NCBI RefSeq assembly: GCF_026015965.1
Contig: NZ_CP110383.1
Coordinates: 1,924,051 to 1,988,050, forward strand
Reading direction: 5' to 3'
Length of the DNA stretch: 64,000 nucleotides
Source of the DNA: Selenomonas sputigena
GTDB taxonomy: Bacteria; Bacillota; Negativicutes; Selenomonadales; Selenomonadaceae
Shown one piece after another: positions 1 to 64,000 of the stretch (positions are counted from its first letter, which is position 1; each line of letters starts with the position of its first letter). The position numbers and the translations under genes are program-made. The notes under the pieces are model-generated. The model worked only from the letters and a program-made list of their open reading frames with translations, had not been told where the DNA came from and did no database searches.

Positions 1-167
1 AACTCAAGCTCGTGCGGCGTCGAGCCGCCATCGCCGAGGTAGACGAGCGTGAAATCGGGCATTTCCACGCGGCTCACTTCCTTGAGACCGAGCGCCTTCT
101 CATAGAAGGCGAGCGAACGCGCGAGGTCACGCACGTTGATGTTGTTATGCAAAAACTTGAATTTCAT
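1..167 (-). CDS. gloA: VOC-family glyoxalase I (lactoylglutathione lyase), 3' end outside the window
   Basis: Only the first 55 codons are inside the window; the gene runs off the left edge. The reading begins MKFKFLHNNINVRDLARSL and continues with FYEKALGLKEV. This is the first beta-alpha unit of the vicinal oxygen chelate fold, with the N-terminal metal-ligand His of HxNINV type. Glyoxalase I converts the hemithioacetal of methylglyoxal and a thiol into a lactoylthioester in the cytosol. The ATG is preceded by GGGAAG. The gene follows the helicase gene with a 9-base gap, so the two may be cotranscribed. Which thiol is used cannot be judged from this fragment. Confidence 0.85.
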   Translation of the reverse strand, partial: MKFKFLHNNINVRDLARSLAFYEKALGLKEVSRVEMPDFTLVYLGDGGSTPHELE

Positions 168-176
168 AAACTTCCC

Positions 177-2447
177 TCACTTCTTCATATCGAAGAATGC
201 AAAATTCTTGCAGTAGTCCATGACGAGAAACCTCTCCTTGTCCTTTCCCTCACCGTTCAAGTCGGCGCAGAAGCGCATGCCCCTGCCGAGCATTTGACTG
301 AACTTGCTCAGCGAATGCACCTTGCGGAAGAAGACGAGATTCACGACGGAAGGAATGTCAAAGCCCGTGTCCAAGACGTCGACGGAAACAGCGATCGTCA
401 GCTGCTCATCGGACAGCGAAAAAGCCTGCACCGCCGCGGCAAGATCAGGCGTACGGACATCGAGCGCACGGATGAAGTCTGCGCCGTAATCGGGATGAAG
501 CCGCTGGAAAATGAAAGCGATCGCCTTCGCCTGCAGACTGTTCTTCGCAAAGATGATCGTCTTGCCGAGCTTGCCGTCCGGCGTTTTGAGACCATGCTGC
601 AAAAGGTTTTCGAGCATCGCCTGGATCGTTTCCTCGCTGAAGAGCCAGTTGTTCACGGCCGGCACGTCGAAATCCTTGCTCGCGATCGCGCCCGTATCGG
701 AATACTCCATCTCCGCGATCGTTCGCTGCTCCTCTGTGAGATCGGCATAGCGAAGGTGCGGCTCCATGATGCCCTCGGGCGCTTCATCGCGCAGAACAAA
801 ATCGACGAGCCAACCGTCGCGGCACGCTTCTGCCAGACGATAGGCGAAAGTAGGCTTTCCGGGCGCAAGGTCGTAGAAACGATAGACATCTTCCTCTCCA
901 GGAGCCTCAGGCGGCAACGACGAGAAGCCCAAAAGGATTGCATCGAAGTAATTCAAGAGAACGATATGGTCTTCGTAGATACTCGGGTGCGATTCGTCGA
1001 TGATGACGAGATCGAAGTGCGCCGGATCGTAGAGGCGCGCTCCCGTTTCTGTCCGACTCTCGTTCACGGCGTCCATCATGATGGTCGCCGTCGCGAAAAC
1101 GATGTCCGCCTGCGCCTCTTCACGTACATCGCCGAGGAGGTCGATGAGCTTCGCGTCGGGCAGCAGCATGCGAAACTGCTCGTAAGCCTGATGCACAAGT
1201 TCCTCGCGGTCAGCAAGGTAGAGCACCTTGCCGACGGCTTTCTGATGGAGCAGCGCTTCAATGGCGCCCGCCGCCATGCGCGTCTTCCCTGTGCCCGGCG
1301 GTGTGGAAACGAGAAGCCGTCGCACGCCTCGATGCACGTCCTCGCATATACGCCAGACGGCTTCCTGCTGATAGGGGCGGTTCACAATGTCTTCAGCAAG
1401 GTCTGGATGTCCGTCCGGATCGTAAAGGCGGCGGAAGTGCAGACGCCGCTCCAAACCGACGCGCGAAAAGCATCCATGAATCGGACGCAATGTGCCGCTC
1501 GCCTCATCCAGATAGCAGTATCCTCCCTCGCGCAGGAGAAAAATATAGGGACGCTCGCCGTACTTCTGTTCCATGAGCGTCGCCCATTCCTTCGCCTGAG
1601 CGACGCCGTCTTCTGCGGAATGCTCCGCCGCCTTGACCGCCATGACGGCCAGCGGTTTCTTCTCGGCATCGGTGAAGAGGAGGTCGACTGTCGGCGTCTT
1701 TTTTCCCGCGCCCTCGATCTGCGCGTTCATGAAGAAGTCCTCACCCAAAGTCCATCCCGCCTGCGCACTGTCCACCAGGATGTAGCGGCCGCGCGTCTCG
1801 GCGAGAAGGTCGGCAGGCACCTCGACGACGCTGCCGTTCCTGTTTTTTTCCCGCAGGGCGGCAAACTTCTCCGAAGCCTCGCGGTTCTTCTTGCGCCGCG
1901 GTAAAAGGGCGCCGCCTTCGAACGGCTCCTTGTAGAGTTTCAGGAGTTTCAGAGGATTCGCATTGCATTCCTTGCCGCCCGTCGGCAAAAGGCTCTCATT
2001 GAAAGGAGTCGGCGAAAAACCTTCCTCGTAGCACGCCGCCAACCATGAAAGGGCTGCGTGCAGTCCGCGCAGCGCGAGCAAGGCCTCCTCGCGTGAGACG
2101 TCCATGCCGCGATAAGCAACGACATTGCCGAGATGCAGGATGTAATGCACGAGATAATTCATTCCAGCCGGACGGAGTTTCTTGAGCGTCGGCTCATGAA
2201 TGAGGCGAGCGATCGCCTCGCGATACGGCAGCGCGAGTCCCGCATCGTGCGTGAACATCCAGCGCACCGCCAGCTTGACTGCACGCGCCGACAAAATCAC
2301 ACACTCTGGGTATGACGTGCCGAAGCGCCGCTCCGCCTCCATCGCCGTCTTCGCGATCGCCTTGTAATCCTTTCGCGCCATCAAGAAATCAAAATTTGAT
2401 GCCATGTCCTCACCGTTCTTTCCCTGATCGAGCTGCTGCGCAAGCAT
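177..2447 (-). CDS. Orphan HsdR-like DEAD/DEAH helicase (type I restriction R-subunit family), short C-terminus
   Basis: A 756-residue protein resembling the motor part of EcoEI-type HsdR subunits. Residues about 15-150 look like a DUF4145 domain (SNFDFLMARKDY), a common HsdR N-terminus. Around 230-340 is a divergent nuclease-like segment. A Walker A PPGTGKT lies near residue 382, a DESH box near 484, and a second RecA domain ends with GRGMRF. The protein stops at DYCKNFAFFDMKK, where full HsdR subunits usually continue for a few hundred residues. No hsdM or hsdS gene lies in the window, so it is either a remnant or a stand-alone helicase. The start is uncertain: the internal ATG at 2405 (MASNFDF) matches the usual family start better than the upstream ATG, and neither has a well-spaced ribosome binding site. 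Confidence 0.75.
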   Translation of the reverse strand: MLAQQLDQGKNGEDMASNFDFLMARKDYKAIAKTAMEAERRFGTSYPECVILSARAVKLAVRWMFTHDAGLALPYREAIARLIHEPTLKKLRPAGMNYLVHYILHLGNVVAYRGMDVSREEALLALRGLHAALSWLAACYEEGFSPTPFNESLLPTGGKECNANPLKLLKLYKEPFEGGALLPRRKKNREASEKFAALREKNRNGSVVEVPADLLAETRGRYILVDSAQAGWTLGEDFFMNAQIEGAGKKTPTVDLLFTDAEKKPLAVMAVKAAEHSAEDGVAQAKEWATLMEQKYGERPYIFLLREGGYCYLDEASGTLRPIHGCFSRVGLERRLHFRRLYDPDGHPDLAEDIVNRPYQQEAVWRICEDVHRGVRRLLVSTPPGTGKTRMAAGAIEALLHQKAVGKVLYLADREELVHQAYEQFRMLLPDAKLIDLLGDVREEAQADIVFATATIMMDAVNESRTETGARLYDPAHFDLVIIDESHPSIYEDHIVLLNYFDAILLGFSSLPPEAPGEEDVYRFYDLAPGKPTFAYRLAEACRDGWLVDFVLRDEAPEGIMEPHLRYADLTEEQRTIAEMEYSDTGAIASKDFDVPAVNNWLFSEETIQAMLENLLQHGLKTPDGKLGKTIIFAKNSLQAKAIAFIFQRLHPDYGADFIRALDVRTPDLAAAVQAFSLSDEQLTIAVSVDVLDTGFDIPSVVNLVFFRKVHSLSKFSQMLGRGMRFCADLNGEGKDKERFLVMDYCKNFAFFDMKK

Positions 2448-2482
2448 CTCCTGCGCCAGCCCCGGTTTCTCTCACGAGAATC

Positions 2483-3898
2483 TCAATTCACGTGGGCGCC
2501 CTTTCCATCCCTGCGGCGCCCGCTCATATATCTTATGCCGTCGGTCTTGCGCGACTGCGTGAGATCGACGATCTCGTCATGCTCCTTCTGCGGCTCTCGC
2601 CCAAGGCGGCAGAGGACGCGCGTGATGCGCACGCCCTCCGTTTCCTCGACAAAGAACTGTGCATCGCCGAATGCCGCCTTCTGTCCGATGCGCGGTGGAT
2701 TGTCGACGTGCGCCGAAAGCCAGCCGCCCACGCTGTCGATCTCCTCCTCGTCGATCGCGACCTCCAGGATGTCCTCAAGTTCCTCCAAAAGCATCTTGGC
2801 GTCGACGGAGTAAAGGCACGCACCCTTCTTTTCCACCAGCGGGCGATCCGTATCGAACTCGTCCTGAATATCTCCGACGATTTCCTCGATGACGTCCTCG
2901 ATCGTGACCATGCCCGCCGTGCCGCCATACTCATCGACGACAATGGCGAGCTGCGAGCGCTCCTGCTGCATCGTCTGCAAAAGGCGGCTGACGGCCATGG
3001 CCTCGGGCACGACGAGCGCATGGCGCGCGAGCTTCCGAAGATCGGGCGATTCTTTCTTGTAAAGCGTTTGTAAAAAGTCCTTGATATGCAAAAAGCCGAT
3101 GACGTTGTCCTTGCCCCCGTCGCAGATCGGATAGCGCGTGAGCCTCTCCTCCATCGCCGTCTCAATGCTCTCTTCCAAAGAGTCCTCAAGATCGAGGCAG
3201 ACCATGTCCGTGCGCGGAATCATGATCTCGCGCACGGAGAGATCGGCGAAGTCAAAGACGTTGTCGACAAATTCCAATTCCGTCTTATCGATGAAGCCTT
3301 GGCGATGACTCTCCTCCATGAGGACGCGGATCTCCTCTTCCGTATGCGCCACATCCTCCTCCTTCGTCACGACGGAGAAGCCCATGCGTTCCTCCGCCCA
3401 GTTCGCGACGTGATTCAGCAGCCAGACGAAAGGATACATGATGCGCTGGAAGACGAGGAGCGGCAAGGCGACTGTGAGCGCGACACTCTCGACCTTGCGG
3501 ATCGCGACATTCTTCGGAATCAGCTCGCCGCCCACGATGTGCAGCGAGGTGATGAGGAAGAACGCGATGGCGAAGGAGACGGTTTCAACCGCGCTCTCCG
3601 GCACGCCGAACCACGAAAATGCCGGATGCAGCAAGGAAGCGACAACAGGCTCACCGAGCCAGCCCAAGCCCAGGGAAACGATGGTGATGCCAAGCTGCGT
3701 GACGGAAAGCGCCACGTCAAGGCGATCGGCCAGCTTCTTCGCATACGATGCGCGGCGGTTGCCCTCGGCGATGAGCACGTCGAGCCGAGAACTGCGCATC
3801 TTGACGATGGAAAACTCCGCCGCAACGAAGAACGCATTGCCGAAGACGAGCAGAAAGACGACAAGAATTTTCAAAGACAATAAAAAAGGATCTTCCAA
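2483..3898 (-). CDS. CNNM/CBS-pair/CorC_HlyC membrane protein (hemolysin family)
   Basis: An integral membrane protein of the CorC/YhdP family linked to divalent cation (Mg2+) export or homeostasis. Residues about 1-190 form a CNNM/DUF21 domain with three to four membrane helices (KILVVFLLVFGNAFFVAAEF). Two CBS domains follow, with the marker MIPRTDM and the hinge VVDEYGGTAGMVTIEDVIEEIVG. The C-terminus is a CorC_HlyC domain. The most likely start is a TTG at 3898, well spaced behind GGGGGAG; an in-frame GTG at 3922 would add eight residues but has no such site. About 470 residues is normal for the family. The substrate cannot be decided from sequence. Confidence 0.9.
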   Translation of the reverse strand: MEDPFLLSLKILVVFLLVFGNAFFVAAEFSIVKMRSSRLDVLIAEGNRRASYAKKLADRLDVALSVTQLGITIVSLGLGWLGEPVVASLLHPAFSWFGVPESAVETVSFAIAFFLITSLHIVGGELIPKNVAIRKVESVALTVALPLLVFQRIMYPFVWLLNHVANWAEERMGFSVVTKEEDVAHTEEEIRVLMEESHRQGFIDKTELEFVDNVFDFADLSVREIMIPRTDMVCLDLEDSLEESIETAMEERLTRYPICDGGKDNVIGFLHIKDFLQTLYKKESPDLRKLARHALVVPEAMAVSRLLQTMQQERSQLAIVVDEYGGTAGMVTIEDVIEEIVGDIQDEFDTDRPLVEKKGACLYSVDAKMLLEELEDILEVAIDEEEIDSVGGWLSAHVDNPPRIGQKAAFGDAQFFVEETEGVRITRVLCRLGREPQKEHDEIVDLTQSRKTDGIRYMSGRRRDGKGAHVN

Positions 3899-3944
3899 GA
3901 ACTCTCCCCCATCAAAATGCACTGATATATCTTACTTTAAACAT

Positions 3945-6179
3945 TTATTCTACAATCGCTTTTGCTTTTCCTGCTCCCTTTTTGCTGTCCAAAGGGGAAT
4001 TCATCATCTCTTGTGCGGACGGCAGCGGCGCATACTCGGCGAGGAACGCCGCCATCTCCTCCTCCGAAAGCGCAGGTGCACCAAAACTGCGGGCAGGGCG
4101 CACATCTTTCTGACCTGCGCGAGACGGTGCAGACCTCGCCGACGTTGCCCGCAGTGCACGCGAGTCGAGATCGGGCTTTCCCTCCTTGTCGTCGCAGCTC
4201 ATGCGGCAGCGCGGGTAGTTCGAGCAGCCCCAGAAGTCGCCGTTTTTGCCGCGGCGCTTCACGAGGACGCCGTTTTGACAGCGCGGGCACGGATGCTCGC
4301 CCCCGCGCTCGATCTTCGCGTCGAGCGCCTTCGCCACAAGGCGGCGCGTGAAAGCGACCTGCGCCGACAGAAACTCTTCGAGCGTGCCCTCGCCGTCTGC
4401 CATCGAGTGCAGCTTGTCCTCCCAAAGCGCCGTGGCGTCAGGATAGACGAGATCGTCGGGCAGGGCGTCGACGAGGAGGTACGCCGTATCGGTCGGATAG
4501 AGCAGCTTCTTCTTGCCCTTCGCCGAAAGGAAGCGCCGCTTGATGAGATCGTCGATGATCGCCGCACGCGTCGCCTCCGTGCCGATGCCGTAGACGTCCT
4601 TGAGGCGTTTCTTCGCCTCAGGATCGAGCACGTACTTGTGGATCTCCTTCATGCCCTGCAGAAGCGTCGCCGGCGTGAAACGCGGCGGCGGCTTCGTCGC
4701 ACGCTTCTTGAGCGCGCCGCTCAAGTACGTCACGGCGTCGCCCTTCTTCAAGGGCGGCAGGACGCCGCCTTCTTCTTCCTCGCCGTCTGCATCGCCCGCA
4801 TCAGCTTCTTCGCCCGCGCCCTTCTTCGCCGTGCGGTAAATGGCACGCCAGCCCGCCTGAATCTCGCGCCGCCCGTTCACGGCGAACGCCTCGCCGTGAT
4901 AGTCGAGAGCCGCACGCGTCTTTTCGTAGACATGCTCGGGATAGAACTGCGCGATGAACGCCTGCGCGATCAGGCGGTAGATGTTCGCTTCCGTCTCCGT
5001 GAGCGTCCCGAGCCGCGCGTGCACGCACGTCGGAATGATCGCATGGTGCGCCGTCACCTTCTTGTCGTTCCATGCGCGGCTCTTGATCTTCGCGTCCGCG
5101 CCGCCCGCCCAATGCGACAGAGCCGCATCGTCGCCATCCCTGAGATGCGCGAGGATCGCGGACGCATCCTTTCGCTGGTTCAGCGGCAGATATTCCGAGT
5201 CCGAGCGCGGGTATGTCGTGAGCTTCTTCTCGTAGAGCTTCTGCGCCGTATCGAGCACGAGCTGCGGTTCGTAGCCGTACTTCCTGCCCGCGAGCACCTG
5301 AAGCGATGAAAGCGAAAACGGCAGCCGCTGCCCCTCCGTCTTCTTCGCGCGATGCAGCTCCGTCACGCGCCCGTCTGCAGGCGGCTCGGCGAAACCCGCA
5401 AGACGCGCCTGTGCCGCCGCCTCGTCGACGAGCCTTCCCTCGCGGTCAAGCCCCGGCTCCTCCTCGCGCGGCTTCCAGACGGCTATGAAATCCCCGTCTG
5501 CATGGCGGAACTTCGCGCGAATCTCGAAGTAATCGACGGGCTTGAAGCCCTCGATCTCGCGCTCGCGGCGCACGACGAGCGCCAAGGTCGGCGTCTTGAC
5601 CCTGCCCACGGGCAGGACGAGCTTCTTGTGCCCCGCGCGGCGTGCCGCGAGCGTATAGGCGCGCGAAAGATTCATGCCGATGAGCCAGTCGGCGCGGGCA
5701 CGCGCCAGCGCCGACTGCTTGAGCGCGTAGAAGTCGCTGTTCTCGCGAAGATCCGCATTCGCCTCGCGGATGCTCTTCTCGTCGAGCGCGTTCAGAAGGA
5801 TGCGCTTGACGGGCTTTTCGTTGCCGACGAAATCGAGCACCTCGTCGATCAAAAGCTGCCCCTCGCGGTCGGGGTCGCCCGCATGGACGATCTCATCGGC
5901 ACGCGCGATGAGATCCTTGACGATGCGGAACTGCCGCGCTGCCGACGGCGCGACGACGAGCTGCCACTCGGCGGGCACGATGGGCAGATCCTCCGTGCGC
6001 CAGAACTTGTACTTCTCGCTGTACTCCTCCGGCTCCTTCTGTCGCAGGATATGACCGAAGCCCCACGTCACCGCGCCTTCCGCCGTTTCCAGCCAGCCGT
6101 CGTGCGAGCGCACAGGGCCTTCGAGGCACTTGGCAATCTCGCGCCCCATGCTCGGTTTCTCCGCAATGTAGAGCCGCAA
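3945..6179 (-). CDS. topB: DNA topoisomerase III (type IA)
   Basis: A cytosolic type IA topoisomerase that passes single strands and decatenates DNA. The Toprim start is RLYIAEKPSMGREIA with HAGDPDREGQLLIDEV as the acidic motif. The active-site region carries YPRSDSEYL, and TYGIGTEATRA-type sequence (VYGIGTEATRAAI) follows. The C-terminus has one C4 zinc ribbon (CPRCQNG, then CSNYPRC) and a basic tail. The true start is TTG at 6179, seven bases after GGAGG; the longer upstream reading frame runs into a dispersed repeat. The protein has 744 residues, about 90 more than E. coli TopB because of the zinc ribbon and tail. It is divergent from lysA. Confidence 0.93.
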   Translation of the reverse strand: MRLYIAEKPSMGREIAKCLEGPVRSHDGWLETAEGAVTWGFGHILRQKEPEEYSEKYKFWRTEDLPIVPAEWQLVVAPSAARQFRIVKDLIARADEIVHAGDPDREGQLLIDEVLDFVGNEKPVKRILLNALDEKSIREANADLRENSDFYALKQSALARARADWLIGMNLSRAYTLAARRAGHKKLVLPVGRVKTPTLALVVRREREIEGFKPVDYFEIRAKFRHADGDFIAVWKPREEEPGLDREGRLVDEAAAQARLAGFAEPPADGRVTELHRAKKTEGQRLPFSLSSLQVLAGRKYGYEPQLVLDTAQKLYEKKLTTYPRSDSEYLPLNQRKDASAILAHLRDGDDAALSHWAGGADAKIKSRAWNDKKVTAHHAIIPTCVHARLGTLTETEANIYRLIAQAFIAQFYPEHVYEKTRAALDYHGEAFAVNGRREIQAGWRAIYRTAKKGAGEEADAGDADGEEEEGGVLPPLKKGDAVTYLSGALKKRATKPPPRFTPATLLQGMKEIHKYVLDPEAKKRLKDVYGIGTEATRAAIIDDLIKRRFLSAKGKKKLLYPTDTAYLLVDALPDDLVYPDATALWEDKLHSMADGEGTLEEFLSAQVAFTRRLVAKALDAKIERGGEHPCPRCQNGVLVKRRGKNGDFWGCSNYPRCRMSCDDKEGKPDLDSRALRATSARSAPSRAGQKDVRPARSFGAPALSEEEMAAFLAEYAPLPSAQEMMNSPLDSKKGAGKAKAIVE

Positions 6180-6209
6180 GGCTTCTCCTCCTTTCCGCGC
6201 ACAGCGATA

Positions 6210-6313
6210 TTTTATGAAAGCCCAAGAAGCCAAGCCGAAGGCGCAGGCTGCTTGGGTAACTTTCTTTAAGGGCGGCGCACTTTTGTCCACAAAGCGGACG
6301 TTTGTGCGTGCAG
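6210..6313 (-). repeat. Dispersed repeat family B, copy 1
   Basis: About 100 bases between topB and lysA. Its reverse complement aligns nearly throughout with 18566-18674 and partly with 11206-11270. Shared parts are CGCACAAACGTCC, then CTTTGTG, then GTGCGCCGCCCTTA, then the core CTGCGCC-TTCGG-CTTG-CTTCTTGG and CTTTCATA. The core also appears in the copies at 34591-34716 and 54930-55167. No transposase or target-site duplication was identified. Confidence 0.75.
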
Positions 6314-6364
6314 TTTCTCATGCAAATCAAATATTCTCTTCTATTATACCACAAATCGCCTTCA

Positions 6365-6393
6365 TTGACAGCCCTGCGCTGCATTGTTATAAT
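6365..6393 (+). promoter_or_regulatory. Sigma-70 promoter of lysA
   Basis: TTGACA and TATAAT are separated by exactly 17 bases, an ideal housekeeping promoter. The predicted start of transcription is near 6400, leaving a leader of about 60 bases before the lysA start codon. Confidence 0.85.
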
Positions 6394-6408
6394 GGCGAAA
6401 GAATCAGC

Positions 6409-6429
6409 GCCGCCGCACAGGCGGCTTTT
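6409..6429 (+). promoter_or_regulatory. Terminator-like hairpin in the lysA leader
   Basis: GCCGCC and GGCGGC form a 6-bp GC stem around a 5-base loop, followed by TTTT. It begins about ten bases after the predicted transcription start and lies before the ribosome binding site. It could be an attenuator or simply protect the 5' end of the mRNA. It is far too short to be a lysine riboswitch. Confidence 0.4.
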
Positions 6430-6462
6430 CACTCCATCAGAAACATTTTGGGAGGCGTCCTT

Positions 6463-7722
6463 ATGACAGAAAAAGTTTTCCCCATAAGCCGCGAGAGGCT
6501 TGAGGAAATCATCGAACAATATCCGACACCCTTTCACATCTACGACGAAAAGGCCATTCGCGAGAACTTCCGCCGCTTCAAGCGAGCCTTCTCGTGGGCG
6601 CCGAACTTCACCGAGCACTTCGCCGTCAAGGCAGCGCCAAATCCGCGCCTCCTGCAGATTCTGCACGAAGAGGGCGCGGGCACGGACTGCAGCTCCATCG
6701 CCGAACTGCTCCTCTCCGAGGCCGCCGGCGTCAAGGGCGAAGAGATCATGCTGACCTCGAACGACACGCCCGCCGAGGAATTCCAGAAAGCGCGCGAACT
6801 CGGCGCCATCATCAACCTCGACGACATCAGCCACATCGACTACCTCGAAAAGTGCGCGGGCTTCCCCGACTGCCTCTCCTTCCGCTACAATCCCGGCCCG
6901 CTCATCGAAGGCAACGACATCATCGGCAAGCCGACCGAGGCGAAGTACGGCCTTACGCACCACCAGATCTTCGACGCCTACAAGATCGCACGCGAAAAGG
7001 GCGTCAAGCGCTTCGGCCTGCACACCATGGTCATATCGAGCGAGCTTAGGAATGAAGCCTTCCTCTTCACGGCGGAACTCATGTTCAACCTCGCCGTCGA
7101 AATCAAAAAGCGCCTCGGCATCTCGCTCGAATTCATCAACCTCGGCGGCGGCTTCGGCATTCCCTACCGCCCCGAAGAAGAAGCCATCGACGTCGAGCGC
7201 GTCGGAAGCGGCATCGAAGCGCTCTACAAGAAGATCATCGAGCCGGCGGGACTCGCAGGCCTCGCCATCAAGGCAGAATCCGGCCGCTACATCACGGGAC
7301 CCTACGGCTGGCTCGTCACGACGGCGCTGCATGAAAAGAAGACGTACAAGGACTACATCGGACTCGACGCCTGCATGGCGAACCTCATGCGCCCCGCGCT
7401 CTACGGCGCGTATCACCACATCACCGTCGTCGGCAAGGAAGACGCCTTCTGCGATCACATCTACGACGTTACAGGATCACTCTGCGAAAACAACGACAAA
7501 TTCGCCATCGACCGCAAACTGCCGAAGATCGACATCGGCGACCGCATCGTCATCCACGACACCGGCGCACACGGCCACGCCATGGGCTTCAACTACAACG
7601 GCAAGCTCAGAAGCGCGGAACTGCTGCTCCGAGAAGACGGCAGCGTCGAACTCATCCGCCGCGCCGAAACTCTCGATGACTACTTCGCCACCCTCGACAT
7701 CCCCGGCGGTTTGATGAAGTAG
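6463..7722 (+). CDS. lysA: Diaminopimelate decarboxylase
   Basis: A PLP enzyme of fold type III that decarboxylates meso-diaminopimelate to L-lysine in the cytosol, the last lysine step. The PLP lysine is K56 in HFAVKAAPN. The glycine loop INLGGGFGIPY and the PLP phosphate region (ESGRYITGPYGWL) follow, and CENNDKFA near residue 345 is the conserved C-terminal cysteine region. The 419-residue length is normal. The ATG follows GGGAGGCGTCCTT; the longer upstream frame runs into the repeat and lies before the promoter, so it was rejected. The gene has its own promoter and downstream hairpin and is convergent with ddh, another diaminopimelate enzyme. Confidence 0.93.
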   Translation: MTEKVFPISRERLEEIIEQYPTPFHIYDEKAIRENFRRFKRAFSWAPNFTEHFAVKAAPNPRLLQILHEEGAGTDCSSIAELLLSEAAGVKGEEIMLTSNDTPAEEFQKARELGAIINLDDISHIDYLEKCAGFPDCLSFRYNPGPLIEGNDIIGKPTEAKYGLTHHQIFDAYKIAREKGVKRFGLHTMVISSELRNEAFLFTAELMFNLAVEIKKRLGISLEFINLGGGFGIPYRPEEEAIDVERVGSGIEALYKKIIEPAGLAGLAIKAESGRYITGPYGWLVTTALHEKKTYKDYIGLDACMANLMRPALYGAYHHITVVGKEDAFCDHIYDVTGSLCENNDKFAIDRKLPKIDIGDRIVIHDTGAHGHAMGFNYNGKLRSAELLLREDGSVELIRRAETLDDYFATLDIPGGLMK

Positions 7723-7736
7723 AGTATCACAACAGG

Positions 7737-7781
7737 GCTATGCGAAGATGTCAAAGATCATCGCATAGCTCATATCTTTTT
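7737..7781 (+). terminator. Rho-independent terminator of lysA
   Basis: GCTATGCGA and TCGCATAGC form a perfect 9-bp outer stem with a GAT/ATC inner pair, followed a few bases later by CTTTTTC. Confidence 0.7.
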
Positions 7782-7813
7782 CAGCTTTCTCTAAGGCGTG
7801 AGTATATTACAAA

Positions 7814-8332
7814 ATGTTTACCTGCAGATCCTTTCTCATCAGACCCAAGGTGCGCATATCCGATTTGAACCATATCGATCCGGCATGGTTTGTCGATGTA
7901 ACGGACGCCAAGGAGCTCAAAAAGATTGCCAGGCATGTGGACAAAAAATATATAGACGGCGCTATTCTGCTAAGCTATTTTGATAAAGAAATATTAACCT
8001 TCCGTGAATGGGACTCCCTTAATTATCTCTGGGTTTACCTCGCCGTCGCCATCGATAAACTGCTGCAAGATGGAATAGCCTCCATGTCCTTTCCAGATGC
8101 TCCAATGGAGATGGACTTTGAAGAATATGACAGAGGTTTTATAAAATTGCATACAAAGTGGAACAATAAGCGCTTTTTTGTCCCAGAAAAGGAACTGCTG
8201 CTCACCTTGCTTCAGGGAGCTGTCAATTTTTTTGACGCCATCAATAAGCCGTTGGATCTACACAGTACATATGCATTAGAGCGGCAGTACTTTGATGATC
8301 TATTGCAGCGAGTCTACGGCAAGTTTTTGTGA
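7814..8332 (+). CDS. Hypothetical protein, 172 residues
   Basis: I do not recognise a family. The protein is soluble, acidic to neutral, rich in aromatic residues and leucine, and has no signal peptide or membrane segment. Its base composition is clearly more AT-rich than the genes on either side (AAA, ATA and TTT codons are frequent), which suggests recent acquisition. The ATG has only a weak, distant AAGG as ribosome binding site. The gene sits between the terminators of lysA and ddh, so it is a single transcription unit. The frame is open over the whole stretch and has no shadowing alternative gene. Confidence 0.6.
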   Translation: MFTCRSFLIRPKVRISDLNHIDPAWFVDVTDAKELKKIARHVDKKYIDGAILLSYFDKEILTFREWDSLNYLWVYLAVAIDKLLQDGIASMSFPDAPMEMDFEEYDRGFIKLHTKWNNKRFFVPEKELLLTLLQGAVNFFDAINKPLDLHSTYALERQYFDDLLQRVYGKFL

Positions 8333-8379
8333 TGGTATGTGTCTTTGCACCCGATGTATTTTCCGTTCGTATTCTATAG

Positions 8380-8415
8380 AAGGAAGGGCGCCGTCAGCCG
8401 ACGGCGCCCTTCCTT
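8380..8415. terminator. Bidirectional terminator between the hypothetical gene and ddh
   Basis: A perfect 16-bp inverted repeat, AAGGAAGGGCGCCGTC with a 4-base loop. The ends of the stem supply the short T runs on both strands. It lies between converging genes. Confidence 0.75.
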
Positions 8416-8452
8416 GTTGCTCATGCTGTTCACAATACCGAAACTCTTTCCC

Positions 8453-9433
8453 TCACAAGAGCTTCGCCCGAAGTTCCTCTGCCGAAAGCGGCGAGAGGTA
8501 GGCGGGGGCGATGTCGAGGACGGTCTTGCAGCCCGCGAAGCCCTCCTGCGCGAGGCGGTATGCCGCCCTTGCATACGCGAGAAGAACGCTCGTCGTGAAC
8601 TCGGGGTTCGAGTCGAGCTTCAGGCTGTACTCGATCGCGTGCTTGTGCTCGCCATGAAGCCCCGTCGCACCCGTGCGGATGACGAAGCCGCCGTGTGCAA
8701 GGCCGCTGTGGCTTGCCTTCAGCTCCTCTTCCGTGATGAAGTGCACGGTCGTATCGTAGTCGGCGAAGTAGTTCGGCATCTCCTTGATTTCCTTCTCGAC
8801 CTTCGCTGCGTCCGCGCCCTCTTCGAGGACGACGAAGCATTCGCGCGTATGCTTCTCGCGCGTCGTAAGCTCGGGATTGTCGCCGCGCCGCACGGCGGCG
8901 AGCGCCTTGACGACGGGGATGGTGTACTGCTTCGCATCCTTCACGCCTGCGATGCGGCGGATGGCGTCGGAGTGCCCCTGGCTGACGCCGCGCCCCCAGA
9001 AAGTGTAATCCTTGCCGTTCGGCAGGACGGCATTCGCATAGACGCGCGCGAGCGAGAAGAGCCCGGGGTCCCAGCCGACGGAAATGACGGCGACATGATT
9101 CGTCGCCTTTGCCGCCTGATCTACGGCAGCGAAGTGCGCGGGAATCTTCGCATGAGTATCGAAGCTGTCGACGACATGGAAAAGCTTCGCATACTTCGGC
9201 GTCTGCCCAGGCAGATCCGTCGCGCTGCCCCCGCAGAGGATCAGCACGTCAACCTTGTCCTTCCATGCCTCGATGTCCTCAACGCGGAGGACGGGCACAC
9301 CCTCCGTCTGGATCTTCACATCTTTCGGATCGCGTCGCGTAAAGACGGCGACAAGCTCCATGTCGCCGTTTTCGCGCACGGCGCACTCCACGCCGCGCCC
9401 GAGGTTTCCGTAGCCGAGAATGGCAATTTTCAT
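8453..9433 (-). CDS. ddh: meso-Diaminopimelate D-dehydrogenase
   Basis: An NADP-dependent enzyme that reductively aminates tetrahydrodipicolinate straight to meso-diaminopimelate, a one-step route to the peptidoglycan precursor and to lysine. The N-terminus has the Rossmann loop GYGNLGRGVE. The substrate domain contains SVGWDPGLFSLARVYANAV and FWGRGVSQGHSDAIRRI, both highly typical of Ddh, and the protein ends with the PAYLSPLS segment. At 326 residues it is family length. It is the last gene of a unit with pfkA and the PTS EIIA gene (20-base gap to pfkA) and converges on lysA, which uses its product. Confidence 0.94.
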   Translation of the reverse strand: MKIAILGYGNLGRGVECAVRENGDMELVAVFTRRDPKDVKIQTEGVPVLRVEDIEAWKDKVDVLILCGGSATDLPGQTPKYAKLFHVVDSFDTHAKIPAHFAAVDQAAKATNHVAVISVGWDPGLFSLARVYANAVLPNGKDYTFWGRGVSQGHSDAIRRIAGVKDAKQYTIPVVKALAAVRRGDNPELTTREKHTRECFVVLEEGADAAKVEKEIKEMPNYFADYDTTVHFITEEELKASHSGLAHGGFVIRTGATGLHGEHKHAIEYSLKLDSNPEFTTSVLLAYARAAYRLAQEGFAGCKTVLDIAPAYLSPLSAEELRAKLL

Positions 9434-9453
9434 ATTTCTCTCTTCCTCCCAAA

Positions 9454-10413
9454 TCAGGCGAGAACGCGTGCGAGGCGCACGATCTCGGGATCGAGCGTCT
9501 TGCGGTTCGTCACGGCGTCATGTAGATTGATGCTCACGACCTTGCCCATGTCGAAGCCGAAGACGATGTCGCTTGCGCCCGACATCAGCGCGAGAGCCGC
9601 GCGTTCGCCGAGAAGCGACGCCTTCATGCGATCCTCGACCGTCGGCGCGCCGCCGCGCTGGATGTAGCCCAAGACGGATACGCGCGTATCGATCTTCGTC
9701 GTCTCGCCGATGAACTTGCCCATCTCAACGGCAGAGCCTGCACCCTGCGCCACGACGATGATGCTGTACTTTTTGCCTGCCTCGTAAGCGTCCATGATTT
9801 CCGTGCAGATCTCATCGAGATCGTACTTGACCTCGGGCACGAGGACGTATTCAGCGCCGCCCGCGACGCCCGCCATCATCGCGAGCCAGCCCGACTTCTT
9901 GCCCATGACCTCGATGAGGATGATGCGCCGATGCGCCGACGCCGTGTCGCGCAGCTTGTTGATGGCCTCCAGAACTGTGTTCGCCGCCGTGTCGGCGCCG
10001 ATCGTGTAGTCCGTGCCCCAGACGTCGTTTTCAATCGTCGCCGGCAGACCGACGATCGGCATGCCGTGGCGCGAGAGATGCGCCGCGCCCGTGAGGCTGC
10101 CGTCACCACCGATGACGACAAGGCCTTCGATGCCATGCTCTTTGAGCTTTTCCATCGCCGCTTTGCGCCCCTCCTCCGTATGGAAGCGCTTGGAACGCCC
10201 CGTGCCGAGGAACGTGCCGCCGCGCTGAATGAGGTCGCTGACGCTGCGCGTCGAAAGCTCCTTGATGTCGCCGTCCAAAAGCCCCGTATAGCCGCCGTAG
10301 ACACCGAAAATCCTTACTCCCTCGGAAATCGCCGTGCGCACGACGGCGCGCGCCGCCGCATTCATGCCCGGGCTGTCACCGCCCGAAGTCACAACACCAA
10401 TCGTACTGATCAT
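9454..10413 (-). CDS. pfkA: 6-Phosphofructokinase (ATP-type), with altered active-site residues
   Basis: Phosphorylates fructose 6-phosphate in glycolysis. Recognised by TSGGDSPGMNAA, RGGTFLGTGR, the ATP-type motif IGGDGS near residues 101-106, and SVLGYIQRGG. The 319-residue length equals E. coli PfkA. Two conserved positions differ. The catalytic aspartate (Asp127 in E. coli, in TIDND) is glutamate in TIENDVWGTD, and the MGR arginine (Arg171) is lysine in EVMGKKSG. In E. coli numbering Asp127 is the base that activates the sugar hydroxyl. The start is ATG at 10413 behind GGAGAGAG; longer readings extend into the EIIA gene out of frame. It is cotranscribed with the EIIA gene and ddh. Confidence 0.9.
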   Translation of the reverse strand: MISTIGVVTSGGDSPGMNAAARAVVRTAISEGVRIFGVYGGYTGLLDGDIKELSTRSVSDLIQRGGTFLGTGRSKRFHTEEGRKAAMEKLKEHGIEGLVVIGGDGSLTGAAHLSRHGMPIVGLPATIENDVWGTDYTIGADTAANTVLEAINKLRDTASAHRRIILIEVMGKKSGWLAMMAGVAGGAEYVLVPEVKYDLDEICTEIMDAYEAGKKYSIIVVAQGAGSAVEMGKFIGETTKIDTRVSVLGYIQRGGAPTVEDRMKASLLGERAALALMSGASDIVFGFDMGKVVSINLHDAVTNRKTLDPEIVRLARVLA

Positions 10414-10442
10414 GTATCTCTCTCCTATCCTATTGTCTTTTC

Positions 10443-10856
10443 TCAGCTGTTGACTGCACTCGCGTGGAAGAGCCGGATGCCCTTCTGCCCCACGCTCGCT
10501 GCCTTCTCCATCAGCGTACGAATGTCCGTCCCCTCGTCCATCGCCTGCGTGTTCGCCATGTCGACGAGCATCGGCATACTCACGCCCGTGACGATGCCGT
10601 ACTGCTCGTTGTTGATGACGATGCGGCAGGCGGCATTGTATGGCGTGCCGCCGAAGATGTCGACGAGGAAGAGCACGCCGCCCGACGTATCGAGCTTTTC
10701 CAAGACGGCTTCGTACTTCGCCGTGATGTCGGCCGGCCCTTCGCCCGGCAGAAACGTGACCGCCGCCGTGTTCTGCACCTCGCCGAAGATCATCTCGACG
10801 GAAGAGAGCAGCTCTTCGGCCAGCCGGCCGTGCGTGCCAACGATGATTGCAAACAT
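10443..10856 (-). CDS. Mannose-family PTS EIIA domain protein (stand-alone)
   Basis: A 137-residue cytosolic PTS EIIA of the mannose type. The phosphorylatable histidine is H9 in IIVGTHGRLAEEL; LFLVDIFGGTPYNAA is the second signature. The start chosen is the second of two nearby ATGs, seven bases behind GGGGGG. No EIIB, EIIC or EIID gene is nearby. It is the first gene of a unit with pfkA and ddh (29-base gap to pfkA), so it may have a regulatory role or serve a distant permease. Which sugar it serves cannot be told. Confidence 0.88.
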   Translation of the reverse strand: MFAIIVGTHGRLAEELLSSVEMIFGEVQNTAAVTFLPGEGPADITAKYEAVLEKLDTSGGVLFLVDIFGGTPYNAACRIVINNEQYGIVTGVSMPMLVDMANTQAMDEGTDIRTLMEKAASVGQKGIRLFHASAVNS

Positions 10857-10914
10857 ATCCATACCCCCCAGCTGAGCTTTTGCCCAAGCATCAAATCCAG
10901 TGCTTATCATTCTT

Positions 10915-10943
10915 ATTATAGCAAATTTTTTCCTATATGTCCT
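10915..10943 (-). promoter_or_regulatory. Promoter of the EIIA-pfkA-ddh operon
   Basis: On the minus strand, AGGACA and a perfect TATAAT are 17 bases apart, about 60 bases upstream of the EIIA start codon. The -35 box matches four of six consensus bases. Confidence 0.6.
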
Positions 10944-11092
10944 GTAAAAAAGCCGCCTGCCCAACTTTAGGAATCATCTCTCCGCTTCAATCGTCCATTG
11001 GCTCCCGTGTCAACTTCTGAAACAAGATGCGAAGATAATTTCGCTTACCGTATAACACGCGGTCGACATAGACATCCTGCTCAAATATACGA

Positions 11093-11200
11093 TAAACTTT
11101 CAGGACATATGTTCAGCCGCTACAGGAAACGGACATACACTGCTTTTACGCCCGTTTCCTGTAGCGGCTTCATCAAGGAGGCACACTGTACATATGTCCT
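11093..11200 (-). repeat. Dispersed palindromic repeat family A, copy 1
   Basis: The element is bounded by the inverted pair AGGACATATG (11102-11111) and CATATGTCCT (11191-11200). It contains an inner perfect 17-base inverted repeat, GCCGCTACAGGAAACGG, around a 19-base loop. Its reverse complement aligns end to end with 21485-21586. The structure is like a miniature inverted-repeat element, with no coding capacity. Together with family B copy 2 it fills most of the 350-base gap between the EIIA gene and the toxin gene; nothing else is evident there besides the promoter. Confidence 0.7.
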
Positions 11201-11205
11201 CACGC

Positions 11206-11270
11206 CTTACAGAAGCCTAGCCAATCGGTCTGCGCCTTTGGCTTGACCTCTTGGGGCTTCATGGTAAAAC
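11206..11270 (+). repeat. Dispersed repeat family B, copy 2 (partial)
   Basis: Matches the distal half of the copies at 18566-18674 and 6210-6313 (GCCAATCGGTCTGCGCC, then GGCTTGACCTCTTGG, then CTTCATGGTAAAA). It abuts repeat A and overlaps the 3' end of the ParE-like toxin gene, whose last codons it supplies. Confidence 0.75.
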
Positions 11271-11497
11271 ACTATATAATTGCCGCAAACAAGAAAACGA
11301 TACTCGCTTTCTACATCGATCACGGAAGAAAGCGCTGCGCCGAGTTGCGGGAAATCCCCCAGCTGATCCACGCGATCCAGTATGCGGTTTATCGTATTTT
11401 GCGCCGCTCGGGGATTGCACAATTCAGAAGAGATATAGTCCCAAATTTCATCCAGATCACCTTCGGCTTTCGGAGAATATTGGATATTATGCTTCAT
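11207..11497 (-). CDS. ParE/RelE-family toxin with a repeat-derived C-terminus
   Basis: A 96-residue toxin of the RelE/ParE superfamily (IQYSPKAEGDLDEIWDYIS, then DRVDQLGDFPQLGAAL, then YRFLVCGNYIVFYH). Members act in the cytosol on gyrase or mRNA and are neutralised by the antitoxin. The gene overlaps the antitoxin gene by 11 bases, the usual coupling. After YIVFY a normal ParE continues with a hydrophobic strand carrying a conserved Arg-rich tail. Here the tail is EAPRGQAKGADRLARLL, which is the translation of dispersed repeat family B. The true C-terminus was therefore probably replaced, and activity may be lost. Confidence 0.8.
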   Translation of the reverse strand: MKHNIQYSPKAEGDLDEIWDYISSELCNPRAAQNTINRILDRVDQLGDFPQLGAALSSVIDVESEYRFLVCGNYIVFYHEAPRGQAKGADRLARLL

Positions 11498-11747
11498 TTA
11501 TTTTCCTCTGAAAATGCGCCCTCACATCTGCAGACGTACGCCAGCCTCTTTCATCTCCAGATATTTTCCCCTGAAAAAGTTCTTTCATGAGCCTCAATGC
11601 TGCCTTCGTTTTTTCATAATCCTCCAAATCAACAATCGCATATCGACCGCGCCCATTCTTTGTAAGAAAAACTGGCGAACCGACAGCTACGTCACGAAGC
11701 ACCTCGCCGTAATTTCTTAAATCAGAAATCGGTTTGATATTAGGCAT
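11487..11747 (-). CDS. Phd/YefM-type antitoxin
   Basis: An 86-residue prevent-host-death family antitoxin. The N-terminal DNA-binding Phd fold is seen in IKPISDLRNYGEVLRDV and VFLTKNGRGRYAIVDLEDYEK. The C-terminal region (about 60-86) would be the toxin-binding tail. The ATG follows GGAGGGGGCGGCT; the longer frame upstream is basic and unlike the family. It is the first gene of the pair and probably represses its own promoter, as is usual for these modules. Confidence 0.88.
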   Translation of the reverse strand: MPNIKPISDLRNYGEVLRDVAVGSPVFLTKNGRGRYAIVDLEDYEKTKAALRLMKELFQGKISGDERGWRTSADVRAHFQRKINEA

Positions 11748-11818
11748 AGCCGCCCCCTCCCTTCTTCTATCTTTAGCATACCTTCTTTTGTTGTAAAATT
11801 CAACCGTAAATTCGACAG

Positions 11819-11860
11819 CAAAAAGCCGCCTGTCGCATCTTCTGCGACGGCGGCTTTTCT
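11819..11860 (-). terminator. Terminator of the bioYDA operon
   Basis: AAAAGCCGCC/GGCGGCTTTT with an inner TGTCGCA/TGCGAC stem. On the minus strand the stem ends in CTTTTTGC, directly after bioA. Confidence 0.8.
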
Positions 11861-11886
11861 TTCCAATATTTGCGGCAGCTTTCACG

Positions 11887-13233
11887 CTACGCTTCCAAGA
11901 CCTCGTCCATCGCCTGTTTCATGCGGCAGATCGCGGTATCGAGTTCTTCCTTCTCGATGTTGAGCGGCGGGTTGAAGTAGAGTACGTCGCCTAGAGGGCG
12001 CAGCAGGAGTCCGCTGCGAAGCGCCGCCCGGTAGATGGCATAGCCGAGGCGGCGGCTCGCGTCGAACGGGCGCTTCTCCCGCTTGTCCTCGACGAGCTCT
12101 GCGGCATGGATCAGGCCGATATGACGGATCTCGCCGACATTTCGGTGCGCACCGAAGACTTCCTCCATGCGTGCGGTCAGCCAAAGAGCTGTCTCTTCCG
12201 CTCTCTCCAGGACGTTTTCCTCGTCGAGGATGTCGAGCACGGCGAGTGCCGCCGCGCAGCCGAGCGGATTGCCCGCGTAGGTGTGGCTGTGCATGAACGC
12301 CTTCCCTTCGCTCCAGTCCGCGTAGAAGGCGTCGTAGATCTTCTCTTTGACGACGGTGATGGACATCGGCATGTAGCCGCCCGTCAATCCCTTGGAAAGG
12401 CACATGATGTCGGGCGTGATGCCCGCACGCTCCGTCGCGAATAGCCTGCCCGTCCGGCCGAAGCCCGTCGCGATCTCATCGGCAATGAGGAGCACGTCAT
12501 GCTCGTCGCAGAGCGCACGCAGTTTCTTGAGATAAAGCTCCGGGTAGATTCGCATGCCCGCGCTGCCCTGCAGAAGCGGCTCGACGATCATCGCCGCACA
12601 CTCTTCGGCATGCTCGGAAAACGCCTTTTCCGCATAGGAAAAGCACTCGCAGGAGCACGTCTCGCGCGTCTTTTGAAAAGGACATCGGTAGCAGTCGGGC
12701 GCTTCGACGTGGATGTTGTCCATCATCATGGGCTTGTACATCTCGGCGAAGAGATCCATCGAACCGACGGAGAGCGCACCGATCGTCTCGCCGTGGTAGC
12801 CCTCGGAAAGGCATAGGAAGCGCGTCTTCTTCGTGCGTCCCGTCTGCTGGCAGTATTGAAACGCCATCTTGAGCGCCGCTTCGACGGCGGACGAGCCGTT
12901 GTCGTTGAAGTGGAACTTCGTGAGCCCGGCGGGCACGAGCGCAGCAAGGCGCTCCGCCAGCTCGATGGCAGGACGGTGCGAGAAGTTCGCAAAGATGACG
13001 TGCTCCAGGCGGTCGAGCTGTGCCTTGATGCGCGCATTGATCTTCTCGTTCGCGTGCCCCAAGAGGTTCGCCCACCACGAGCTAACGATGTCGAGATAAG
13101 CCTTGCCGTGCACATCGTAGAGCCATGCGCCCTTCGCATGGTCGATGACCATGGGCAGGAGCTCCTCGTAGTCCTTCATCTGGGCGCACGGATGCCAGAT
13201 ATGGCGAAGGTCGCGTTCTTCAATCGTTGGCAT
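11887..13233 (-). CDS. bioA: Adenosylmethionine-8-amino-7-oxononanoate aminotransferase
   Basis: A class III PLP aminotransferase that moves an amino group from S-adenosylmethionine to KAPA, giving DAPA in biotin synthesis. Markers are the N-terminal HIWHPCAQMKDYE, the substrate segment SSWWANLLGHA, LLIADEIATGFGRTG with the PLP aspartate, and LSKGLTGGYMPMS with the PLP lysine. The 448-residue length is normal. It is the last gene of bioY-bioD-bioA, with a 30-base gap to bioD. bioB and bioF are not in the window. Confidence 0.95.
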   Translation of the reverse strand: MPTIEERDLRHIWHPCAQMKDYEELLPMVIDHAKGAWLYDVHGKAYLDIVSSWWANLLGHANEKINARIKAQLDRLEHVIFANFSHRPAIELAERLAALVPAGLTKFHFNDNGSSAVEAALKMAFQYCQQTGRTKKTRFLCLSEGYHGETIGALSVGSMDLFAEMYKPMMMDNIHVEAPDCYRCPFQKTRETCSCECFSYAEKAFSEHAEECAAMIVEPLLQGSAGMRIYPELYLKKLRALCDEHDVLLIADEIATGFGRTGRLFATERAGITPDIMCLSKGLTGGYMPMSITVVKEKIYDAFYADWSEGKAFMHSHTYAGNPLGCAAALAVLDILDEENVLERAEETALWLTARMEEVFGAHRNVGEIRHIGLIHAAELVEDKREKRPFDASRRLGYAIYRAALRSGLLLRPLGDVLYFNPPLNIEKEELDTAICRMKQAMDEVLEA

Positions 13234-13263
13234 GAAATCCTCTCCCTCTATGATTTCGGATGT

Positions 13264-13947
13264 TCAGTCGTACAGCGCGGCGAGCGCCGCCGCCGCGAGC
13301 GGCAATTCCTCTGCCCCCTTCGCGACGCACGCGACGACGGGCGCGCCCGTCATCTCCTCGACCATCTTCTTATTGTCCTCCTGCATGACGTCTCCCGCCT
13401 GCCAGTTGTTGAAGATGAATCCCTTCAGGGGAATGGCCCGCATCTTCAAGTGCTCGGCGGTCAGGACAGCGGCGTTGATCGTGCCGAGTCCCGCATCGGC
13501 GACGACGAGAGCCGAAAGCCCGAGGCGCACGGCGAGGTCGTCGAGCACGACGTGTTCATGCTCGTCCCAGCGCAAAGGGCAGATGATGCCGCCGCTGCCC
13601 TCGACCGTCAGATAGTCGAAGCGCTCCTTCGCCGCGCGAAAATCACGCTCAACCTTGCCGAAGTCGATCGGACGATTTTCGATTCTCGCGGCGAGATGCG
13701 GCGAGACGGCATCCCGATAAATATAAGAAACGATTGCCTCATCTTCTGCCAGAGCCGCCGTGCGTGCGACATGAAGCGCATCGCCGGGCAGAAGCGAGCC
13801 GTCCGCGCTCGTCTCAGCGCCCGACAGCGCCGCCTTGTAGTAGCCCGTGCGAAGTCCCGCCTCCTTCAGGCGCTTGACGATGAGTCCCGTCACATACGTC
13901 TTGCCGATGTCCGTTCCCGTTCCCGTGATGAACAATGCTTTTCCCAT
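13264..13947 (-). CDS. bioD: Dethiobiotin synthetase
   Basis: An ATP-dependent carboxylase that closes the ureido ring of dethiobiotin from DAPA and CO2. The P-loop is TGTGTDIGKTYVTG at residues 7-20; VEGSGGIICPL is the second signature, and the lysine-containing KAALSGAE segment binds substrate. It has 227 residues. It lies between bioY and bioA in one operon. Confidence 0.94.
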   Translation of the reverse strand: MGKALFITGTGTDIGKTYVTGLIVKRLKEAGLRTGYYKAALSGAETSADGSLLPGDALHVARTAALAEDEAIVSYIYRDAVSPHLAARIENRPIDFGKVERDFRAAKERFDYLTVEGSGGIICPLRWDEHEHVVLDDLAVRLGLSALVVADAGLGTINAAVLTAEHLKMRAIPLKGFIFNNWQAGDVMQEDNKKMVEEMTGAPVVACVAKGAEELPLAAAALAALYD

Positions 13948-13989
13948 GAAAGATTTCTCCTTTGCAAAGACAGCATCGAGCGATGCATC

Positions 13990-14526
13990 TCAGAGCCAAA
14001 GTCCCGCCTTGCGGCAGCGAATGCCGATGAAAGCGGCGGCGAGGCACAGCAGAAAGTCCGGCACGACCTGCAAAATGCCGCAGTACCAGAGCGCGAGCCA
14101 CAGCGTGATGGGCGCGTCGACGATGTAGTTCGACGCGATGTAGAAATAGGAAATGCCGAACAGATAGACGACCGCCATGCCCGCGAGGCACGCGCCGAGC
14201 ACGCGCCCGAAGGTCGGCTCGCCGCCGCGCACGAGCGCCCCCGTGAGATACGCCTGACAGATGAAGCCGACGAGATAGCCGAAGGTCGGCTGCAGGACGT
14301 AGCTCGGCCCGCCACCCGACGCAAAGACGGGGATGCCGACGAGCCCCATGAGCACATAGACGCCGACCGCCACAGCCCCGAGCCGCGCCCCGAGCAGGAC
14401 GCCCGCCAAGAGCGTGAAGAGGAACTGCAGCGTGTAGACATCCGTGCCGACGGGGATGCGGATAAAGGCTCCGACGGCAACGAGCGCGATGAAGAGCGCA
14501 CAGAGAACGATTTCTCTCACTTTCAT
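13990..14526 (-). CDS. bioY: Biotin transporter BioY (ECF S component)
   Basis: A 178-residue membrane protein with about six helices that binds biotin and works alone or with an ECF energy module. Typical segments are GAFIRIPVGTDVYTLQFLF, LLGARLGAVAVGVYVLMGLVG and GGPSYVLQPTFGYLVGF. It is the first gene of bioYDA. Uptake and late synthesis steps in one operon imply shared control by biotin supply, presumably through BirA. I do not see a clear BirA palindrome, although the promoter spacer region would be the place for one. Confidence 0.94.
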   Translation of the reverse strand: MKVREIVLCALFIALVAVGAFIRIPVGTDVYTLQFLFTLLAGVLLGARLGAVAVGVYVLMGLVGIPVFASGGGPSYVLQPTFGYLVGFICQAYLTGALVRGGEPTFGRVLGACLAGMAVVYLFGISYFYIASNYIVDAPITLWLALWYCGILQVVPDFLLCLAAAFIGIRCRKAGLWL

Positions 14527-14603
14527 GAAATTTGACTCCTCCCTTTGGGAAGCGCTGAATCCGCCAGCGCCCCTTCATATCTATCGTTCCATAAATCTTC
14601 CTT

Positions 14604-14632
14604 ATCATACGCCCTTGTACGATTATTGTCAA
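14604..14632 (-). promoter_or_regulatory. Promoter of bioYDA
   Basis: On the minus strand, a perfect TTGACA and TATGAT are separated by 17 bases, about 80 bases upstream of bioY. Confidence 0.8.
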
Positions 14633-14687
14633 CTTAACATTTTTGAAAAGTTTACCTTGATGCGCTGACATAAAGAAAATTTAGGGC

Positions 14688-14716
14688 TTGAAAAACTTTT
14701 TCCTTTCGGGTAAAAT
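14688..14716 (+). promoter_or_regulatory. Promoter of the deoR-sulfatase-pflX operon
   Basis: TTGAAA and TAAAAT are separated by 17 bases, about 40 bases upstream of the regulator start codon. It is divergent from the bioY promoter. Confidence 0.65.
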
Positions 14717-14757
14717 TGGAAAAAATACGATAAACCAATAGCAACGGAGGCGAGAAT

Positions 14758-15534
14758 ATGTTTCTTGTAGAACGCCATGATGCCATTCTTGACATCCTTG
14801 CACGCGACGGCAAGGTGCGCGTCAAGGATCTCAGTGACCGTTTTCATGTGACGGAGGACTGCATACGCAAGGACCTCGGTGCGCTCGAAAAACAGGGGCG
14901 GCTCAAGCGCACTTACGGCGGCGCCGTCATCCGACGCGAGAATCCCCACACCGTCGAGGTCAGCAAGCACCGCAACATCGATGTCGAGGCCAAGCGCCGC
15001 ATCGCGCGCGCCGCCATGCACCTCATCCATGAGCATGACATGGTCTTTCTCGACATCTCGACGAGCAACCTCGCGATCGCCGAGCTTCTCGTGCACGATG
15101 AGCGTGAGCTGACCGTCGTCACGAACATGATCGACATCCTCTCCATCCTCGCCCAGAACCCGAAGATCCGCGTCGTCTTCGTCGGCGGCGTCATCAACAA
15201 GAGCCGCGACGGTTTCTGGGGCGGCATGACGCTCGACCTCATCTCACGCCTGAAGCCCGACATCGCCTTCGTCGGTGCCGTCGGTGTCGACGTCAAAGAA
15301 AACAGCGTATCGACCTACGACATCGAGGACGGCATCAACAAGGCGGCAATCATCCGCGTCTCCAAGCGCGCCTACGTCGTCGCCGAAGCGAGAAAGCTCA
15401 GCTCGGACGGCAACTACAACTATGTGACGCTCGACACGCTCTCGGGGCTCATCACCGACTCGCGCCCAGCCGCCGATATATGCCAGGCGGCAGAGGACTA
15501 CGGCGTGGACATCATCCTGCCGCAAATCGACTGA
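14758..15534 (+). CDS. DeoR/GlpR-family transcriptional regulator
   Basis: A 258-residue repressor type. Residues about 1-57 form a DeoR winged helix (RHDAILDILARDGKVRVKDLSDRF and IRKDLGALEKQGRLKRTYGGAV). The rest is the ISOCOT-like sensor domain that binds sugar phosphates (LDISTSNLAIAELL, VVFVGGVIN, FVGAVGVD). DeoR proteins usually control sugar or nucleoside genes. Here it leads a sulfatase and a radical SAM gene with a 22-base gap, so it may regulate them, itself, or distant genes. Confidence 0.9.
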   Translation: MFLVERHDAILDILARDGKVRVKDLSDRFHVTEDCIRKDLGALEKQGRLKRTYGGAVIRRENPHTVEVSKHRNIDVEAKRRIARAAMHLIHEHDMVFLDISTSNLAIAELLVHDERELTVVTNMIDILSILAQNPKIRVVFVGGVINKSRDGFWGGMTLDLISRLKPDIAFVGAVGVDVKENSVSTYDIEDGINKAAIIRVSKRAYVVAEARKLSSDGNYNYVTLDTLSGLITDSRPAADICQAAEDYGVDIILPQID

Positions 15535-15556
15535 AAAAGGAAGGACTCCCTGTTCC

Positions 15557-17569
15557 ATGCAAAACGCATCTTTTTTGCGCCTGCCTTCTTGGCAGGCGTT
15601 CTCTTCCGTTGCCGCAAAAGGACTCAAGGTGTTTCTTTTCTACCTTGCAGTCCTTTCTTTCTGCCGCGCCTTCTTCATCTTCTGGATGCACGACTACATG
15701 GCCGCGGCGACGGGCAGCGCGGACATCGCCATCGCACTCTGGCGCGGCATGCGCCTGAGCTTTCAGACAGCGGGGGTGCTTGCGCTCTTTTCCCTCGTGC
15801 CCGCCGCGCTCGCACGTCTTCTTCATGCACCGCTTGAAAATCTCGCATGGCGCGTGATGAGCGCCCTTTCCCTCACGGTGCTCTCCATCCTCTACGCCGC
15901 GAGCTTTCCCTACTACCGCCAATATCACACGGGCTTTCATCAACTCATCTTCAATACGGTGAACGAGGACGTCTATGCGCTCTTTATCTCGCTCGTGCAG
16001 GAATTCTACCTGCCCGTGCGGCTCGCGGGCGCACTCCTGCTCGCCTTCCTTCTCTATCGTGCGCTGTGCCTTCTGCTCGCGTGCGATTTTTCCGCTCTCG
16101 CCGAGCGACTGCTTCCCTGGCGGTCTCTTCGCCGCGCTCTCTTCCTCCTGATTCTCGCACTCGTCGCCCTGTTGAGCGCCTTCGGCGGCAGCCTGCGCTG
16201 GCAGGACGCCGTCAACTGGGAGAATGCCGGCGTCACGAACGACGCCTTCCTGAACGAAGCCATCCTCGACAATTTCCAGGCGCTCTATCGCGCCTATGTG
16301 CTGAACAGCCGCTTCCTCGCGTGCAACGGTCTCGACTTCACCGTCGAGGAGATCGAGCGCCTCGCCGCGCTCCACGCAGGCCGTCCTGCCGATACGCGCG
16401 ACCTCGACGTCTACCTCACGCGTGAAGCCGAAGGCGCACAGATCGAAAAGCCGCGCCACATCTTCCTCATCATCTCCGAAAGCTACGCCAACTGGCCGCT
16501 CTTGGAAAAGTATGCGAGCCTGCACATCGCCGACCCCACGAAAGAACTGCTGAACGCAGCTGATACCGTTTACTGTGATACCTTTCTACCGAACGGTTCG
16601 AGCACGGTGTCCGCCGTCACGGGCGTTGTCACGGGATTCGCCGACGCCAACCTCTACCTCACGACGATGCCCGAATCTTTCGCTGCGCCCTATCCGACCG
16701 CCATCGCGCCCACATTCGCCCGCCTTGGCTACCACACGGATTTCTGGTATGCAGGCCCTGCGACATGGGAGCGCATCGAGCCGTTCTGCCGCGCGCAGGG
16801 ATTCGAGCAATTCTACAGCCGCGGCGACTTCTCCTCCGACGAGGGAAGTGTCTGGGGCGTCGACGATGAAGTTCTCTACCGGGAAGTTCTCTCGCGCATC
16901 GATCCCGAACAGCCCGGGCTTCATGTGCTCCTCAACGTCTCGAACCATTCTCCGTACACGGTCGATCTCGCCGCCAAGGGTTTTCCCGCAGAAGATGTGC
17001 GCACCGCGCTCCCCAAGGAGGCGCAGGGAGATGACGCCCTCCTCAAAGAACTCGGCCACTACTGGTACGCGACGCAGGAGCTCGCCGCCTTCCTCCGCGC
17101 GGCGAAGGAAAAATTCCCCGAAGCTCTCTTCGTCATCGTCGGCGACCATGCCGACCGTTACAACATCGAGAAGACGCCGTCGCTCTACGAGCGCTACGCC
17201 ATCCCCTTCATCCTCACGGGGCACGGCGTACGAAAGGATCTGCTCAACCCGGAAGCTGCGGGCAGTCAGATCGACATCGCGCCGACACTCATCGAGCTGA
17301 TTGCGCCTCGGGGCTTTCGCTACGAAGCCGTAGGAAGAAGCCTCACGCGCGGCAACCGGCAGGGCGTCAACTACGGCTTTTGGATCACGCACAGCGCCAT
17401 CGGCAGGACAGATACCGTTCCGCTCGTCGCCGAACCGATCAAAGACCGCCCGGCCGCTCTCGACGAAGAGGCTATGCAAGACTATATCAACGCCGTACGC
17501 GCCCTTTCATGGTGGCGGCCGAAGTATGGCCCCATGCTCGACGAGGCGAAGCTTGAAGGTCGTGAATGA
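15557..17569 (+). CDS. LtaS-like membrane sulfatase / phosphoglycerol transferase-type protein
   Basis: A 670-residue inner-membrane protein. Residues about 20-220 contain five membrane helices; the rest is an extracytoplasmic alkaline-phosphatase-fold sulfatase domain. Metal and substrate motifs are IFLIISESY, FLPNGSSTVSAVTG (Ser/Thr nucleophile cluster), NVSNHSPY and IVGDHADRY. Relatives synthesise lipoteichoic acid or add phosphoglycerol or phosphoethanolamine to envelope glycans. A diderm Negativicute would not be expected to make classical lipoteichoic acid, so an outer-envelope glycan or lipid target is more likely; this is inference. The stop overlaps the start of the next gene. Confidence 0.85.
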   Translation: MQNASFLRLPSWQAFSSVAAKGLKVFLFYLAVLSFCRAFFIFWMHDYMAAATGSADIAIALWRGMRLSFQTAGVLALFSLVPAALARLLHAPLENLAWRVMSALSLTVLSILYAASFPYYRQYHTGFHQLIFNTVNEDVYALFISLVQEFYLPVRLAGALLLAFLLYRALCLLLACDFSALAERLLPWRSLRRALFLLILALVALLSAFGGSLRWQDAVNWENAGVTNDAFLNEAILDNFQALYRAYVLNSRFLACNGLDFTVEEIERLAALHAGRPADTRDLDVYLTREAEGAQIEKPRHIFLIISESYANWPLLEKYASLHIADPTKELLNAADTVYCDTFLPNGSSTVSAVTGVVTGFADANLYLTTMPESFAAPYPTAIAPTFARLGYHTDFWYAGPATWERIEPFCRAQGFEQFYSRGDFSSDEGSVWGVDDEVLYREVLSRIDPEQPGLHVLLNVSNHSPYTVDLAAKGFPAEDVRTALPKEAQGDDALLKELGHYWYATQELAAFLRAAKEKFPEALFVIVGDHADRYNIEKTPSLYERYAIPFILTGHGVRKDLLNPEAAGSQIDIAPTLIELIAPRGFRYEAVGRSLTRGNRQGVNYGFWITHSAIGRTDTVPLVAEPIKDRPAALDEEAMQDYINAVRALSWWRPKYGPMLDEAKLEGRE

Positions 17570-18564
17570 TGGCAGCGGAACGCGAAAGGGAAGGCGCCGC
17601 CGACACGCAAAAAAGCCGTGCAGCAAAGAGCCGCACGGCAAAAATCATAGAGAAAACTCTCGCAGCGCTCGCCGCCTGCCACCTCTGTCCGCGCGGCTGC
17701 GGCGCGAACCGCCTGCACGATGCGCACGGCTTCTGCGGCGCTGGCCGATACGCGCGCGTCGGCCTCGTATCGCTTCATGCGTGGGAAGAGCCTTGCCTGG
17801 CTGGCGAAAAGGGCGCAGGAACGGTATTTTTCTCGGGCTGCAACATGCGCTGCGCCTTCTGCCAAAACTACGAGATCAGCCGCGAAAATTTCGGCATCAC
17901 CGTCACGGAGGACCGCCTTGCCGACATCTTCCTAGAGCAGGAAGAGCGCGGCGCGACAACGCTCGACCTCGTGACGCCGACACACTTCGCACCCCAGATC
18001 GCCGCCGCGCTTCACCTCGCCAAGGCGCAGGGGCTTTCCATACCCGTCGTTTACAACTCCTCCGCTTATGAGACCGTTGATACCATTAAAAGCCTGGCGG
18101 GACTCGTCGACATCTTCCTGCCCGACCTCAAATACATGGCGGAAGAGGCGGCTCTTCGCTACAGCACAGCCCCCGACTACTTCAAGACGGCGAGCGCCGC
18201 CATACGATGTATGCGCGAGATCGCGGGCCGTCCCATCTTCGATGATACCAATCGTATGCAGCGCGGCGTCCTCGTGCGCCACCTCGTTCTGCCGGGACGG
18301 CGCAAGGAAAGCATGAAGATCCTCGACTGGCTCTGGCAGAACTTCTCCGATACCATTTACATCAGCCTCATGAACCAATACACGCCCATGGGCGACCTCT
18401 CAAAAGTCCCCGAACTCAACCGCCGTCTCACGACCTTCGAATACGAGAGCGTCGTCGACCACGCACGCAGTCTCGGCATCGAAAACTGCTACATCCAGCA
18501 AGGCGGCACCGTCTCCGCCTCCTTCGTGCCAAAATTCGACGGACGAGGGGTGGAAAAATACTGA
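17566..18564 (+). CDS. PflX-type radical SAM protein
   Basis: A 332-residue cytosolic radical SAM protein of the COG1313 (PflX) group. An N-terminal cysteine cluster ACHLCPRGCGANR with GFCGAG precedes the radical SAM motif SGCNMRCAFCQNYEIS (CxxxCxxC). GDLSKVPELNRRLT near the C-terminus is typical of the group. The substrate is unknown to me. The start overlaps the sulfatase stop (ATGA type). It resembles AmrS of the downstream AMMECR1 system but is a separate subgroup. Confidence 0.88.
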   Translation: MMAAEREREGAADTQKSRAAKSRTAKIIEKTLAALAACHLCPRGCGANRLHDAHGFCGAGRYARVGLVSLHAWEEPCLAGEKGAGTVFFSGCNMRCAFCQNYEISRENFGITVTEDRLADIFLEQEERGATTLDLVTPTHFAPQIAAALHLAKAQGLSIPVVYNSSAYETVDTIKSLAGLVDIFLPDLKYMAEEAALRYSTAPDYFKTASAAIRCMREIAGRPIFDDTNRMQRGVLVRHLVLPGRRKESMKILDWLWQNFSDTIYISLMNQYTPMGDLSKVPELNRRLTTFEYESVVDHARSLGIENCYIQQGGTVSASFVPKFDGRGVEKY

Positions 18565-18565
18565 A

Positions 18566-18674
18566 CTACACGCACAAACGTCCACTTTGTGAACATTGTG
18601 CGCCGCCCTTACATGAAAGAGCCAATCGGTCTGCGCCCTTCGGGCTTGACTTCTTGGACTTTCATAGTAAAAAA
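18566..18674 (+). repeat. Dispersed repeat family B, copy 3
   Basis: The best complete copy on this strand, directly after the PflX-type gene. It aligns with the reverse complement of 6210-6313 over nearly its whole length and shares GCCAATCGGTCTGCGCC with 11206-11270. Confidence 0.75.
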
Positions 18675-18716
18675 GAAGCCATGGCGGCTCACATCTGAGC
18701 CGCCATGGCTTCTTTT
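18671..18716. terminator. Bidirectional terminator overlapping the antitoxin 3' end
   Basis: A perfect 21-bp stem with a CATC loop, ending in AAAAGAAG/CTTCTTTT on both sides. It lies between converging genes. It contains the last eight codons and the stop of the antitoxin gene. Confidence 0.85.
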
Positions 18717-18988
18717 GGAAATCGCGCAATCGTTCTCAAATACGACACCGCCGTAGCATCGAGCTGCCTGCGTCCCTGCTCCCAATTCTGCAAGGTTGCC
18801 AAAGGAATCCCGAAGGCTCGCGAGAACTCTTGTTGTGACATCGCCAGACGCTTTCTCACCGCCTGAGGTTCTATGCGATATACGACGCTTTTTTTCAAGC
18901 CTTCCACGATACTGCCTTGCGCATCCAGCAGCGCCTCCTGCAAGCCTTCAAAAATTTCACTTGCCGCGTCTGACATCATCGGCTCCAT
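18689..18988 (-). CDS. HigA/NadS-like antitoxin with HTH
   Basis: A 99-residue Xre-type helix-turn-helix antitoxin. The DNA-binding part is near residues 45-80 (VRKRLAMSQQEFSRAFGIPLATLQNWEQGRRQLD), a pattern typical of NadS/HigA proteins. It lies downstream of its toxin gene and overlaps it by 32 bases, the toxin-first order of HigBA modules. Its final residues KEAMAAQM are encoded inside the terminator hairpin. Confidence 0.88.
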   Translation of the reverse strand: MEPMMSDAASEIFEGLQEALLDAQGSIVEGLKKSVVYRIEPQAVRKRLAMSQQEFSRAFGIPLATLQNWEQGRRQLDATAVSYLRTIARFPKEAMAAQM

Positions 18989-19349
18989 GCTGCTCCTCCT
19001 TCCTGTGAAAAATCGCTTTCATCTCTTCTACAATATCCCGAAATACTCTTTTCTCGTCTTCGGTTAAATCAACCTGGACATTTTTCGGATAGGCATACAA
19101 CAGATAAATCGGCTGACTCTCATTATAGATATAGTAGATCACACGGGCACCACCGCGTTTTCCTCTTCCAGAGCCCTGCCAGCGAATCTTCCGTATGCCG
19201 CCCGTTCCGGGAATCAGATTACCACTGTATGGATTCAGTCCGATATATATCTTGAACTCCATCTGAGTTTCTATATCCCATATTTTTTCAACTGCTCGTT
19301 GATATGGCATCGTTTCAACGAGCACTTGAGGAATCACTTCATTCTTCAT
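18957..19349 (-). CDS. HigB/RelE-family toxin
   Basis: A RelE-superfamily toxin of about 130 residues. Recognisable parts are YIGLNPYSGNLIPGTGGIRKIRW, the core strand KRGGARVIYYIYNESQPIYLLYAYPKN, and the closing helix DLTEDEKRVFRDIVEEM. This pattern is typical of toxins paired with NadS/HigA antitoxins. The start is unsure: no good ribosome binding site precedes the ATG at 19349, and a TATAAT lies only about ten bases before it, so the transcript may be nearly leaderless or start at the ATG at 19310. Confidence 0.85.
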   Translation of the reverse strand: MKNEVIPQVLVETMPYQRAVEKIWDIETQMEFKIYIGLNPYSGNLIPGTGGIRKIRWQGSGRGKRGGARVIYYIYNESQPIYLLYAYPKNVQVDLTEDEKRVFRDIVEEMKAIFHRKEEQHGADDVRRGK

Positions 19350-19392
19350 ATCTTTATTATACGTCAATGACGCATCTCATGCAATATTGCAA

Positions 19393-19448
19393 TTCAAAAA
19401 ATATCCCCTTTGTTTCTAGACTGCACCTTGTAGGCAAACAAAGGGGAT
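19393..19448 (-). terminator. Terminator downstream of the small exported protein gene
   Basis: ATCCCCTTTGTTT and AAACAAAGGGGAT form a 13-bp stem. On the minus strand it is followed by ATTTTTTG. Confidence 0.75.
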
Positions 19449-19455
19449 ACGATTT

Positions 19456-19836
19456 TCAGTTTCTGTTGTTCCTCAGCGTCTTCCACATGGTATCATAGAC
19501 CGCCATGTAGTGTGCATATCTCTCTGGAACGCCGTCAAAATCTCCGCCGAGTCGGAAAAAGGCGCCGCCGTCGATCGACAGAAACACACCGTCTTCGCTC
19601 GCTTTGTACAAGTATTGCGCCGTGTTCTGCAGCGCATCGCCGTGCACGAACTTCACCATCCCGCGATAGCTGGTGGCATTGCCTGTCGGAATCCGCTCTT
19701 TCTCCAGGGTTTCCGTCACGATGTAGATGTCCTTGCCATCATAGGAGGTTGCCCAAATATCTTGGGCAAAGGTCTGCGGCATCCATAAAACTTGAGCGAA
19801 CAAGGCAAAAACGACGGCCAGAAAAATCCGTTTCAT
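19456..19836 (-). CDS. Small exported protein of unknown function
   Basis: A 126-residue protein with a clear signal peptide (MKRIFLAVVFALFAQVLWMP, cleavage probably after TFA near residue 25). The mature part (DIWATSYDGKDIYIVTETL and the following strands) looks like a small beta-rich domain. I do not recognise a named family. The ATG follows GGAGGCGTTTGC. It is monocistronic, with its own terminator, located between a toxin-antitoxin pair and aspA. Confidence 0.75.
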   Translation of the reverse strand: MKRIFLAVVFALFAQVLWMPQTFAQDIWATSYDGKDIYIVTETLEKERIPTGNATSYRGMVKFVHGDALQNTAQYLYKASEDGVFLSIDGGAFFRLGGDFDGVPERYAHYMAVYDTMWKTLRNNRN

Positions 19837-19915
19837 GCAAACGCCTCCTTTACTGTACATCTCTCATATTATCGACACTTTCAGGCGACGCCATAAACCC
19901 ATGGCCTTCCTTCCC

Positions 19916-21307
19916 TTATTCGTGCGTGATGCCCGGATGCGTCATCTGCTCAGGCGACATGATGTGGTCGATCTGCTCTTTCGTCAAGAGCTGCTTCTCC
20001 AAGATGACCTCGCGAATCGGCCTGCCTGTCGTATAGGCTTCCTTCGCAAGAATCGCCGACTGCTCGTAGCCGATGTGCGGCAGGAGCGCCGTGACGACGC
20101 CCACGCTTCGGTCGACCCACTGCTGACACTGCTCGCGATTCGGTTCAAGGCCGATGAGCAGCTTGTCGACGAAGGTGCGCACGGCATTTGTCAGGTAGTT
20201 CATCGAGTTGAAAAGGTTGTACGCCATGATCGGCTCCATGACATTCAGCTCGAACTGCCCGTTCTCGACGCCGAACGATACGGCGAGATCGTTGCCGATG
20301 ACCTGATAGCATGCCTGGTCGAGTACCTCGGCGATGACGGGATTTACCTTGCCTGGCATGATGGAGGAGCCGGGCTGGCGCTTCGGCAAGTTCAGCTCGT
20401 TGAGCCCGCAGCGCGGTCCCGACGCCATGAGACGGAAGTCGTTCGCCATCTTGATGAGCACGAGCGCGGTGTTCTTGAGTGCGGACGACACGTCAACGAA
20501 GCCGTCCGTATTGTTCGTCGCGTCGATGATGTTCGTCGACGTCTCGAAATTCTCACCCGTAATCTCGCGCAGCTTGCGCGCGACCGCCTTGATGTAGGCC
20601 GGCTCGGCATTGAGTCCCGTGCCGACCGCCGTGCCGCCCATATTGATGAGGCGGATGCTGTCCATCGACCAGCCGACGCGCTTGATGCTGCGGCGCACGG
20701 CGGACGCATAGGAGCCCATCTCCTGCCCCAGAGTGATCGGCACGGCATCCTGCAGGTGCGTGCGCGCCATCTTCAGGATGTCCTTGTACTCCTCTGCCTT
20801 CTTTTCCAGCTCCGTCGCCAGATAGTCGAGCGCCACCGTCAGCTTGTGTCCCTTGTGCGTCAGACAGACCTTGATCGCCGTCGGAAAAGCGTCGTTCGTC
20901 GACTGCGCCATATTGGCATGATTGTTCGGCGAGATGATGTCATAGCTGCCCTTCGGCTCGCCGATGATTTCAAGCGCGCGATTCGACAAGACCTCGTTCA
21001 TGTTCATGTTGACCGACGTACCCGCGCCGCCCTGAATCGGGTCGACGGGGAACTGGTCGATAAATTTGCCGTCGATGATCTCCTCCGCCGCCTCGGCGAG
21101 CGCGTTGCCGATGCGCTTGTCGAGCCTTCCCGTCTCCATGTTCGCCTGTGCTGCCGCCTTCTTCACCTTGGCGAGCGCCTGAATGAAGTCAACGTCGAGC
21201 CGACTGCCCGTGATGCTGAAATTCTCTATGGCACGCAGCGTCTGCACACCGTAATACGCCTCATCCGGCACCTCAAGTTCGCCGAGAAAATCATGTTCTT
21301 TCCGCAT
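19916..21307 (-). CDS. aspA: Aspartate ammonia-lyase
   Basis: A homotetrameric cytosolic lyase that converts aspartate to fumarate and ammonia, feeding fumarate respiration in anaerobes. Signatures are GGAGTSVNMNMNEVL, the active-site region ARTHLQDAVPITLGQE, and GSSIMPGKVNPVIAE with the catalytic serine loop. It has 463 residues. AspA is preferred over class II fumarase because of the KEHDFLGELEVP start and the GPRCGLNELNLP segment. The LysR gene is divergent and may regulate it. Confidence 0.93.
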   Translation of the reverse strand: MRKEHDFLGELEVPDEAYYGVQTLRAIENFSITGSRLDVDFIQALAKVKKAAAQANMETGRLDKRIGNALAEAAEEIIDGKFIDQFPVDPIQGGAGTSVNMNMNEVLSNRALEIIGEPKGSYDIISPNNHANMAQSTNDAFPTAIKVCLTHKGHKLTVALDYLATELEKKAEEYKDILKMARTHLQDAVPITLGQEMGSYASAVRRSIKRVGWSMDSIRLINMGGTAVGTGLNAEPAYIKAVARKLREITGENFETSTNIIDATNNTDGFVDVSSALKNTALVLIKMANDFRLMASGPRCGLNELNLPKRQPGSSIMPGKVNPVIAEVLDQACYQVIGNDLAVSFGVENGQFELNVMEPIMAYNLFNSMNYLTNAVRTFVDKLLIGLEPNREQCQQWVDRSVGVVTALLPHIGYEQSAILAKEAYTTGRPIREVILEKQLLTKEQIDHIMSPEQMTHPGITHE

Positions 21308-21355
21308 TGCAATCCCGCCCTTTCCTTTTGTCCGAACCGTCTATCTCTTGTATAC

Positions 21356-21384
21356 ATTATACAACTTTTCTGTCACTTTGTCTT
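21356..21384 (-). promoter_or_regulatory. Promoter of aspA
   Basis: On the minus strand, AAGACA and a perfect TATAAT are 17 bases apart, about 50 bases upstream of the aspA start codon. Confidence 0.6.
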
Positions 21385-21484
21385 ACGGAAACAGGAATAT
21401 CGTGGAAATTATTTTCGATGCGTCCATAGGCGGGCGAACGCCGTCAGCTTTATCCTTCCGTCGCCTCGGCAAGCGCTGTGACAC

Positions 21485-21586
21485 CCTATGTACAGCGTGC
21501 TACTTTGATGCCGCTATACAGAAAACGGGCGCGTGAGCATGCCATGCCACTTTGCGCGACGGCTGAACATATATCCTAAAAGTTTA
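21485..21586 (+). repeat. Dispersed palindromic repeat family A, copy 2
   Basis: Aligns over its whole length with the reverse complement of 11093-11200. The best-conserved part is CGGCTGAACATAT-TCCT-AAAGTTTA at one end; TGTACAG and TTTGATG are conserved at the other. The inner palindrome is degraded here. It lies in the aspA-lysR divergent region. Confidence 0.65.
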
Positions 21587-21681
21587 CAGCCTTTATGGAA
21601 TCATGTACAATGCCAATAACGACATCTGTTATCCGCTGTGCGCATAGTGAAACATGTACGTCAAGATTCCGGAGGTGCAAC

Positions 21682-22542
21682 ATGCTCGAAATGTCTATGC
21701 TCGCCCAGCTCGTCGCTTTTGCTGACTGCGGCACGCTGTCGGCAGCGGCGGAGAAGCTGCATACGTCGCAGCCTGCTGTAACGCGCACCATGAAGAAACT
21801 CGAGGAAGAGCTTGGCCTTTCGCTGTTTGCACGCAGCAAGAACCATTTGGCGCTGAACGAAGTCGGCGAACTCGCTGTACGCCATGCGCGCCGCATCCTG
21901 CAGGAGACCGCCGACATGACGGAGCGTCTGCGCGCCTACGAGCGCAGTCTGCGCACCATTTCCATCGCCTTCTGCTCGCCCCTGCCGCAGATCGTTCTGA
22001 CGCCTCTTCTAAACAACATATTCGACGGCATGACGCTTTCCGCCGATATGAAGGACGACGCCGACTTCTTTGCGAAACTCTTCGACCGCACATATCAGCT
22101 TGCCGTCACGCATACGCCGCCCGAGGATGCAACCGTCTTCCATGCAAAAAAATGCGGGCACGAAGATCTCTTTCTCTCGCTGCCCACGACGAGCCCGCTC
22201 GCCTTTCATCCCCGGCTGCAGCTCGACCACCTCAAAGGCGAAACGTTGCTGCTCCTCAACCGCGTCGGCTTCTGGATGAAAGCCGTGCACGAAAAGACGC
22301 CGCAAACGCGCTATCTCATGCAGGAAGAGCGCACGACGCTCACCGAACTCGCCGCGAACTCCCCCTATCCGATTTTTCAGTCCGGCTACTTCATCGCGCG
22401 AGGCGAAGAGATCGAAGGGCGCATCTGTGTACCGCTCGCCGACTCCGAATGCCACACGGACTACTGGCTCGTGTGCCTCAAAGAAGACCTGCCGAAGTAC
22501 CGCAAGCTGTTCGACAAAGTGACGGAAAAGACGATCGCATGA
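21682..22542 (+). CDS. LysR-family transcriptional regulator
   Basis: A 286-residue regulator. The N-terminal HTH (LVAFADCGTLSAAAEKLHTSQPAVTRTMKKLEEELG) is classic LysR. The rest is a periplasmic-binding-like effector domain. The ATG follows GGAGGTGCAAC; a longer frame upstream enters the repeat. It is divergent from aspA, which it may control; LysR proteins often act on divergent neighbours. The effector is unknown. Confidence 0.9.
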   Translation: MLEMSMLAQLVAFADCGTLSAAAEKLHTSQPAVTRTMKKLEEELGLSLFARSKNHLALNEVGELAVRHARRILQETADMTERLRAYERSLRTISIAFCSPLPQIVLTPLLNNIFDGMTLSADMKDDADFFAKLFDRTYQLAVTHTPPEDATVFHAKKCGHEDLFLSLPTTSPLAFHPRLQLDHLKGETLLLLNRVGFWMKAVHEKTPQTRYLMQEERTTLTELAANSPYPIFQSGYFIARGEEIEGRICVPLADSECHTDYWLVCLKEDLPKYRKLFDKVTEKTIA

Positions 22543-22626
22543 AAAAGCCGCCATGCAAATATCTTTTCCACCTTCTTTGCATTCGTGTACCTAACATGAT
22601 ACAATTTGGTAAAGGAGCTGATTTGC

Positions 22627-22923
22627 ATGGCAAAAACAGAAACATTGCATATACGCCTTGAACCCGAAGTCAAGACTTCTGTCGAAAACACTTTGCGCAT
22701 GCTTGGCCTTTCCGCTTCCGAAGCAGTGAATATATTTTTTCATCAAATCCTTCTTCATGAAGGTCTGCCGTTCACTGTACAAAAACCTCGCTTTACTCCT
22801 GAAACCTTGGCTGCACTGCAGGAGTCTGACGACATCGCCGCTGGTAAGATCTCTGCGAAAACATATCTCTGTGCTGCCGACTTGATTCGTGAAGCTAAGG
22901 ACGAAGTAGATGCTGAAGATTAA
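22627..22923 (+). CDS. RelB/DinJ-family antitoxin
   Basis: A 98-residue ribbon-helix-helix antitoxin (LHIRLEPEVKTSVENTLRMLGLSASEAVNIFFHQI), the DinJ pattern. The C-terminal half would wrap the toxin. The ATG is preceded by AAAGGAG. It overlaps the toxin gene by 14 bases. The pair is expected to repress its own promoter. Confidence 0.9.
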   Translation: MAKTETLHIRLEPEVKTSVENTLRMLGLSASEAVNIFFHQILLHEGLPFTVQKPRFTPETLAALQESDDIAAGKISAKTYLCAADLIREAKDEVDAED

Positions 22924-23188
22924 GCAGACCGCACAATTCAAAAAGGATCTCAAAGCTGCCATTCGTCAACATCGTGACCTCACCTTGCTTGAAAACGTCA
23001 TCGACACTTTGGCACGACGGGAACCGCTGCCTGCGCAGCATCGCGATCATGCTCTTACAGGGAGTTTCCGCAACCATCGCGAATGCCACATCACGCCTGA
23101 CTGGCTGCTCATCTATCAAGTCAAGGAGGACACGCTGATCCTTTCACTTGCCCGCCTTGGAAGTCACGCCAAGTTGTTTCAAACCTAA
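22910..23188 (+). CDS. YafQ-family mRNA interferase toxin
   Basis: A 92-residue RelE-fold toxin of the YafQ type, which cleaves mRNA on the ribosome. YafQ catalytic-type histidines and aspartate are visible in PLPAQHRDHALTGSFRNHREC (His), CHITPDWLLIY (His and Asp) and LARLGSHAKLF (His). All of the expected residues appear intact, so this module is probably functional. Confidence 0.9.
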   Translation: MLKIKQTAQFKKDLKAAIRQHRDLTLLENVIDTLARREPLPAQHRDHALTGSFRNHRECHITPDWLLIYQVKEDTLILSLARLGSHAKLFQT

Positions 23189-23200
23189 CCATCTCTTCCT

Positions 23201-23226
23201 CCCCTGCTGATGCAGGGGCGCTTTCT
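23201..23226 (+). terminator. Terminator of the RelB/YafQ module
   Basis: CCCCTGC and GCAGGGG form a 7-bp stem around a 4-base loop, followed by CGCTTTCT. Confidence 0.55.
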
Positions 23227-23278
23227 ATACTCTTTCGCTCCTCCCTGAACCGCGAACCGCCGCAAGCCATGCCCTGCT

Positions 23279-23725
23279 TTATTCGAGCTTCCCGTACGCC
23301 TCGTCCGTCACAGGTTCGCACCATTCGTTCGACGTCTCTTCGCCCGGCACTTCAACGGCGAGGTGACTGAACCAGCTATCTTTCTTCGCGCCGTGCCAAT
23401 GCTTGACGTTCGGCGGAATCTCCACGACATCGCCGACCGCAAGGCTCCTCGCCTCCTTGTCTTCCTCTTGATACCATCCCTCGCCCGCGACGCAGATGAG
23501 AATCTGACCGCCGCCCTTTTTTGCATGGTGGATGTGCCAGTTGTTGCGGCAGGACGGCTCGAAAGTCACGTTGTAAATCGACACGACCGCCCCCTTCTGC
23601 GTCAAGATATTCAGATACGACTGCCCGCTGAAATACTTCGCATAGGCATCGTTCGGTACGCCAAGACCAAAAGCGCCGCCGCGCTCTTCCGTGTGCCCTC
23701 CTGCGCTCCATTCTTCCTTCGTCAT
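23279..23725 (-). CDS. Cupin-domain protein
   Basis: A 148-residue single-domain cupin. Cupin motif 1 includes NNWHIHHAKKGGGQILICVAGEGWYQ and motif 2 includes VVEIPPNVKHWHGAKKDSWFSHLA. The four metal ligands (two His, a later His and nearby residues) appear present. Such proteins often sit beside oxidoreductase genes and may be quinone- or aldehyde-related. The ATG at 23725 follows GGGAGG; an upstream ATG would add ten residues. The next gene is an aldo/keto reductase on the same strand, 43 bases downstream in the minus-strand frame's opposite order. Confidence 0.85.
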   Translation of the reverse strand: MTKEEWSAGGHTEERGGAFGLGVPNDAYAKYFSGQSYLNILTQKGAVVSIYNVTFEPSCRNNWHIHHAKKGGGQILICVAGEGWYQEEDKEARSLAVGDVVEIPPNVKHWHGAKKDSWFSHLAVEVPGEETSNEWCEPVTDEAYGKLE

Positions 23726-23768
23726 GATACCGTTCCTCCCATCGATTTCCTTCATTGTATCTCAGAAA

Positions 23769-24620
23769 TCAAAGCTCAAACACGAGCTGCATCGAGGCGT
23801 ACTTCTCTTCCGTCGCGTCATCCGGCGTATAGTAACGCTTCTTGCCGTCGAGCTTGGCGATCTCCGCCAGCTCCACCTCTGTCAGAACGAAATCGAAGAT
23901 ATCGAAATTCGCACGGATGTGGTCGGGATTCTTCGTGCCGGGAATCGTGATGAAGCCCCTCTGCACCGCCCAGCGCAGGATGATCTGCACCGTGCTCTTG
24001 CGGTACTTGTCGGCAAGCTCCAGGAAGATCGGCTCTTCGAGAAGCGTCGTGTCGCCGTGTCCCAGTGGGTACCAGCCCATGAGCCGCGTGCCGTAGGACG
24101 CGAGACGCTTCATGACCGCGTGATCGATATGGTACGGATGCGTTTCGAGCTGTATGACGTGCGGTTTGACCTCTGCCTCCGCCAGAAGACGCTCCAGTTT
24201 TTCGCCGTGGAAGTTCGAAATGCCCAAGGAGCGTGCCTTGCCTGCCTTGTACGCCGTTTCGATTTTCGCATAGCCCGCCGTGAAATTGCCCGCAGGCTGG
24301 TGGATGAAGAGGAGGTCGATGTAGTCTGTGCCGAGGCGCGCGAGCGTTTCATCGACTGCCATATCGCTTTCGTAGAGCGTCGGCCAAAGCTTCGTCGACA
24401 GGAAGATTTCCTCGCGCTTGACGATTCCTTCTTCCATCGCACGCTTCATCGCCTTGCCGACGGCGGCTTCGTTCATATAGGCGTTCGCCGTGTCGATGAG
24501 ACGATAGCCGTTCTTCAGCGCCTTATAGACAGACGCTTCCGCATCCGCTGGGCTGATCATAAAGGTGCCAAGCCCCAGAAGCGGCATCTTCAAATCGTTG
24601 GCAAGCGTCGTATATTCCAT
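23769..24620 (-). CDS. Aldo/keto reductase
   Basis: A 283-residue NADPH-dependent TIM-barrel reductase. The catalytic tetrad is visible: Asp and Tyr in IDTANAYMNE, Lys in FLSTKLWPT and His in LLFIHQPAG. The NADPH region is IPGTKNPDHIRANF. Its substrate, an aldehyde or ketone such as methylglyoxal or a 2,5-diketo sugar acid, cannot be defined. The ATG follows AAAGGAGATTTAACC. It precedes the cupin gene with a 43-base gap, likely as one transcript. Confidence 0.9.
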   Translation of the reverse strand: MEYTTLANDLKMPLLGLGTFMISPADAEASVYKALKNGYRLIDTANAYMNEAAVGKAMKRAMEEGIVKREEIFLSTKLWPTLYESDMAVDETLARLGTDYIDLLFIHQPAGNFTAGYAKIETAYKAGKARSLGISNFHGEKLERLLAEAEVKPHVIQLETHPYHIDHAVMKRLASYGTRLMGWYPLGHGDTTLLEEPIFLELADKYRKSTVQIILRWAVQRGFITIPGTKNPDHIRANFDIFDFVLTEVELAEIAKLDGKKRYYTPDDATEEKYASMQLVFEL

Positions 24621-24871
24621 GGTTAAATCTCCTTTCAAAATACCTCATTGCTCTCTACAAGGCTATTTTACGTAAAACATCGTGCTTTGTACAATGCCAA
24701 TCATGCAATCTGCTATATCAATATCGTATAGCAAATCCTCCCCGACGCAACTTTTCCCCGCAGCACTGCAGAAAATCCGCCTTTCGAAAATTTCCTGCAA
24801 ATAAAGGGCTTTTCCCTTCTCATATCGAATACATATTTTAATGAACACCGCACTTCGAGGAGGTCTTACCC

Positions 24872-26257
24872 ATGGCAATTCTAGCTGCTTATGCTGTGCC
24901 GCATCCGCCAATCATTCTGCCGGAAATCGGCAAGGGAGAGGAACGCAAGATTCAGCTGACGATAAACGCTTATGAACGGGCGATGAAGGAGGCGGCTTCC
25001 TTCGAGCCGGATACGGTCGTCGTCGCGAGTCCGCACGCCGTCATGTACGCCGACTACTTCCATATCTCGCCAGGCGACGAAGGCACAGGAAGCTTCGCGC
25101 AGTTCGGCGCACCCGAGGTCGAGGTTCGCGCCGAGTACGACACGGCGTTCGCCAAGACGCTCGCGACCGTCGCAAGCGAAGCCGGACTCGATGCGGGGCC
25201 TTTGGGCGGGCGCAATGCGGCGCTCGATCACGGCACGATGATCCCGCTGCGCTTCCTGCAGCCACACACGGAAAACTTCCGTCTCGTGCGCGTCGGCCTT
25301 TCAGGGCTGACGCCGCTTGATCACTACCGCTTCGGCATGTGCATCGCTCGCACCGCCGAGGAGCTTGACCGAAAGACCGTCTTCATCGCGAGCGGCGACC
25401 TCTCGCACAAGCTCACGCCCGACGGGCCTTACGGCTTCGCCGCCGAAGGGCCGCGCTTCGACAAGGCTTGCATGAAGTACCTCGAAGAGGGCACATTCCT
25501 GAAGCTTCTGCAGATGGATCCCGCACTCGCCAAGAAGGCGGCGGAGTGCGGCCTGCGCTCCTTCTGGATCATGGCGGGAGCGCTCGACTGCCAGGCGCTG
25601 AAGATCAAGAAGCTTTCTTACCAAGGGCCTTTCGGCGTCGGCTACGGGCTTCTCTCCTTCGTCGTCAAGCGCGAGGACTTGAAACGCAACTTCGGCATGC
25701 GCTATGAGATTGCCCAAAGACGCGCCCTCGACGACATCAAGGCGGCGGAAGACGCCTATGTGAAGCTCGCGCGAGAGAGCGTGGAGAAATTCGTCGTGAC
25801 GGGACAGTACGCGGCAATTCCCGACGATCTGCCCGAGGAAATGCAGGCGCGTGCGGGCGTCTTCGTATCGCTCAAGAAGGACGGCGAGCTCAGGGGCTGC
25901 ATCGGCACCTTCCAACCCACGCAGAAGGACGTCGCCGAAGAAATCCTCTACAACGCCGTCTCCGCCGCCCTTCACGATCCGCGCTTCTCGCCGCTCAAAG
26001 AAGACGAACTGCCCAACATCGTCTACAGCGTCGATGTGCTCACAGAGCCTGAGCTGATCCACGACGCCACGAAGGACCTCGACCCGAAGCGCTACGGCGT
26101 CATCGTCGAGGCGCGAGGTCGCAAGGGGCTTCTGCTGCCCGACCTCGAAGGCGTCGACACGGTCGAGGACCAGATCAAGATCGCGCGCAAGAAGGGCGGC
26201 ATCGCCCTCGACGACGATGTGCGCATCTGGCGCTTCGAAGTGGAGCGCCACCATTGA
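24872..26257 (+). CDS. Extradiol-dioxygenase-like / AMMECR1 fusion (AmmeMemoRadiSam system)
   Basis: A 461-residue two-domain protein. Residues about 1-265 are a class III extradiol dioxygenase (LigB/MEMO-like) domain with VPHPPIILPEIGKGEE, DHGTMIPLRFL and IASGDLSHKL as metal-site segments. Residues about 280-455 are an AMMECR1 domain with the signature GELRGCIGTFQP and DPRFSPL. The three AmmeMemoRadiSam components often occur together; here two are fused and the radical SAM gene follows, overlapping by four bases. I know of no settled biochemical role. The start ATG is preceded by GGAGG. Confidence 0.9.
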   Translation: MAILAAYAVPHPPIILPEIGKGEERKIQLTINAYERAMKEAASFEPDTVVVASPHAVMYADYFHISPGDEGTGSFAQFGAPEVEVRAEYDTAFAKTLATVASEAGLDAGPLGGRNAALDHGTMIPLRFLQPHTENFRLVRVGLSGLTPLDHYRFGMCIARTAEELDRKTVFIASGDLSHKLTPDGPYGFAAEGPRFDKACMKYLEEGTFLKLLQMDPALAKKAAECGLRSFWIMAGALDCQALKIKKLSYQGPFGVGYGLLSFVVKREDLKRNFGMRYEIAQRRALDDIKAAEDAYVKLARESVEKFVVTGQYAAIPDDLPEEMQARAGVFVSLKKDGELRGCIGTFQPTQKDVAEEILYNAVSAALHDPRFSPLKEDELPNIVYSVDVLTEPELIHDATKDLDPKRYGVIVEARGRKGLLLPDLEGVDTVEDQIKIARKKGGIALDDDVRIWRFEVERHH

Positions 26258-27123
26258 GCGCGGATAGCCGCACCGCAAAGACAGAGGGAGCAGACGAACG
26301 CATCGTCTGCTCCCTCTGTCCGCATCACTGCCGCCTCGCCGACGGCGAGACGGGCTTCTGCCGCGCCCGCATGAATGAAGGCGGCACGATCCGCTGCCGG
26401 AACTACGGCAGGCTGACCTCCGTCGCCCTCGATCCCATCGAGAAGAAGCCGCTCTATCACTTCCACCCGGGAAGCTTCATCCTCTCCGTCGGCAGCTTCG
26501 GCTGCAACCTCCGCTGTCCCTTCTGCCAGAATTACGCAATCTCCATGGCGGACGGGCAAAGCGAGACGCAGGACGTCACGCCCGCAGAACTTGCTTCGCT
26601 CGCCCATGACCTCAGCCGCCGCCCGCACGGCAATATCGGCGTCGCTTTCACCTACAACGAGCCGCTTCTAAGCTATGAGTTCATCATGGACACGGCGCCG
26701 CTGCTGCACGAGGCCGGCCTCGCCGTCGTCCTCGTGACAAACGGCACGATCGCACCTGCGCCCTTGGAAGCGCTTCTCCCGCATGTCGACGCCATGAACA
26801 TCGACCTCAAGGGTTGGCAGCCGGACTTCTACCGCCGTCTCGGCGGCGACCTCGCTGCGGTCAAGCATACGATCGCCCGCGCGGTAAAGAGCTGCCACGT
26901 CGAAGTCACGACGCTCATCATCCCCGGTCAGAACGACAGCGCAAGCGATATGGAAGAAGAGGCGCGCTGGCTCGCCTCTCTGCGTCCCGACCTGCCGCTT
27001 CACATCAGCCGCTACTTCCCGCGCTGGCATGAGAATACTCCCGCGACGCCCATCGAAACGATCGAGCGGCTCGCTGCAATCGCGGGGAAGCATCTTCGAT
27101 TCGTGCATAAGGGGAACTGCTGA
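26254..27123 (+). CDS. amrS: AmmeMemoRadiSam system radical SAM enzyme
   Basis: A 289-residue radical SAM protein. An N-terminal cysteine group (CSLCPHHCRLADGETGFC) precedes the cluster motif GCNLRCPFCQN. Later segments are FTYNEPLLSYEF, MNIDLKGW and LHISRYFPRW, all typical of AmrS. The TTG start overlaps the stop of the fusion gene, showing tight translational coupling. It has a strong terminator downstream. The roughly 150 bases between the stop and that terminator hold nothing I can identify. Confidence 0.9.
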   Translation: MSADSRTAKTEGADERIVCSLCPHHCRLADGETGFCRARMNEGGTIRCRNYGRLTSVALDPIEKKPLYHFHPGSFILSVGSFGCNLRCPFCQNYAISMADGQSETQDVTPAELASLAHDLSRRPHGNIGVAFTYNEPLLSYEFIMDTAPLLHEAGLAVVLVTNGTIAPAPLEALLPHVDAMNIDLKGWQPDFYRRLGGDLAAVKHTIARAVKSCHVEVTTLIIPGQNDSASDMEEEARWLASLRPDLPLHISRYFPRWHENTPATPIETIERLAAIAGKHLRFVHKGNC

Positions 27124-27271
27124 AAAAGCACGGCGGATGCTCCCCGTCGTAATAACTGCTGCGCAGGGCTTCCAAGATACGGCGCAAAGCGCTAACAGAA
27201 TGAACCTCGCACAGCCGCTCGCCGACACGATCTTGGACACCAACTTTGTATATTATTTCCCGAGCATAGAG

Positions 27272-27315
27272 AATCCCTCCTGTTGTAGTTCTTCTACAGC
27301 AGGAGGGATTTTTGT
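27272..27315 (+). terminator. Terminator of the AMMECR1-amrS operon
   Basis: AATCCCTCCTG and CAGGAGGGATT with an inner TGTAG/CTACA pair, followed by TTTTTG. Confidence 0.85.
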
Positions 27316-27368
27316 CCGTATTTTGGGGTGCAGTCCGGTTTCCCTCGCTGCCTTTCGGCAATACAAAT

Positions 27369-29594
27369 CTATTCAACAGCCTTCAGCACATAAATGCGCG
27401 ACTCAAAATCCACCGACAGCCCGTTCTCCGCAATCGGTTCGCCCGCCGTGCCGTCCGTCGTGATAAGCCCGTAGTTCATCAGCTCATCGCCGTAGCAGCA
27501 CACACCGCTGCGACGATTCTCATAGAGGATGTCCGGCAGAAGTCCCGCAAGCTTCACGCGATCGAAGCGGTAATTCACGCGGTTCAGCGTGCGATACCAG
27601 CCGACAATCGCCGTCTTCCGATCCGCACTCACGCTCATCCACGCCATGACATTATTTTCAAAGGGGCTTTGCAGGCGATAGAACGTCCCGTACTGGAAGA
27701 TTTCCCGATACTCCTTCATAAAGGAAACCTGTTCTTTGACCTCTGCAATCTCCTCTTCCGTCAGCTTGTTCAGATCAAGCTCATAGCCGAACGTTCCGAA
27801 GTATGCCGTATTCGCACGCGTGTGCAGCGGCGTCATGCGATTCATCTGATGGTTCGGCACGACGGAGACATGGCTGCCCATGCTGCTCACAGGATAGCAC
27901 ATGGATGTGCCGTACTGGATCTTCTGCCGCTCGGCGGCATCCGAATTATCACTCGTCCACGCCTGCGGCGCATAATAAAGCATACCGGGGTCAAAGCGAC
28001 CGCCGCCCGAAGCGCAGGACTCGAAGAGCACATGCGGGAACTTCGCGGTCAGGCGTTCGTAGAGCTCGTAAAGACCGAGGATATAGCGATGGAACACCTC
28101 GCCCTGCTGATCGGCAGGCAGCGCATGCGACCAGCATTCCGTGATGCTGCGGTTCATGTCCCACTTCACATAGGAGACCTTGCCGCTCGCAAGAATCGCC
28201 TCCATCTGCTCATAGATATTGTCGACCACCTCTTTGCGCGAGAAGTCGAGCACGCACTGCGAGCGTCCGAGCGACTTGCGCCGTCCCGGTACGGAAAGCA
28301 CCCAATCGGGATGCGCACGATAGAGGTCAGAGTCCTCATTGACCATCTCAAGCTCAACCCAGATGCCGAACTTCATGCCTCGCGCCTCGATCTTCTCCGC
28401 GAGTCCGTCGATGCCGTTCGGCAAACGATCGCGGTTGACCGTCCAATCGCCCAGTCCCGCATAGTCGGATGTGCGCGCACCGAACCAGCCATCGTCGAGA
28501 ACGAAGAGCTCGATGCCGCACTCCGCCGCCTTGTCCGCTATCTTGAGCAGCTTCTCCTCCGTAAAGTCGAAATACGTCGCTTCCCAGTTGTTGATGAGAA
28601 TCGGGCGCACCTTGTCGCGCCACAGCCCGCGCGCCAACCGCTTCTGATAGAGCCGGTGATACGTCTGGCTCATGCCGTTGAGTCCCGCATCCGTCCAGAC
28701 AAGAACCGCCTCGGGCGTCTGAAACTCTGCGCCCGGCACAAGTTTCCAGTCAAAATCCGTGCTGTGGATGCCCGCCTGCAGACGTGTCACGCCGTGGTTG
28801 TCGACCTCGGCAAGCATCTCGAAATTCCCGCTGTAAACGAGACTCATCGCCAGCGCCTCACCGCATGTCTCCGTCGTCCCACGGCGCAGGAGCGCTGCAA
28901 AAGGATTGTATTGTCCCGAGGAATGCCCGCGGCGGCTGCCAATCGCCGTGATGCCCGTTGTGAGCGGACGAATCTCTATATGACGTTCGCGCGACCATGC
29001 CCCCGTCAGCTCCAGCCAATCGTACTGCGTATCGGGCAAGTCAATCGACATGCTCATGACCTTCTGCAGATGCAGCACTTCCTTGCCCTCGTTGATGTAA
29101 CGCACACTGCGTGCGATTGCACCACCCTCGGCAAATATGGTATAGAGAAGCTCGGCACGCAGTCCCGTCAATTCATCCTTCACCTCGACGATGAGCGTCT
29201 TTGCCTCCGTCTCCGCCTCCGCATACGTCGCAGGCAGCCCGGCAAGTTTCGGCTTGCCGTCCATGACACGATAGCCTGCATACTGCAGATCGAGGATACG
29301 GCTGCCGTTTTCCTGCAGAACGTTCAGCGCAGGGCGGCGGAAATCCGACGAGCCGTACGTCGGCAATTCCTGGCGGATCGCGTCCAGCGAGTAGCTGCGC
29401 GTATCCGCAAAGACACATGCCGTCATGCCACGGTGCACGCGCTCGAAGATGTGCTCAAAACCCTCACGGTCGCGGAGCGCCTTGCCGTAGTAGAGCGAAC
29501 CCAGCCCGCCATGGGGCAGCACCATGAAGATGTAACTCACGGAATCGTTGAAGAGATGAAAAACCCTGCCCTGCTCATGATAAACGATGTTCAT
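27369..29594 (-). CDS. aga: Alpha-galactosidase, GH36
   Basis: A 741-residue cytosolic glycosidase that releases galactose from melibiose and raffinose-type sugars. GH36 catalytic residues are the nucleophile Asp in YVKWDMNRSIT and the acid/base Asp in WTSDNSDAAERQ; FVLDDGWFGARTSDYAGLGD and ESCASGGGRFD are family markers. The ATG follows GAAGGGGGAAATTGC; the longer frame upstream overlaps the regulator gene's end. It is the last gene of the galK-galE-galT-regulator-aga operon, so released galactose enters the Leloir pathway encoded beside it. Confidence 0.94.
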   Translation of the reverse strand: MNIVYHEQGRVFHLFNDSVSYIFMVLPHGGLGSLYYGKALRDREGFEHIFERVHRGMTACVFADTRSYSLDAIRQELPTYGSSDFRRPALNVLQENGSRILDLQYAGYRVMDGKPKLAGLPATYAEAETEAKTLIVEVKDELTGLRAELLYTIFAEGGAIARSVRYINEGKEVLHLQKVMSMSIDLPDTQYDWLELTGAWSRERHIEIRPLTTGITAIGSRRGHSSGQYNPFAALLRRGTTETCGEALAMSLVYSGNFEMLAEVDNHGVTRLQAGIHSTDFDWKLVPGAEFQTPEAVLVWTDAGLNGMSQTYHRLYQKRLARGLWRDKVRPILINNWEATYFDFTEEKLLKIADKAAECGIELFVLDDGWFGARTSDYAGLGDWTVNRDRLPNGIDGLAEKIEARGMKFGIWVELEMVNEDSDLYRAHPDWVLSVPGRRKSLGRSQCVLDFSRKEVVDNIYEQMEAILASGKVSYVKWDMNRSITECWSHALPADQQGEVFHRYILGLYELYERLTAKFPHVLFESCASGGGRFDPGMLYYAPQAWTSDNSDAAERQKIQYGTSMCYPVSSMGSHVSVVPNHQMNRMTPLHTRANTAYFGTFGYELDLNKLTEEEIAEVKEQVSFMKEYREIFQYGTFYRLQSPFENNVMAWMSVSADRKTAIVGWYRTLNRVNYRFDRVKLAGLLPDILYENRRSGVCCYGDELMNYGLITTDGTAGEPIAENGLSVDFESRIYVLKAVE

Positions 29595-29643
29595 GCAATT
29601 TCCCCCTTCACTTGCAGCCTTTTCCATGCAAGTCCCCCGCATT

Positions 29644-30663
29644 TCAACTTTCTTCCACGCGAAACCCTGTCGTCCCGCGCTCAACCACAGTATTGGCAAG
29701 CACGACGTTCTCCGTCACGCCATCCTCGATCTTTGCCAGCATGAGGCGCGCCGCCTCCCGCCCGAGATCGCCCATGTGCTGGTCGACGGTCGTAAGGTTG
29801 GGCGCAGTGTATCGGCTGAGTGCCGTATTGTCATAGCCGATCAACGAGATATCCTGCGGCACGCACCGCCCCATGCGCTGACAGGCATTCAGCGCCCCCA
29901 TCGCCATGAGATCGTTGCAGCAGAAGATTGCCGTCGGCACAAGGTCCAGCATCATGTCCATCAGGATGAACATCGTGTTCTCGACAGTCTCGATGCGATT
30001 TCCCTCGCCGATATTGACAATATCCGCTTCATGGAATGTCCCGCGCTCTTGCATGACGGAACGGTAGACCTTCTCCTTGATGCGGTAAGAATCGCTGTTT
30101 TCCCCCTGCAGGAAGAGGATGCGCTCGTGCCCGTAGTGAAAGAGATGCTCAAGCGCCGCCCGCGCCCCGCTGCTCTGATCGCTCGTCACGTATGATATAC
30201 CCGCAACCTCCCGCGCACTGTTGACAAAGACCAGAGGCAGGCGCGCCGCCGTATTCTCGTAGAAGTCCGACACAACCATCTCCGTATTCGGACTGACAAC
30301 GATGACGCCCGAAACATTGCGTGTGATGAAATCCCGCACGCACTCTTCCTCACGCGCTGCATCATTCTGTGCACACGCGAGGAGCAGGGAGTACGAGCTC
30401 TGCCGCAGATGCTCCTCGATTCCGTCGAGCACCTCGACAAAGAACATATTGTCAAAGCTCGGTACGACGACGCCGATGCTCGATGAGCGCTGCATGTTCA
30501 GCTCACGTGCCTGCAAATTCGGCACATACTCCAGTTTCTTGATGGCATCCTCCACCTTGAGCCGTGTCTTTTCACGCACGGGATAATTTCCGTTCACCAC
30601 GCGCGAGACCGTCGCCACCGAAACGCCGGATTCCTTTGCCACATCGATGATCGTCGCCTTCAT
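29644..30663 (-). CDS. LacI/GalR-family transcriptional regulator
   Basis: A 339-residue repressor. The N-terminal HTH (IIDVAKESGVSVATVSRVVNG) and hinge are standard, followed by a periplasmic-binding-type sugar domain (IGVVVPSFDNMFFVEVLDGIEEHL). It sits between galT and aga in the same operon. It is the natural candidate to bind the AAACGTTTTC-type sites at both the gal and lac promoters, in which case it would also control itself. The inducer is presumably galactose or a galactoside; this is inference from context. Confidence 0.92.
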   Translation of the reverse strand: MKATIIDVAKESGVSVATVSRVVNGNYPVREKTRLKVEDAIKKLEYVPNLQARELNMQRSSSIGVVVPSFDNMFFVEVLDGIEEHLRQSSYSLLLACAQNDAAREEECVRDFITRNVSGVIVVSPNTEMVVSDFYENTAARLPLVFVNSAREVAGISYVTSDQSSGARAALEHLFHYGHERILFLQGENSDSYRIKEKVYRSVMQERGTFHEADIVNIGEGNRIETVENTMFILMDMMLDLVPTAIFCCNDLMAMGALNACQRMGRCVPQDISLIGYDNTALSRYTAPNLTTVDQHMGDLGREAARLMLAKIEDGVTENVVLANTVVERGTTGFRVEES

Positions 30664-30696
30664 CTCATTCTCCTCTGCTCCCTCATACTCCCGATT

Positions 30697-32202
30697 TCAA
30701 ACGTCCTTTATACTGTCGATCCAGCGATCGAACGCCGCCATCCCCGCCGCATCGCGCTTGAAAACGCCCGCGTGCGTGAGCACCCGTAAAAACACGGCGC
30801 CGATCTCATCGCGCAGGATTTCATCTGCATTCGCCTCCGTCACTGCGGGATGCGACGCGCGTACCGAGCGATACCAGTCCGCGTGCTTTTCAATGTCCGC
30901 GATGCCCGCGATGTCCTCCGTTCCCTTCAAGAGTTCCGTGCGCACCTGTTCCATCTCTGATTTAAGCCGCGCGGGCAGGATTGCCAGCCCCAGCACCTCG
31001 ATCAGGCCGATATTCTCCTTCTTGATGTGGTGCACATCGGCATGCGGATGGAACAACCCGAGAGGATGTTCCTCCGTCGTGCGGTTGTTGCGGAAGACGA
31101 GATCGAACTCGAAATCCGCGCCGCGCCGTCGCGCAATCGGCGTGATCGTGTTGTGCGGCGCATCCGTCTCCGCCAGAATCTCCACCGAAGCGTCGCTGTA
31201 TGTGCGCCACGCGGCGAGAATCTTCGTTGCAAGGTCGATGAGAGCTCCCTTGTCGGATGACGTGAGGCGCAGTGTCGACATCGGCCATTTCACGCGCCCC
31301 GCGCGGATATTCGGATAGTTCGCAAAGCGGTATTCCTGCTCCACCGCCGCGCGTTCCATGGCAAACGTATAGCGCCCGCCCTGGTAGTGGTCATGCGAGA
31401 GGATCGAGCCGCCGACGATCGGCAGATCGGCATTCGAGCCCGCGAAATAATGCGGAAAAATCTCAAGAAACGCTGCAAGATTTTCAAACGTCTCGCGCGA
31501 GATCACCATCGGCACATGCTCGTTGTTCAGCACAATGCAGTGTTCGTTGTAGTAGGTGTAAGGCGAATACTGCAAAAACCACGAACGCCCCGCAAGCTTA
31601 AGCGGAATGAGGCGATGCGTCTCGCGCGCGGGGTGATTCACGCGCCCCGCGTAGCCCTCATTCTCGCGGCAGAGCAGACATTTCGGATAGGAGGAAGATT
31701 TCGCGAGCTTTGCCTTTGCGATGTCGCGCGGATCCTTCTCCGGCTTCGAGAGATTGATCGTCACATCGAGAGCGCCGTACTCCGTTTCTGCCCTCCATGC
31801 AATGTTCTTGTCGATGCGCGCCTTGCGGATGTAGTTCGAGGCGATGCTCAGGTCATAATAGTAATCCGTCGCCTCACGCGGCGATGTTGCATAAAGGGCG
31901 CGAAACTGACGCACGACCTCGGACGGACGCGGCATCACGCAGTCCATGATGCGCGTATCAAAGAGATCGCGCTCATCCGTCGTGCCCTCGATCAGCCCCT
32001 TCCCCGCCGCATAGTCGAGCATGCGCTCCAAGATGGGCGTCGCCGTCTCCAGTGTTTCATCCACCTGCTCCGGAACATATTCTTCCACACCGAGCACGTC
32101 GAGCAAACGATTCGCGGCATAGACTTCATCCTCGGGCGCAATCAGCCCCTTCTGACGGGCAAAGTGCAGGAGGCGGCATATTTCATGCTGCATATCACAC
32201 AT
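30697..32202 (-). CDS. galT: UDP-glucose-hexose-1-phosphate uridylyltransferase (Firmicutes GalT type)
   Basis: A 501-residue enzyme exchanging UMP between UDP-glucose and galactose 1-phosphate in the Leloir pathway. It is the long GalT form common in Firmicutes, not the 350-residue E. coli form. Markers are KCLLCRENEGYAGR (metal-type cysteines), NEHCIVLNNEHVPM and the catalytic histidine region SHDHYQGG. The ATG follows AGGAGGGGTTATC. It lies 17 bases after galE. Confidence 0.94.
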   Translation of the reverse strand: MCDMQHEICRLLHFARQKGLIAPEDEVYAANRLLDVLGVEEYVPEQVDETLETATPILERMLDYAAGKGLIEGTTDERDLFDTRIMDCVMPRPSEVVRQFRALYATSPREATDYYYDLSIASNYIRKARIDKNIAWRAETEYGALDVTINLSKPEKDPRDIAKAKLAKSSSYPKCLLCRENEGYAGRVNHPARETHRLIPLKLAGRSWFLQYSPYTYYNEHCIVLNNEHVPMVISRETFENLAAFLEIFPHYFAGSNADLPIVGGSILSHDHYQGGRYTFAMERAAVEQEYRFANYPNIRAGRVKWPMSTLRLTSSDKGALIDLATKILAAWRTYSDASVEILAETDAPHNTITPIARRRGADFEFDLVFRNNRTTEEHPLGLFHPHADVHHIKKENIGLIEVLGLAILPARLKSEMEQVRTELLKGTEDIAGIADIEKHADWYRSVRASHPAVTEANADEILRDEIGAVFLRVLTHAGVFKRDAAGMAAFDRWIDSIKDV

Positions 32203-32219
32203 GATAACCCCTCCTGTAC

Positions 32220-33209
32220 CTAGTCCTCATAACCATGCGGATGATGTTCATGCCAGCGCCACGCCGTGCCGATGACCTGCTCCACATCTGTGAATTGCGG
32301 TTTCCAGCCGAGCACGGAGCGCGCCTTCTCACTGGACGCGATGAGCTGCGCCGGGTCGCCCGCGCGCCGTGCGCCAATCTCCACCTTGATGGAGCGTCCC
32401 GTCGCCTTTTCCGCTGCTGCAATCATCTCCTTGACCGAGAAGCCCTGCCCGTTGCCGAGGTTGAAGATGTCGCTCGCACCGCCCTTTCGCAGATATTCGA
32501 GCGCCAACACATGGGCATCCGCGAGATCGACAACGTGGATGTAGTCGCGCAGGCACGTTCCATCCGGCGTCGGATAGTCGTCTCCGAACACCGTGATATG
32601 GTCGCGCCGCCCCGTCGGCACTTGCAGGATGAGCGGAATGAGATGCGTTTCCGTCGCGTGATCCTCGCCGATCGAGCCGTCCGGCAAAGCCCCCGCCGCA
32701 TTGAAGTAGCGCAGAGACACATAGCGCACGCCATTGGCGCGGCTCACCCACTTCATCATCTTCTCCATCGTGAGCTTCGTCTCGCCATAGGTGTTCGTCG
32801 GGCATGTTTCATCGTCCTCGTGGATCGGCACGCGCTTCGGCTCGCCGTAGACCGCTGCCGTCGAGGAGAATACGATCTTGTCGACGCCATGGCGCACCAT
32901 CGCCTCAAGGAGCACCTGCATCCCATAGACATTGTTGTTGAAGTAGAGCAGGGGTTTTTCCATGCTCTCGCCGACGAGAGAATTTGCCGCAAAGTGAATG
33001 ACCGCCTCGACCTTGTTTTCAGTAAAAATCTTGTCGAGAACCAAAGCGTCGCGAATGTCGCCCTCGTAAAACTTTGCCTTCGGGTTCAGTGCGCCGCGAT
33101 GTCCCGTCTGCAGATTGTCGACAATGACAACCTGCTCGCCCTTTTCGATGAGCGCGTGCACGGCATGAGAGCCGATATAGCCCGCGCCGCCGCATACCAA
33201 TATCGCCAT
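32220..33209 (-). CDS. galE: UDP-glucose 4-epimerase
   Basis: A 329-residue short-chain dehydrogenase family epimerase interconverting UDP-galactose and UDP-glucose. The NAD loop is [11 protein letters not shown]. The catalytic Ser/Tyr/Lys appear in FSSTAAVYG and [14 protein letters not shown]. It sits between galK and galT. UDP-sugars from this pathway could also feed the exopolysaccharide operon beyond the lac genes. Confidence 0.95.
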
Positions 33210-33233
33210 GAGAATTCTCCTTTCGCTCCGCTC

Positions 33234-34400
33234 TTACAGACGGTGTGCGCCGTCCGCAATATTCGCCACATAGAAGCTCGGCGCATAGCCAATCTTCTCC
33301 GTATATGCCTCTGCAACATTCTTCTCAAATGCAGGAATTGCCTCGTCGCGCACAATGCTGACCGTGCAGCCCGCAAAGCCGCCTCCCGTCATGCGCGAGC
33401 CGAGCACTCCCTCCTGCTGCCACGCGAGTTCCGCGAGCGCATCCAGCTCGGGCCCCGTCACCTCGTAATCGTCGCGCAGGGAAACGTGGGAATCGTTCAT
33501 CAGTGCGCCAAACCGCTTCACATCATTCTGCTCAAGCGCCTCCACTGCCTCAAGTGTGCGGCGGTTTTCATAAACCGCGTGGCGTGCGCGTCTGCGCTCG
33601 ACCTCATCCTCGATGACGGCGGCATTCTCATCGAACTCTGCATTCGTCAGCTCGCCGAGCGTTTTGATCGCCTTGACCTTCTGCAGAGCTTTCAGCGCCG
33701 CCTCGCTCTGCATGCGCCGCTCGTTATACGCAGAAGAAACGAGGCTGTGCGCCTTGTTCGTGTTTGTGATGACGATGCTGCACCCCTTGAGGTCGAGCTT
33801 GCTGTAGCGGTACTCAAGTGTATTGCAGTCGAGCAGGATCGCGCAGTCCTTCTTGCCCATGCCGACGGCAAACTGATCCATGATGCCGCAGTTCATGCCG
33901 ACGAATTCATTCTCCGCCTTTTGCGCGAGCTTTACAATCTCCGCCATGTCGATGCCGAGTCCAAGCTCCTCATTCAGAATGACCCCCATCAAAACCTCGA
34001 TGGAAGCGGAAGAAGAAAGCCCCGCACCGTTGGGCAGCGTCCCGTAGACGAGGATGTCGAAACCGTGCGCTGCAGGATGTCCCGCATCCTCCATCATGCG
34101 CACGACGCCGATGGGATAGTTGGCCCAGCCATAGGCTGCGCTCTTCACCGCACCGTGCATGGGGAACTCCACCACGCCTTGCTCCTCTGCATTCATCGAG
34201 TAGAGGCGCGACACATCATCCGCACGCGGCGCAGCGAGCGCATACGTGCCGAGCGAGATCGCACACGGAAAGACGTGCCCGCCATTGTAGTCCGTATGCT
34301 CGCCGATGAGATTCACACGCCCCGGCGAGAAATACGCATGCGTTTCAGCCGCACCGAATTTCTCACGAAATACTTTTTTCATCTCATCCAAGATTGCCAT
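33234..34400 (-). CDS. galK: Galactokinase
   Basis: A 388-residue GHMP kinase that phosphorylates galactose. Signatures are SPGRVNLIGEHTDYNGGHVFP, PNGAGLSSSASIEVLMG (phosphate loop) and GSRMTGGGFAGC. The second ATG is chosen because GGAGGAGG lies just before it; the first ATG is part of that site. First gene of galK-galE-galT-regulator-aga, with a promoter and two operator-like sites upstream. Confidence 0.95.
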   Translation of the reverse strand: MAILDEMKKVFREKFGAAETHAYFSPGRVNLIGEHTDYNGGHVFPCAISLGTYALAAPRADDVSRLYSMNAEEQGVVEFPMHGAVKSAAYGWANYPIGVVRMMEDAGHPAAHGFDILVYGTLPNGAGLSSSASIEVLMGVILNEELGLGIDMAEIVKLAQKAENEFVGMNCGIMDQFAVGMGKKDCAILLDCNTLEYRYSKLDLKGCSIVITNTNKAHSLVSSAYNERRMQSEAALKALQKVKAIKTLGELTNAEFDENAAVIEDEVERRRARHAVYENRRTLEAVEALEQNDVKRFGALMNDSHVSLRDDYEVTGPELDALAELAWQQEGVLGSRMTGGGFAGCTVSIVRDEAIPAFEKNVAEAYTEKIGYAPSFYVANIADGAHRL

Positions 34401-34455
34401 TGGCTCCTCCTCCATATATCTTCATTTGTCCGTCTATATTTTGGCTTGTATGAAA

Positions 34456-34510
34456 GTAAACGTTTTCTTTTCCCGCTTCCTATTCTATCCTCTTTCGTAA
34501 AGAAACGCAA
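34456..34510 (-). promoter_or_regulatory. gal operon promoter with two LacI-type operators
   Basis: On the minus strand TTGCGT (34505-34510) and TAGAAT (34482-34487) are 17 bases apart. The near-palindrome AAACGCAAGCGTTT (34503-34516) overlaps the -35 box. GTAAACGTTTTCT (34456-34468) lies just downstream of the -10 box, and this 13-mer is identical to one at the lac promoter. The layout fits repression by a LacI/GalR protein. Confidence 0.7.
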
Positions 34511-34590
34511 GCGTTTTTGTGAGATTTTCATAGGGAAACGCTGATAAAATGAAGTCGCCCAGATTTGCGCAGATGCGCTGGTTCTATGGC

Positions 34591-34716
34591 GGTCAACGTC
34601 AACCAATCATGCGGCGCACTTCGCGCTTGCATTCTTGGGACGTTTTCGCATACGAGCCGTTGCCCAATCGCCTGCGTCCTTCGGACTTGGCTTTTGGACG
34701 GCTCAGCAAGGAGACA
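34591..34716 (+). repeat. Dispersed repeat family B, variant copy
   Basis: Contains GGTCAACGTC, then GGGACGTTTTCGCATACGA, then CCCAATCGCCTGCGTCCTTCGG. Its reverse complement aligns with both units at 54930-55167. It lies between the 3' end of lacZ and the gal promoter. The rest of this 444-base gap (34717-34844) holds only a short word, CTGAATTTATCAGTGATTCC, that recurs with few changes at 40584, just after another gene end. Confidence 0.7.
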
Positions 34717-34844
34717 AACCGCAGGCGTAGCGGTGCTACGTCGAGGATTTGTCGACGACGAGAGGACAGTGCAGATGCGTGAAGATGGGTGGCTGAATTT
34801 ATCAGTGATTCCATAGGTTCAGCAAAAGACGGATGCCCCCGCCG

Positions 34845-37800
34845 TCAAATCCCCTTCATCGTAAACGAGAGGCTTCTCTTCCCATTCGGATAGGTATACT
34901 CCGCAAGCACGGGTGCGCCCCAGCTGTCGTCGCCGCCCACGCCGCACATGCCCGCCGACGCACGCAGATATGTATGCTGCGGACGCGGCAAATCGTACGC
35001 ATGGCGCGCATTCTCCAATTCGTGCGGACTGTACGGGAGCGCCGATGCCTCAAACGGCACATCTGCCGCGAGACGGATTCCGTGACCGCCATGATCCGTA
35101 ACCTCGATCCAGCGCACGCCGCAGTGATTGCCCGTCTCCTGCGGACGCAGATACGGCTCGACCTCGTCCGACGCCGTGCTCTCGTAGACGCCGAGACGTG
35201 CGCCGCAGCAGCGGTCGATGTAGTTTTCCTTCGGCCCGTAGCCATAGAATCGAATGCGATCATAGTCCGTATCTAGCGTAAAGATCATGGCAAAGTCGGG
35301 CATCTCCGGCATCCCCTCTGTTGCCTCATATTCCATCGTGACGCCGACTTCCCCGCTCGCCTCCGCCGTATAGGAGACCACGCATGCAGCAGCAGGCTCC
35401 GTGGCAAGCGCATAAGTAAAGCGCACGGTGACGCGCTTGGCATGCCGTTCATCGCGTCTGCCGAAGAAACCTTTCACCGTCTCGAAATCTTCGCCGTCCA
35501 CGCTGTACTCGATGCGCGTGCAGCGGCGGTAGAGGCTCGCGAGTTTCCACTGCGCCGTATCCGCCATGCGTCCGCTGCCGTAGTCATTGTCGATCGGCGC
35601 ACGCCAGAAGCTCGGCTGCGGCAGCTCCTCGATCAGCTCCCGTCCGCCATGGCGATAGGAGACGAGATTGCCCTGCGCGCTTGAGAACATGAGGGAAAAG
35701 CCCTCCCCCTGCACGCCGAGGTTGATATCTCCCTGCACCACGCGCAGGCTGCCCGACGCCTCCAACGGCATATAAGCAGGAGCGGCGACGCCAAAGCCAA
35801 GGACATCCAAAAGGCGCGTTCCTGCATCCTCAGGCGGCACGACGACCGCTTGCCCGAAGGCGATCTCATGGCCTGCAGGCGCCCATATTTCCTCCTCTTT
35901 GACAAGGAGCGATGCCGTCAGCACATACTCGCCTTCGCCTGCGTAAGGCAGCCTATTCTTGATGAAGCGTGTTTCTCCCGGCGGCACATCATGCTCCCCT
36001 GCATACGCCTGCCAGATCTCGCGCCCGTCAAGGAGGAGCGAGAGCCACAAATCATAGTCGCCCGCATACGAAAAGAGGCTCTTATTCTCGATCTCCACAC
36101 CTTCCCATGAAGGACGGAGCGTGAAATTCTGATAGTTGTACTTCACCTCCTGCAGCTTTGCCGTAGGACGACGATCGGCAAAGAAGATACCGTTGCCGCT
36201 GAAGTTGTAGTCCGACGGACGATCGCCGAAGTCGCCGCCGTAGAGGAATACATCCTCGCCATAACGCCCGCGCCTGCGGATCGCCTGATCGCCGAAATCC
36301 CAGATGAAGCCTCCCTGATAGAGCGGCTCGCGCTCCGTCAGTTCCGTGTACTTGTGCATGCCGCCGCAGCTGTTGCCCATCGCATGCGTATACTCGCAGC
36401 AAATGAACGGCTTGTCTCGGTGCTCCTTGAGGAACGCTTCGATGTCCGCCGCCTTCGTATACATCTGACTCTCCATATCGCTCGTCGCCGGATAGCTGCG
36501 GTCCCAGAAAATGCCCTCGTAATGCACGAGGCGCGTGGGATCGACGCGGCGGAAGTACTCGCTCATCTCGTAGATGATGCGGCCGCCGCAGGACTCGTTG
36601 CCGCACGACCAGATGAGGATGCACGGATGATTCTTGTCGCGCTCATACATCGACTGAGCGCGATCGAGCACGGCGGGCAGCCACTCCTCGCGGTCGCCGG
36701 GAACAGTATGCGCGTCCTTCGCACACGCCCCATTCTTCATCCATGAGCCGTGCGTCTCAAGGTTCGTCTCATCGATCACATAAAAGCCATAAATGTCTGC
36801 CAGCTCGTAGAGACGACTGCTGTTCGGATAGTGCGACGTACGAATCGCATTGACATTCGCACGCTTCAGCGCGATGAGATCCTGCTCGAAGAGCGCGGGA
36901 TCCATCGCCCTCCCATGATCGGAATCAAACTCGTGCCGATTAACTCCCTTGAACACGATGCGCTTGCCGTTGATCTGCATGACTCCATCTCGGATGCAGA
37001 ACTCACGGAAACCGACGCGCACGCGCACGACCTCCTGCAAAGCACCCGCCGCATCACGCACGCGGATCATAAGATGGTAGAGCCATGGGTGCTCCGCGCT
37101 CCAGAGACGCACGCAGGCAGCCTCTCCCGAAAACGCATGACTCTTTTCCGTGATGACTGCCTTTTCTCCCTCTACGCAATCTCCTTCCGGATCGCAGAGC
37201 AGAATCTCGACATGCTTTTCTGCCGCATCGCCGAATGTGAGGTGCACATCAAGCTTTCCGTGCGTATAGCCATCCCGCTCAAGCGGCACGGCACGAACGG
37301 CAACATCCTCGATGTGATGCTGCGGTTTCGTGTAGAGCAGGACGTCGCGATAAATTCCCGAGAAGCGCCAGAAGTCCTGATCCTCAAGCCAGCTCGCACT
37401 CGTATAGCGGAATACCATCGCCGCCAGCTTGTTCTCCCCCGTCACGAGATACGGCGTCAGGTCGAAGTCTGCAGGTGTGCAGCTATCTTCACTGTAGCCG
37501 ACGAAATGACCGTTGAGGAAGAGTGCGAGCGCCGCATCCACGCCGCCAAAGGAGATATAGACGCGCTCCCAATCCTCGGGCACGGCAAAATACTTCACAT
37601 AGCAGCCGACGGGATTATCACGCACGGGAATCTCGCCCGGCACGATGCTCTCATGCCCGTCCCACGGGTACGTCGTATTCGTGTAATGCGGCGCTCCGTA
37701 CCCCTCCATCTGGATATGCGCCGGCACACGGATCGTCTCCCAATCGCGGCAGTCATAATCCGCCGCCTCGAATCCCTGCGGGATGTGCTCGGTGTTCCGC

Positions 37801-37964
37801 GCATAGGCGAAATGCCAAATGCCGTCGAGCGTGCGGTAAAATGAGGACACGCCGCGCGCAAGCTCCGCTTCGTCGCGATAGAATACGTGGTCGCTGTGCG
37901 CAGGCAGACGGTTCTCTGCGAAGTAGCACGGATCTCTCAATTTCTCAAAGTCGAATGCAGCCAT
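34845..37964 (-). CDS. lacZ: Beta-galactosidase, GH2
   Basis: A 1039-residue LacZ-type enzyme, about the length of E. coli LacZ. The acid/base Glu is in IWSCGNESCGG and the nucleophile Glu in FICCEYTHAMGNSCGG; the N-terminal sugar-binding domain and the C-terminal small-chain domain (GYGPKENYIDRC) are present. It has no signal peptide, so it is cytosolic. The ATG follows GGAGGTTTCAC. It lies downstream of the transporter gene and splits lactose into glucose and galactose for the gal operon. Confidence 0.95.
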   Translation of the reverse strand: MAAFDFEKLRDPCYFAENRLPAHSDHVFYRDEAELARGVSSFYRTLDGIWHFAYARNTEHIPQGFEAADYDCRDWETIRVPAHIQMEGYGAPHYTNTTYPWDGHESIVPGEIPVRDNPVGCYVKYFAVPEDWERVYISFGGVDAALALFLNGHFVGYSEDSCTPADFDLTPYLVTGENKLAAMVFRYTSASWLEDQDFWRFSGIYRDVLLYTKPQHHIEDVAVRAVPLERDGYTHGKLDVHLTFGDAAEKHVEILLCDPEGDCVEGEKAVITEKSHAFSGEAACVRLWSAEHPWLYHLMIRVRDAAGALQEVVRVRVGFREFCIRDGVMQINGKRIVFKGVNRHEFDSDHGRAMDPALFEQDLIALKRANVNAIRTSHYPNSSRLYELADIYGFYVIDETNLETHGSWMKNGACAKDAHTVPGDREEWLPAVLDRAQSMYERDKNHPCILIWSCGNESCGGRIIYEMSEYFRRVDPTRLVHYEGIFWDRSYPATSDMESQMYTKAADIEAFLKEHRDKPFICCEYTHAMGNSCGGMHKYTELTEREPLYQGGFIWDFGDQAIRRRGRYGEDVFLYGGDFGDRPSDYNFSGNGIFFADRRPTAKLQEVKYNYQNFTLRPSWEGVEIENKSLFSYAGDYDLWLSLLLDGREIWQAYAGEHDVPPGETRFIKNRLPYAGEGEYVLTASLLVKEEEIWAPAGHEIAFGQAVVVPPEDAGTRLLDVLGFGVAAPAYMPLEASGSLRVVQGDINLGVQGEGFSLMFSSAQGNLVSYRHGGRELIEELPQPSFWRAPIDNDYGSGRMADTAQWKLASLYRRCTRIEYSVDGEDFETVKGFFGRRDERHAKRVTVRFTYALATEPAAACVVSYTAEASGEVGVTMEYEATEGMPEMPDFAMIFTLDTDYDRIRFYGYGPKENYIDRCCGARLGVYESTASDEVEPYLRPQETGNHCGVRWIEVTDHGGHGIRLAADVPFEASALPYSPHELENARHAYDLPRPQHTYLRASAGMCGVGGDDSWGAPVLAEYTYPNGKRSLSFTMKGI

Positions 37965-38077
37965 GTGAAACCTCCGATCTTGTAAAGGAAGCACGGATAA
38001 ATGCAGCCACCCGTCTTATCAGCGCTTCCGAAAGAAAGCGGCCGCCGCCGACCGCTTTCCCATCTCCTAAAATAGAA

Positions 38078-39499
38078 TCACTTGTTCATTTCATCCCATT
38101 TCTCTTCGAGTTCTTCCACGATGCGCGCGTGCTCCGCCTCCGTGAGCGTCACTTTCGCGCGGTAGAGAATCGTGCCGAGCAGAATGAGGGCAAACGGCGC
38201 AGCGAACATCACGAGCTTGAAGTGAAAGAGATTCTCCGGAGAAATCGTCTCCGCTGTCGCACCGCTTGTCATGCCGACCCAGATTGCGGTAAGGCCGATC
38301 ATGCCGCTCGCAATAGCACCTGCGAGCTTGTCCACCAGCGGACGCACGCAGAGGACAAGCGCCTCGTCGCGATGTCCGAGCTTCAGCTGCCCGTACTCGA
38401 CCGCGTCCGTAATCGTCATGAGCACGACGAGGAAGATCAGCGGCTGCGGCAGGGAGAACAGACCTGCGGCAAAGAGCGTCATAATGACGTTCGTGCCCGC
38501 CATCGCGTAGAGCACGATGCCGAGGAGCATGACGGCAACCGAAGCGAAGAAGAGCTTGCGGCGGCTGAACTTCTCCGTCAGCGTCGGGAAGAGTGCCACG
38601 GCGAGCAGACCGATGATGACATTGATCACGCCGAGGAACGAAAACTGCTTTGCATCGCCAAGCACATAGATGAAATAGTAGAGGTTGAAATTGTTGATGA
38701 CATTCTGACCGAGAACGAAGACAAGGTACGCAATCGCAATCCAGAGGAGCTGATCATTCTTGATGAGCACGGAGAACACATCTTTGAATGAAGTCTCCGT
38801 CTTGTTCTCGCGCAATGCGGAATCCTCTTCCTTCGTGCCAAGGCCGAGGATGATCGCCCCGAGAGTCGCGATGCCGCCGCCGACGACGGCAAACGCAAAC
38901 CAACCGCTCGAGTCACCGGCGCCGCCATTCTCGTTCAGCGAGAAATAGAGGACGACGGGCATGACGATCGCCGTCACCAACTGACCGCCGAACACCGAGC
39001 CGATACGCGCATAAGTCGCTGTCACCTCACGCTCATGCGAGTCAAACGAGAGAGCGGGAATCATCGACCAGATCGCAACATCTTTTGCCGAGTAGAACAC
39101 ATCCATGATGAGATAGAGCAGCGCGAAGAGGACGAGGTAGAGCATTGGATTCGACACCGTCAGCCCGCCCATATCCGTAAAGAGGATCGCAAGGGAAATT
39201 GCAGCAACAAACGCGCCCACAATCACCCACGGCTTGAACTTGCCCCAGCGCGTCTTCGTCTTGTCAATCGTATTGCCGATGAACGGATCGAGGAAGAGCT
39301 CGCCCACGCGCAAGACGAGGATGATTGTCGTCACAATGCCGATCATATAAGCATCGTGTTCGTGGTTTTCGGAGTGAAACAGATTGCTCGTGACAAAGAT
39401 CATGAAATACGTCGCGAGCATAGCATAGAACACATCATGTCCGAAAGTGCCGCAGGAATACGCAATACGCGGCCAGAATTTGCTCTTTTTGTCCGACAT
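38078..39499 (-). CDS. GPH-family sugar:cation symporter (LacS/MelB-like)
   Basis: A 473-residue inner-membrane transporter with about twelve helices of the glycoside-pentoside-hexuronide family. Markers are FGHDVFYAML near the start, LFLDPFIGNTIDKTKTRWGKFKPW (the conserved D-rich loop 2-3) and the central LFSLPQPLIFLVVLMTITDAVEYGQLKLGHRDEAL-type loop. It has no fused EIIA domain, unlike streptococcal LacS. Context with lacZ suggests lactose or another galactoside as substrate. Confidence 0.9.
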   Translation of the reverse strand: MSDKKSKFWPRIAYSCGTFGHDVFYAMLATYFMIFVTSNLFHSENHEHDAYMIGIVTTIILVLRVGELFLDPFIGNTIDKTKTRWGKFKPWVIVGAFVAAISLAILFTDMGGLTVSNPMLYLVLFALLYLIMDVFYSAKDVAIWSMIPALSFDSHEREVTATYARIGSVFGGQLVTAIVMPVVLYFSLNENGGAGDSSGWFAFAVVGGGIATLGAIILGLGTKEEDSALRENKTETSFKDVFSVLIKNDQLLWIAIAYLVFVLGQNVINNFNLYYFIYVLGDAKQFSFLGVINVIIGLLAVALFPTLTEKFSRRKLFFASVAVMLLGIVLYAMAGTNVIMTLFAAGLFSLPQPLIFLVVLMTITDAVEYGQLKLGHRDEALVLCVRPLVDKLAGAIASGMIGLTAIWVGMTSGATAETISPENLFHFKLVMFAAPFALILLGTILYRAKVTLTEAEHARIVEELEEKWDEMNK

Positions 39500-39511
39500 G
39501 GGAAGCCCTCC

Positions 39512-40117
39512 TCAGCCTTTGACCGTGCGGATGTAGGCGATGATGCCGTCCGCAATCTTTCCGAGCGGTTCTTTACTCGTATTCACAACGAGATCATAGT
39601 GCGTTCCGTCGCCCCACTTGCGCCCCGTATAGTAGTCATAGTAGCGCGCGCGTTTCTCGTTCTCGCGATTCAGCTCCTTGAGCGTCTTGCCCTCGTAGAC
39701 CGTGCGCCCGCGCTCCTCGCGGTAGTCGTCGTCCGCACAAACGAAGACGGAAAATACATCGTCGCGCTTTCGGAGCGCATAGTCCGCGCAACGTCCAAGG
39801 AAGATGCAGGGACCGTCGGCGGCGAGCTTGCGCACAACGTTCGACTCCGCCATAAACATCCCCTGGCTCGACTCTCCCATCGCCATGCCGAATGAGTGAA
39901 ACGGGATGAAGCGCGAGGACAGTGGCTTCACTGTATTCTCAAACTCAAGCAGCTCCTTCTCATTCAGATCGTTGATGCCAAGCTTCGCCGCGGCAAGATG
40001 CACGATCTGACGATCGTAGAGATGGACGCCCAACTTCTCCGCGAGCAGCCCGGCAAGCTCCCGTCCGCCGCAGCCATATTGGCGGCTGATGGTGAGAATG
40101 AATTTCTTCTCCTCCAT
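39512..40117 (-). CDS. Cytidylate-kinase-like family protein in the lactose operon
   Basis: A 201-residue protein of the cytidylate-kinase-like group. The N-terminal nucleotide loop is ISRQYGCGGRELAGLLA instead of the usual GxxGxGKG of true Cmk, followed by LYDRQIVHLAA, and FLGRCADYALR corresponds to the middle P-loop kinase strand. Its substrate is not known to me. It is the first gene of the operon with the transporter (12-base gap) and lacZ, directly behind the LacI-type operators, so it is expected to be induced with lactose genes. Confidence 0.85.
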   Translation of the reverse strand: MEEKKFILTISRQYGCGGRELAGLLAEKLGVHLYDRQIVHLAAAKLGINDLNEKELLEFENTVKPLSSRFIPFHSFGMAMGESSQGMFMAESNVVRKLAADGPCIFLGRCADYALRKRDDVFSVFVCADDDYREERGRTVYEGKTLKELNRENEKRARYYDYYTGRKWGDGTHYDLVVNTSKEPLGKIADGIIAYIRTVKG

Positions 40118-40198
40118 GTGACTTCCTCCTTCATCATTGGGAAACGACTATGCGTCTCCCGTAAACAAACCTTGAACATAATAGGAGTGGGAAATATA

Positions 40199-40263
40199 GT
40201 AAACGTTTTCTTTCTTACGTTTTCTATTATACTCTATAGATTTTGAAAAAGCAAACGTTTTCT
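40199..40263 (-). promoter_or_regulatory. lac operon promoter with LacI-type operators
   Basis: On the minus strand a perfect TATAAT (40226-40231) has a weak TTGCTT 17 bases upstream. GTAAACGTTTTCT (40199-40211) lies downstream of the -10 box, GCAAACGTTTTCT (40251-40263) overlaps the region upstream, and a half-like TACGTTTTCT sits at 40217-40226. The first is identical to the gal site. Confidence 0.7.
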
Positions 40264-40505
40264 TTTTGAAGCACAAAACTTTTTCCTCTATAAGAATGCA
40301 GACGCTCTTGATGATATACAATGGAGGCGAACGACTCAACAACGCGATAGAACGACGGATCGCCGCAATACCCGTACAGCAGATGCTTTGCCTGCAGCCC
40401 GAAGGACGCGGACGGATTCCCCATGCTTCCGTAAGACGTGAGGCCATAAATTGACACAGGCAACACCGAAGATCGTCCTGACTTCCTCTAAAAAGCAATC
40501 ATAAT
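40264..40505. other. Gap upstream of the lac promoter, no recognised gene
   Basis: On the minus strand a short frame reads SIYGLTSYGSMGNPSASFG before running into the lac promoter. It has no ribosome binding site and resembles nothing I know. It may be a gene remnant. No repeat or RNA gene was seen. Confidence 0.4.
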
Positions 40506-40548
40506 GAAAAAAGACGCGCCGCCGGCAAAATGGCTGCGCGTCTTTTTG
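40506..40548. terminator. Terminator at the end of the exopolysaccharide operon
   Basis: AAAAAGACGCGC and GCGCGTCTTTTT form a 12-bp stem with an inner GCC/GGC pair. It is T-rich on both strands. Confidence 0.8.
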
Positions 40549-40603
40549 TGACCCAATGAAGCACGGGAAAAATAGAGGGAGCTCTGAATTAATCGGTGAT
40601 TCC

Positions 40604-42565
40604 TTAAAACGGGCTGATCGTCTTCTCCTTCGCCAGCGGAATCTGCTTCATCCTCTGGTCGTAGTCTGCTGTCAGGTAGTCGCCCAAGAGGGCGACCTTG
40701 AACTTTCCCGGGTGGTCGTCGGGCAGGAGGTCGTTCGCCGTCAGCAGCATGTCGAGCGCGGGCGCGGTGCGCATGGCGGTCGCGCTCATGTGCATGACGA
40801 GGATCGCGCCGCGCTTCACCGAGCCGTCGTCTTCGTGCGTCAGTCTGTGCAGAATGCCGACGAGGGATTCCATCGAGACGGCATTGTAGTCCTCCGTGCT
40901 GCCGCTGCCGTTGACGACGTAATCGAAGCCGTTATGCAGAATGCTCGCGACGCCCGTGCGGCTCACGGCGAGCGTCGGCGGGCGCAGGATGCGCGTCAGG
41001 GCGTATCTTCCCGACGGCAGGCGCATGTCTCCCATGGTCAGCGCGAGCTTTTCGTAGGAGGAGCGCACGTCGAGTTCGTACGTCTCCTCGTCCATGATGG
41101 CCTTGTTCCTGCCGCCCTTGTCCTGCACGCACATGGGCGTGTGCGTATCCGTATGACTGCCGACCTCGTTGCCGTTCGCCACGATGGCACGCACGAGATT
41201 CGGATTATTGTGGATGTTCTTCGTGATGATGAAGAACGTGCCATGCACGCGATGCTTGTTCAAGACGGCGAGCAGATGGTTGATGGAATCGTCGCTTCCC
41301 CAGTCGTCAAAGGTGAAGAACACGGTTCGCGCGGGTGCCGTCTTGACGATCCCCGTCCTGTCTGCGCGGCGCATCTCCATGCGCGAAAAGCCGAGCATGC
41401 GATCCGTCTCGCCGACTTCGGGCGCACCGACGTAGCGCTTGTAGAACTCCTGCGAAAACGCGCCGCCCTTGAGCTTCTCCTTGCGGATATACGGGCGGAT
41501 TTCCTCGGGCAATGTCGCCGGATCGACGGGATATGTATAAAGAGCCGATGTATCGCCGAGAACATCGAGGACGGATGTGCAGGCGTAGCCCGAGGCTGCC
41601 CGCTCCCGCTCTCGCTCCTCAGGCAGGGCGTGCGTCGTATAGGCGATGTTGTCGACCTTCTCCCGCTTCAAGGTGCGCAGAAGCTCGACGGCGAGCGAGG
41701 AGTGCGTGTAGTAGTCCGTGCGCATGTAGATGATCTCGCCGCGATTGAACGACGTCGTCCAGCGTCCAAAGAGATCGGGCATGACTTCTTCGGGCGACTG
41801 TGCGTCCTTGTGCTTCGACTGCACGGCGTTGAATCCCTGCCCGACGAGGATGCAGCCCATCGCCGAAACGGCCTCGCCGATGGCCGGCTCATCCGCGCCC
41901 GACATCTGGCGCACGACATTCGTTTCCTGACCGTAGGCTCGAAGCCCTTCGCGGATGCGCTCGATCTGCGCACAATAGTCGTCGAAGCCCGCGCCCTCCT
42001 CAGGGCGAAGCCCGATGCCGAGTTCCTGTCCGTATGCGCGAATCAGCTCGATATTCCTCCGATTCCTCGAAAGCTCGCGCTCCGTGACGAAGAAAGTGCC
42101 GCGCATTCCCTGAGCCTTCATTTCCTCCAATATTTCAAGAAGCGGCGCTTCCTTCGACAAGCCGCCGAACGTGAAGATGACGGCGGGCTTCGTGCTGCAG
42201 ATAAAGCGCTGTTTCTCGGCGATATGCCCGCGATTCTTCCTGCGCAGCGCGGCATAGGCGCTCTCCTCAGCGCTCTCCGCGGTGCTCTCCTGCATCGTCT
42301 GTCCGCGCAAGCCTTGCGCTTCTTCCGCCTCGTCCGGCAGTTCCAAAGCTCTCCCCGCCTCTTCCTGCCGCGCAGAAGCTTCCGTGCCCGCGAGCGCCGC
42401 GAGTCTTGACGCTTCGAAGGCGGCAGCGGCATCGGCTCTTTCAGCCGCAGGCGCGGCGGCTGCCGCGGTGCTGCAAAGGGCGGCGAACAGGAAGGCCAAG
42501 GCGCAGAGCGCACCCTTCTTCCCGCTTCTTTTCTTTATCTTCCCATCGCGCATGACTGTTCCCAT
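40604..42565 (-). CDS. Exported protein with two NodB deacetylase domains, the first degenerate
   Basis: A 653-residue envelope protein. A signal or anchor helix lies near residues 20-40 (GALCALAFLFAALCSTAAAAA), then an Ala/Glu-rich linker to about 110. The first NodB-like domain (about 120-330) has FTFGGLS in place of TFDDG and LGIGLRP in place of GSHTxxH, so its metal site is lost. The second domain (about 410-640) is intact: FFTFDDWGSDDS, GSHTDTHTPM, RLPSGRYAL and ILVMHMS. It should remove N-acetyl groups from a beta-linked glycan. The start chosen follows AAAGGAAGAG, 13 bases after the GH18-like gene; it is the last gene of the exopolysaccharide operon. Confidence 0.85.
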   Translation of the reverse strand: MGTVMRDGKIKKRSGKKGALCALAFLFAALCSTAAAAAPAAERADAAAAFEASRLAALAGTEASARQEEAGRALELPDEAEEAQGLRGQTMQESTAESAEESAYAALRRKNRGHIAEKQRFICSTKPAVIFTFGGLSKEAPLLEILEEMKAQGMRGTFFVTERELSRNRRNIELIRAYGQELGIGLRPEEGAGFDDYCAQIERIREGLRAYGQETNVVRQMSGADEPAIGEAVSAMGCILVGQGFNAVQSKHKDAQSPEEVMPDLFGRWTTSFNRGEIIYMRTDYYTHSSLAVELLRTLKREKVDNIAYTTHALPEERERERAASGYACTSVLDVLGDTSALYTYPVDPATLPEEIRPYIRKEKLKGGAFSQEFYKRYVGAPEVGETDRMLGFSRMEMRRADRTGIVKTAPARTVFFTFDDWGSDDSINHLLAVLNKHRVHGTFFIITKNIHNNPNLVRAIVANGNEVGSHTDTHTPMCVQDKGGRNKAIMDEETYELDVRSSYEKLALTMGDMRLPSGRYALTRILRPPTLAVSRTGVASILHNGFDYVVNGSGSTEDYNAVSMESLVGILHRLTHEDDGSVKRGAILVMHMSATAMRTAPALDMLLTANDLLPDDHPGKFKVALLGDYLTADYDQRMKQIPLAKEKTISPF

Positions 42566-42578
42566 CTCTTCCTTTCCT

Positions 42579-43601
42579 CTACTCGCATCGTACATCGGCG
42601 AGGGTTTCGCTGCCGCCGAGCCGCCAGAGGCTCACCGCCTCGACGCCGTTTTCCGCCGCGAGCGTGATCCATGCGTTCAGCGTCTCTGCATCCGCATACC
42701 AGACTTCCCCATCGTGCCCGTCCGCCGAGAATGTGAAGTGAAGCGCCGCGCTCTCGGCGTCGCGCTCGGGTGTCCTGCCGTGCTTCTTCGCCAAGGCGGC
42801 CGCCTCCTTCTCCGTAAGGAAACGCGCCTCGCCCTTCTTGAGTCCGAAGAAGCCGTAATCCTGCCACAGGCAGCCGCCCGTTGCAAAGGCCGCCGCTTTC
42901 CTTCCGGGCAGGGCTTCCATCTTCTTCAGCGTCTTTTCGATGAAGTCGCGATCCGCCTTCGGACCCGGGCCGCTGTGCTTGCCGTGGAGGTTGTAGAACA
43001 TCACGACGTACTCGGCTTCTGCGGGAAGCCCCTCAAAAGCCATCGCAGGTTCGAGCACGACGCGAAGCTTCAGGCCGCGCTCTTTCGTGGCCTCGGCGAG
43101 CTTCTGAAGGAAGGCGCGGTAGCGCGTCATGATTTCTTCGTCCTTGCGGAAGTTCTCGTAGTCGAGTTCCACGCCCTCCATGCCGAACTTCTCTGCCGTC
43201 TCCGCCATCCGAAGCGCCTCTTTCTCGATTCCCTCGTCCGTCGCGAGGAGGCGGCGCAGAAGTTCCCTGTCCTTTTCCACATGCTTTTTCCCCATGATGT
43301 CATTCGTGAAGCTCAAGTACCGCTCGACCTTGCGAATGCTGTAGGCGTTTACGAGCGCCTGCACCTCCTGCGGCACATAAAGCTCGTCCTTCTCGTCGTA
43401 GCAAGCGGCGAAAAGGGCGACCTTCGAGAGCTTGCCGCGCATCGCGCGATAATCGGCGTCGCCGGCCGCCGCATCCCAGCGAACGTGCCAGGAGGAAAAC
43501 TCCACGGGCGCGTGCGGCGCACTCTGCAGCGGCTCCGCCTGTGCGCATCCCCCGAGGGAAAGCCCTGCGGCAAGAAACAGTCCCAACATCCACCAACGCA
43601 T
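42579..43601 (-). CDS. GH18-like glycosidase lipoprotein
   Basis: A 340-residue lipoprotein (lipobox LGGC near residue 19). The TIM-barrel of GH18 type is recognised by MEGVELDYENF, corresponding to DGxDxDxE with the catalytic Glu and preceding Asp kept and the first Asp changed to Glu. VEFSSWHVRWD at the N-terminus and VSLWRLGGSE at the C-terminus are like spore YaaH/YdhD-type hydrolases. In PNAG systems a hydrolase domain fused to the deacetylase (PgaB) trims the polymer; here it is a separate gene, which suggests the same role. The ATG follows AGGAGGGG. Confidence 0.85.
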   Translation of the reverse strand: MRWWMLGLFLAAGLSLGGCAQAEPLQSAPHAPVEFSSWHVRWDAAAGDADYRAMRGKLSKVALFAACYDEKDELYVPQEVQALVNAYSIRKVERYLSFTNDIMGKKHVEKDRELLRRLLATDEGIEKEALRMAETAEKFGMEGVELDYENFRKDEEIMTRYRAFLQKLAEATKERGLKLRVVLEPAMAFEGLPAEAEYVVMFYNLHGKHSGPGPKADRDFIEKTLKKMEALPGRKAAAFATGGCLWQDYGFFGLKKGEARFLTEKEAAALAKKHGRTPERDAESAALHFTFSADGHDGEVWYADAETLNAWITLAAENGVEAVSLWRLGGSETLADVRCE

Positions 43602-43628
43602 AAAAACAGCCCCTCCTATACACCACAT

Positions 43629-43657
43629 AGGGCGCGCAAGCTTCTCTCACGCGCCCT
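43629..43657 (-). terminator. GC-rich hairpin between two exopolysaccharide genes
   Basis: AGGGCGCG and CGCGCCCT pair around a 13-base loop with no strong T run. It may attenuate or stabilise the transcript between the deacetylase-like gene and the GH18-like gene. Confidence 0.4.
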
Positions 43658-43673
43658 CTCTTTGGCATACAAA

Positions 43674-46052
43674 TCATACGTATTCGAGGAACCAGCGCAG
43701 GACAGCGTCCCAGATTTCCCCTGCCCTGTGCTTCGCCTTTTCCCATCCCTTGTATTCGCTCGTGTAAAGAACGCGCTCCTCCTTGCTCTCGCGCCCCGTT
43801 TCCGTCAGGACGCGCACCTTCTTGAAGACGCCGTCGTAAACGTCGTCGGCGAGATTGCGCTGACTCCATGCCTCGCCCTGCCAAGAAGCGCCGAGGAAGA
43901 CCGCGCCGCGCTCCGTGCGGGAGACGGCGAGATCCTCAGGGCCCGTATGCCCGTCCACATCGACGCTCAGGCGGTCGCCCGAAAGATGAATCACGAGCCT
44001 GCACTTGCCGCGGCGATGGAAGCTCTCGCTTCCCTCGTAGGGAGCGGCGCCGTCCTCAACGGCAGCGGCGTACGTCTCGCGAACCGCATTCGCGCGTCCC
44101 ATGTACTCGTTGGCTGCGGCGGGCGATGGCGCATAGCGCGCGAAAGCCTCGTTTTCGGTGATTTTCGCCTCCTTGCGCACCTCCTCGACAGAAAGGATCT
44201 TCTCGCCGAGAATCACGGGCAGCTTTTCCCGGTAAAGCTCGCGCTTCGCGCCGCCCGCGATTTCTGTCACAACGAGTTGATCGTTGACGAGTGTGACGCA
44301 GACGGCGTCCGAAAGATCGGCGGAGCTTCTGAGGAAGATCTGCTGCGAGCCGAAGGCGTTGCCCTCAAGCTCCGCTTCAAGGCGGAGGTCGCGCAGATTT
44401 TCGACGTCCGTGAGGCGGGCGAGCGCCTTGCCTTCGGGCAGCGTCGTCAAGATCAGCGTCTCCTCGCGGGCTTCGAGCGCCCCTTCCTTGAGCTCCCAGG
44501 CGCGGCGTCCTTCCTCGCGCCCCTCGACGAAGGATAGGGCGCCGTCCGTATCGTAGTTGATGCGCATGAGCAGGTGATTGATCGGCCAATAGGGCTGCGG
44601 CTGCATGCGCGTGAGATCGTAGAGGCTGCTCGTGCGCTTGTTGAGCACGAAGCCCTCACGGTTGAAGTTCATAGGGAAGGAATCGCGAATCTCGCGCTCG
44701 TTGACGGCGCTAACGCGCGGATTGTTGCCGAAGCGTCCCGTATTCGCGTGCATGAGCACATGCGCCTTGGGCACATAGCCGAGTTCCTCGCCGTAGATTT
44801 CGCGAAGACGCGCGTAGTCGTAGGTGATGCGTCGCTCCATCTGGTGCTCACTCTCCGTCGGCACGCCGTCCTTGTCGCGGATATAGTCCATCAAGTAGTG
44901 ATTGTAGCGGCGGCCGAGACAGCCGCGTACCATATCAAAGCGCAGCGGGTCAAGCTCGCCGAGAAAATCATCGTAGCGATCGAAAACATTGATGTAGGCG
45001 AGACGGTAGCCGTTCGATCCCATCTCCCAGAAGGTCGAGCTTTCCATCTCATGCAAGTCCTTGGGATTCAGGAACTTCGTGTCCTTCTTGGCAAATTTCT
45101 CGGGATACGTCATCATCGTCGCCTTGAAGTTCAAATCCTCCATGATCTCCTGCGCAAAGATCGCCGTGTCGCGCCTCCCGTCCTCGAACATGAGGAAGAG
45201 CGATCGCTCCGGCAACGTCTTTCCCTCACGGTAGTAGTCGAGGACGTCCTGCTGCGAGATGGTCACATAGCCTTGGCTCTTGAGCTCGGCGAGATGGCGG
45301 CGCAGCTCCTCCTTGCCGATGAGCGTCGATGTATCGCCGTTTCGGTCGACGCCGAAGTAGGAAAGGGCGATGAAACCCTTGTCTTGTGCGCCCGCCGCTG
45401 CGGCAGCCGCCGGGTCGTACGTCTTGAACGTGAAAAAAAGCTCCATGAGCACAAAGAGCGCGGCGGCGATGCAGGCGAACTCCAAGGCGGTGCGCATCTT
45501 CTTGCGGCGGTTCTTGCGCCGCGTGAAGGCAGCGTCCGCAAGTGCAGACTGCGCTTTCGGACGCTCGTTCTGCGCTTTCGGCTGCGGCGGCGCCGTTGGC
45601 GGCTGTTCCTGCGCTTTCGGCTTCTGTGGCGGCACTGGCGGCTGCTGTGTTTGCTGCTGCGTTCTCGGCGCGGACTGTGCTGCCGGCTGCCGCTCTTGCT
45701 GGGGCGCAGGCTGCATTGGCGGCTGTGCTGTCGACGGCGGCTGCTCCTGCGACGGCGCGGACTGCATCAACGGCTGTTCCTGCGCTTGCGGCAACGTGGG
45801 CTGCATCGGCGGCTGCACCTGCGGCGATGCAGTAAACGGCACGACGGGAACCCATTGCGGACGTCCCTGCGCATCGGTCACACACATCAGAAACGGCACA
45901 CCCTGCACGTTCGGCATGCCGCTCTGTGTATTCGGCAGCGTACCCTGCACATCCGGCGAAGCGACAGAGTCCTCTGCCGCCTTTTGCACCTGCCGCTCCT
46001 GTGCCTGCGACAATCCTTGCTTCAAGCGCACAAATACACGTTTCTTCTTCAT
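43674..46052 (-). CDS. Membrane-anchored deacetylase-like protein with Pro/Gln-rich cytoplasmic part
   Basis: A 792-residue protein. Residues about 60-165 are Pro/Gln-rich repeats with QPPMQP-type words, followed by a basic RRKNRRKKMR stop and one membrane helix near 190-212 (FACIAAALFVLMELFF). The outer part (about 230-500) resembles a NodB/PgaB deacetylase domain, but TFDDG is MFEDG and the HxxxH site reads EMGSNGYRL, so the zinc ligands are lost. About 500-790 is a beta-rich domain that may bind sugar. The N-terminus is inside and the rest is periplasmic. It overlaps the synthase gene by four bases (ATGA), hinting at a stoichiometric partner, perhaps a PgaD- or BcsB-like accessory. Confidence 0.8.
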   Translation of the reverse strand: MKKKRVFVRLKQGLSQAQERQVQKAAEDSVASPDVQGTLPNTQSGMPNVQGVPFLMCVTDAQGRPQWVPVVPFTASPQVQPPMQPTLPQAQEQPLMQSAPSQEQPPSTAQPPMQPAPQQERQPAAQSAPRTQQQTQQPPVPPQKPKAQEQPPTAPPQPKAQNERPKAQSALADAAFTRRKNRRKKMRTALEFACIAAALFVLMELFFTFKTYDPAAAAAAGAQDKGFIALSYFGVDRNGDTSTLIGKEELRRHLAELKSQGYVTISQQDVLDYYREGKTLPERSLFLMFEDGRRDTAIFAQEIMEDLNFKATMMTYPEKFAKKDTKFLNPKDLHEMESSTFWEMGSNGYRLAYINVFDRYDDFLGELDPLRFDMVRGCLGRRYNHYLMDYIRDKDGVPTESEHQMERRITYDYARLREIYGEELGYVPKAHVLMHANTGRFGNNPRVSAVNEREIRDSFPMNFNREGFVLNKRTSSLYDLTRMQPQPYWPINHLLMRINYDTDGALSFVEGREEGRRAWELKEGALEAREETLILTTLPEGKALARLTDVENLRDLRLEAELEGNAFGSQQIFLRSSADLSDAVCVTLVNDQLVVTEIAGGAKRELYREKLPVILGEKILSVEEVRKEAKITENEAFARYAPSPAAANEYMGRANAVRETYAAAVEDGAAPYEGSESFHRRGKCRLVIHLSGDRLSVDVDGHTGPEDLAVSRTERGAVFLGASWQGEAWSQRNLADDVYDGVFKKVRVLTETGRESKEERVLYTSEYKGWEKAKHRAGEIWDAVLRWFLEYV
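45590..45830 (-). repeat. Low-complexity region encoding Pro/Gln repeats
   Basis: Imperfect tandem codons for PPMQPAPQQ- and QSAPSQEQ-type words in the deacetylase-like protein. This is a coding repeat, likely a flexible cytoplasmic tail. Confidence 0.6.
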
Positions 46053-47977
46053 GCTGCCCTCTCCGCCGCCTTGTCGAGTATGACGCGGCCATCCTTCTCC
46101 TTGTTCTTTTTCTTATTCAGCGCAGCGATGTCGGCGAGCGTCATGCGCGTACCCCACGTCGTCTTCCAGAATGTGACCCAGGCGACAGGCATCTGCCACA
46201 GGAGCACAGCTTCATAGTAGATGCAGAACCACATGGCATAGATCCACGTCGTACTGCGCCGGATGAGAAGCTGCGCCATGCTCATGAGGAGCGCCATCAT
46301 CAGCATGCCAACGACGAAGCTCACGGGGAAGACCCGATGCATGATCGGTACGTAGAGGAGGTTGTAGATGACGACGACGGGCGCGGCGATGGGCACGAGA
46401 ACGCCCATGTAGAAGCCGAGCGACATGAAAGGCTCCTTCTTCCACATGAAGCGGCTCGCGATCAGAGACTCGCGCAGCCAAGAGCGCTTCCAGCGCATCT
46501 GCTGGCGCAAAAACACGGAATAGGAGCGCGGCACGATCGTCATGCAGACGGCGGAATCCTGATACGTCGTGCGATTGTGGCGCAGGATGAAATTCGTCAT
46601 GCTGCGGTCGTCGCCAAACGTCGCCTTCTGTCCAAGAAAGCGCTGATTGAGCCACGCGTCCATGTATTTCAAAACGAGATCCTTGCGGTAGCAAGACAGA
46701 GGCCCCGAGAGGCAGGTCGCCGCATCGAAGTACCCCTCCGCCGCCTTCATGACGCGGAAGGCGATGGAGTAGCGCACCGCCTGCATCTTCGTCAGGGCGT
46801 TCGTGTATGTGTTCGCAACGTCCGTGCGCCCCGATACGCCGCCCATCTCCTCGTCCTTGAAGGGCTGCACGATGTTGCGGATGGCGAAGGGATCGAGGAA
46901 GCTGTCCGAATCCACGAAGACGAGCAGCTCGTGCTTCGCCTCCTTCGCGCCGCGCGCCATGGCGTCGCGCTTGCCCAGATTCTGCGGCTGCTGCAGGAAG
47001 CGGATGCGCTCAAAGACGCGGTAGGCGCTGTCATTCGTATCCGCCGCCTTCAGCTCGGCGATCATCTCCTGCACGCGCTCGGCGGATCGGTCGTTGGAAC
47101 AGTCGTCGACGACGATGACTTCGAGCTTGTCCACGGGATAGTCCTGGTTGATGCAGCTGTGGATCGTGCGCTGAATCCATTCCTCCTCATCGAAGCACGG
47201 AATGATGATCGTCACGCCGGGCGTATAGTCGGGATCGATGGGCACGGGGCGGTAGAACATCGCAAACAGGTAGCGCGTCAGAAGGAACGTCGCGGCAATG
47301 ATGCTGTAGAGATAAAGCCAGCGGTTGAACTTGAAATAGATGACGGATTCAGCTCGCATGAGCACGATGATGAGCGTGATGACGGCGAGGAAGAAGATCG
47401 CCAGCGTGAACATGTAGCCCTGCCTGCGTGCGGTGGCGTACTGAGCGAGCGACTTCTTGAACTCGATGCCGTAGAGCTTCTCCTCCTGCCCGAAGCTGCG
47501 CACGACCGTCGCCGGCAGCTTCTTCACCTTCATCTCGTAGCCCTCGGGCATAGTGCCCGGCTCGATCTCGAAGGTCAGCTTTACCTCGCCCGAAAGATCC
47601 GCCCCGCACGCATCCTTTTCCAACCGCACGAGGATGCCTGTCGTCGAGATGTCCACGGCGCGCGCCGCAAGCGTCCCCGCCGCCCCCTCGATCTTCACGG
47701 GATAGTCGACGAGATAGCGCTGCCCGTTCTTCGCATCCTGCTCATAGAGAACGTAGTCGTCGGACTCCATGGCGGCGGACGCGCCGCGCCGGCTGCGGTT
47801 GCTGCGATGTCCCGTCGCGTCCGGCACATGCGAGAGCAGACGGCGGTCCTCCTTCACCGTGTAGAGAACCTCGTCTTCTTGAGCCGCGCCTGTCGCCCGA
47901 TTCACCCTTGCGCCGCGTTCGGCAGCATCCATATCTTTTCCAGCGCCGTCTGCGGACGCATATCCCTCGTTTGCCAT
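46049..47977 (-). CDS. PilZ-GT2 polysaccharide synthase
   Basis: A 642-residue processive glycosyltransferase. Residues about 75-185 resemble a PilZ domain: the VDISTTG motif fits (D/N)xSxxG, but the RxxxR part is QRYLVD, so the second Arg is missing. Two helices follow (about 190-260), then the GT2 domain with VVVDDCSND, FVDSDSF, TFGDDRSMT and QQMRWKRSW (the QxxRW of cellulose, hyaluronan and PNAG synthases), then about four helices. It should polymerise and export a beta-linked glycan across the inner membrane. PilZ domains usually bind c-di-GMP; whether this one can is open. First of two translationally coupled genes. Confidence 0.9.
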   Translation of the reverse strand: MANEGYASADGAGKDMDAAERGARVNRATGAAQEDEVLYTVKEDRRLLSHVPDATGHRSNRSRRGASAAMESDDYVLYEQDAKNGQRYLVDYPVKIEGAAGTLAARAVDISTTGILVRLEKDACGADLSGEVKLTFEIEPGTMPEGYEMKVKKLPATVVRSFGQEEKLYGIEFKKSLAQYATARRQGYMFTLAIFFLAVITLIIVLMRAESVIYFKFNRWLYLYSIIAATFLLTRYLFAMFYRPVPIDPDYTPGVTIIIPCFDEEEWIQRTIHSCINQDYPVDKLEVIVVDDCSNDRSAERVQEMIAELKAADTNDSAYRVFERIRFLQQPQNLGKRDAMARGAKEAKHELLVFVDSDSFLDPFAIRNIVQPFKDEEMGGVSGRTDVANTYTNALTKMQAVRYSIAFRVMKAAEGYFDAATCLSGPLSCYRKDLVLKYMDAWLNQRFLGQKATFGDDRSMTNFILRHNRTTYQDSAVCMTIVPRSYSVFLRQQMRWKRSWLRESLIASRFMWKKEPFMSLGFYMGVLVPIAAPVVVIYNLLYVPIMHRVFPVSFVVGMLMMALLMSMAQLLIRRSTTWIYAMWFCIYYEAVLLWQMPVAWVTFWKTTWGTRMTLADIAALNKKKNKEKDGRVILDKAAERAA

Positions 47978-47985
47978 TTCTTCAC

Positions 47986-48918
47986 CTACTTGCCTTGCAC
48001 TGCCGCCGATGGCGCGGCGGGAACGTATCGAATTTTACGAAAATCATGAATATTGCCCGGCGTCTTTCCCGTGCTCTCCAGCGCCGTCAGCAGCCAGTCC
48101 AGTTCGTCGGCAGCGTCGACAGGCGCAGCCTTGCGTTCCCCGGCGGACTTGTCCTCCACGGTCGGCTGCTTGTCCACGGCCGGCCGCGCATCCTCGACGG
48201 CCACATCCTGCGCGGGGGCTTCGACGGGCACGGCGATGTCAATCGCGATGATGCTGCCCGCAGGCACCGTCGCCGCATAGGCGGCCGCGCCCGCCTCGTC
48301 CTTGAGCCAGCCCGGCGCGTAATGCGCGCTCTCCTTCACGGCGCACTCGACGCCTGCGGCGCGCAAGGCGCGCAGAAGCTCCTCGTCATAGACGGTGCGC
48401 GGCGAGCGAAAAAGTTTCGGCGGCGCGACGGCAAGAACCTCGACGACCCTCTGCGTGCGGCAGATCTCGGCGAGCAGGCGCTCCTGCGGCAATTCTTGTG
48501 CCGCCGCGACCCCCACGAAGGTGTAGTTGCCGATCTCCTGTCCCGCCTCGCGAATGAGCTTGATCGTCTCCGGCTGGTTCGCCGCGTTCTGCCCTTCGAC
48601 GAAGAACACGGCGCTCGCGCCATGCTTCTTCAGGACGTCGAGCAAACGCGCCGTCGTCGTGCGCTCGGGCAATCCGTCGATGACGATGGCGACATGAGGC
48701 TTCTCATCCCTCGTCACGATTTCCGCTGGCTCTACGCCTTCCTGCAGCTGCTCCTTGGCCGCTGCAATCTCCTCAGTCGCCTCATAAAGACTGCCAAGAT
48801 CGGTGATTTCCGCCTGCGCGTTCTTCGTGCCAATCACATGATCACGGAAGACGACGAGAGCGCCCGCGACGATCAATATGCCCGCTATGGCGAGAAGCCC
48901 CATCTTTTTCAGGCTCAT
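47986..48918 (-). CDS. YibQ-like divergent polysaccharide deacetylase family protein
   Basis: A 310-residue protein with one N-terminal membrane helix (MGLLAIAGILIVAGALVVF) and a periplasmic NodB-fold domain of the divergent YibQ/DUF610 group. HVAIVIDGLPERT stands in place of TFDDG with one Asp kept; IGNYTFVG stands for the GSHT site with Tyr in place of His; LFRSPRTVYD replaces RxPxG. Catalysis by the usual zinc mechanism is doubtful. The C-terminal 70 residues are Ala/Pro/Asp-rich. It lies eight bases before the synthase gene. Confidence 0.8.
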   Translation of the reverse strand: MSLKKMGLLAIAGILIVAGALVVFRDHVIGTKNAQAEITDLGSLYEATEEIAAAKEQLQEGVEPAEIVTRDEKPHVAIVIDGLPERTTTARLLDVLKKHGASAVFFVEGQNAANQPETIKLIREAGQEIGNYTFVGVAAAQELPQERLLAEICRTQRVVEVLAVAPPKLFRSPRTVYDEELLRALRAAGVECAVKESAHYAPGWLKDEAGAAAYAATVPAGSIIAIDIAVPVEAPAQDVAVEDARPAVDKQPTVEDKSAGERKAAPVDAADELDWLLTALESTGKTPGNIHDFRKIRYVPAAPSAAVQGK

Positions 48919-48965
48919 GCTCCGCCCCCTTCCTCAAAAATCCGCTTACAAAGCTCACCCCAAAC

Positions 48966-50267
48966 TCAAAGACGCCAATAGCGGAAGCCCTCGCGCTCCG
49001 CTTCTTCGCGCGAGTACATCCCCTTCACGTCGACGAGCAGATGCGGCCCATCCGCGCGGCACATCACACGCAGTTCCTCCCACGACAGACGGGCGAAGGC
49101 TTCATGCGTCACGAGAAATACGAGAGCGTCCGCGTCCTGCACATCGTGCAGCGATTTCAGGCTGAAGCCGTATTCCACGCGGAAAGCTGCCGCATCGACC
49201 TCGGGATCGACGGCGGCGAGCGTCAGATCGTACTCCTGCAAGATGCGATATACGTCGGCGGCGCGCGAATTGCGCATGTCGGGGCAGTTCTCCTTGAACG
49301 CCATGCCGAAAAGATGGACGCGCGCCTTGGCGAGATCAATCTTTGCACGCACAAGCTCGCGCACGACGGCATGGGCGACGAAGCCGCTCATGTCGTCATT
49401 GATGCGCCGCCCCGTCGAGATGAGCGGCGAATAATAGCCGAGATTCTGCGCCTGATAGATGAAGTAGTACGGATCGACGCCGATGCAGTGACCGCCGACG
49501 AGTCCCGGACGGAAGCCCAGCGCATTCCACTTCGTATCCATCGCATCCGCCACAGCCGAAGTGTCGATGTCCATGCGGTGAAAGACGAGAGCTAGCTCGT
49601 TCATAAAGGCGATGTTGATGTCGCGCTGCGCGTTCTCCGCGACCTTCGCCGCCTCCGCCACGCGAATCGACGGCGCACGATGCAGCGTCTCGACGACCGT
49701 GCCGTAAACTCCGGCGATCGTTTCAAGCGTCTCTTCGTCCATGCCCGAAACGATCTTGACGATGTTCTCCAAGCGATGCACCTTGTCGCCGGGATTGATG
49801 CGCTCAGGCGAATAGCCGATCTTGAACTCGCCGCGCCGCATGCCCGATTCCCTTTCCAGTATGGTGCAGCAGATGTCCTCCGTCACGCCCGGGTACACGG
49901 TAGACTCGTAGACGACGATGCTGCCCGGCTGCAGATGCCTGCCAATGACGCGCGTCGCCTTCTTCAGCGGCTTGAGATTGGGCGTCTTGTCGCCCTTGAT
50001 CGGCGTCGGCACAGCGACGACGATGAACGACGCCATGCGCAGACGCGCCGCATCCGCCGTAAAGTCGATGCGCTCCGCCGCGCCTTCTTCCGCGGCAAGC
50101 TCGCCCATCGGATCTTTGCCCGCGCGGCAGTCCGCGATCTTCTCCTCGTCGCTGTCATAGCCGATGACGCTGAAATGCCTCGAAAACGCCACGGCGAGCG
50201 GCAGCCCGACATAGCCCAGTCCCACGACGGCGATCTTCGCCCTGCCATCGTGCAAAAGCTCCAACAT
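48966..50267 (-). CDS. UDP-N-acetyl-hexosamine 6-dehydrogenase (TviB/WbpO-like nucleotide-sugar dehydrogenase)
   Basis: A 433-residue NAD enzyme that oxidises a UDP-hexosamine at C6 to the uronic acid. The loop VVGLGYVGLPLAVAFS, the motif YESTVYPGVTED, YSPERINPGDK and the catalytic cysteine in LVGGHCIGVDPYYF are typical. YSPERINPGDK favours the UDP-GlcNAc/GalNAc group over UDP-glucose dehydrogenase. It probably supplies an acidic building block to the synthase. The ATG follows GGAGGCAAACGC. It lies between the outer-membrane protein gene and the YibQ-like gene. Confidence 0.9.
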   Translation of the reverse strand: MLELLHDGRAKIAVVGLGYVGLPLAVAFSRHFSVIGYDSDEEKIADCRAGKDPMGELAAEEGAAERIDFTADAARLRMASFIVVAVPTPIKGDKTPNLKPLKKATRVIGRHLQPGSIVVYESTVYPGVTEDICCTILERESGMRRGEFKIGYSPERINPGDKVHRLENIVKIVSGMDEETLETIAGVYGTVVETLHRAPSIRVAEAAKVAENAQRDINIAFMNELALVFHRMDIDTSAVADAMDTKWNALGFRPGLVGGHCIGVDPYYFIYQAQNLGYYSPLISTGRRINDDMSGFVAHAVVRELVRAKIDLAKARVHLFGMAFKENCPDMRNSRAADVYRILQEYDLTLAAVDPEVDAAAFRVEYGFSLKSLHDVQDADALVFLVTHEAFARLSWEELRVMCRADGPHLLVDVKGMYSREEAEREGFRYWRL

Positions 50268-50302
50268 GCGTTTGCCTCCTTCTTTCCGCACTGCGTACTT
50301 GT

Positions 50303-52048
50303 TCAATCCTCATAATTTTTGAAATATCCCGTAAGCGACGCCCAAACGGTACGGCTGCGCCTCGCAGTATCGAGGTCGAAGAGATCGTAATACTCAAGCC
50401 CGAACATGAGATCCTTCTGCAGCGTGTAGGAGAGGCCCGCGCCCCAGCCGCGGAAGCCGCCGCGTCTCGGGCCGTCACCCGTCGCATCGTAGCTCATGTA
50501 ATCTGCCATGCCGTTCATCGTGTGGCTGACGTAGGTGGCGCTCGGCTGACGATAGTACTTGAGCCAGTAGGACATCGAACCGGGACGCCAGCCGTCGCCT
50601 TTCTTCGCGAGCGTCAGCACATAGCCCGTGCCGTTTCCCGCCCTGTGATCCGTGCCATGGAGAAGCATCGCGCCGAAATCGAAATCTCCCAGAGGTGCGC
50701 GGAAATTTCCCATGTAGATGTTGCGCGCCGCACCGTTGATCTTGTCGAAGCGGTACATGCCGGCGTCAACGCCGTAGAAAGGCGTATCGTAGCTTGCCGA
50801 AAGTGCCGCCACCTCGTGCGCCCGCTCGATCTTGCCGTAATGCAGCGTATAGCGGACGGGGTTTCCCATCGAGAGCCGCAGACCGCGGAACTTGCTGTCG
50901 TAGATATTTCCCTCGGCAAAATCCGCGCTGAAGACGCCGACGGTCGTATCAAAGATGCCGCTCCTGCCGGTCAGATAATAGCGGTCAAGACGGAGCTTGC
51001 CGTCGTCCGTGCCGCCGTTCAAGTACTTTTCGTACTCGATCATGCCCGCCGCATGCCAGTTGCCGTCGATGTCGTAATCGGGGAAGACCCGAAGGCGCAG
51101 CCGCGCACGGCTGTCGCCGCGCTCAATGCCGCCCGAGCGCGAAGCATCGGCACGCACCTCGGCGTCGACCTTGAGTCTCGGCTCAGGCTTCTCGGGCAGG
51201 AGCACCGACGAATAGAGCTGCTGCTCGGCATTCTCCTCGTCCGCATAGCCCATGAGCGCGAGATCTTCAGCGAAAGCCGCCCGAAGACGCATCGCCTCAT
51301 CCATGACGCCCGGCTCGACAAGCGGCTCGCCGTAAGAATACGCACCGCCCTCGCCTGCGGGGAAGGAGTCCGGTGCAGCCGGGACGGCAACGGCCACGGG
51401 CGAGGCAGGCGCACCTGCCGCAGCGTCTGCCTGCACCGCGCCTTCTCTTGGCGTCATGCGCAAGAAGACTTCCTGCCTGCGCTCCGAAACCTTCGCCAAA
51501 GCAAGCTCGCGCTTCTCGCGCCGCATCGTGGCGAGCGCGTAGTCGCGCGCCGCGAACTGCAGACGAAGACGCGCCCTCGACGCCTTTTCCTGCAGCGGCT
51601 GCATGACCTCCAAGCGGTTCGTGCCGCGCAAAGACTCGCGCACGAGGCGCTCCTCCGCCTGTTTCGCCGCCGCCTCGGCATCGGCAAGCGCCCTCTTCGC
51701 CAGGCGTTCCTGCTCTCGGTAGAGCTTGACATGCACCTCATCGCGCACGGCGAGACTCGAAAGACGCCCATATTCGTCCGCGAGCGTTCCCTGCTGTATG
51801 CGGTCAACCTCGTGCAGCCCCTGCGCCACAATGCGGACAAGCTCCTCGCGCGAACACTCCTGCGGCATCTTGCCCGCAAGATTGACATAGCCTTGCGACT
51901 CAAGGCGTCCCACCGCTTCATAGACCCAGTCGGGCACAGCCTCGGCGGCAGAAGCCGCTACCGGCAGAATGCCGAAGATCGCGGCACAGAAAACGCTTGC
52001 GCGGCAGGCATGTCCCCAAAACAAAGACTTTTTTTCCATTTCCATCAT
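50303..52048 (-). CDS. SLH-like/coiled-coil outer-membrane beta-barrel protein
   Basis: A 581-residue exported protein. The signal peptide ends near residue 33 (ILPVAASAAEA). Residues about 36-85 form one SLH-like motif (VPDWVYEAVGRLESQGYVNLAGK), which in Negativicutes holds outer-membrane proteins to peptidoglycan. About 85-200 is a charged coiled coil (LAKRALADAEAAAKQAEERL). From about 300 the sequence alternates as amphipathic strands to the end (VWASLTGYFKNYED), a beta barrel. It is the first gene of the exopolysaccharide operon and may be its export pore, like PgaA or AlgE; this role is inference from context. Confidence 0.8.
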   Translation of the reverse strand: MMEMEKKSLFWGHACRASVFCAAIFGILPVAASAAEAVPDWVYEAVGRLESQGYVNLAGKMPQECSREELVRIVAQGLHEVDRIQQGTLADEYGRLSSLAVRDEVHVKLYREQERLAKRALADAEAAAKQAEERLVRESLRGTNRLEVMQPLQEKASRARLRLQFAARDYALATMRREKRELALAKVSERRQEVFLRMTPREGAVQADAAAGAPASPVAVAVPAAPDSFPAGEGGAYSYGEPLVEPGVMDEAMRLRAAFAEDLALMGYADEENAEQQLYSSVLLPEKPEPRLKVDAEVRADASRSGGIERGDSRARLRLRVFPDYDIDGNWHAAGMIEYEKYLNGGTDDGKLRLDRYYLTGRSGIFDTTVGVFSADFAEGNIYDSKFRGLRLSMGNPVRYTLHYGKIERAHEVAALSASYDTPFYGVDAGMYRFDKINGAARNIYMGNFRAPLGDFDFGAMLLHGTDHRAGNGTGYVLTLAKKGDGWRPGSMSYWLKYYRQPSATYVSHTMNGMADYMSYDATGDGPRRGGFRGWGAGLSYTLQKDLMFGLEYYDLFDLDTARRSRTVWASLTGYFKNYED

Positions 52049-52340
52049 ATCAGGTTATTTTCCCCTTATTCTTTCTTTTTAATAATTATTACTCATAAGT
52101 TATATATTTAATAAATTATGGTAGGTTTTGGGAAATTCTACAATATTTCACCCGGACGTATTAAGTCTTTCTCTCTATTGATTATACAATATAGTATAAA
52201 GCGAGCAAATTTGCAAGGAATTATTCTCGCATTTCTTCTTTTTAGGACTTATAGTCTGAAAATATATGCTAGATATTTTTCCTATAAATATAGATTGTAT
52301 AGCGTTTTTATAGGGAGAAACCTCCTATCATATAGAACAC
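52049..52340 (-). promoter_or_regulatory. AT-rich leader region of the exopolysaccharide operon
   Basis: About 290 bases of strongly AT-rich DNA in a GC-rich window, without an open gene. On the minus strand TATAAT lies at 52181-52186 with TTGCTC 16 bases upstream, leaving about 130 bases of leader before the first gene. The composition suggests promoter complexity, DNA bending or silencing by a nucleoid protein. No known riboswitch was recognised. Confidence 0.5.
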
Positions 52341-52372
52341 AAAAGAGGGGGAGACTCTCATCTCCCCCTCTT
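52341..52372 (-). terminator. Terminator of the SIMPL gene
   Basis: AAGAGGGGGAGA and TCTCCCCCTCTT form a 12-bp stem with a 6-base loop; on the minus strand it continues TTTTG. Confidence 0.8.
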
Positions 52373-52410
52373 GCACGCTTTTGTCTTCCGACAAGCTTTC
52401 TTTGCCAGCC

Positions 52411-53127
52411 TCACTCGCTCAAGTAATACTCGATATGCACCTCGGCACTCATCTCTAACATGCCCGGCGCAATCGGCGTCGGAGCTGCATCGGCGGCCAT
52501 GAGCATCTTTGCGCCCGCGCTGCGCTCAGCAAACGGATAGGTGTTCTCTGAGACGGCCTTCAGTCCGACGACGCGCCTGCCCAGAGCGGCGGCAAGCTCG
52601 TCCGCCTTCTTTCGTGCGTCATTGACAGCGGCAGTCAAGGCAATCTTGCGAACCTTGTCTGCATTCTTCACGCCGAAATCCAGTGAAGATATGCTGTTCG
52701 CGCCATTCTTGAGCGCGAGGTCGATGACGCGGCTGACATCGGCGAGATTGTCGACGCGCACCGTCACATTGTTCTCCGCGCGGTAGCCCGTGATCTCATT
52801 CTCGCGCGTCTCGCGCTCATAAAGCGGCTGGAAGTAGTAGCCGTGCGTCTGGATGTTCGCCTCGGGGATGCCGGCTGCGACGAGCGCCCGCTGCACCGCC
52901 TGCGCCTTCTTCGCATTCTCCTCCTGCGCCGTCTTCGCGTCCGCCGCCTGCGTGACGACGCCGACCGAGATCGTCGCGCAGTCGGGTGCCGCCTCCGCCC
53001 TGCCCGTGCCGTCGACCATGAGGACGGGCGGCTCTGAAGTCTGCGGCGCTGCTGCCTCTGCCGCCTGCGGTGCGCACAGGAAGAGTCCCGTTGCGATCGC
53101 AGCGAGGAAGGCTTTCATCTTGTTCAT
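52411..53127 (-). CDS. SIMPL-domain (DUF541) exported protein
   Basis: A 238-residue protein with a signal peptide (MKAFLAAIATGLFLCAPQAAEA). The SIMPL/DUF541 domain is seen in VDGTGRAEAAPDCATISVGVV, GYRAENNVTVRVDNLADVSRVID and ALGRRVVGLKAVSEN. Relatives such as YggE/BP26 are periplasmic or outer-membrane rings of unclear role. The ATG follows AAAGGAGAG. It is monocistronic. Confidence 0.9.
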   Translation of the reverse strand: MNKMKAFLAAIATGLFLCAPQAAEAAAPQTSEPPVLMVDGTGRAEAAPDCATISVGVVTQAADAKTAQEENAKKAQAVQRALVAAGIPEANIQTHGYYFQPLYERETRENEITGYRAENNVTVRVDNLADVSRVIDLALKNGANSISSLDFGVKNADKVRKIALTAAVNDARKKADELAAALGRRVVGLKAVSENTYPFAERSAGAKMLMAADAAPTPIAPGMLEMSAEVHIEYYLSE

Positions 53128-53331
53128 CTCGATCTCTCCTTTTCTTTCCTAAATAGAAAATTTCCCTCGGTGTGTTTTTCCTCCGTGGATATGTCCATTA
53201 TAGCATGACTCCTGAGAAATACGAGTTAGAACTCTCTCACTCCCGCATGTAGTTTGCACATCGCCTGCATTACTGATATACTACAACAAGAAACTCGAAT
53301 AGATACAAAAAGAGCATCGGGAGGAATCATC

Positions 53332-54792
53332 TTGAGCAATCGTATACGCACGCGCTTCGCGCCCAGTCCCACGGGCTACATGCACATCGGCAATCTGCGC
53401 ACGGCGCTTTACGGCTATCTCTTCGCGAAGTCCCAGGGCGGCGACTTCATCCTGCGCATCGAGGACACGGATCAGGAACGCTTCGTCGAAGGCGCACGCG
53501 AAGTCATCAACGAGAGCCTTGCCGCCGCGCACATCATCGCCGATGAAAGCCCCGAAAAGGGCGGCGCTTTCGGTCCCTATGTGCAGAGCGAGCGCAAGGC
53601 GATCTACAAGGAATATGCCGAAAAGCTCGTCGCCAGCGGCCACGCCTATCGCTGCTTCTGCTCGGCGAAGGATCACGCGCACGAGTCGGATGCCGAGAAG
53701 TTCGGCGGCTATGACCGCCACTGCCGCGACCTCGCGCCTGAGGAAATCGAGCGCCAGCTTGCGGCGGGAACGCCCTACGTCATCCGCCAGAAGATGCCGC
53801 TCACCGGCTCGACGACGTACCGCGATCTGATCCTCGGCAGCATCACAATCGAAAACAGCGAACTCGAAGACCAGATTCTCTTGAAGAGCGACGGCATGCC
53901 GACGTACAACTTCGCCAATGTCGTAGACGATCACCTCATGGAGATCACGCACGTCATCCGCGGCAACGAGTACATCACCTCGACGCCCAAGCATGTGCTG
54001 CTCTACGAATTTTTCGGCTGGCAGCTGCCCGAGTTCATCCACCTGCCGCCCGTCATGGGAAAGAGCGAAGACGGCACGGTGTCGAAGCTCTCGAAGCGCC
54101 ACGGCGCAGCGAGTTTCGGCCAGCTTCTCGACGAAGGCTACCTCGCCGAAGCCGTCACGAACTACGTCGCGCTCCTCGGTTGGTCGCCTAAGGACACGAA
54201 TCAGGAAATCTTCACGATGGAAGAACTCATCGGGGCGTTCTCCCTCGACGGCATCAGCAAGTCGCCCGCCATCTTCGACTACAAGAAGCTCGACTGGATG
54301 AACGGCGAATACTTCAAGTCGATGGATCCCGCCGCCTTCGCCAAACTCGCGCGTCCCTTCGCCGGCGACCTGTCGTCAGAACTCGCCGAGAAGTGGGACT
54401 ACGCCGCCGAAGTCCTGCGCCCGCGCCTCAGCCGCCTCGGCGAAATCAAAGAGCAGATCCATTTCCTCATCGAGATGCCCGACTACGACCTCGACTGCTA
54501 TACGAACAAGCGCAACAAGACGAACCCGGAAAAGGCGCGCGCCCTTCTTCCCGAAGCGCTACCGATGCTCGAAAGCATAGAGCCGTGGACGCCCGACGCC
54601 ATCAACGCGGCGCTCGACGCCTTCACAGAACAGCGCGGCGAAAAGAAGGGCGCCGTCATGTGGCCGCTTCGCATCGCTATCTCAGGGCAGAAAGTCACGC
54701 CGGGTGGCCTCACGGAAGTGCTCTTCCTGCTCGGCAAAAAAAATTCTCTCGATCGCCTCAAAAAAAGTCTTGCCAAACTGCAGGATATGTAA
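53332..54792 (+). CDS. gltX: Glutamyl-tRNA synthetase
   Basis: A 486-residue class I synthetase. FAPSPTGYMHIGN at residues 9-21 is the HIGH region and SKLSKRHG the KMSKS-type loop. The start is TTG, eight bases behind GGGAGG; the longer frame upstream crosses the promoter region. Negativicutes often use GluRS also to charge tRNA-Gln for the amidotransferase route; that is family knowledge and not visible here. A tRNA-Glu gene follows 21 bases after the stop, an enzyme and its substrate in one transcript. Confidence 0.95.
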   Translation: MSNRIRTRFAPSPTGYMHIGNLRTALYGYLFAKSQGGDFILRIEDTDQERFVEGAREVINESLAAAHIIADESPEKGGAFGPYVQSERKAIYKEYAEKLVASGHAYRCFCSAKDHAHESDAEKFGGYDRHCRDLAPEEIERQLAAGTPYVIRQKMPLTGSTTYRDLILGSITIENSELEDQILLKSDGMPTYNFANVVDDHLMEITHVIRGNEYITSTPKHVLLYEFFGWQLPEFIHLPPVMGKSEDGTVSKLSKRHGAASFGQLLDEGYLAEAVTNYVALLGWSPKDTNQEIFTMEELIGAFSLDGISKSPAIFDYKKLDWMNGEYFKSMDPAAFAKLARPFAGDLSSELAEKWDYAAEVLRPRLSRLGEIKEQIHFLIEMPDYDLDCYTNKRNKTNPEKARALLPEALPMLESIEPWTPDAINAALDAFTEQRGEKKGAVMWPLRIAISGQKVTPGGLTEVLFLLGKKNSLDRLKKSLAKLQDM

Positions 54793-54813
54793 TATAATAA
54801 ATCGTGTTCATGC

Positions 54814-54888
54814 GGCTCCTTCGTCAAGTGGTTAAGACACCGCCCTCTCACGGCGGGTTCATGGGTTCGAATCCCATAGGAGTCACCA
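54814..54888 (+). tRNA. tRNA-Glu (anticodon CTC)
   Basis: A full cloverleaf: acceptor GGCTCCT/AGGAGTC with one G-U pair, D-arm with AAGTGGTTAA loop, anticodon stem CCGCC/GGCGG with loop CTCTCAC (anticodon CTC), T-arm ATGGG-TTCGAAT-CCCAT, discriminator A and an encoded CCA. It reads GAG codons. It lies between gltX and a strong terminator. Confidence 0.95.
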
Positions 54889-54898
54889 AGAAATTTCA

Positions 54899-54928
54899 GG
54901 GCTGAAGCCAATGGCTTCAGCCCTTTTT
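54899..54928 (+). terminator. Terminator after gltX-tRNA-Glu
   Basis: GGGCTGAAGCC and GGCTTCAGCCC form an 11-bp stem with an AAT loop, followed by TTTTT. Confidence 0.9.
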
Positions 54929-54929
54929 A

Positions 54930-55167
54930 CTGACTTGTCCGTAAAGCAAGCCCCGAAGGGGTAAAGTTGAACGGGTAACAAGTCGTATGCGAAAACGTCC
55001 CAAGAACGCGAGCCAACGGCGAAGCGTGATTGGTCGACGTTGACCGCTGCTGACTTGTCCGTAAAGCGAACCCCGAAGGGGTGAAGCTGAACGGGTAACA
55101 AGTCGTATGCGAAAACGTCCCGTAAGTCAAGCCCAAAGGGCGCAGACGAACGGCTGACGTTGACCGC
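54930..55167 (-). repeat. Two tandem units of dispersed repeat family B
   Basis: Two units of about 110 bases (about 54930-55042 and 55050-55167). Each has CTGACTTGTCCGTAAAGC, CCCCGAAGGGGT, CGGGTAACAAGTCGTATGCG, AAAACGTCCC and GACGTTGACCGC. The reverse complement matches the copy at 34591-34716. They fill most of the 360-base gap between the tRNA terminator and the small membrane-peptide gene. Confidence 0.8.
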
Positions 55168-55193
55168 ACCTTCTCTTCTTCCCCAGAATATGG

Positions 55194-55199
55194 TATACT
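55194..55199 (+). promoter_or_regulatory. Extended -10 promoter of the small peptide gene
   Basis: TATACT preceded by TGG, an extended -10 element, about 50 bases before the start codon. No good -35 box was seen. Confidence 0.45.
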
Positions 55200-55248
55200 T
55201 TGCTCGTTGCCACCTCCAAACCGGCACAGGAAGGAGGTGCATACAGAT

Positions 55249-55359
55249 ATGGAAAACATCGCCATATCCTTCCTTATCTCCGTCGCGGCAGGGATAGTCT
55301 GCCACTATCTGTGCAGATGGCTTGACGAGAGATCAACGGGCAACAAGCCTGGGGCGTAA
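55249..55359 (+). CDS. Small hydrophobic membrane peptide, 36 residues
   Basis: The reading starts MENIAISFLISVAAGIVCHY and ends LCRWLDERSTGNKPGA. It is one membrane helix with a charged Arg/Lys/Asp tail. The ATG lies nine bases behind AAGGAGGTG, an excellent ribosome binding site, and the gene has its own promoter-like -10 and a strong terminator. The pattern (tiny ORF, one helix, basic tail, isolated unit with a stable hairpin) is like type I toxins or small membrane proteins of Firmicutes. No antisense RNA could be shown. It is too short for most gene finders. Confidence 0.65.
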   Translation: MENIAISFLISVAAGIVCHYLCRWLDERSTGNKPGA

Positions 55360-55385
55360 TCCTCTGCCCCGCAAAAAAGAGGATA

Positions 55386-55422
55386 GAAACGCCCCCCAAG
55401 CTGGTATCTTGGGGGGCGTTTC
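55386..55422. terminator. Strong hairpin after the small peptide gene
   Basis: GAAACGCCCCCCAAG and CTTGGGGGGCGTTTC form a perfect 15-bp stem with a 7-base loop. T runs at the stem ends are weak. It could end transcription on either strand. Confidence 0.7.
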
Positions 55423-55514
55423 GCATACAGAAATGGTATCGCCATATCTTTCCTGCCACTCGTATTATAACACATCCGCTTACTTATAGGCAAGTCGCAT
55501 CATCGAGACCAGTC

Positions 55515-56225
55515 TCAGTCCTTCCACCTCGCCACCATTTCCCTCGCTGCACCTTCCGCATCTGCCGCCGCTGCGACGGCGGAGATCACAAAGAAGCCAG
55601 CGGCGCCTGCCGCTTTGACAGCAGGAAGATCATTCACCTTCACGCCGCCGCCGACGATCACGGGCACAGGACTCTTTTGGGCGAAGGAGGCGATCTCCGC
55701 CAGGCTGCGCGTGCGGAAGCTGCCGTCCGCCTCGATGCCGGCATCGGGCTTTGATGCCGTCGTGTGCAAGGGACCCGTGCCGATGTAGTCGGCAGCCGCC
55801 AGATCCTCAGGCGCAAGCCGAGGCAAATCCTGCGGATGCGCCGACAGGCCGACGATCGCCGCTTCCCCGAGAAGGCGGCGGCAAATGTGCGCGGGCACGT
55901 CTTTCTGCCCCACATGCACGCCCGCGACGGCGATACCCATCTCGCGCGCCGCGAGCGCGACGTCGAGCCGATCGTCGACGAGAAGCGGCACGCTTGCTGC
56001 CGCGCCGGCCGCTTCGATTGCCCGCGCCGCCTCGCCGAGCAGCGCGATCTGCTCGCGTGCGCTCTGCTCTTTTGCACGAAGCTGCACCGCTGTGAAGCCT
56101 GCCCGCACCGCAGCTTTGACGATCTCGCCGACGCGCCGCCCCTTCGTATCACGAGGCCCGATGACGAGATACGCCGTGACCGCGAGATGCGAGCGCAAAG
56201 TCATATCGCTCACGGAAAAGCACAT
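55515..56225 (-). CDS. thiE: Thiamine-phosphate synthase
   Basis: A 236-residue TIM-barrel enzyme joining HMP-PP and HET-P to thiamine phosphate. Markers are VQLRAKEQS, VPLLVDDRLDVAL, GVHVGQKDVPA, DYIGTGPLHTTASKPDAG and VIVGGGVKVNDL. The ATG at 56225 is seven bases behind GGGAGG. No other thi gene and no TPP riboswitch was seen. It is isolated behind the rpsR terminator. Confidence 0.92.
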   Translation of the reverse strand: MCFSVSDMTLRSHLAVTAYLVIGPRDTKGRRVGEIVKAAVRAGFTAVQLRAKEQSAREQIALLGEAARAIEAAGAAASVPLLVDDRLDVALAAREMGIAVAGVHVGQKDVPAHICRRLLGEAAIVGLSAHPQDLPRLAPEDLAAADYIGTGPLHTTASKPDAGIEADGSFRTRSLAEIASFAQKSPVPVIVGGGVKVNDLPAVKAAGAAGFFVISAVAAAADAEGAAREMVARWKD

Positions 56226-56253
56226 AGGAGCGCCTCCCATCCCTTATCCATAC

Positions 56254-56281
56254 AAAAAGAGAGCCTTTCGGCTCTCTTTTC
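56254..56281. terminator. Terminator of rpsF-ssb-rpsR
   Basis: AAAAGAGAGCC and GGCTCTCTTTT form an 11-bp stem with a TTTC loop, T-rich on both sides. Confidence 0.85.
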
Positions 56282-56282
56282 C

Positions 56283-56516
56283 TTACTCCGCAGTGAACGG
56301 CAAAAGCGCAATGTTGCGCGCACGCTTGATTGCAAGCGTCACCTGGCGCTGATGCTTCGCGCAGTTGCCCGAAATGCGGCGCGGCAGGATCTTGCCGCGC
56401 TCCGTGATGAAACGGCGAAGCTTCGCGACGTCCTTATAGTCGATGACATCCACCTTGTCCACGCAGAACGTGCAAACCTTGCGGCGCGAACGTCTGCCTC
56501 TGTCACGTCTGATCAA
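56283..56516 (-). CDS. rpsR: 30S ribosomal protein S18
   Basis: A 77-residue basic protein. The marker is [13 protein letters not shown]-type sequence ([20 protein letters not shown]), then [23 protein letters not shown]. It has the N-terminal CTFC cysteine pair common in zinc-binding S18 forms. Last gene of rpsF-ssb-rpsR; S18 and S6 bind together in the 30S platform. Confidence 0.97.
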
Positions 56517-56534
56517 ATCAATTCCCTCCCCTGT

Positions 56535-56972
56535 TTAGAATGGGATTTCCTCATCGGGTATGGAAGGGCCGAAGGACTCCTGGCCGGCAGGCGGCTGATG
56601 GCTCGGCGCACTGCTCTGCATCGGCGTGCCCGGCGCACCCGCGCCCTGCGGACGCGATCCGGCGAACTCGATGTCGCTTGCGACGACTTCCGTCACATAA
56701 CGCTTCGAGCCATCCTGCGCATCGTAGCTTCTTGCCTGCAGACGACCCTCGACGAGGATGCGGCTGCCTTTCGTCAGGTAGTTGCCGCAGAATTCCGCGA
56801 GCTTCTCCCATGCGACGATGGAAATAAAGTCCGCTGACGGCTGCTGCCCGTCGTTCGACTTGCCGAAGCGGCGATTCACCGCAAGCGAGAACGAAGCGAC
56901 CGCTTTGCCGCTCTGCGTGTAGCGCACCTCGGGATCGCGGGCGAGATTTCCGGTCAAAAGTACCTTGTTCAT
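56535..56972 (-). CDS. ssb: Single-stranded DNA-binding protein
   Basis: A 145-residue SSB. The OB fold (MNKVLLTGNLARDPEVRYTQSG, FISIVAWEKLAEFCGNYLTKGSRILVEGRL) fills residues 1-105; a Gly/Pro/Gln linker leads to the acidic tip IPDEEIPF that recruits repair and replication proteins. It lies between the two ribosomal genes with 18-base gaps, the usual Firmicutes order. Confidence 0.97.
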   Translation of the reverse strand: MNKVLLTGNLARDPEVRYTQSGKAVASFSLAVNRRFGKSNDGQQPSADFISIVAWEKLAEFCGNYLTKGSRILVEGRLQARSYDAQDGSKRYVTEVVASDIEFAGSRPQGAGAPGTPMQSSAPSHQPPAGQESFGPSIPDEEIPF

Positions 56973-56990
56973 GGCATTTCCTCCCTCAGC

Positions 56991-57329
56991 TTACTCTGCC
57001 TCGCCAGCTTCCGGCTCGGCCGCAGCCTTCTCGCCGGCTGCGATGAGCTCCTCCGCACGAACGATCATGTGCTTCAGAAGATCGTCCGTAATCTTCATGA
57101 CGCGGTCGCACTCCTTCATGCAGGCAGGCTCAGCCGTGACATTGAGCAAGCAGTAGTAGCCGTCCGTGTAATCCTTGATCTCATACGCCAGACGCTTCTT
57201 GCCCCAACGGTCTTCCTTGTCGATCGTGCCGCCGTTCGTCTGGATCAGCTTGACGAACTTCTCGATAACAGCGTTCGTTGCTTCCTCTTCCATCGGCTTT
57301 ACGATAAAGATAACCTCGTATTTTCTCAC
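56991..57329 (-). CDS. rpsF: 30S ribosomal protein S6
   Basis: A 112-residue protein (RKYEVIFIVKPMEEEA, RWGKKRLAYEIKDYTDGYYCLLNVTA) with an acidic Ala/Glu-rich tail. The start is GTG behind GGAGGTG. First gene of the operon. A GC hairpin in the leader with CCG in it (GCTCCCGAGGGAGC near 57355-57368) could be the S6:S18 autoregulatory site; this is tentative. Confidence 0.96.
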   Translation of the reverse strand: MRKYEVIFIVKPMEEEATNAVIEKFVKLIQTNGGTIDKEDRWGKKRLAYEIKDYTDGYYCLLNVTAEPACMKECDRVMKITDDLLKHMIVRAEELIAAGEKAAAEPEAGEAE

Positions 57330-57354
57330 AAAAACACCTCCTCTATGGTCTGTG

Positions 57355-57368
57355 GCTCCCTCGGGAGC
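57355..57368 (-). promoter_or_regulatory. Leader hairpin of rpsF, possible S6:S18 binding site
   Basis: GCTCCC and GGGAGC pair in the leader and expose a CCG-containing tip. The known S6:S18 leader has a stem-loop with a CCG, so this is a candidate only. Confidence 0.35.
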
Positions 57369-57418
57369 AGGGAAGGCTCAAAATAAAATATTCGAACCAA
57401 CTGTCCTGTGACTGAATG

Positions 57419-57447
57419 ATTATATCATAAGAAAAGCCTTGGGGCAA
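57419..57447 (-). promoter_or_regulatory. Promoter of rpsF-ssb-rpsR
   Basis: On the minus strand TTGCCC and a perfect TATAAT are 17 bases apart, about 90 bases before rpsF. Confidence 0.75.
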
Positions 57448-57461
57448 GGAGAAATTCCCAT

Positions 57462-57490
57462 TTGACAAAGCGTGGCGCCTCCTCTATAGT
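57462..57490 (+). promoter_or_regulatory. Promoter of the 92-residue hypothetical gene
   Basis: A perfect TTGACA and TATAGT separated by 17 bases, divergent from the rpsF promoter. Confidence 0.8.
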
Positions 57491-57524
57491 TGAAGCAGCA
57501 GATATTCAGAGGAGGCGGTGCGTC

Positions 57525-57803
57525 ATGAAGCATCATTACAGCACGATCAACGGCATCGTCACAACATTTTCCGATATACACCAATCCGCTCAAAAGGGCG
57601 AAAGCATCTTGGTCTACATGGAGCGTGCAGCAGAAAACGGCTTTGATACGGCAGAAATCCTGCTGCCAAGCATCTCGTTCGTAAGCTACAGCGGCTTTAG
57701 CGAAGACGAGCGCACCGAGCTGCTCAATTTCGTTCAGCGAAACAGCGCTCTAATCTGGGAGATCGCACGCGAGGATGGTGAAGTCATTGCCGACGTGGGG
57801 TGA
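57525..57803 (+). CDS. Hypothetical protein, 92 residues
   Basis: An acidic soluble protein (HHYSTINGIVTTFSDIHQSA, then EILLPSISFVSYSGFSEDE). I do not recognise a family. The ATG follows GAGGAGGCGGTGCGTC, and a consensus promoter lies just upstream, so it should be well expressed. It has no signal peptide or helix. The 140 bases after it hold the sigma-28-like promoter of the next gene. Confidence 0.7.
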   Translation: MKHHYSTINGIVTTFSDIHQSAQKGESILVYMERAAENGFDTAEILLPSISFVSYSGFSEDERTELLNFVQRNSALIWEIAREDGEVIADVG

Positions 57804-57841
57804 GTTATTCGGTTTTGTCGCTTGTGAGCAATCCAGATACT

Positions 57842-57869
57842 AAAGAAATTCCTCCCACCTTTCGATATA
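57842..57869 (+). promoter_or_regulatory. Sigma-28 (SigD/FliA)-like promoter
   Basis: TAAA, 16 bases, then TTCGATAT, close to TAAA-N14-16-GCCGATAT. It lies about 70 bases before the FliD-like gene. Confidence 0.55.
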
Positions 57870-57939
57870 CTCAATGAAACGGTATATTTTCTCGTGACGA
57901 ATCAATGCTATCTTACATTCTCGAAAGGAGCTGGCCATC

Positions 57940-58752
57940 ATGCCAACGATATATTCCATGACGCAAGCGAACTACGGCATGTACCGCTTTGCACAGAAGA
58001 GCGGCTACTCGCTTTTCGGCGGAATGAGCACTGCGGGCAATTCGCTTTTTGGAACGCAGTCCTCCCGCGCTTCCAAGGGGCTTTCCTCGCTCTTAAACTC
58101 GCAGGGCTTCGGCTCGAACGCCTACGCCCTGATGAACCTCAAGGAGAACACGCGCGCCGTGCTGAAGTCTTACCACGAAGCCTCCGACGGCTTCTACAAG
58201 ACATTCGATACAGCGATGAACTCTCTTTCCAAGACGTCTGCGGCACTCAAGAACACGAACTTCAACGTCACGGGCGCGACTGAGGCGGACACGAAGAAGA
58301 ACACGGAAGACGCGCTCAAGAACGTCAAAGACTTCGTCTCGGATTACAACGACACGATCAAGATGTTCGGCGACTACTCCGACGTCTCAAGCCGCGCTTC
58401 GGGCATGGAAAAGCTCTTCGGCGACGCTTCATACAAGGCGGACACCCTGCGCCAAGTCGGCATCACGGTGAACTCAACATCGGGCACGCTCTCCATCAAT
58501 GACGCGGCGCTGACGAAGGCGCTCAAGGAAGAGCCGAACCGCGTCGAGAACATCCTTGGCAAGAACGGCCTTGCGGGTGCGACAGAAAAGAAGGTCGACT
58601 TCGCCAAGACGCAGCGCGACAAGATCTTCCCGTCGGCGCAGCAGATGCTCGGCCCCAACTACCAGCGCGCGCTCGCCTATACATCGGCAGGCTCCTTGAC
58701 GAGCATGAATTCCTATGCCAATGTGGGTACACTGCTGTCAATGTTCTTCTGA
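57940..58752 (+). CDS. Short FliD-like (flagellar cap C-terminal domain) protein
   Basis: A 270-residue protein. Residues about 120-235 (ALKNVKDFVSDYNDTIKMF, MEKLFGDASYKADTLRQVGI, GTLSINDAALTKALKEEPNRVENILG) resemble the C-terminal domain of the flagellar filament cap FliD. Residues 1-110 are Ser/Asn/Gly-rich and lack the usual FliD head. It has no signal peptide, which fits flagellar-type export. A sigma-28-like promoter precedes it, while no other flagellar gene is nearby. It may be a cap variant, a chaperone-like partner or a secreted protein; unsure. The ATG follows GAAAGGAGCTGGCCATC. Confidence 0.75.
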   Translation: MPTIYSMTQANYGMYRFAQKSGYSLFGGMSTAGNSLFGTQSSRASKGLSSLLNSQGFGSNAYALMNLKENTRAVLKSYHEASDGFYKTFDTAMNSLSKTSAALKNTNFNVTGATEADTKKNTEDALKNVKDFVSDYNDTIKMFGDYSDVSSRASGMEKLFGDASYKADTLRQVGITVNSTSGTLSINDAALTKALKEEPNRVENILGKNGLAGATEKKVDFAKTQRDKIFPSAQQMLGPNYQRALAYTSAGSLTSMNSYANVGTLLSMFF

Positions 58753-58905
58753 ATTGCATCGAAGGCTTCTATTAAACGAACACACTTTCAATCTATCGTG
58801 CAAGGTGAAACGCTTCGCTTTTTCTCCCGATTCCTGTGATAACGTCCTCAGAGTATAGCGCTGTACATATTCAAACGCAGATTCCAAGGAGTCCGCCTTA
58901 CACCT

Positions 58906-58953
58906 CAAAAGGCTCGCAAGAAAGAACCATCCTTCTTCCTTGCGAGCCTTTTG
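58906..58953. terminator. Terminator between the FliD-like gene and the two-domain exported protein
   Basis: CAAAAGGCTCGCAAG and CTTGCGAGCCTTTTG form a 15-bp stem with an 18-base loop. It is T-rich on both strands. Confidence 0.75.
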
Positions 58954-58962
58954 CTTTTCCAT

Positions 58963-60120
58963 TCAACGTGATACAGGCAATGCTAGCAAGGTTTTTAAAA
59001 AATTTTCCATACCAACAGGTATCCATGTTCGTTGAATTCCATAATAGACGCATTCCACCGAGATGGTCTTTTTACCACTCGGCTTTGCATGCTCCAAGCG
59101 ATCGATCACCTCAGCCACAAACATCCCCAAAACCTCCTGTTTGGTCGCTCCCGGAGGAATCCGCTTGCGTGCCTCCAGAAGTTCTTTGCGTGGAAACGGG
59201 TCAATCGTTTCGACAGTAATCTCCACTTGTGCCCTATCCCGTTCCTGACGGAGGGTTCTCGTCTGAATATCGACACGCCCCATGGCTTTCAGCGTTGCCT
59301 CGCTGAGCATTTGCGCCTGTCCATCCGACAATCCTCCGCCAAATCCTCGCTTGTACCTCTCCGAGAAAGACTTCGCCGTAATTCCATGAAGATTCACTTC
59401 CTCCGTCCCCATGAGATTTCCCCAGCTCGCTTTTTTCACACCCTCCCAATCTTGGCGAAGCCATGCGCTGGAAAGCATTTTTATGCTTTCCGCCGGATCG
59501 CTCTCTATGATGCTGCCAGTCGCAAAATTAAAAAGATCCATGAGGAATTCACCCGGATTTTCCGGCACCCATACGCCCTTTTCGCTGTCGTATACGCAAT
59601 TCGCTCGAAAATGCCTCATTTCACTCGGTTCAAGTTCTCTCAGAGCTTTTTCATAACGCTTGATGAAACCCTCCCTTGTTTTTCTCTCTTCAAATCGATT
59701 GTCGCCGCTTTTTATAACATCTCCAACGACCTCTCTTGCATCTATTTTCCTGCAATCAATCGCCTTAAAAGAAATTTCTACCGTCGCCCTGCCGTCCTTT
59801 TTCGACAAAATCTGTCCCTGGGGTTCGCACTTCCCTGCAGCCTCGCAGAAAGCCTCATATATGGGATGAATTAAATCTTCCGTGAACGATGTAACACCAA
59901 TGGCCGCAAATGACTTTGTAAAATCCTCTAGTTTTTTACGCCGCAGCATCTCCCTATCGTAGCCAAATTTCTTCATCCCTGCCGCATCCTCATGCAAAAG
60001 AGCCCGCGACAGCTCTTCCATATCCCTTGCCGCATCGTCCTGTGGCGCAAAGCCTGTCAACATGAGCAGGGCAAAAAGAAGTGTCAAGCTCGCAGCAAGA
60101 CGATATACAGATTTTTTCAT
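58963..60120 (-). CDS. Exported protein with two copies of a lipoprotein-type domain
   Basis: A 385-residue protein with a signal peptide (MKKSVYRLAASLTLLFALLM). The position of the lipobox cysteine is Phe (LTGFA), so it is probably not lipidated. Residues about 32-205 and 208-380 are tandem repeats of one domain (MEELSRALLHEDAAGMKKFG and SSAWLRQDWEGVKKA starts; VYDSEKGVWVPEN and VYYGIQRTWIPVGM ends). The neighbouring lipoprotein has one copy. The function is unknown to me; the shape is like DUF5105/DUF4878-type lipoproteins. Confidence 0.75.
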   Translation of the reverse strand: MKKSVYRLAASLTLLFALLMLTGFAPQDDAARDMEELSRALLHEDAAGMKKFGYDREMLRRKKLEDFTKSFAAIGVTSFTEDLIHPIYEAFCEAAGKCEPQGQILSKKDGRATVEISFKAIDCRKIDAREVVGDVIKSGDNRFEERKTREGFIKRYEKALRELEPSEMRHFRANCVYDSEKGVWVPENPGEFLMDLFNFATGSIIESDPAESIKMLSSAWLRQDWEGVKKASWGNLMGTEEVNLHGITAKSFSERYKRGFGGGLSDGQAQMLSEATLKAMGRVDIQTRTLRQERDRAQVEITVETIDPFPRKELLEARKRIPPGATKQEVLGMFVAEVIDRLEHAKPSGKKTISVECVYYGIQRTWIPVGMENFLKTLLALPVSR

Positions 60121-60141
60121 ATGGTGTATCCTCCCACTTGC

Positions 60142-60185
60142 AAAAGAAAAGCCGGAAGGCGTTGCGTTCTTTCCGACTTTTCTTT
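60142..60185 (-). terminator. Terminator between the two related exported proteins' genes
   Basis: AAAAGCCGGAAG pairs imperfectly with TTTCCGACTTTT around a GC-rich loop; T-rich ends. Confidence 0.6.
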
Positions 60186-60212
60186 CATGTAAGGCATAAG
60201 TTTATGCAGTTT

Positions 60213-60836
60213 TTATTTCATCAGCTCTCCTCCCGCCGTTTCGAGAATCTTATCTGACGTGCCCACCATATCGTTCGGCAGCCATACGCCCTTGGAGCTG
60301 TCATAGGTGCATTCCACCTGGATCGTCTTCGTACCCTTCGGCTGGAGGCCTTCGATAGCCTTGGCGAAGTTCTTCATAAATGCGTCCATGGCCGCATCCA
60401 GTGAAGCATCCGGCGCGATGCCCGCCTGCGTTTCGTTCGCAATCTTATCCATATCCATCGAGCTTGCGTCGAGCGTATCAATCGTCAATTCGACCTTCGC
60501 CTTGTCATCCTTCTTTTCCAGCGTCTTTGCCTTCACATTGCATTTTTTCAATGCATTGAGGCACGCCTCGCCAACCTGCTGCGCCTGATCGTTCGTGAAA
60601 AGCCCTCCCGACGAAGCGGTGAAGGCCGTAACGAAGGATTTCATAAAGGCGCTACGGACTTCTCCTTCCTTAATGCCGAACTTCTCCATGCCGGCCTTGT
60701 CTTCCTGGAGGAGCGCCTTGCCAAGAGCTTCCATGCTGACTTCCGGCTCTTCCTTCTGTCCACAGCCTGCGATGAGAAGGGTGACGAGGAGGATGCCGAG
60801 GAGGGCGGTGAAGGACTTCCAAACGGATTTTTTCAT
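60213..60836 (-). CDS. Lipoprotein with a single copy of the same domain
   Basis: A 207-residue lipoprotein (signal peptide, lipobox LIAGC near residue 24). The domain (MEALGKALLQEDKAGMEKFG, CTYDSSKGVWLPNDM) is the one duplicated in the neighbouring gene upstream on the map. The ATG follows GGAGAACGCAAGAT. It is anchored to a membrane; its role is unknown. Confidence 0.8.
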   Translation of the reverse strand: MKKSVWKSFTALLGILLVTLLIAGCGQKEEPEVSMEALGKALLQEDKAGMEKFGIKEGEVRSAFMKSFVTAFTASSGGLFTNDQAQQVGEACLNALKKCNVKAKTLEKKDDKAKVELTIDTLDASSMDMDKIANETQAGIAPDASLDAAMDAFMKNFAKAIEGLQPKGTKTIQVECTYDSSKGVWLPNDMVGTSDKILETAGGELMK

Positions 60837-60870
60837 ATCTTGCGTTCTCCTTTCGTTGACCAAAAACATA

Positions 60871-60897
60871 GCGGGGAAAAGCCTTGCCTTCCCCCGC
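60871..60897 (-). terminator. Possible terminator of the glycolytic genes
   Basis: GCGGGG and CCCCCGC pair with an inner AAGGC/GCCTT; on the minus strand CTATGTTTTTGG follows. Confidence 0.5.
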
Positions 60898-60910
60898 CGC
60901 AAAACAAACC

Positions 60911-62443
60911 TTACTTCATTTCCACGAGGGGTTTGCCCGTCATTTCGGGCGGGATTTCGAGTCCTGCGAGCGTCAGGAGCGTCGGAGCGATGTCGCATAG
61001 TGCGCCGTCATGTGCTTTCTTCACGCGGTCGGACACGCATATAAACGGCACGGGATTCGTCGTATGCGCCGTGAAAGGCTGCCCCGTCGCGTGGTCGACC
61101 ATGCGGTCAGCGTTGCCGTGATCGGCGATGATGCAAACTTCGCCGCCCATCTTCTGCGCCGCCTCGACGAAGCGGCCGACGCAGGCATCGACCGTCTCAA
61201 CCGCCTTGACGGCGGCTTCCATGACGCCCGTATGACCGACCATGTCGCCGTTCGCGTAGTTCAGAATGATGAAGTCGTACTTTCCAGACTCAATGGCAGC
61301 GACGACCTTGTCCGTGACTTCGAGTGCGCTCATCTCAGGCTGCAGATCGTACGTCGCGACCTTCGGCGAGGGAACGAGGATGCGATCCTCGCCCTTGTAC
61401 GGCTCTTCGACGCCGCCGTTGAAGAAGAACGTGACGTGCGCGTACTTCTCCGTCTCGGCGATACGAAGCTGTGTCAAGCCCTTCTGCTCGATGATCGAGC
61501 CGAGCGTGTTCTTGATGGTCTCGGGCGGGTAGGCGATTTCGACGTTCATGCCTTCCTCGTACTGCGTCATGGTCGTGAACGCGAGATCAAGCCCTTCGAC
61601 GCGCGGGAAGCCGTCAAACTTCGTATCGGTGAAGGCATGCGTGAGTTCTCTCGCGCGGTCGGGGCGGAAATTGAAGAATATGACGCCGTCGCCCTTCTTC
61701 ATGCCCGCATAGCCGTCGATGACGGCAGGGATGACGAACTCGTCCGTCACCTTCTCCGCATACGAGGCCTCAATAGCTTCCTTCGCCGTCGCTTTCTTCA
61801 CGCCGTCTCCCTTGGCGATGGCGTCATACGCCTTCTCGACGCGCTCCCAGCGCTTGTCGCGATCCATGGCGTAGTAACGTCCCGCGATCGTCGCGATCTC
61901 GCCGACGCCGATCTCGCGGCATTTCTCTTCGAGTTCGGCAAGATAGCCCGCCGCGCTCGTCGGAGGCACGTCACGGCCGTCGAGGAAGGCATGCACATAG
62001 ACCTTCTCGATACCGTTCCGCTTCGCCATTTCAAGAAGCCCGTAGAGATGCTTTTCGTGGCTGTGCACGCCGCCTGGCGAAACGAGACCGAGGAGGTGCA
62101 GTGCGCCGCCCGACTTCTTCGCACCCGCGATGGCATGGAGCAGCGCCTTGTTCTCGAAGAACGTACCGTCGGCGATCGCCTTCGTGATGCGCGTGAGCTC
62201 CTGGTAGATGATGCGTCCTGCGCCGATGTTCGTATGCCCGACCTCGGAGTTGCCCATCTGCCCGTCGGGCAGGCCGACGTACTCGCCCGATGCCTGCAGC
62301 TGGGCGTGCGGATATTTCGCCGTGAGGCCGTCCAAGACGGGCGTCTTTCCGACGGCGATGGCGTTCGTCGGGTCTTTCGGGTCGCCGATTCCCCAGCCGT
62401 CCATGATGATGAGCGCGACCGGTGCATGTTTCAAAGTTGCCAT
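60911..62443 (-). CDS. gpmI: 2,3-Bisphosphoglycerate-independent phosphoglycerate mutase
   Basis: A 510-residue cytosolic mutase, manganese-dependent. Marker segments are ALIIMDGWGIGD, the catalytic Ser in GQMGNSEVGHTNIGAGR, the active-site DGRDVPPTSA, GRYYAMDRDKRWER, and IADHGNADRM as the metal site. Alkaline-phosphatase superfamily. It follows tpiA by about 150 bases; between them lie two alternative GC hairpins and a short tandem repeat at the end of tpiA. Confidence 0.96.
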   Translation of the reverse strand: MATLKHAPVALIIMDGWGIGDPKDPTNAIAVGKTPVLDGLTAKYPHAQLQASGEYVGLPDGQMGNSEVGHTNIGAGRIIYQELTRITKAIADGTFFENKALLHAIAGAKKSGGALHLLGLVSPGGVHSHEKHLYGLLEMAKRNGIEKVYVHAFLDGRDVPPTSAAGYLAELEEKCREIGVGEIATIAGRYYAMDRDKRWERVEKAYDAIAKGDGVKKATAKEAIEASYAEKVTDEFVIPAVIDGYAGMKKGDGVIFFNFRPDRARELTHAFTDTKFDGFPRVEGLDLAFTTMTQYEEGMNVEIAYPPETIKNTLGSIIEQKGLTQLRIAETEKYAHVTFFFNGGVEEPYKGEDRILVPSPKVATYDLQPEMSALEVTDKVVAAIESGKYDFIILNYANGDMVGHTGVMEAAVKAVETVDACVGRFVEAAQKMGGEVCIIADHGNADRMVDHATGQPFTAHTTNPVPFICVSDRVKKAHDGALCDIAPTLLTLAGLEIPPEMTGKPLVEMK

Positions 62444-62559
62444 AGATCTACCCCTTTCCTATGGAGTATGTTACAAATATTGCAGGAAGCCGCCCATAGA
62501 GGCTGCTCCCCAAAAGGAGCGGCATCGCATGTGCAGTGCCGCTCAAAAGTTTTCCTTCT

Positions 62560-62607
62560 CGTCAGAACTTCCTTGCGTCAGAATTTCCTCACGTCAGAAT
62601 TTCACGA
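62560..62607 (-). repeat. Three tandem 16-base units at the end of tpiA
   Basis: CGTCAGAACTTCCTTG, CGTCAGAATTTCCTCA and CGTCAGAATTTCACGA follow one another. The third includes the last codons and stop of tpiA (VKF-stop). A local tandem duplication of the gene end. Confidence 0.8.
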
Positions 62608-63346
62608 TCTCGCTGAAATCTTTCGCCTTGAGCGATGCGCCGCCGACGAGAGCGCCGTCGACGTTCGGCTTCTCCATGAGTCCTGCGATCGTTGCGGGCT
62701 TGACGCTGCCGCCGTACTGGATGCGGATGGCGTCTGCCGCCGCCTGGTTGAACACCTCGGCGACCGTCGCGCGAATGGCGGCGCAGACTTCCTCCGCCTG
62801 CTCAAAGGTCGCCGTCTTGCCCGTGCCGATCGCCCAGATCGGCTCGTAGGCGATGACGAGATGAGCGACCTCATCGGCAGAGAAGCCGTCGAGTGCCGCC
62901 TTGATCTGCTTCGTCACGAAGTCGATGTAGGTGTTCGCCTCGCGGATTTCAAGCGGTTCGCCGCAGCAGATGATCGGCGTGATGCCCGCCGCATAGGCAG
63001 CTTTGGCACGCTTGTTGACACCCTCGTCCGTCTCGCCGAAGTACTCGCGGCGTTCGGAGTGGCCGAGCACGCAGTAGTCGACGCCGATCTCCTTGAGCAT
63101 ATCCGTCGAAATCTCGCCCGTATAGGCGCCGCTCTTCTCCCAATGTACGTTCTGTGCGCCGATGTGGATGTTCGAGCCTTTGACGGCTTCTGCCACAGCG
63201 GCGAGAGCTGTCGCCGTCGGGCAAGCGACGACGTCGACGTCCTTTGCATCCTTCACGAGCGGCATAAGCTCCTTGACGAGCGCTACGCCCTCGGCGATCG
63301 TATTGTTCATCTTCCAGTTGCCTGCAATGATGGGCCTTCTTGCCAT
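62594..63346 (-). CDS. tpiA: Triosephosphate isomerase
   Basis: A 250-residue TIM barrel. Catalytic residues are Lys12 in GNWKMN, His96 in LGHSERR and Glu168 in AYEPIWAIGTG. It interconverts dihydroxyacetone phosphate and glyceraldehyde 3-phosphate. It lies between pgk and gpmI in one glycolytic run on the minus strand. Confidence 0.97.
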   Translation of the reverse strand: MARRPIIAGNWKMNNTIAEGVALVKELMPLVKDAKDVDVVACPTATALAAVAEAVKGSNIHIGAQNVHWEKSGAYTGEISTDMLKEIGVDYCVLGHSERREYFGETDEGVNKRAKAAYAAGITPIICCGEPLEIREANTYIDFVTKQIKAALDGFSADEVAHLVIAYEPIWAIGTGKTATFEQAEEVCAAIRATVAEVFNQAAADAIRIQYGGSVKPATIAGLMEKPNVDGALVGGASLKAKDFSEIVKF

Positions 63347-63489
63347 AAAATCTTCCTCCTCGTATGGAACATCGGGAGCACGTCAAAACGGCACGCGCTC
63401 CCGCAAAGCTTCTATCTTCCTCCTGCTTCTTTTGCGGCGAGCACGAGCATCCGGCTTTGCGGACGCTGTGCGCCATCTTTCAGAAGCTC

Positions 63490-64000
63490 TTACTTCTCGG
63501 CAATCGCCGCGATGCCCGGCAGAACCTTGCCCTCCAGGAACTCCAGCGTCGCACCGCCGCCCGTCGAGATGTGCGAAATCTTGTCCGAAAGCCCCGTCTT
63601 CTTCAGCGCCGCGATGGAATCGCCGCCGCCGACGATGCTCGTCGCGCCCGCCTCCGTCGCATCGGCGACGGCTTTCGCGACTGCGAGCGTGCCCTTGGCG
63701 AACTCGTCGCACTCGAATACGCCCATCGGACCGTTCCAAATGATCGTCTTCGCGCCCTTCAGCGCTTCGACATACGCCTCCGACGTCTTCGGGCCGCTGT
63801 CGAGCGCCTGCCAACCGTTCTCCACCTTGTCGACCGCAACGACCTTCGTCTTGCCTTCGGAAGCGAACTTCGCCTCGTCAGCGAGCGGGAACATGTTCGC
63901 GACGGCGACATCGAGCGGCAGGATGACCTTGACGCCCTTCGCCTTCGCCTTTTCGAGAAGCTCCTTCGCGAGATCCATCTTGTCCGGCTCGCACAGTGAA
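63490..64000 (-). CDS. pgk: Phosphoglycerate kinase, 5' end outside the window
   Basis: Only the C-terminal 169 residues are present; the gene continues past the right edge. The nucleotide-binding domain is clear: [21 protein letters not shown] and [15 protein letters not shown]. It transfers phosphate between 1,3-bisphosphoglycerate and ADP. Most likely gap-pgk-tpiA-gpmI order, although gap is not seen. Confidence 0.96.

Follow-up and report, generated by a model that had tools for sequence, protein, structure and literature searches.

A putative c-di-GMP-linked exopolysaccharide operon of Bacillota with a probable OmpM-derived outer-membrane component in Negativicutes

Gene content of the locus

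The window, a 64,000-nt stretch of DNA from Selenomonas sputigena, contains seven consecutive, tightly packed minus-strand ORFs between positions 40604 and 52048, which bears out the gene count of the initial annotation. The junctions measure -4, +47, +8, -4, +45, and -17 bases; the tight spacing described at the outset stands, but a 72-base gap claimed with it was not reproduced. A later start is possible for gene 7. The features are as follows:

52049..52410, minus strand: operon leader/promoter region, AT-rich; known riboswitch not found
50303..52048, minus strand: gene 1, OmpM-family protein of 581 aa with signal peptide, SLH domain, coiled coil, and C-terminal 16-stranded barrel
51794..51949, minus strand: SLH domain of gene 1, approximately residues 34-85 (converted from profile positions)
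50318..51175, minus strand: beta-barrel part of gene 1 with 16 strands, residues 292-577 (structure model)
48966..50306, minus strand: gene 2, nucleotide-sugar dehydrogenase with TviB as its highest-scoring equivalog (Pfam/NCBIfam)
47986..48918, minus strand: gene 3, first CE4 domain of a multi-domain CE4 protein, lacking zinc ligands
46049..47977, minus strand: gene 4, processive synthase with PilZ and GT2 domains, hyaluronan synthase/NodC branch
47453..47722, minus strand: PilZ domain of gene 4, residues 86-175 (E 8.8e-8)
46484..47221, minus strand: catalytic GT2 domain in gene 4, residues 253-498, carrying DSD, GDDR, and QQMRW motifs
43674..46052, minus strand: gene 5, membrane-anchored protein with a PgaB-like CE4 fold that lacks the zinc His ligands, plus a CBM66/laminin-G-like domain and a predicted C-terminal helix
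42579..43628, minus strand: gene 6, GH18-like protein with a lipobox (seen by eye) and an ELDYE core
40604..42595, minus strand: gene 7, with the second CE4 domain, which is ligand-less, and the intact third one
40736..41341, minus strand: intact CE4 domain of gene 7, TFDDW ... SHTDTH

Pfam and NCBIfam confirmed the fusion of PilZ to GT2 in gene 4, the CE4 domains of gene 7, and the UDP-sugar dehydrogenase identity of gene 2, whose best equivalog is TviB (UDP-GlcNAc C6 dehydrogenase) at a score below that model's cut-off. Gene 4 scores highest with NodC (167 bits), followed by PgaC (108 bits) and CelA (38 bits), every score falling short of its curated cut-off; it reaches neither the 550 bits set for NodC nor the 422 bits set for PgaC_IcaA and hence does not qualify as a PgaC/IcaA-type synthase. 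Its best solved relatives are hyaluronan synthases (8smm, E 2e-34; 7sp7, 6e-30), with cellulose synthase at 2e-3. The DxD, GDDR, and QQxRW motifs together with closest similarity place gene 4 in the HAS/NodC branch, and GDDR and QQxRW are present in 81/81 synthase sequences (the window and the best 80 of 111 loci). In the same 81 sequences, the PilZ motif D/NxSxxG is invariably present (DxSxxG in the window), as is the first Arg of RxxxR; the second Arg is found in only two (L065 and L094) and is missing from the window, where the RxxxR and D/NxSxxG pair typical of c-di-GMP-binding PilZ domains is thus incomplete. The incomplete RxxxR makes c-di-GMP binding by this domain doubtful. The genome itself has 11 GGDEF matches.

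Gene 3, labeled YibQ-like at first, contains a PF01522 CE4 domain (E 2.8e-21); the Pfam search reported no YibQ-type family, and the YibQ identity was dropped. In 46 of 75 loci a single ORF is the best match for both gene 3 and gene 7, and a few of the 29 loci with different ORFs reflect duplicates or broken frames (e.g., L056, L068, and L074). Judged from sequence, genes 3 and 7 are one multi-domain CE4 protein that is split in two here, and the view that PgaB functions had been distributed over separate genes misread this protein. The third CE4 domain retains FDDW and HxxxH in 27/27 separate and 34/34 joined sequences, the latter being proteins of 800-915 aa only (33 of the 46 plus the window). 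Gene 7 scores best with PdaB-type models, and its third domain is the only one in the operon that looks like a canonical deacetylase.

In gene 5, a membrane-anchored protein, the Pro/Gln-rich stretch forms an N-terminal extension; most relatives are without it, their proteins mostly measuring 550-675 aa against 792 aa in the window. Structure comparison shows that it adopts the PgaB N-domain fold, yet FEDG (77/77) and NG-Y-R-type strings replace FDDG and HxxxH. The zinc His ligands are lost, and with them the catalytic metal site of a PgaB/IcaB-type deacetylase. The description of gene 6 as a GH18-like lipoprotein holds in part: the lipobox was seen by eye and the DxE motif is kept in 74/74 aligned sequences, but the GH18 match is weak, below Pfam's cut-off.

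Distribution across Bacillota and riboswitch leaders

Clusters of these genes on the same strand recur in the best 80 of 111 loci, far more than expected by chance. Loci were found via gene 4, taxon groups follow the labels of their records (several are MAGs with doubtful names), and 18 loci with short upstream sequence were left out of counts that depend on at least 3.5 kb of upstream context. Among the 62 remaining loci, genes 3-5 are present in 62/62 and genes 6 and 7 in 60/62 each, with the proviso that a CE4 query may hit the ORF of another CE4 gene. Loci of Clostridium, Lachnospiraceae, Lysinibacillus, and Paenibacillus have most of the operon, which is therefore an old one in Bacillota and appears common to many of them. 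The core consists of a multi-domain CE4 protein, a PilZ-GT2 synthase, a membrane-anchored pseudo-deacetylase that is PgaB-like and carries a CBM66-like domain, and a lipoprotein resembling GH18; a UDP-GlcNAc-dehydrogenase-like gene is often linked to it. Of 398 genomes sampled across the phylum, 8 match the gene 5 profile. In a tree of genes 4 and 5, Negativicutes occupy one side of a split (support 0.978) together with two odd MAGs, L068 and L079, which are labeled Acholeplasmataceae. Mobile spread was rejected: one relative resides on a large Paenibacillus plasmid typed as non-mobilizable, and three E. coli matches cover just 29% and resemble generic CE4 domains.

Gene 2 is less constant. 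Among the loci with at least 3.5 kb upstream (from the best 80 of 111), it is present in 38/40 from Negativicutes and is operonic in 9/22 from other groups, being missing from 13/22. It also occurs in Acetobacterium, Roseburia, Lysinibacillus, and Paenibacillus operons, the Lysinibacillus copy belonging to another subfamily. No gene 2 relative with >40% identity was found in 8 of 17 genomes whose locus has none; these 17 represent the 20 non-Negativicutes loci without gene 2, less three short ones (L067, L082, and L089). Since gene 2 is not universal, the core machine cannot depend on a uronic sugar.

Of the relatives among the best 80 of 111 loci, 15 have a c-di-GMP riboswitch ahead of the operon. 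The GEMM-I model R1 has 14 matches in the window plus 80 loci (1.57 Mb), all upstream of the operon and on the same strand; three of the 14 are training sequences of R1, first found by Rfam. RF01051 exceeds the gathering score in L041, L054, and L083, and L086 has a class II c-di-GMP riboswitch. In an alignment fitted to the GEMM-I structure, 91.3% of cells retain the conserved pairs. In 14 of the 15 riboswitch loci a terminator is built with the 3' strand of the aptamer, an arrangement predicted to switch the operon on by ligand; at L092, where the riboswitch lies 812 bases upstream of the operon, no terminator was found. R1 has no match in 67 of 81 sources, the window included and some of them short, and Rfam found no c-di-GMP riboswitch in 23 of 27 other loci scanned. 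In the window, Rfam reported none at the gathering score and none at lax thresholds in 51950-53300, and a c-di-GMP riboswitch here was dropped as a candidate; sigma-70 and terminator scans of the leader gave consensus matches only. Through the riboswitch leaders of relatives, control by c-di-GMP becomes testable in acetogens and Sporomusa-type bacteria.

The OmpM-family barrel

Gene 1 had been described as an SLH, coiled-coil, and barrel protein, and this architecture is borne out. Pfam calls no SLH domain in it, but profile comparison matches the OmpM stalk 8bz2 (E 1.8e-4), and the structure model (mean pLDDT 82.9, pTM 0.54) predicts a barrel with 16 strands. Gene 1 thus combines the two features that define the OmpM family, an SLH domain and a 16-stranded porin barrel. 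Its best structural match is OmpM1, with a Z score of 27.4 over 279 residues (next best 21.4), and most conserved residues of its barrel are common to OmpM. PgaA, which joins TPRs to a 16-stranded porin, and BcsC are absent among the 50 structure matches listed, which excludes neither, and AlgE ranks 47 in the Foldseek matches. OmpM1 of Veillonella parvula likewise has an SLH stalk and a 16-stranded barrel, and OmpM proteins are described as general porins and tethers in the part of that report available (PMC10628300). Gene 1 differs in being bound to a polysaccharide operon and in having a long coiled coil before the barrel (TPRs in the one Sporomusa relative scanned).

An OmpM-type fold had been named as a finding that would speak against the proposed system. 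The fold is indeed OmpM, yet gene 1 belongs to a separate operon-bound group within that family, so the fold redirects rather than removes the original proposal. Gene 1 is separated in the tree from 24 OmpM-like proteins with split support 1.0 and UFBoot 100, values read from the trees as written, re-rooted versions giving a conflicting 0.499 and 69 for one branch. The comparison set comprised close relatives of gene 1 and five SLH proteins of its own genome; locus L119, without a usable ORF, was dropped.

The barrel gene tracks the Negativicutes. Among the best 80 of 111 loci, those with at least 3.5 kb upstream have gene 1 in 40/40 cases from Negativicutes versus 0/22 from other Bacillota; the short-context loci have it in 4/6 labeled Negativicutes, 0/10 others, and 1/2 odd ones. 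A barrel match lies on the same contig as gene 5, at most 8.6 kb away, in 52 of 56 gene-5-positive Negativicutes genomes. In the other four (G486, G597, G599, and G632), all fragmented assemblies, the best match is on another contig, and that of G597 is partial and weak enough for a paralogue. G053 has the barrel near gene 5 on the downstream side, with its operon scattered over contigs. In the phylum-wide sample, the gene 1 profile matches 10 of 398 genomes, three of them only in the helical N-terminal part; G333, from another class, has the operon including the barrel. Other Bacillota are generally monoderm. These loci offer a natural experiment on the diderm/monoderm divide, with a related machine on both sides and one outer-membrane part as the constant difference. 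Gene 1 is probably a dedicated OmpM-derived outer-membrane part of the diderm version, likely its exporter, and apparently derives from OmpM, the tether between outer membrane and cell wall. This tether features in the debate on outer-membrane loss by Firmicutes, and should the polymer leave through gene 1, an exopolysaccharide channel would have a new origin.

Proposed machine, alternatives, and described systems

The analysis supports the original view that this diderm Firmicute has a synthase-dependent exopolysaccharide operon whose chemistry involves amino sugars, uronic acids, and deacetylation. We consider it reasonably likely that the locus encodes a c-di-GMP-linked, synthase-dependent exopolysaccharide machine of Bacillota that makes a partly de-N-acetylated amino-sugar, probably uronic, polymer and that has a dedicated OmpM-derived part in diderms. 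Gene 2, by its family, would supply a UDP-amino-uronic acid, most simply UDP-GlcNAcA. The motifs of gene 4 suggest that it polymerizes GlcNAc, probably together with the uronic sugar, and also moves the chain across the inner membrane. Outside that membrane, as folds and motifs suggest, the chain would be held or steered by the pseudo-CE4/CBM66-like protein of gene 5 and by the two CE4 domains of genes 3 and 7 that lack zinc ligands; the intact third CE4 domain, in gene 7, would take off some of the acetyl groups, and the GH18-like lipoprotein of gene 6 would trim or release chains. In diderm Negativicutes, the operon-linked gene 1 would form a peptidoglycan-anchored passage through the outer membrane. 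In Sporomusa/Pelosinus-type Negativicutes, Acetobacterium, and one Clostridium, c-di-GMP would switch the operon on through antitermination at the riboswitch; elsewhere it possibly acts through PilZ. More tentatively, and with chances slightly below even, Negativicutes may export the polymer via a recruited, wall-anchored OmpM copy that is independent of PgaA, AlgE, and BcsC and that monoderm relatives lack, and the zinc-less site of gene 5 (E-D-G-R, N-G-Y-R, H-x-N) may have been repurposed for a new activity on the polymer.

The role of gene 1 is where an alternative has most to say for itself. It could be only a co-transcribed OmpM tether that strengthens the envelope or holds the polymer, export taking another route, as its best structural match to a tether/porin, the conserved barrel residues common to OmpM, and the TPRs of the Sporomusa version would fit. 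We regard this as rather unlikely: gene 1 forms a clade separate from OmpM-like proteins, is linked to gene 5 in nearly all genomes (52/56), and is absent from all 22 other Bacillota loci with context, and Pfam/NCBIfam recognized no other outer-membrane gene in the operon. The SLH anchor on gene 1, along with membrane anchors on the modifying proteins, is also compatible with a wall-attached or periplasmic product in place of a released exopolysaccharide, but c-di-GMP riboswitches in relatives and an outer-membrane barrel suit surface matrix systems and a GH18 lipoprotein fits chain release, which makes such a product improbable.

An uncharged GlcNAc homopolymer of the chitin kind, turned in part into chitosan by deacetylation, with gene 2 serving another or optional branch, is consistent with NodC as the best NCBIfam model for gene 4, with a GH18-type hydrolase in the operon, and with the missing gene 2 in 13/22 non-Negativicutes loci and the lack of a close relative in 8/17 genomes. 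The near-constant presence of gene 2 in Negativicutes (38/40) and its occurrence in Acetobacterium, Roseburia, Lysinibacillus, and Paenibacillus operons argue against this polymer, which we judge unlikely compared with an amino-uronic one. The initial annotation had instead read the operon as a mixture of PNAG and alginate systems. Such a hybrid, assembled in Negativicutes, would account for the PgaB N-domain fold of gene 5 and for the dehydrogenase, PilZ domain, and barrel; it is rejected as highly improbable given the NodC/hyaluronan-synthase-like synthase, the OmpM-like barrel, and a core that extends to Clostridium, Lysinibacillus, and Paenibacillus.

PNAG systems (PgaABCD/IcaADBC) share with the present operon a PgaB-fold CE4 protein, hydrolase and deacetylase functions, and a GT2 synthase. 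Here, however, the synthase is nearer NodC/HAS, the PgaB-like domain lacks zinc His ligands, and the barrel is of OmpM type; Pfam/NCBIfam identified no PgaD/IcaD or IcaC family and no Alg family among the seven proteins (for gene 4, among the best 25 of 26 NCBIfam matches). Hyaluronan systems, whose product alternates GlcNAc and GlcA, pair a class I HAS with a UDP-sugar dehydrogenase (hasA/hasB). Gene 4 resembles hyaluronan synthase in its GT2 branch with GDDR ... QQxRW and likewise has a dehydrogenase in its operon, but it has an N-terminal PilZ fusion and deacetylase, GH18, and barrel partners, and gene 2 is nearest TviB, not UDP-glucose dehydrogenases, and looks GlcNAc-type.

As claimed initially, no described system with a matching layout was found among the matches listed in our literature search, in which the matrix polymer that the operon predicts in oral, rumen, and acetogenic Bacillota is likewise not described. 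Listeria pssA-E is also a c-di-GMP-linked, synthase-dependent polysaccharide system of a Firmicute; in the available portion of its description, the c-di-GMP receptor is the GGDEF protein PssE, a BcsB-like partner is present, the synthase is nearest IcaA/HmsR, and, unlike in gene 4, a PilZ-GT2 fusion is not mentioned (PMC4125290). Clostridial ccsZABHI, according to the accessible text, resembles gene 4 in joining PilZ and GT2 in one synthase, but that synthase is of cellulose type, its partners are an endocellulase and an O-acetyltransferase, and the gene set is unlike the present one (PMC7710045). For S. sputigena, pelF/pelG homologues and another four-gene cluster are reported in a text whose available part does not mention the present operon (PMC13339959), and a Veillonella region with a CE4 protein appears in the accessible part of another (PMC5491611).

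Operon layout and family

Seven ORFs follow one another on the minus strand from 52048 down to 40604, with successive junctions of -4, 47, 8, -4, 45, and -17 bases.

Genes of the operon, in order of transcription
Gene 1, (-), first: barrel protein
Gene 2, (-), second: nucleotide-sugar dehydrogenase
Gene 3, (-), third: CE4 (deacetylase-type fold) protein
Gene 4, (-), fourth: PilZ-GT2 synthase
Gene 5, (-), fifth: PgaB-like protein
Gene 6, (-), sixth: GH18-like lipoprotein, lipobox by eye
Gene 7, (-), seventh: CE4 protein with two domains

A SIMPL-domain gene upstream and a cytidylate-kinase-like gene downstream flank the operon; neither was counted as a member. Elsewhere in the window, a large ORF at 34845-37994 (1049 aa) looks like a beta-galactosidase and adjoins an apparent sugar transporter at 38078-39499, both identified by eye only.

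Synthase matches at E < 1e-260 occur in 20 of 60 related genomes, its own genome counted, and 111 stretches encoding synthase relatives were found in named genome contigs. The best 80 of these 111 loci, used for neighborhood analysis, include Selenomonas, Sporomusa, Pelosinus, Pectinatus, Dialister, Clostridium, Roseburia, Acetobacterium, and Lysinibacillus; there, the neighbors form a matching gene set on a single strand. On a Paenibacillus replicon, CE4 comes first, then the dehydrogenase (51% identity), the synthase (58%), gene 5 (36%), and finally GH18 (39%). The operon is one of a family, not a one-off. Of the 250 genomes of the class, 56 carry gene 5, as do 8 of the 398 in the phylum sample. 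A tree of genes 4 and 5 sets Negativicutes (with two oddly labeled MAGs) apart from the other Bacillota (support 0.978), the pattern expected under vertical descent. We found no description of the operon in the open-access papers searched.

Two relatives carry gene 1 and gene 7 matches twice around the operon (L034:4115-19782 and L074:7743-17826), as if the barrel and the deacetylase had been duplicated. One locus, L135 (G333:C20:9500-24000), has the operon including the barrel in a phylum-sample genome of another class, which may represent another diderm lineage.

Synthase, dehydrogenase, and deacetylases

The operon is real, but its relationships were misread in the initial annotation, which took it for a PNAG/alginate hybrid; the evidence favors instead an exopolysaccharide machine that is of HAS/NodC type, linked to c-di-GMP, and spread across the Bacillota. 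Gene 4 scores 167 bits with the NCBIfam model for NodC, 108 with PgaC, and 38 with CelA, all under the curated cut-offs. Its closest solved structures are hyaluronan synthases (8smm, E 2e-34; 7sp7, 6e-30), whereas cellulose synthases reach only E 2e-3, and GDDR and QQ-x-RW are conserved in 81/81 aligned synthase sequences. Together, scores, solved relatives, and motifs place gene 4 in the HAS/NodC/chitin-synthase branch. Its PilZ domain, which may sense c-di-GMP, keeps D/N-x-S-x-x-G in 81/81 sequences. Only the first arginine of RxxxR is general, the second being found in 2/81 sequences, the window's not among them, and direct c-di-GMP binding by PilZ is therefore uncertain.

The best equivalog model for gene 2 is TviB (UDP-GlcNAc C6 dehydrogenase), matched under its cut-off. 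Eight operonic relatives were tested, and TviB is the best model for seven of them as well; the exception is the Lysinibacillus enzyme, which is closer to UDP-ManNAc dehydrogenases. Where enough upstream sequence was available, gene 2 was found in 38/40 Negativicutes loci versus 9/22 others. Among 17 genomes whose locus is without gene 2, nine encode elsewhere a relative that is at least 50% identical, and in eight no relative exceeds 40% identity. This distribution makes a uronic sugar a likely polymer component in Negativicutes and an optional one across the wider family. The polymer itself would be a GlcNAc/uronic chain from which part of the N-acetyl groups has been removed.

Of the 75 loci having a gene 3 match, 46 contain a single ORF that is the best match to both gene 3 and gene 7; in the other 29 the two genes match different ORFs best. 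Where the protein is encoded by a single ORF, Pfam identifies three CE4 stretches in that of one Clostridium and of one Pelosinus, four in that of a Lachnospiraceae MAG, and two in that of Lysinibacillus. With such multi-CE4 ORFs in relatives, genes 3 and 7 of the window are most readily taken as two parts of a protein that has been split. The third CE4 domain (gene 7 C-terminal) has FDDW and HxxxH in 27/27 separate and 34/34 joined aligned sequences, the window sequence being in each alignment; the paired histidines are absent from all strings printed for the first two domains.

Gene 5 has the fold of the N-domain of PgaB (PNAG deacetylase-hydrolase; 4f9j, E 2.3e-12), with TM-scores over the target of 0.77-0.80 against 3vus and 6dq3; after it comes a CBM66/laminin-G-like domain (4b1m, E 2.4e-8). 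The zinc histidines are gone. In the 77-sequence alignment, the residues that never vary are F, E, D, and G of FEDG, the N-G in the second motif, and an H and an N further on. That these are so well conserved although the metal site is lost suggests a function that is retained yet altered. At its N-terminus, gene 5 (43674-46052) bears a Pro/Gln-rich extension of ~160 residues, relatives being mostly 550-675 aa long; the extension seems limited to its own species group.

The predicted outer-membrane barrel

The predicted model of gene 1 comprises an SLH region, long helices, and 16 strands. OmpM1, the Veillonella parvula member of the OmpM outer-membrane tether/porin family, tops structure searches (Foldseek E 1.1e-15; Z 27.4, rmsd 2.4 over 279 residues; runner-up Z 21.4). 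A profile of 46 sequences matches the OmpM stalk structure 8bz2 at E 1.8e-4, and many conserved residues are common to OmpM. In a tree, 46 gene 1 sequences stand apart from 24 OmpM-like proteins (FastTree support 1.0, UFBoot 100). Among loci with 3.5 kb or more of sequence upstream, gene 1 is found in 40/40 of those labeled Negativicutes and is absent from 22/22 of those from other Bacillota; 52 of the 56 gene-5-positive genomes of the class have a barrel match within 8.6 kb on the same contig. These data favor an outer-membrane component that derives from OmpM and that the diderm lineage either gained or kept; the polymer may be exported through this component. The one Sporomusa gene 1 scanned with Pfam (L044:2572-5901) has TPRs N-terminal to the barrel, recalling PgaA architecture.

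c-di-GMP riboswitches

Rfam scans covered 27 loci and found a c-di-GMP riboswitch in four of them: those of Pelosinus, Sporomusa, and Acetobacterium belong to class I and that of Clostridium carboxidivorans to class II. All four lie upstream of the operon, 18-193 bases from its first gene. A model trained on the three class I sequences and run over the window and the 80 loci (1.57 Mb) gave 14 matches, 11 of them outside the training set, all on the operon strand and, except in L092 (812), 18-193 bases upstream of the first ORF. In 14 of 15 leaders, a T-run terminator hairpin takes the 3' strand of the aptamer as its 5' arm, an overlap by which ligand binding should prevent termination and turn the operon on. 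No c-di-GMP riboswitch match was found in the window or other Selenomonas loci, although GGDEF has 11 matches in the genome from which the window comes.

Downstream of the operon, three Clostridium loci carry TPP riboswitches (L077:15248-15355, L086:15240-15347, and L087:15151-15261), apparently unrelated to it. Between riboswitch and gene 1, L092:1726-2538 contains a short repeat in several tandem copies, recognized by eye.
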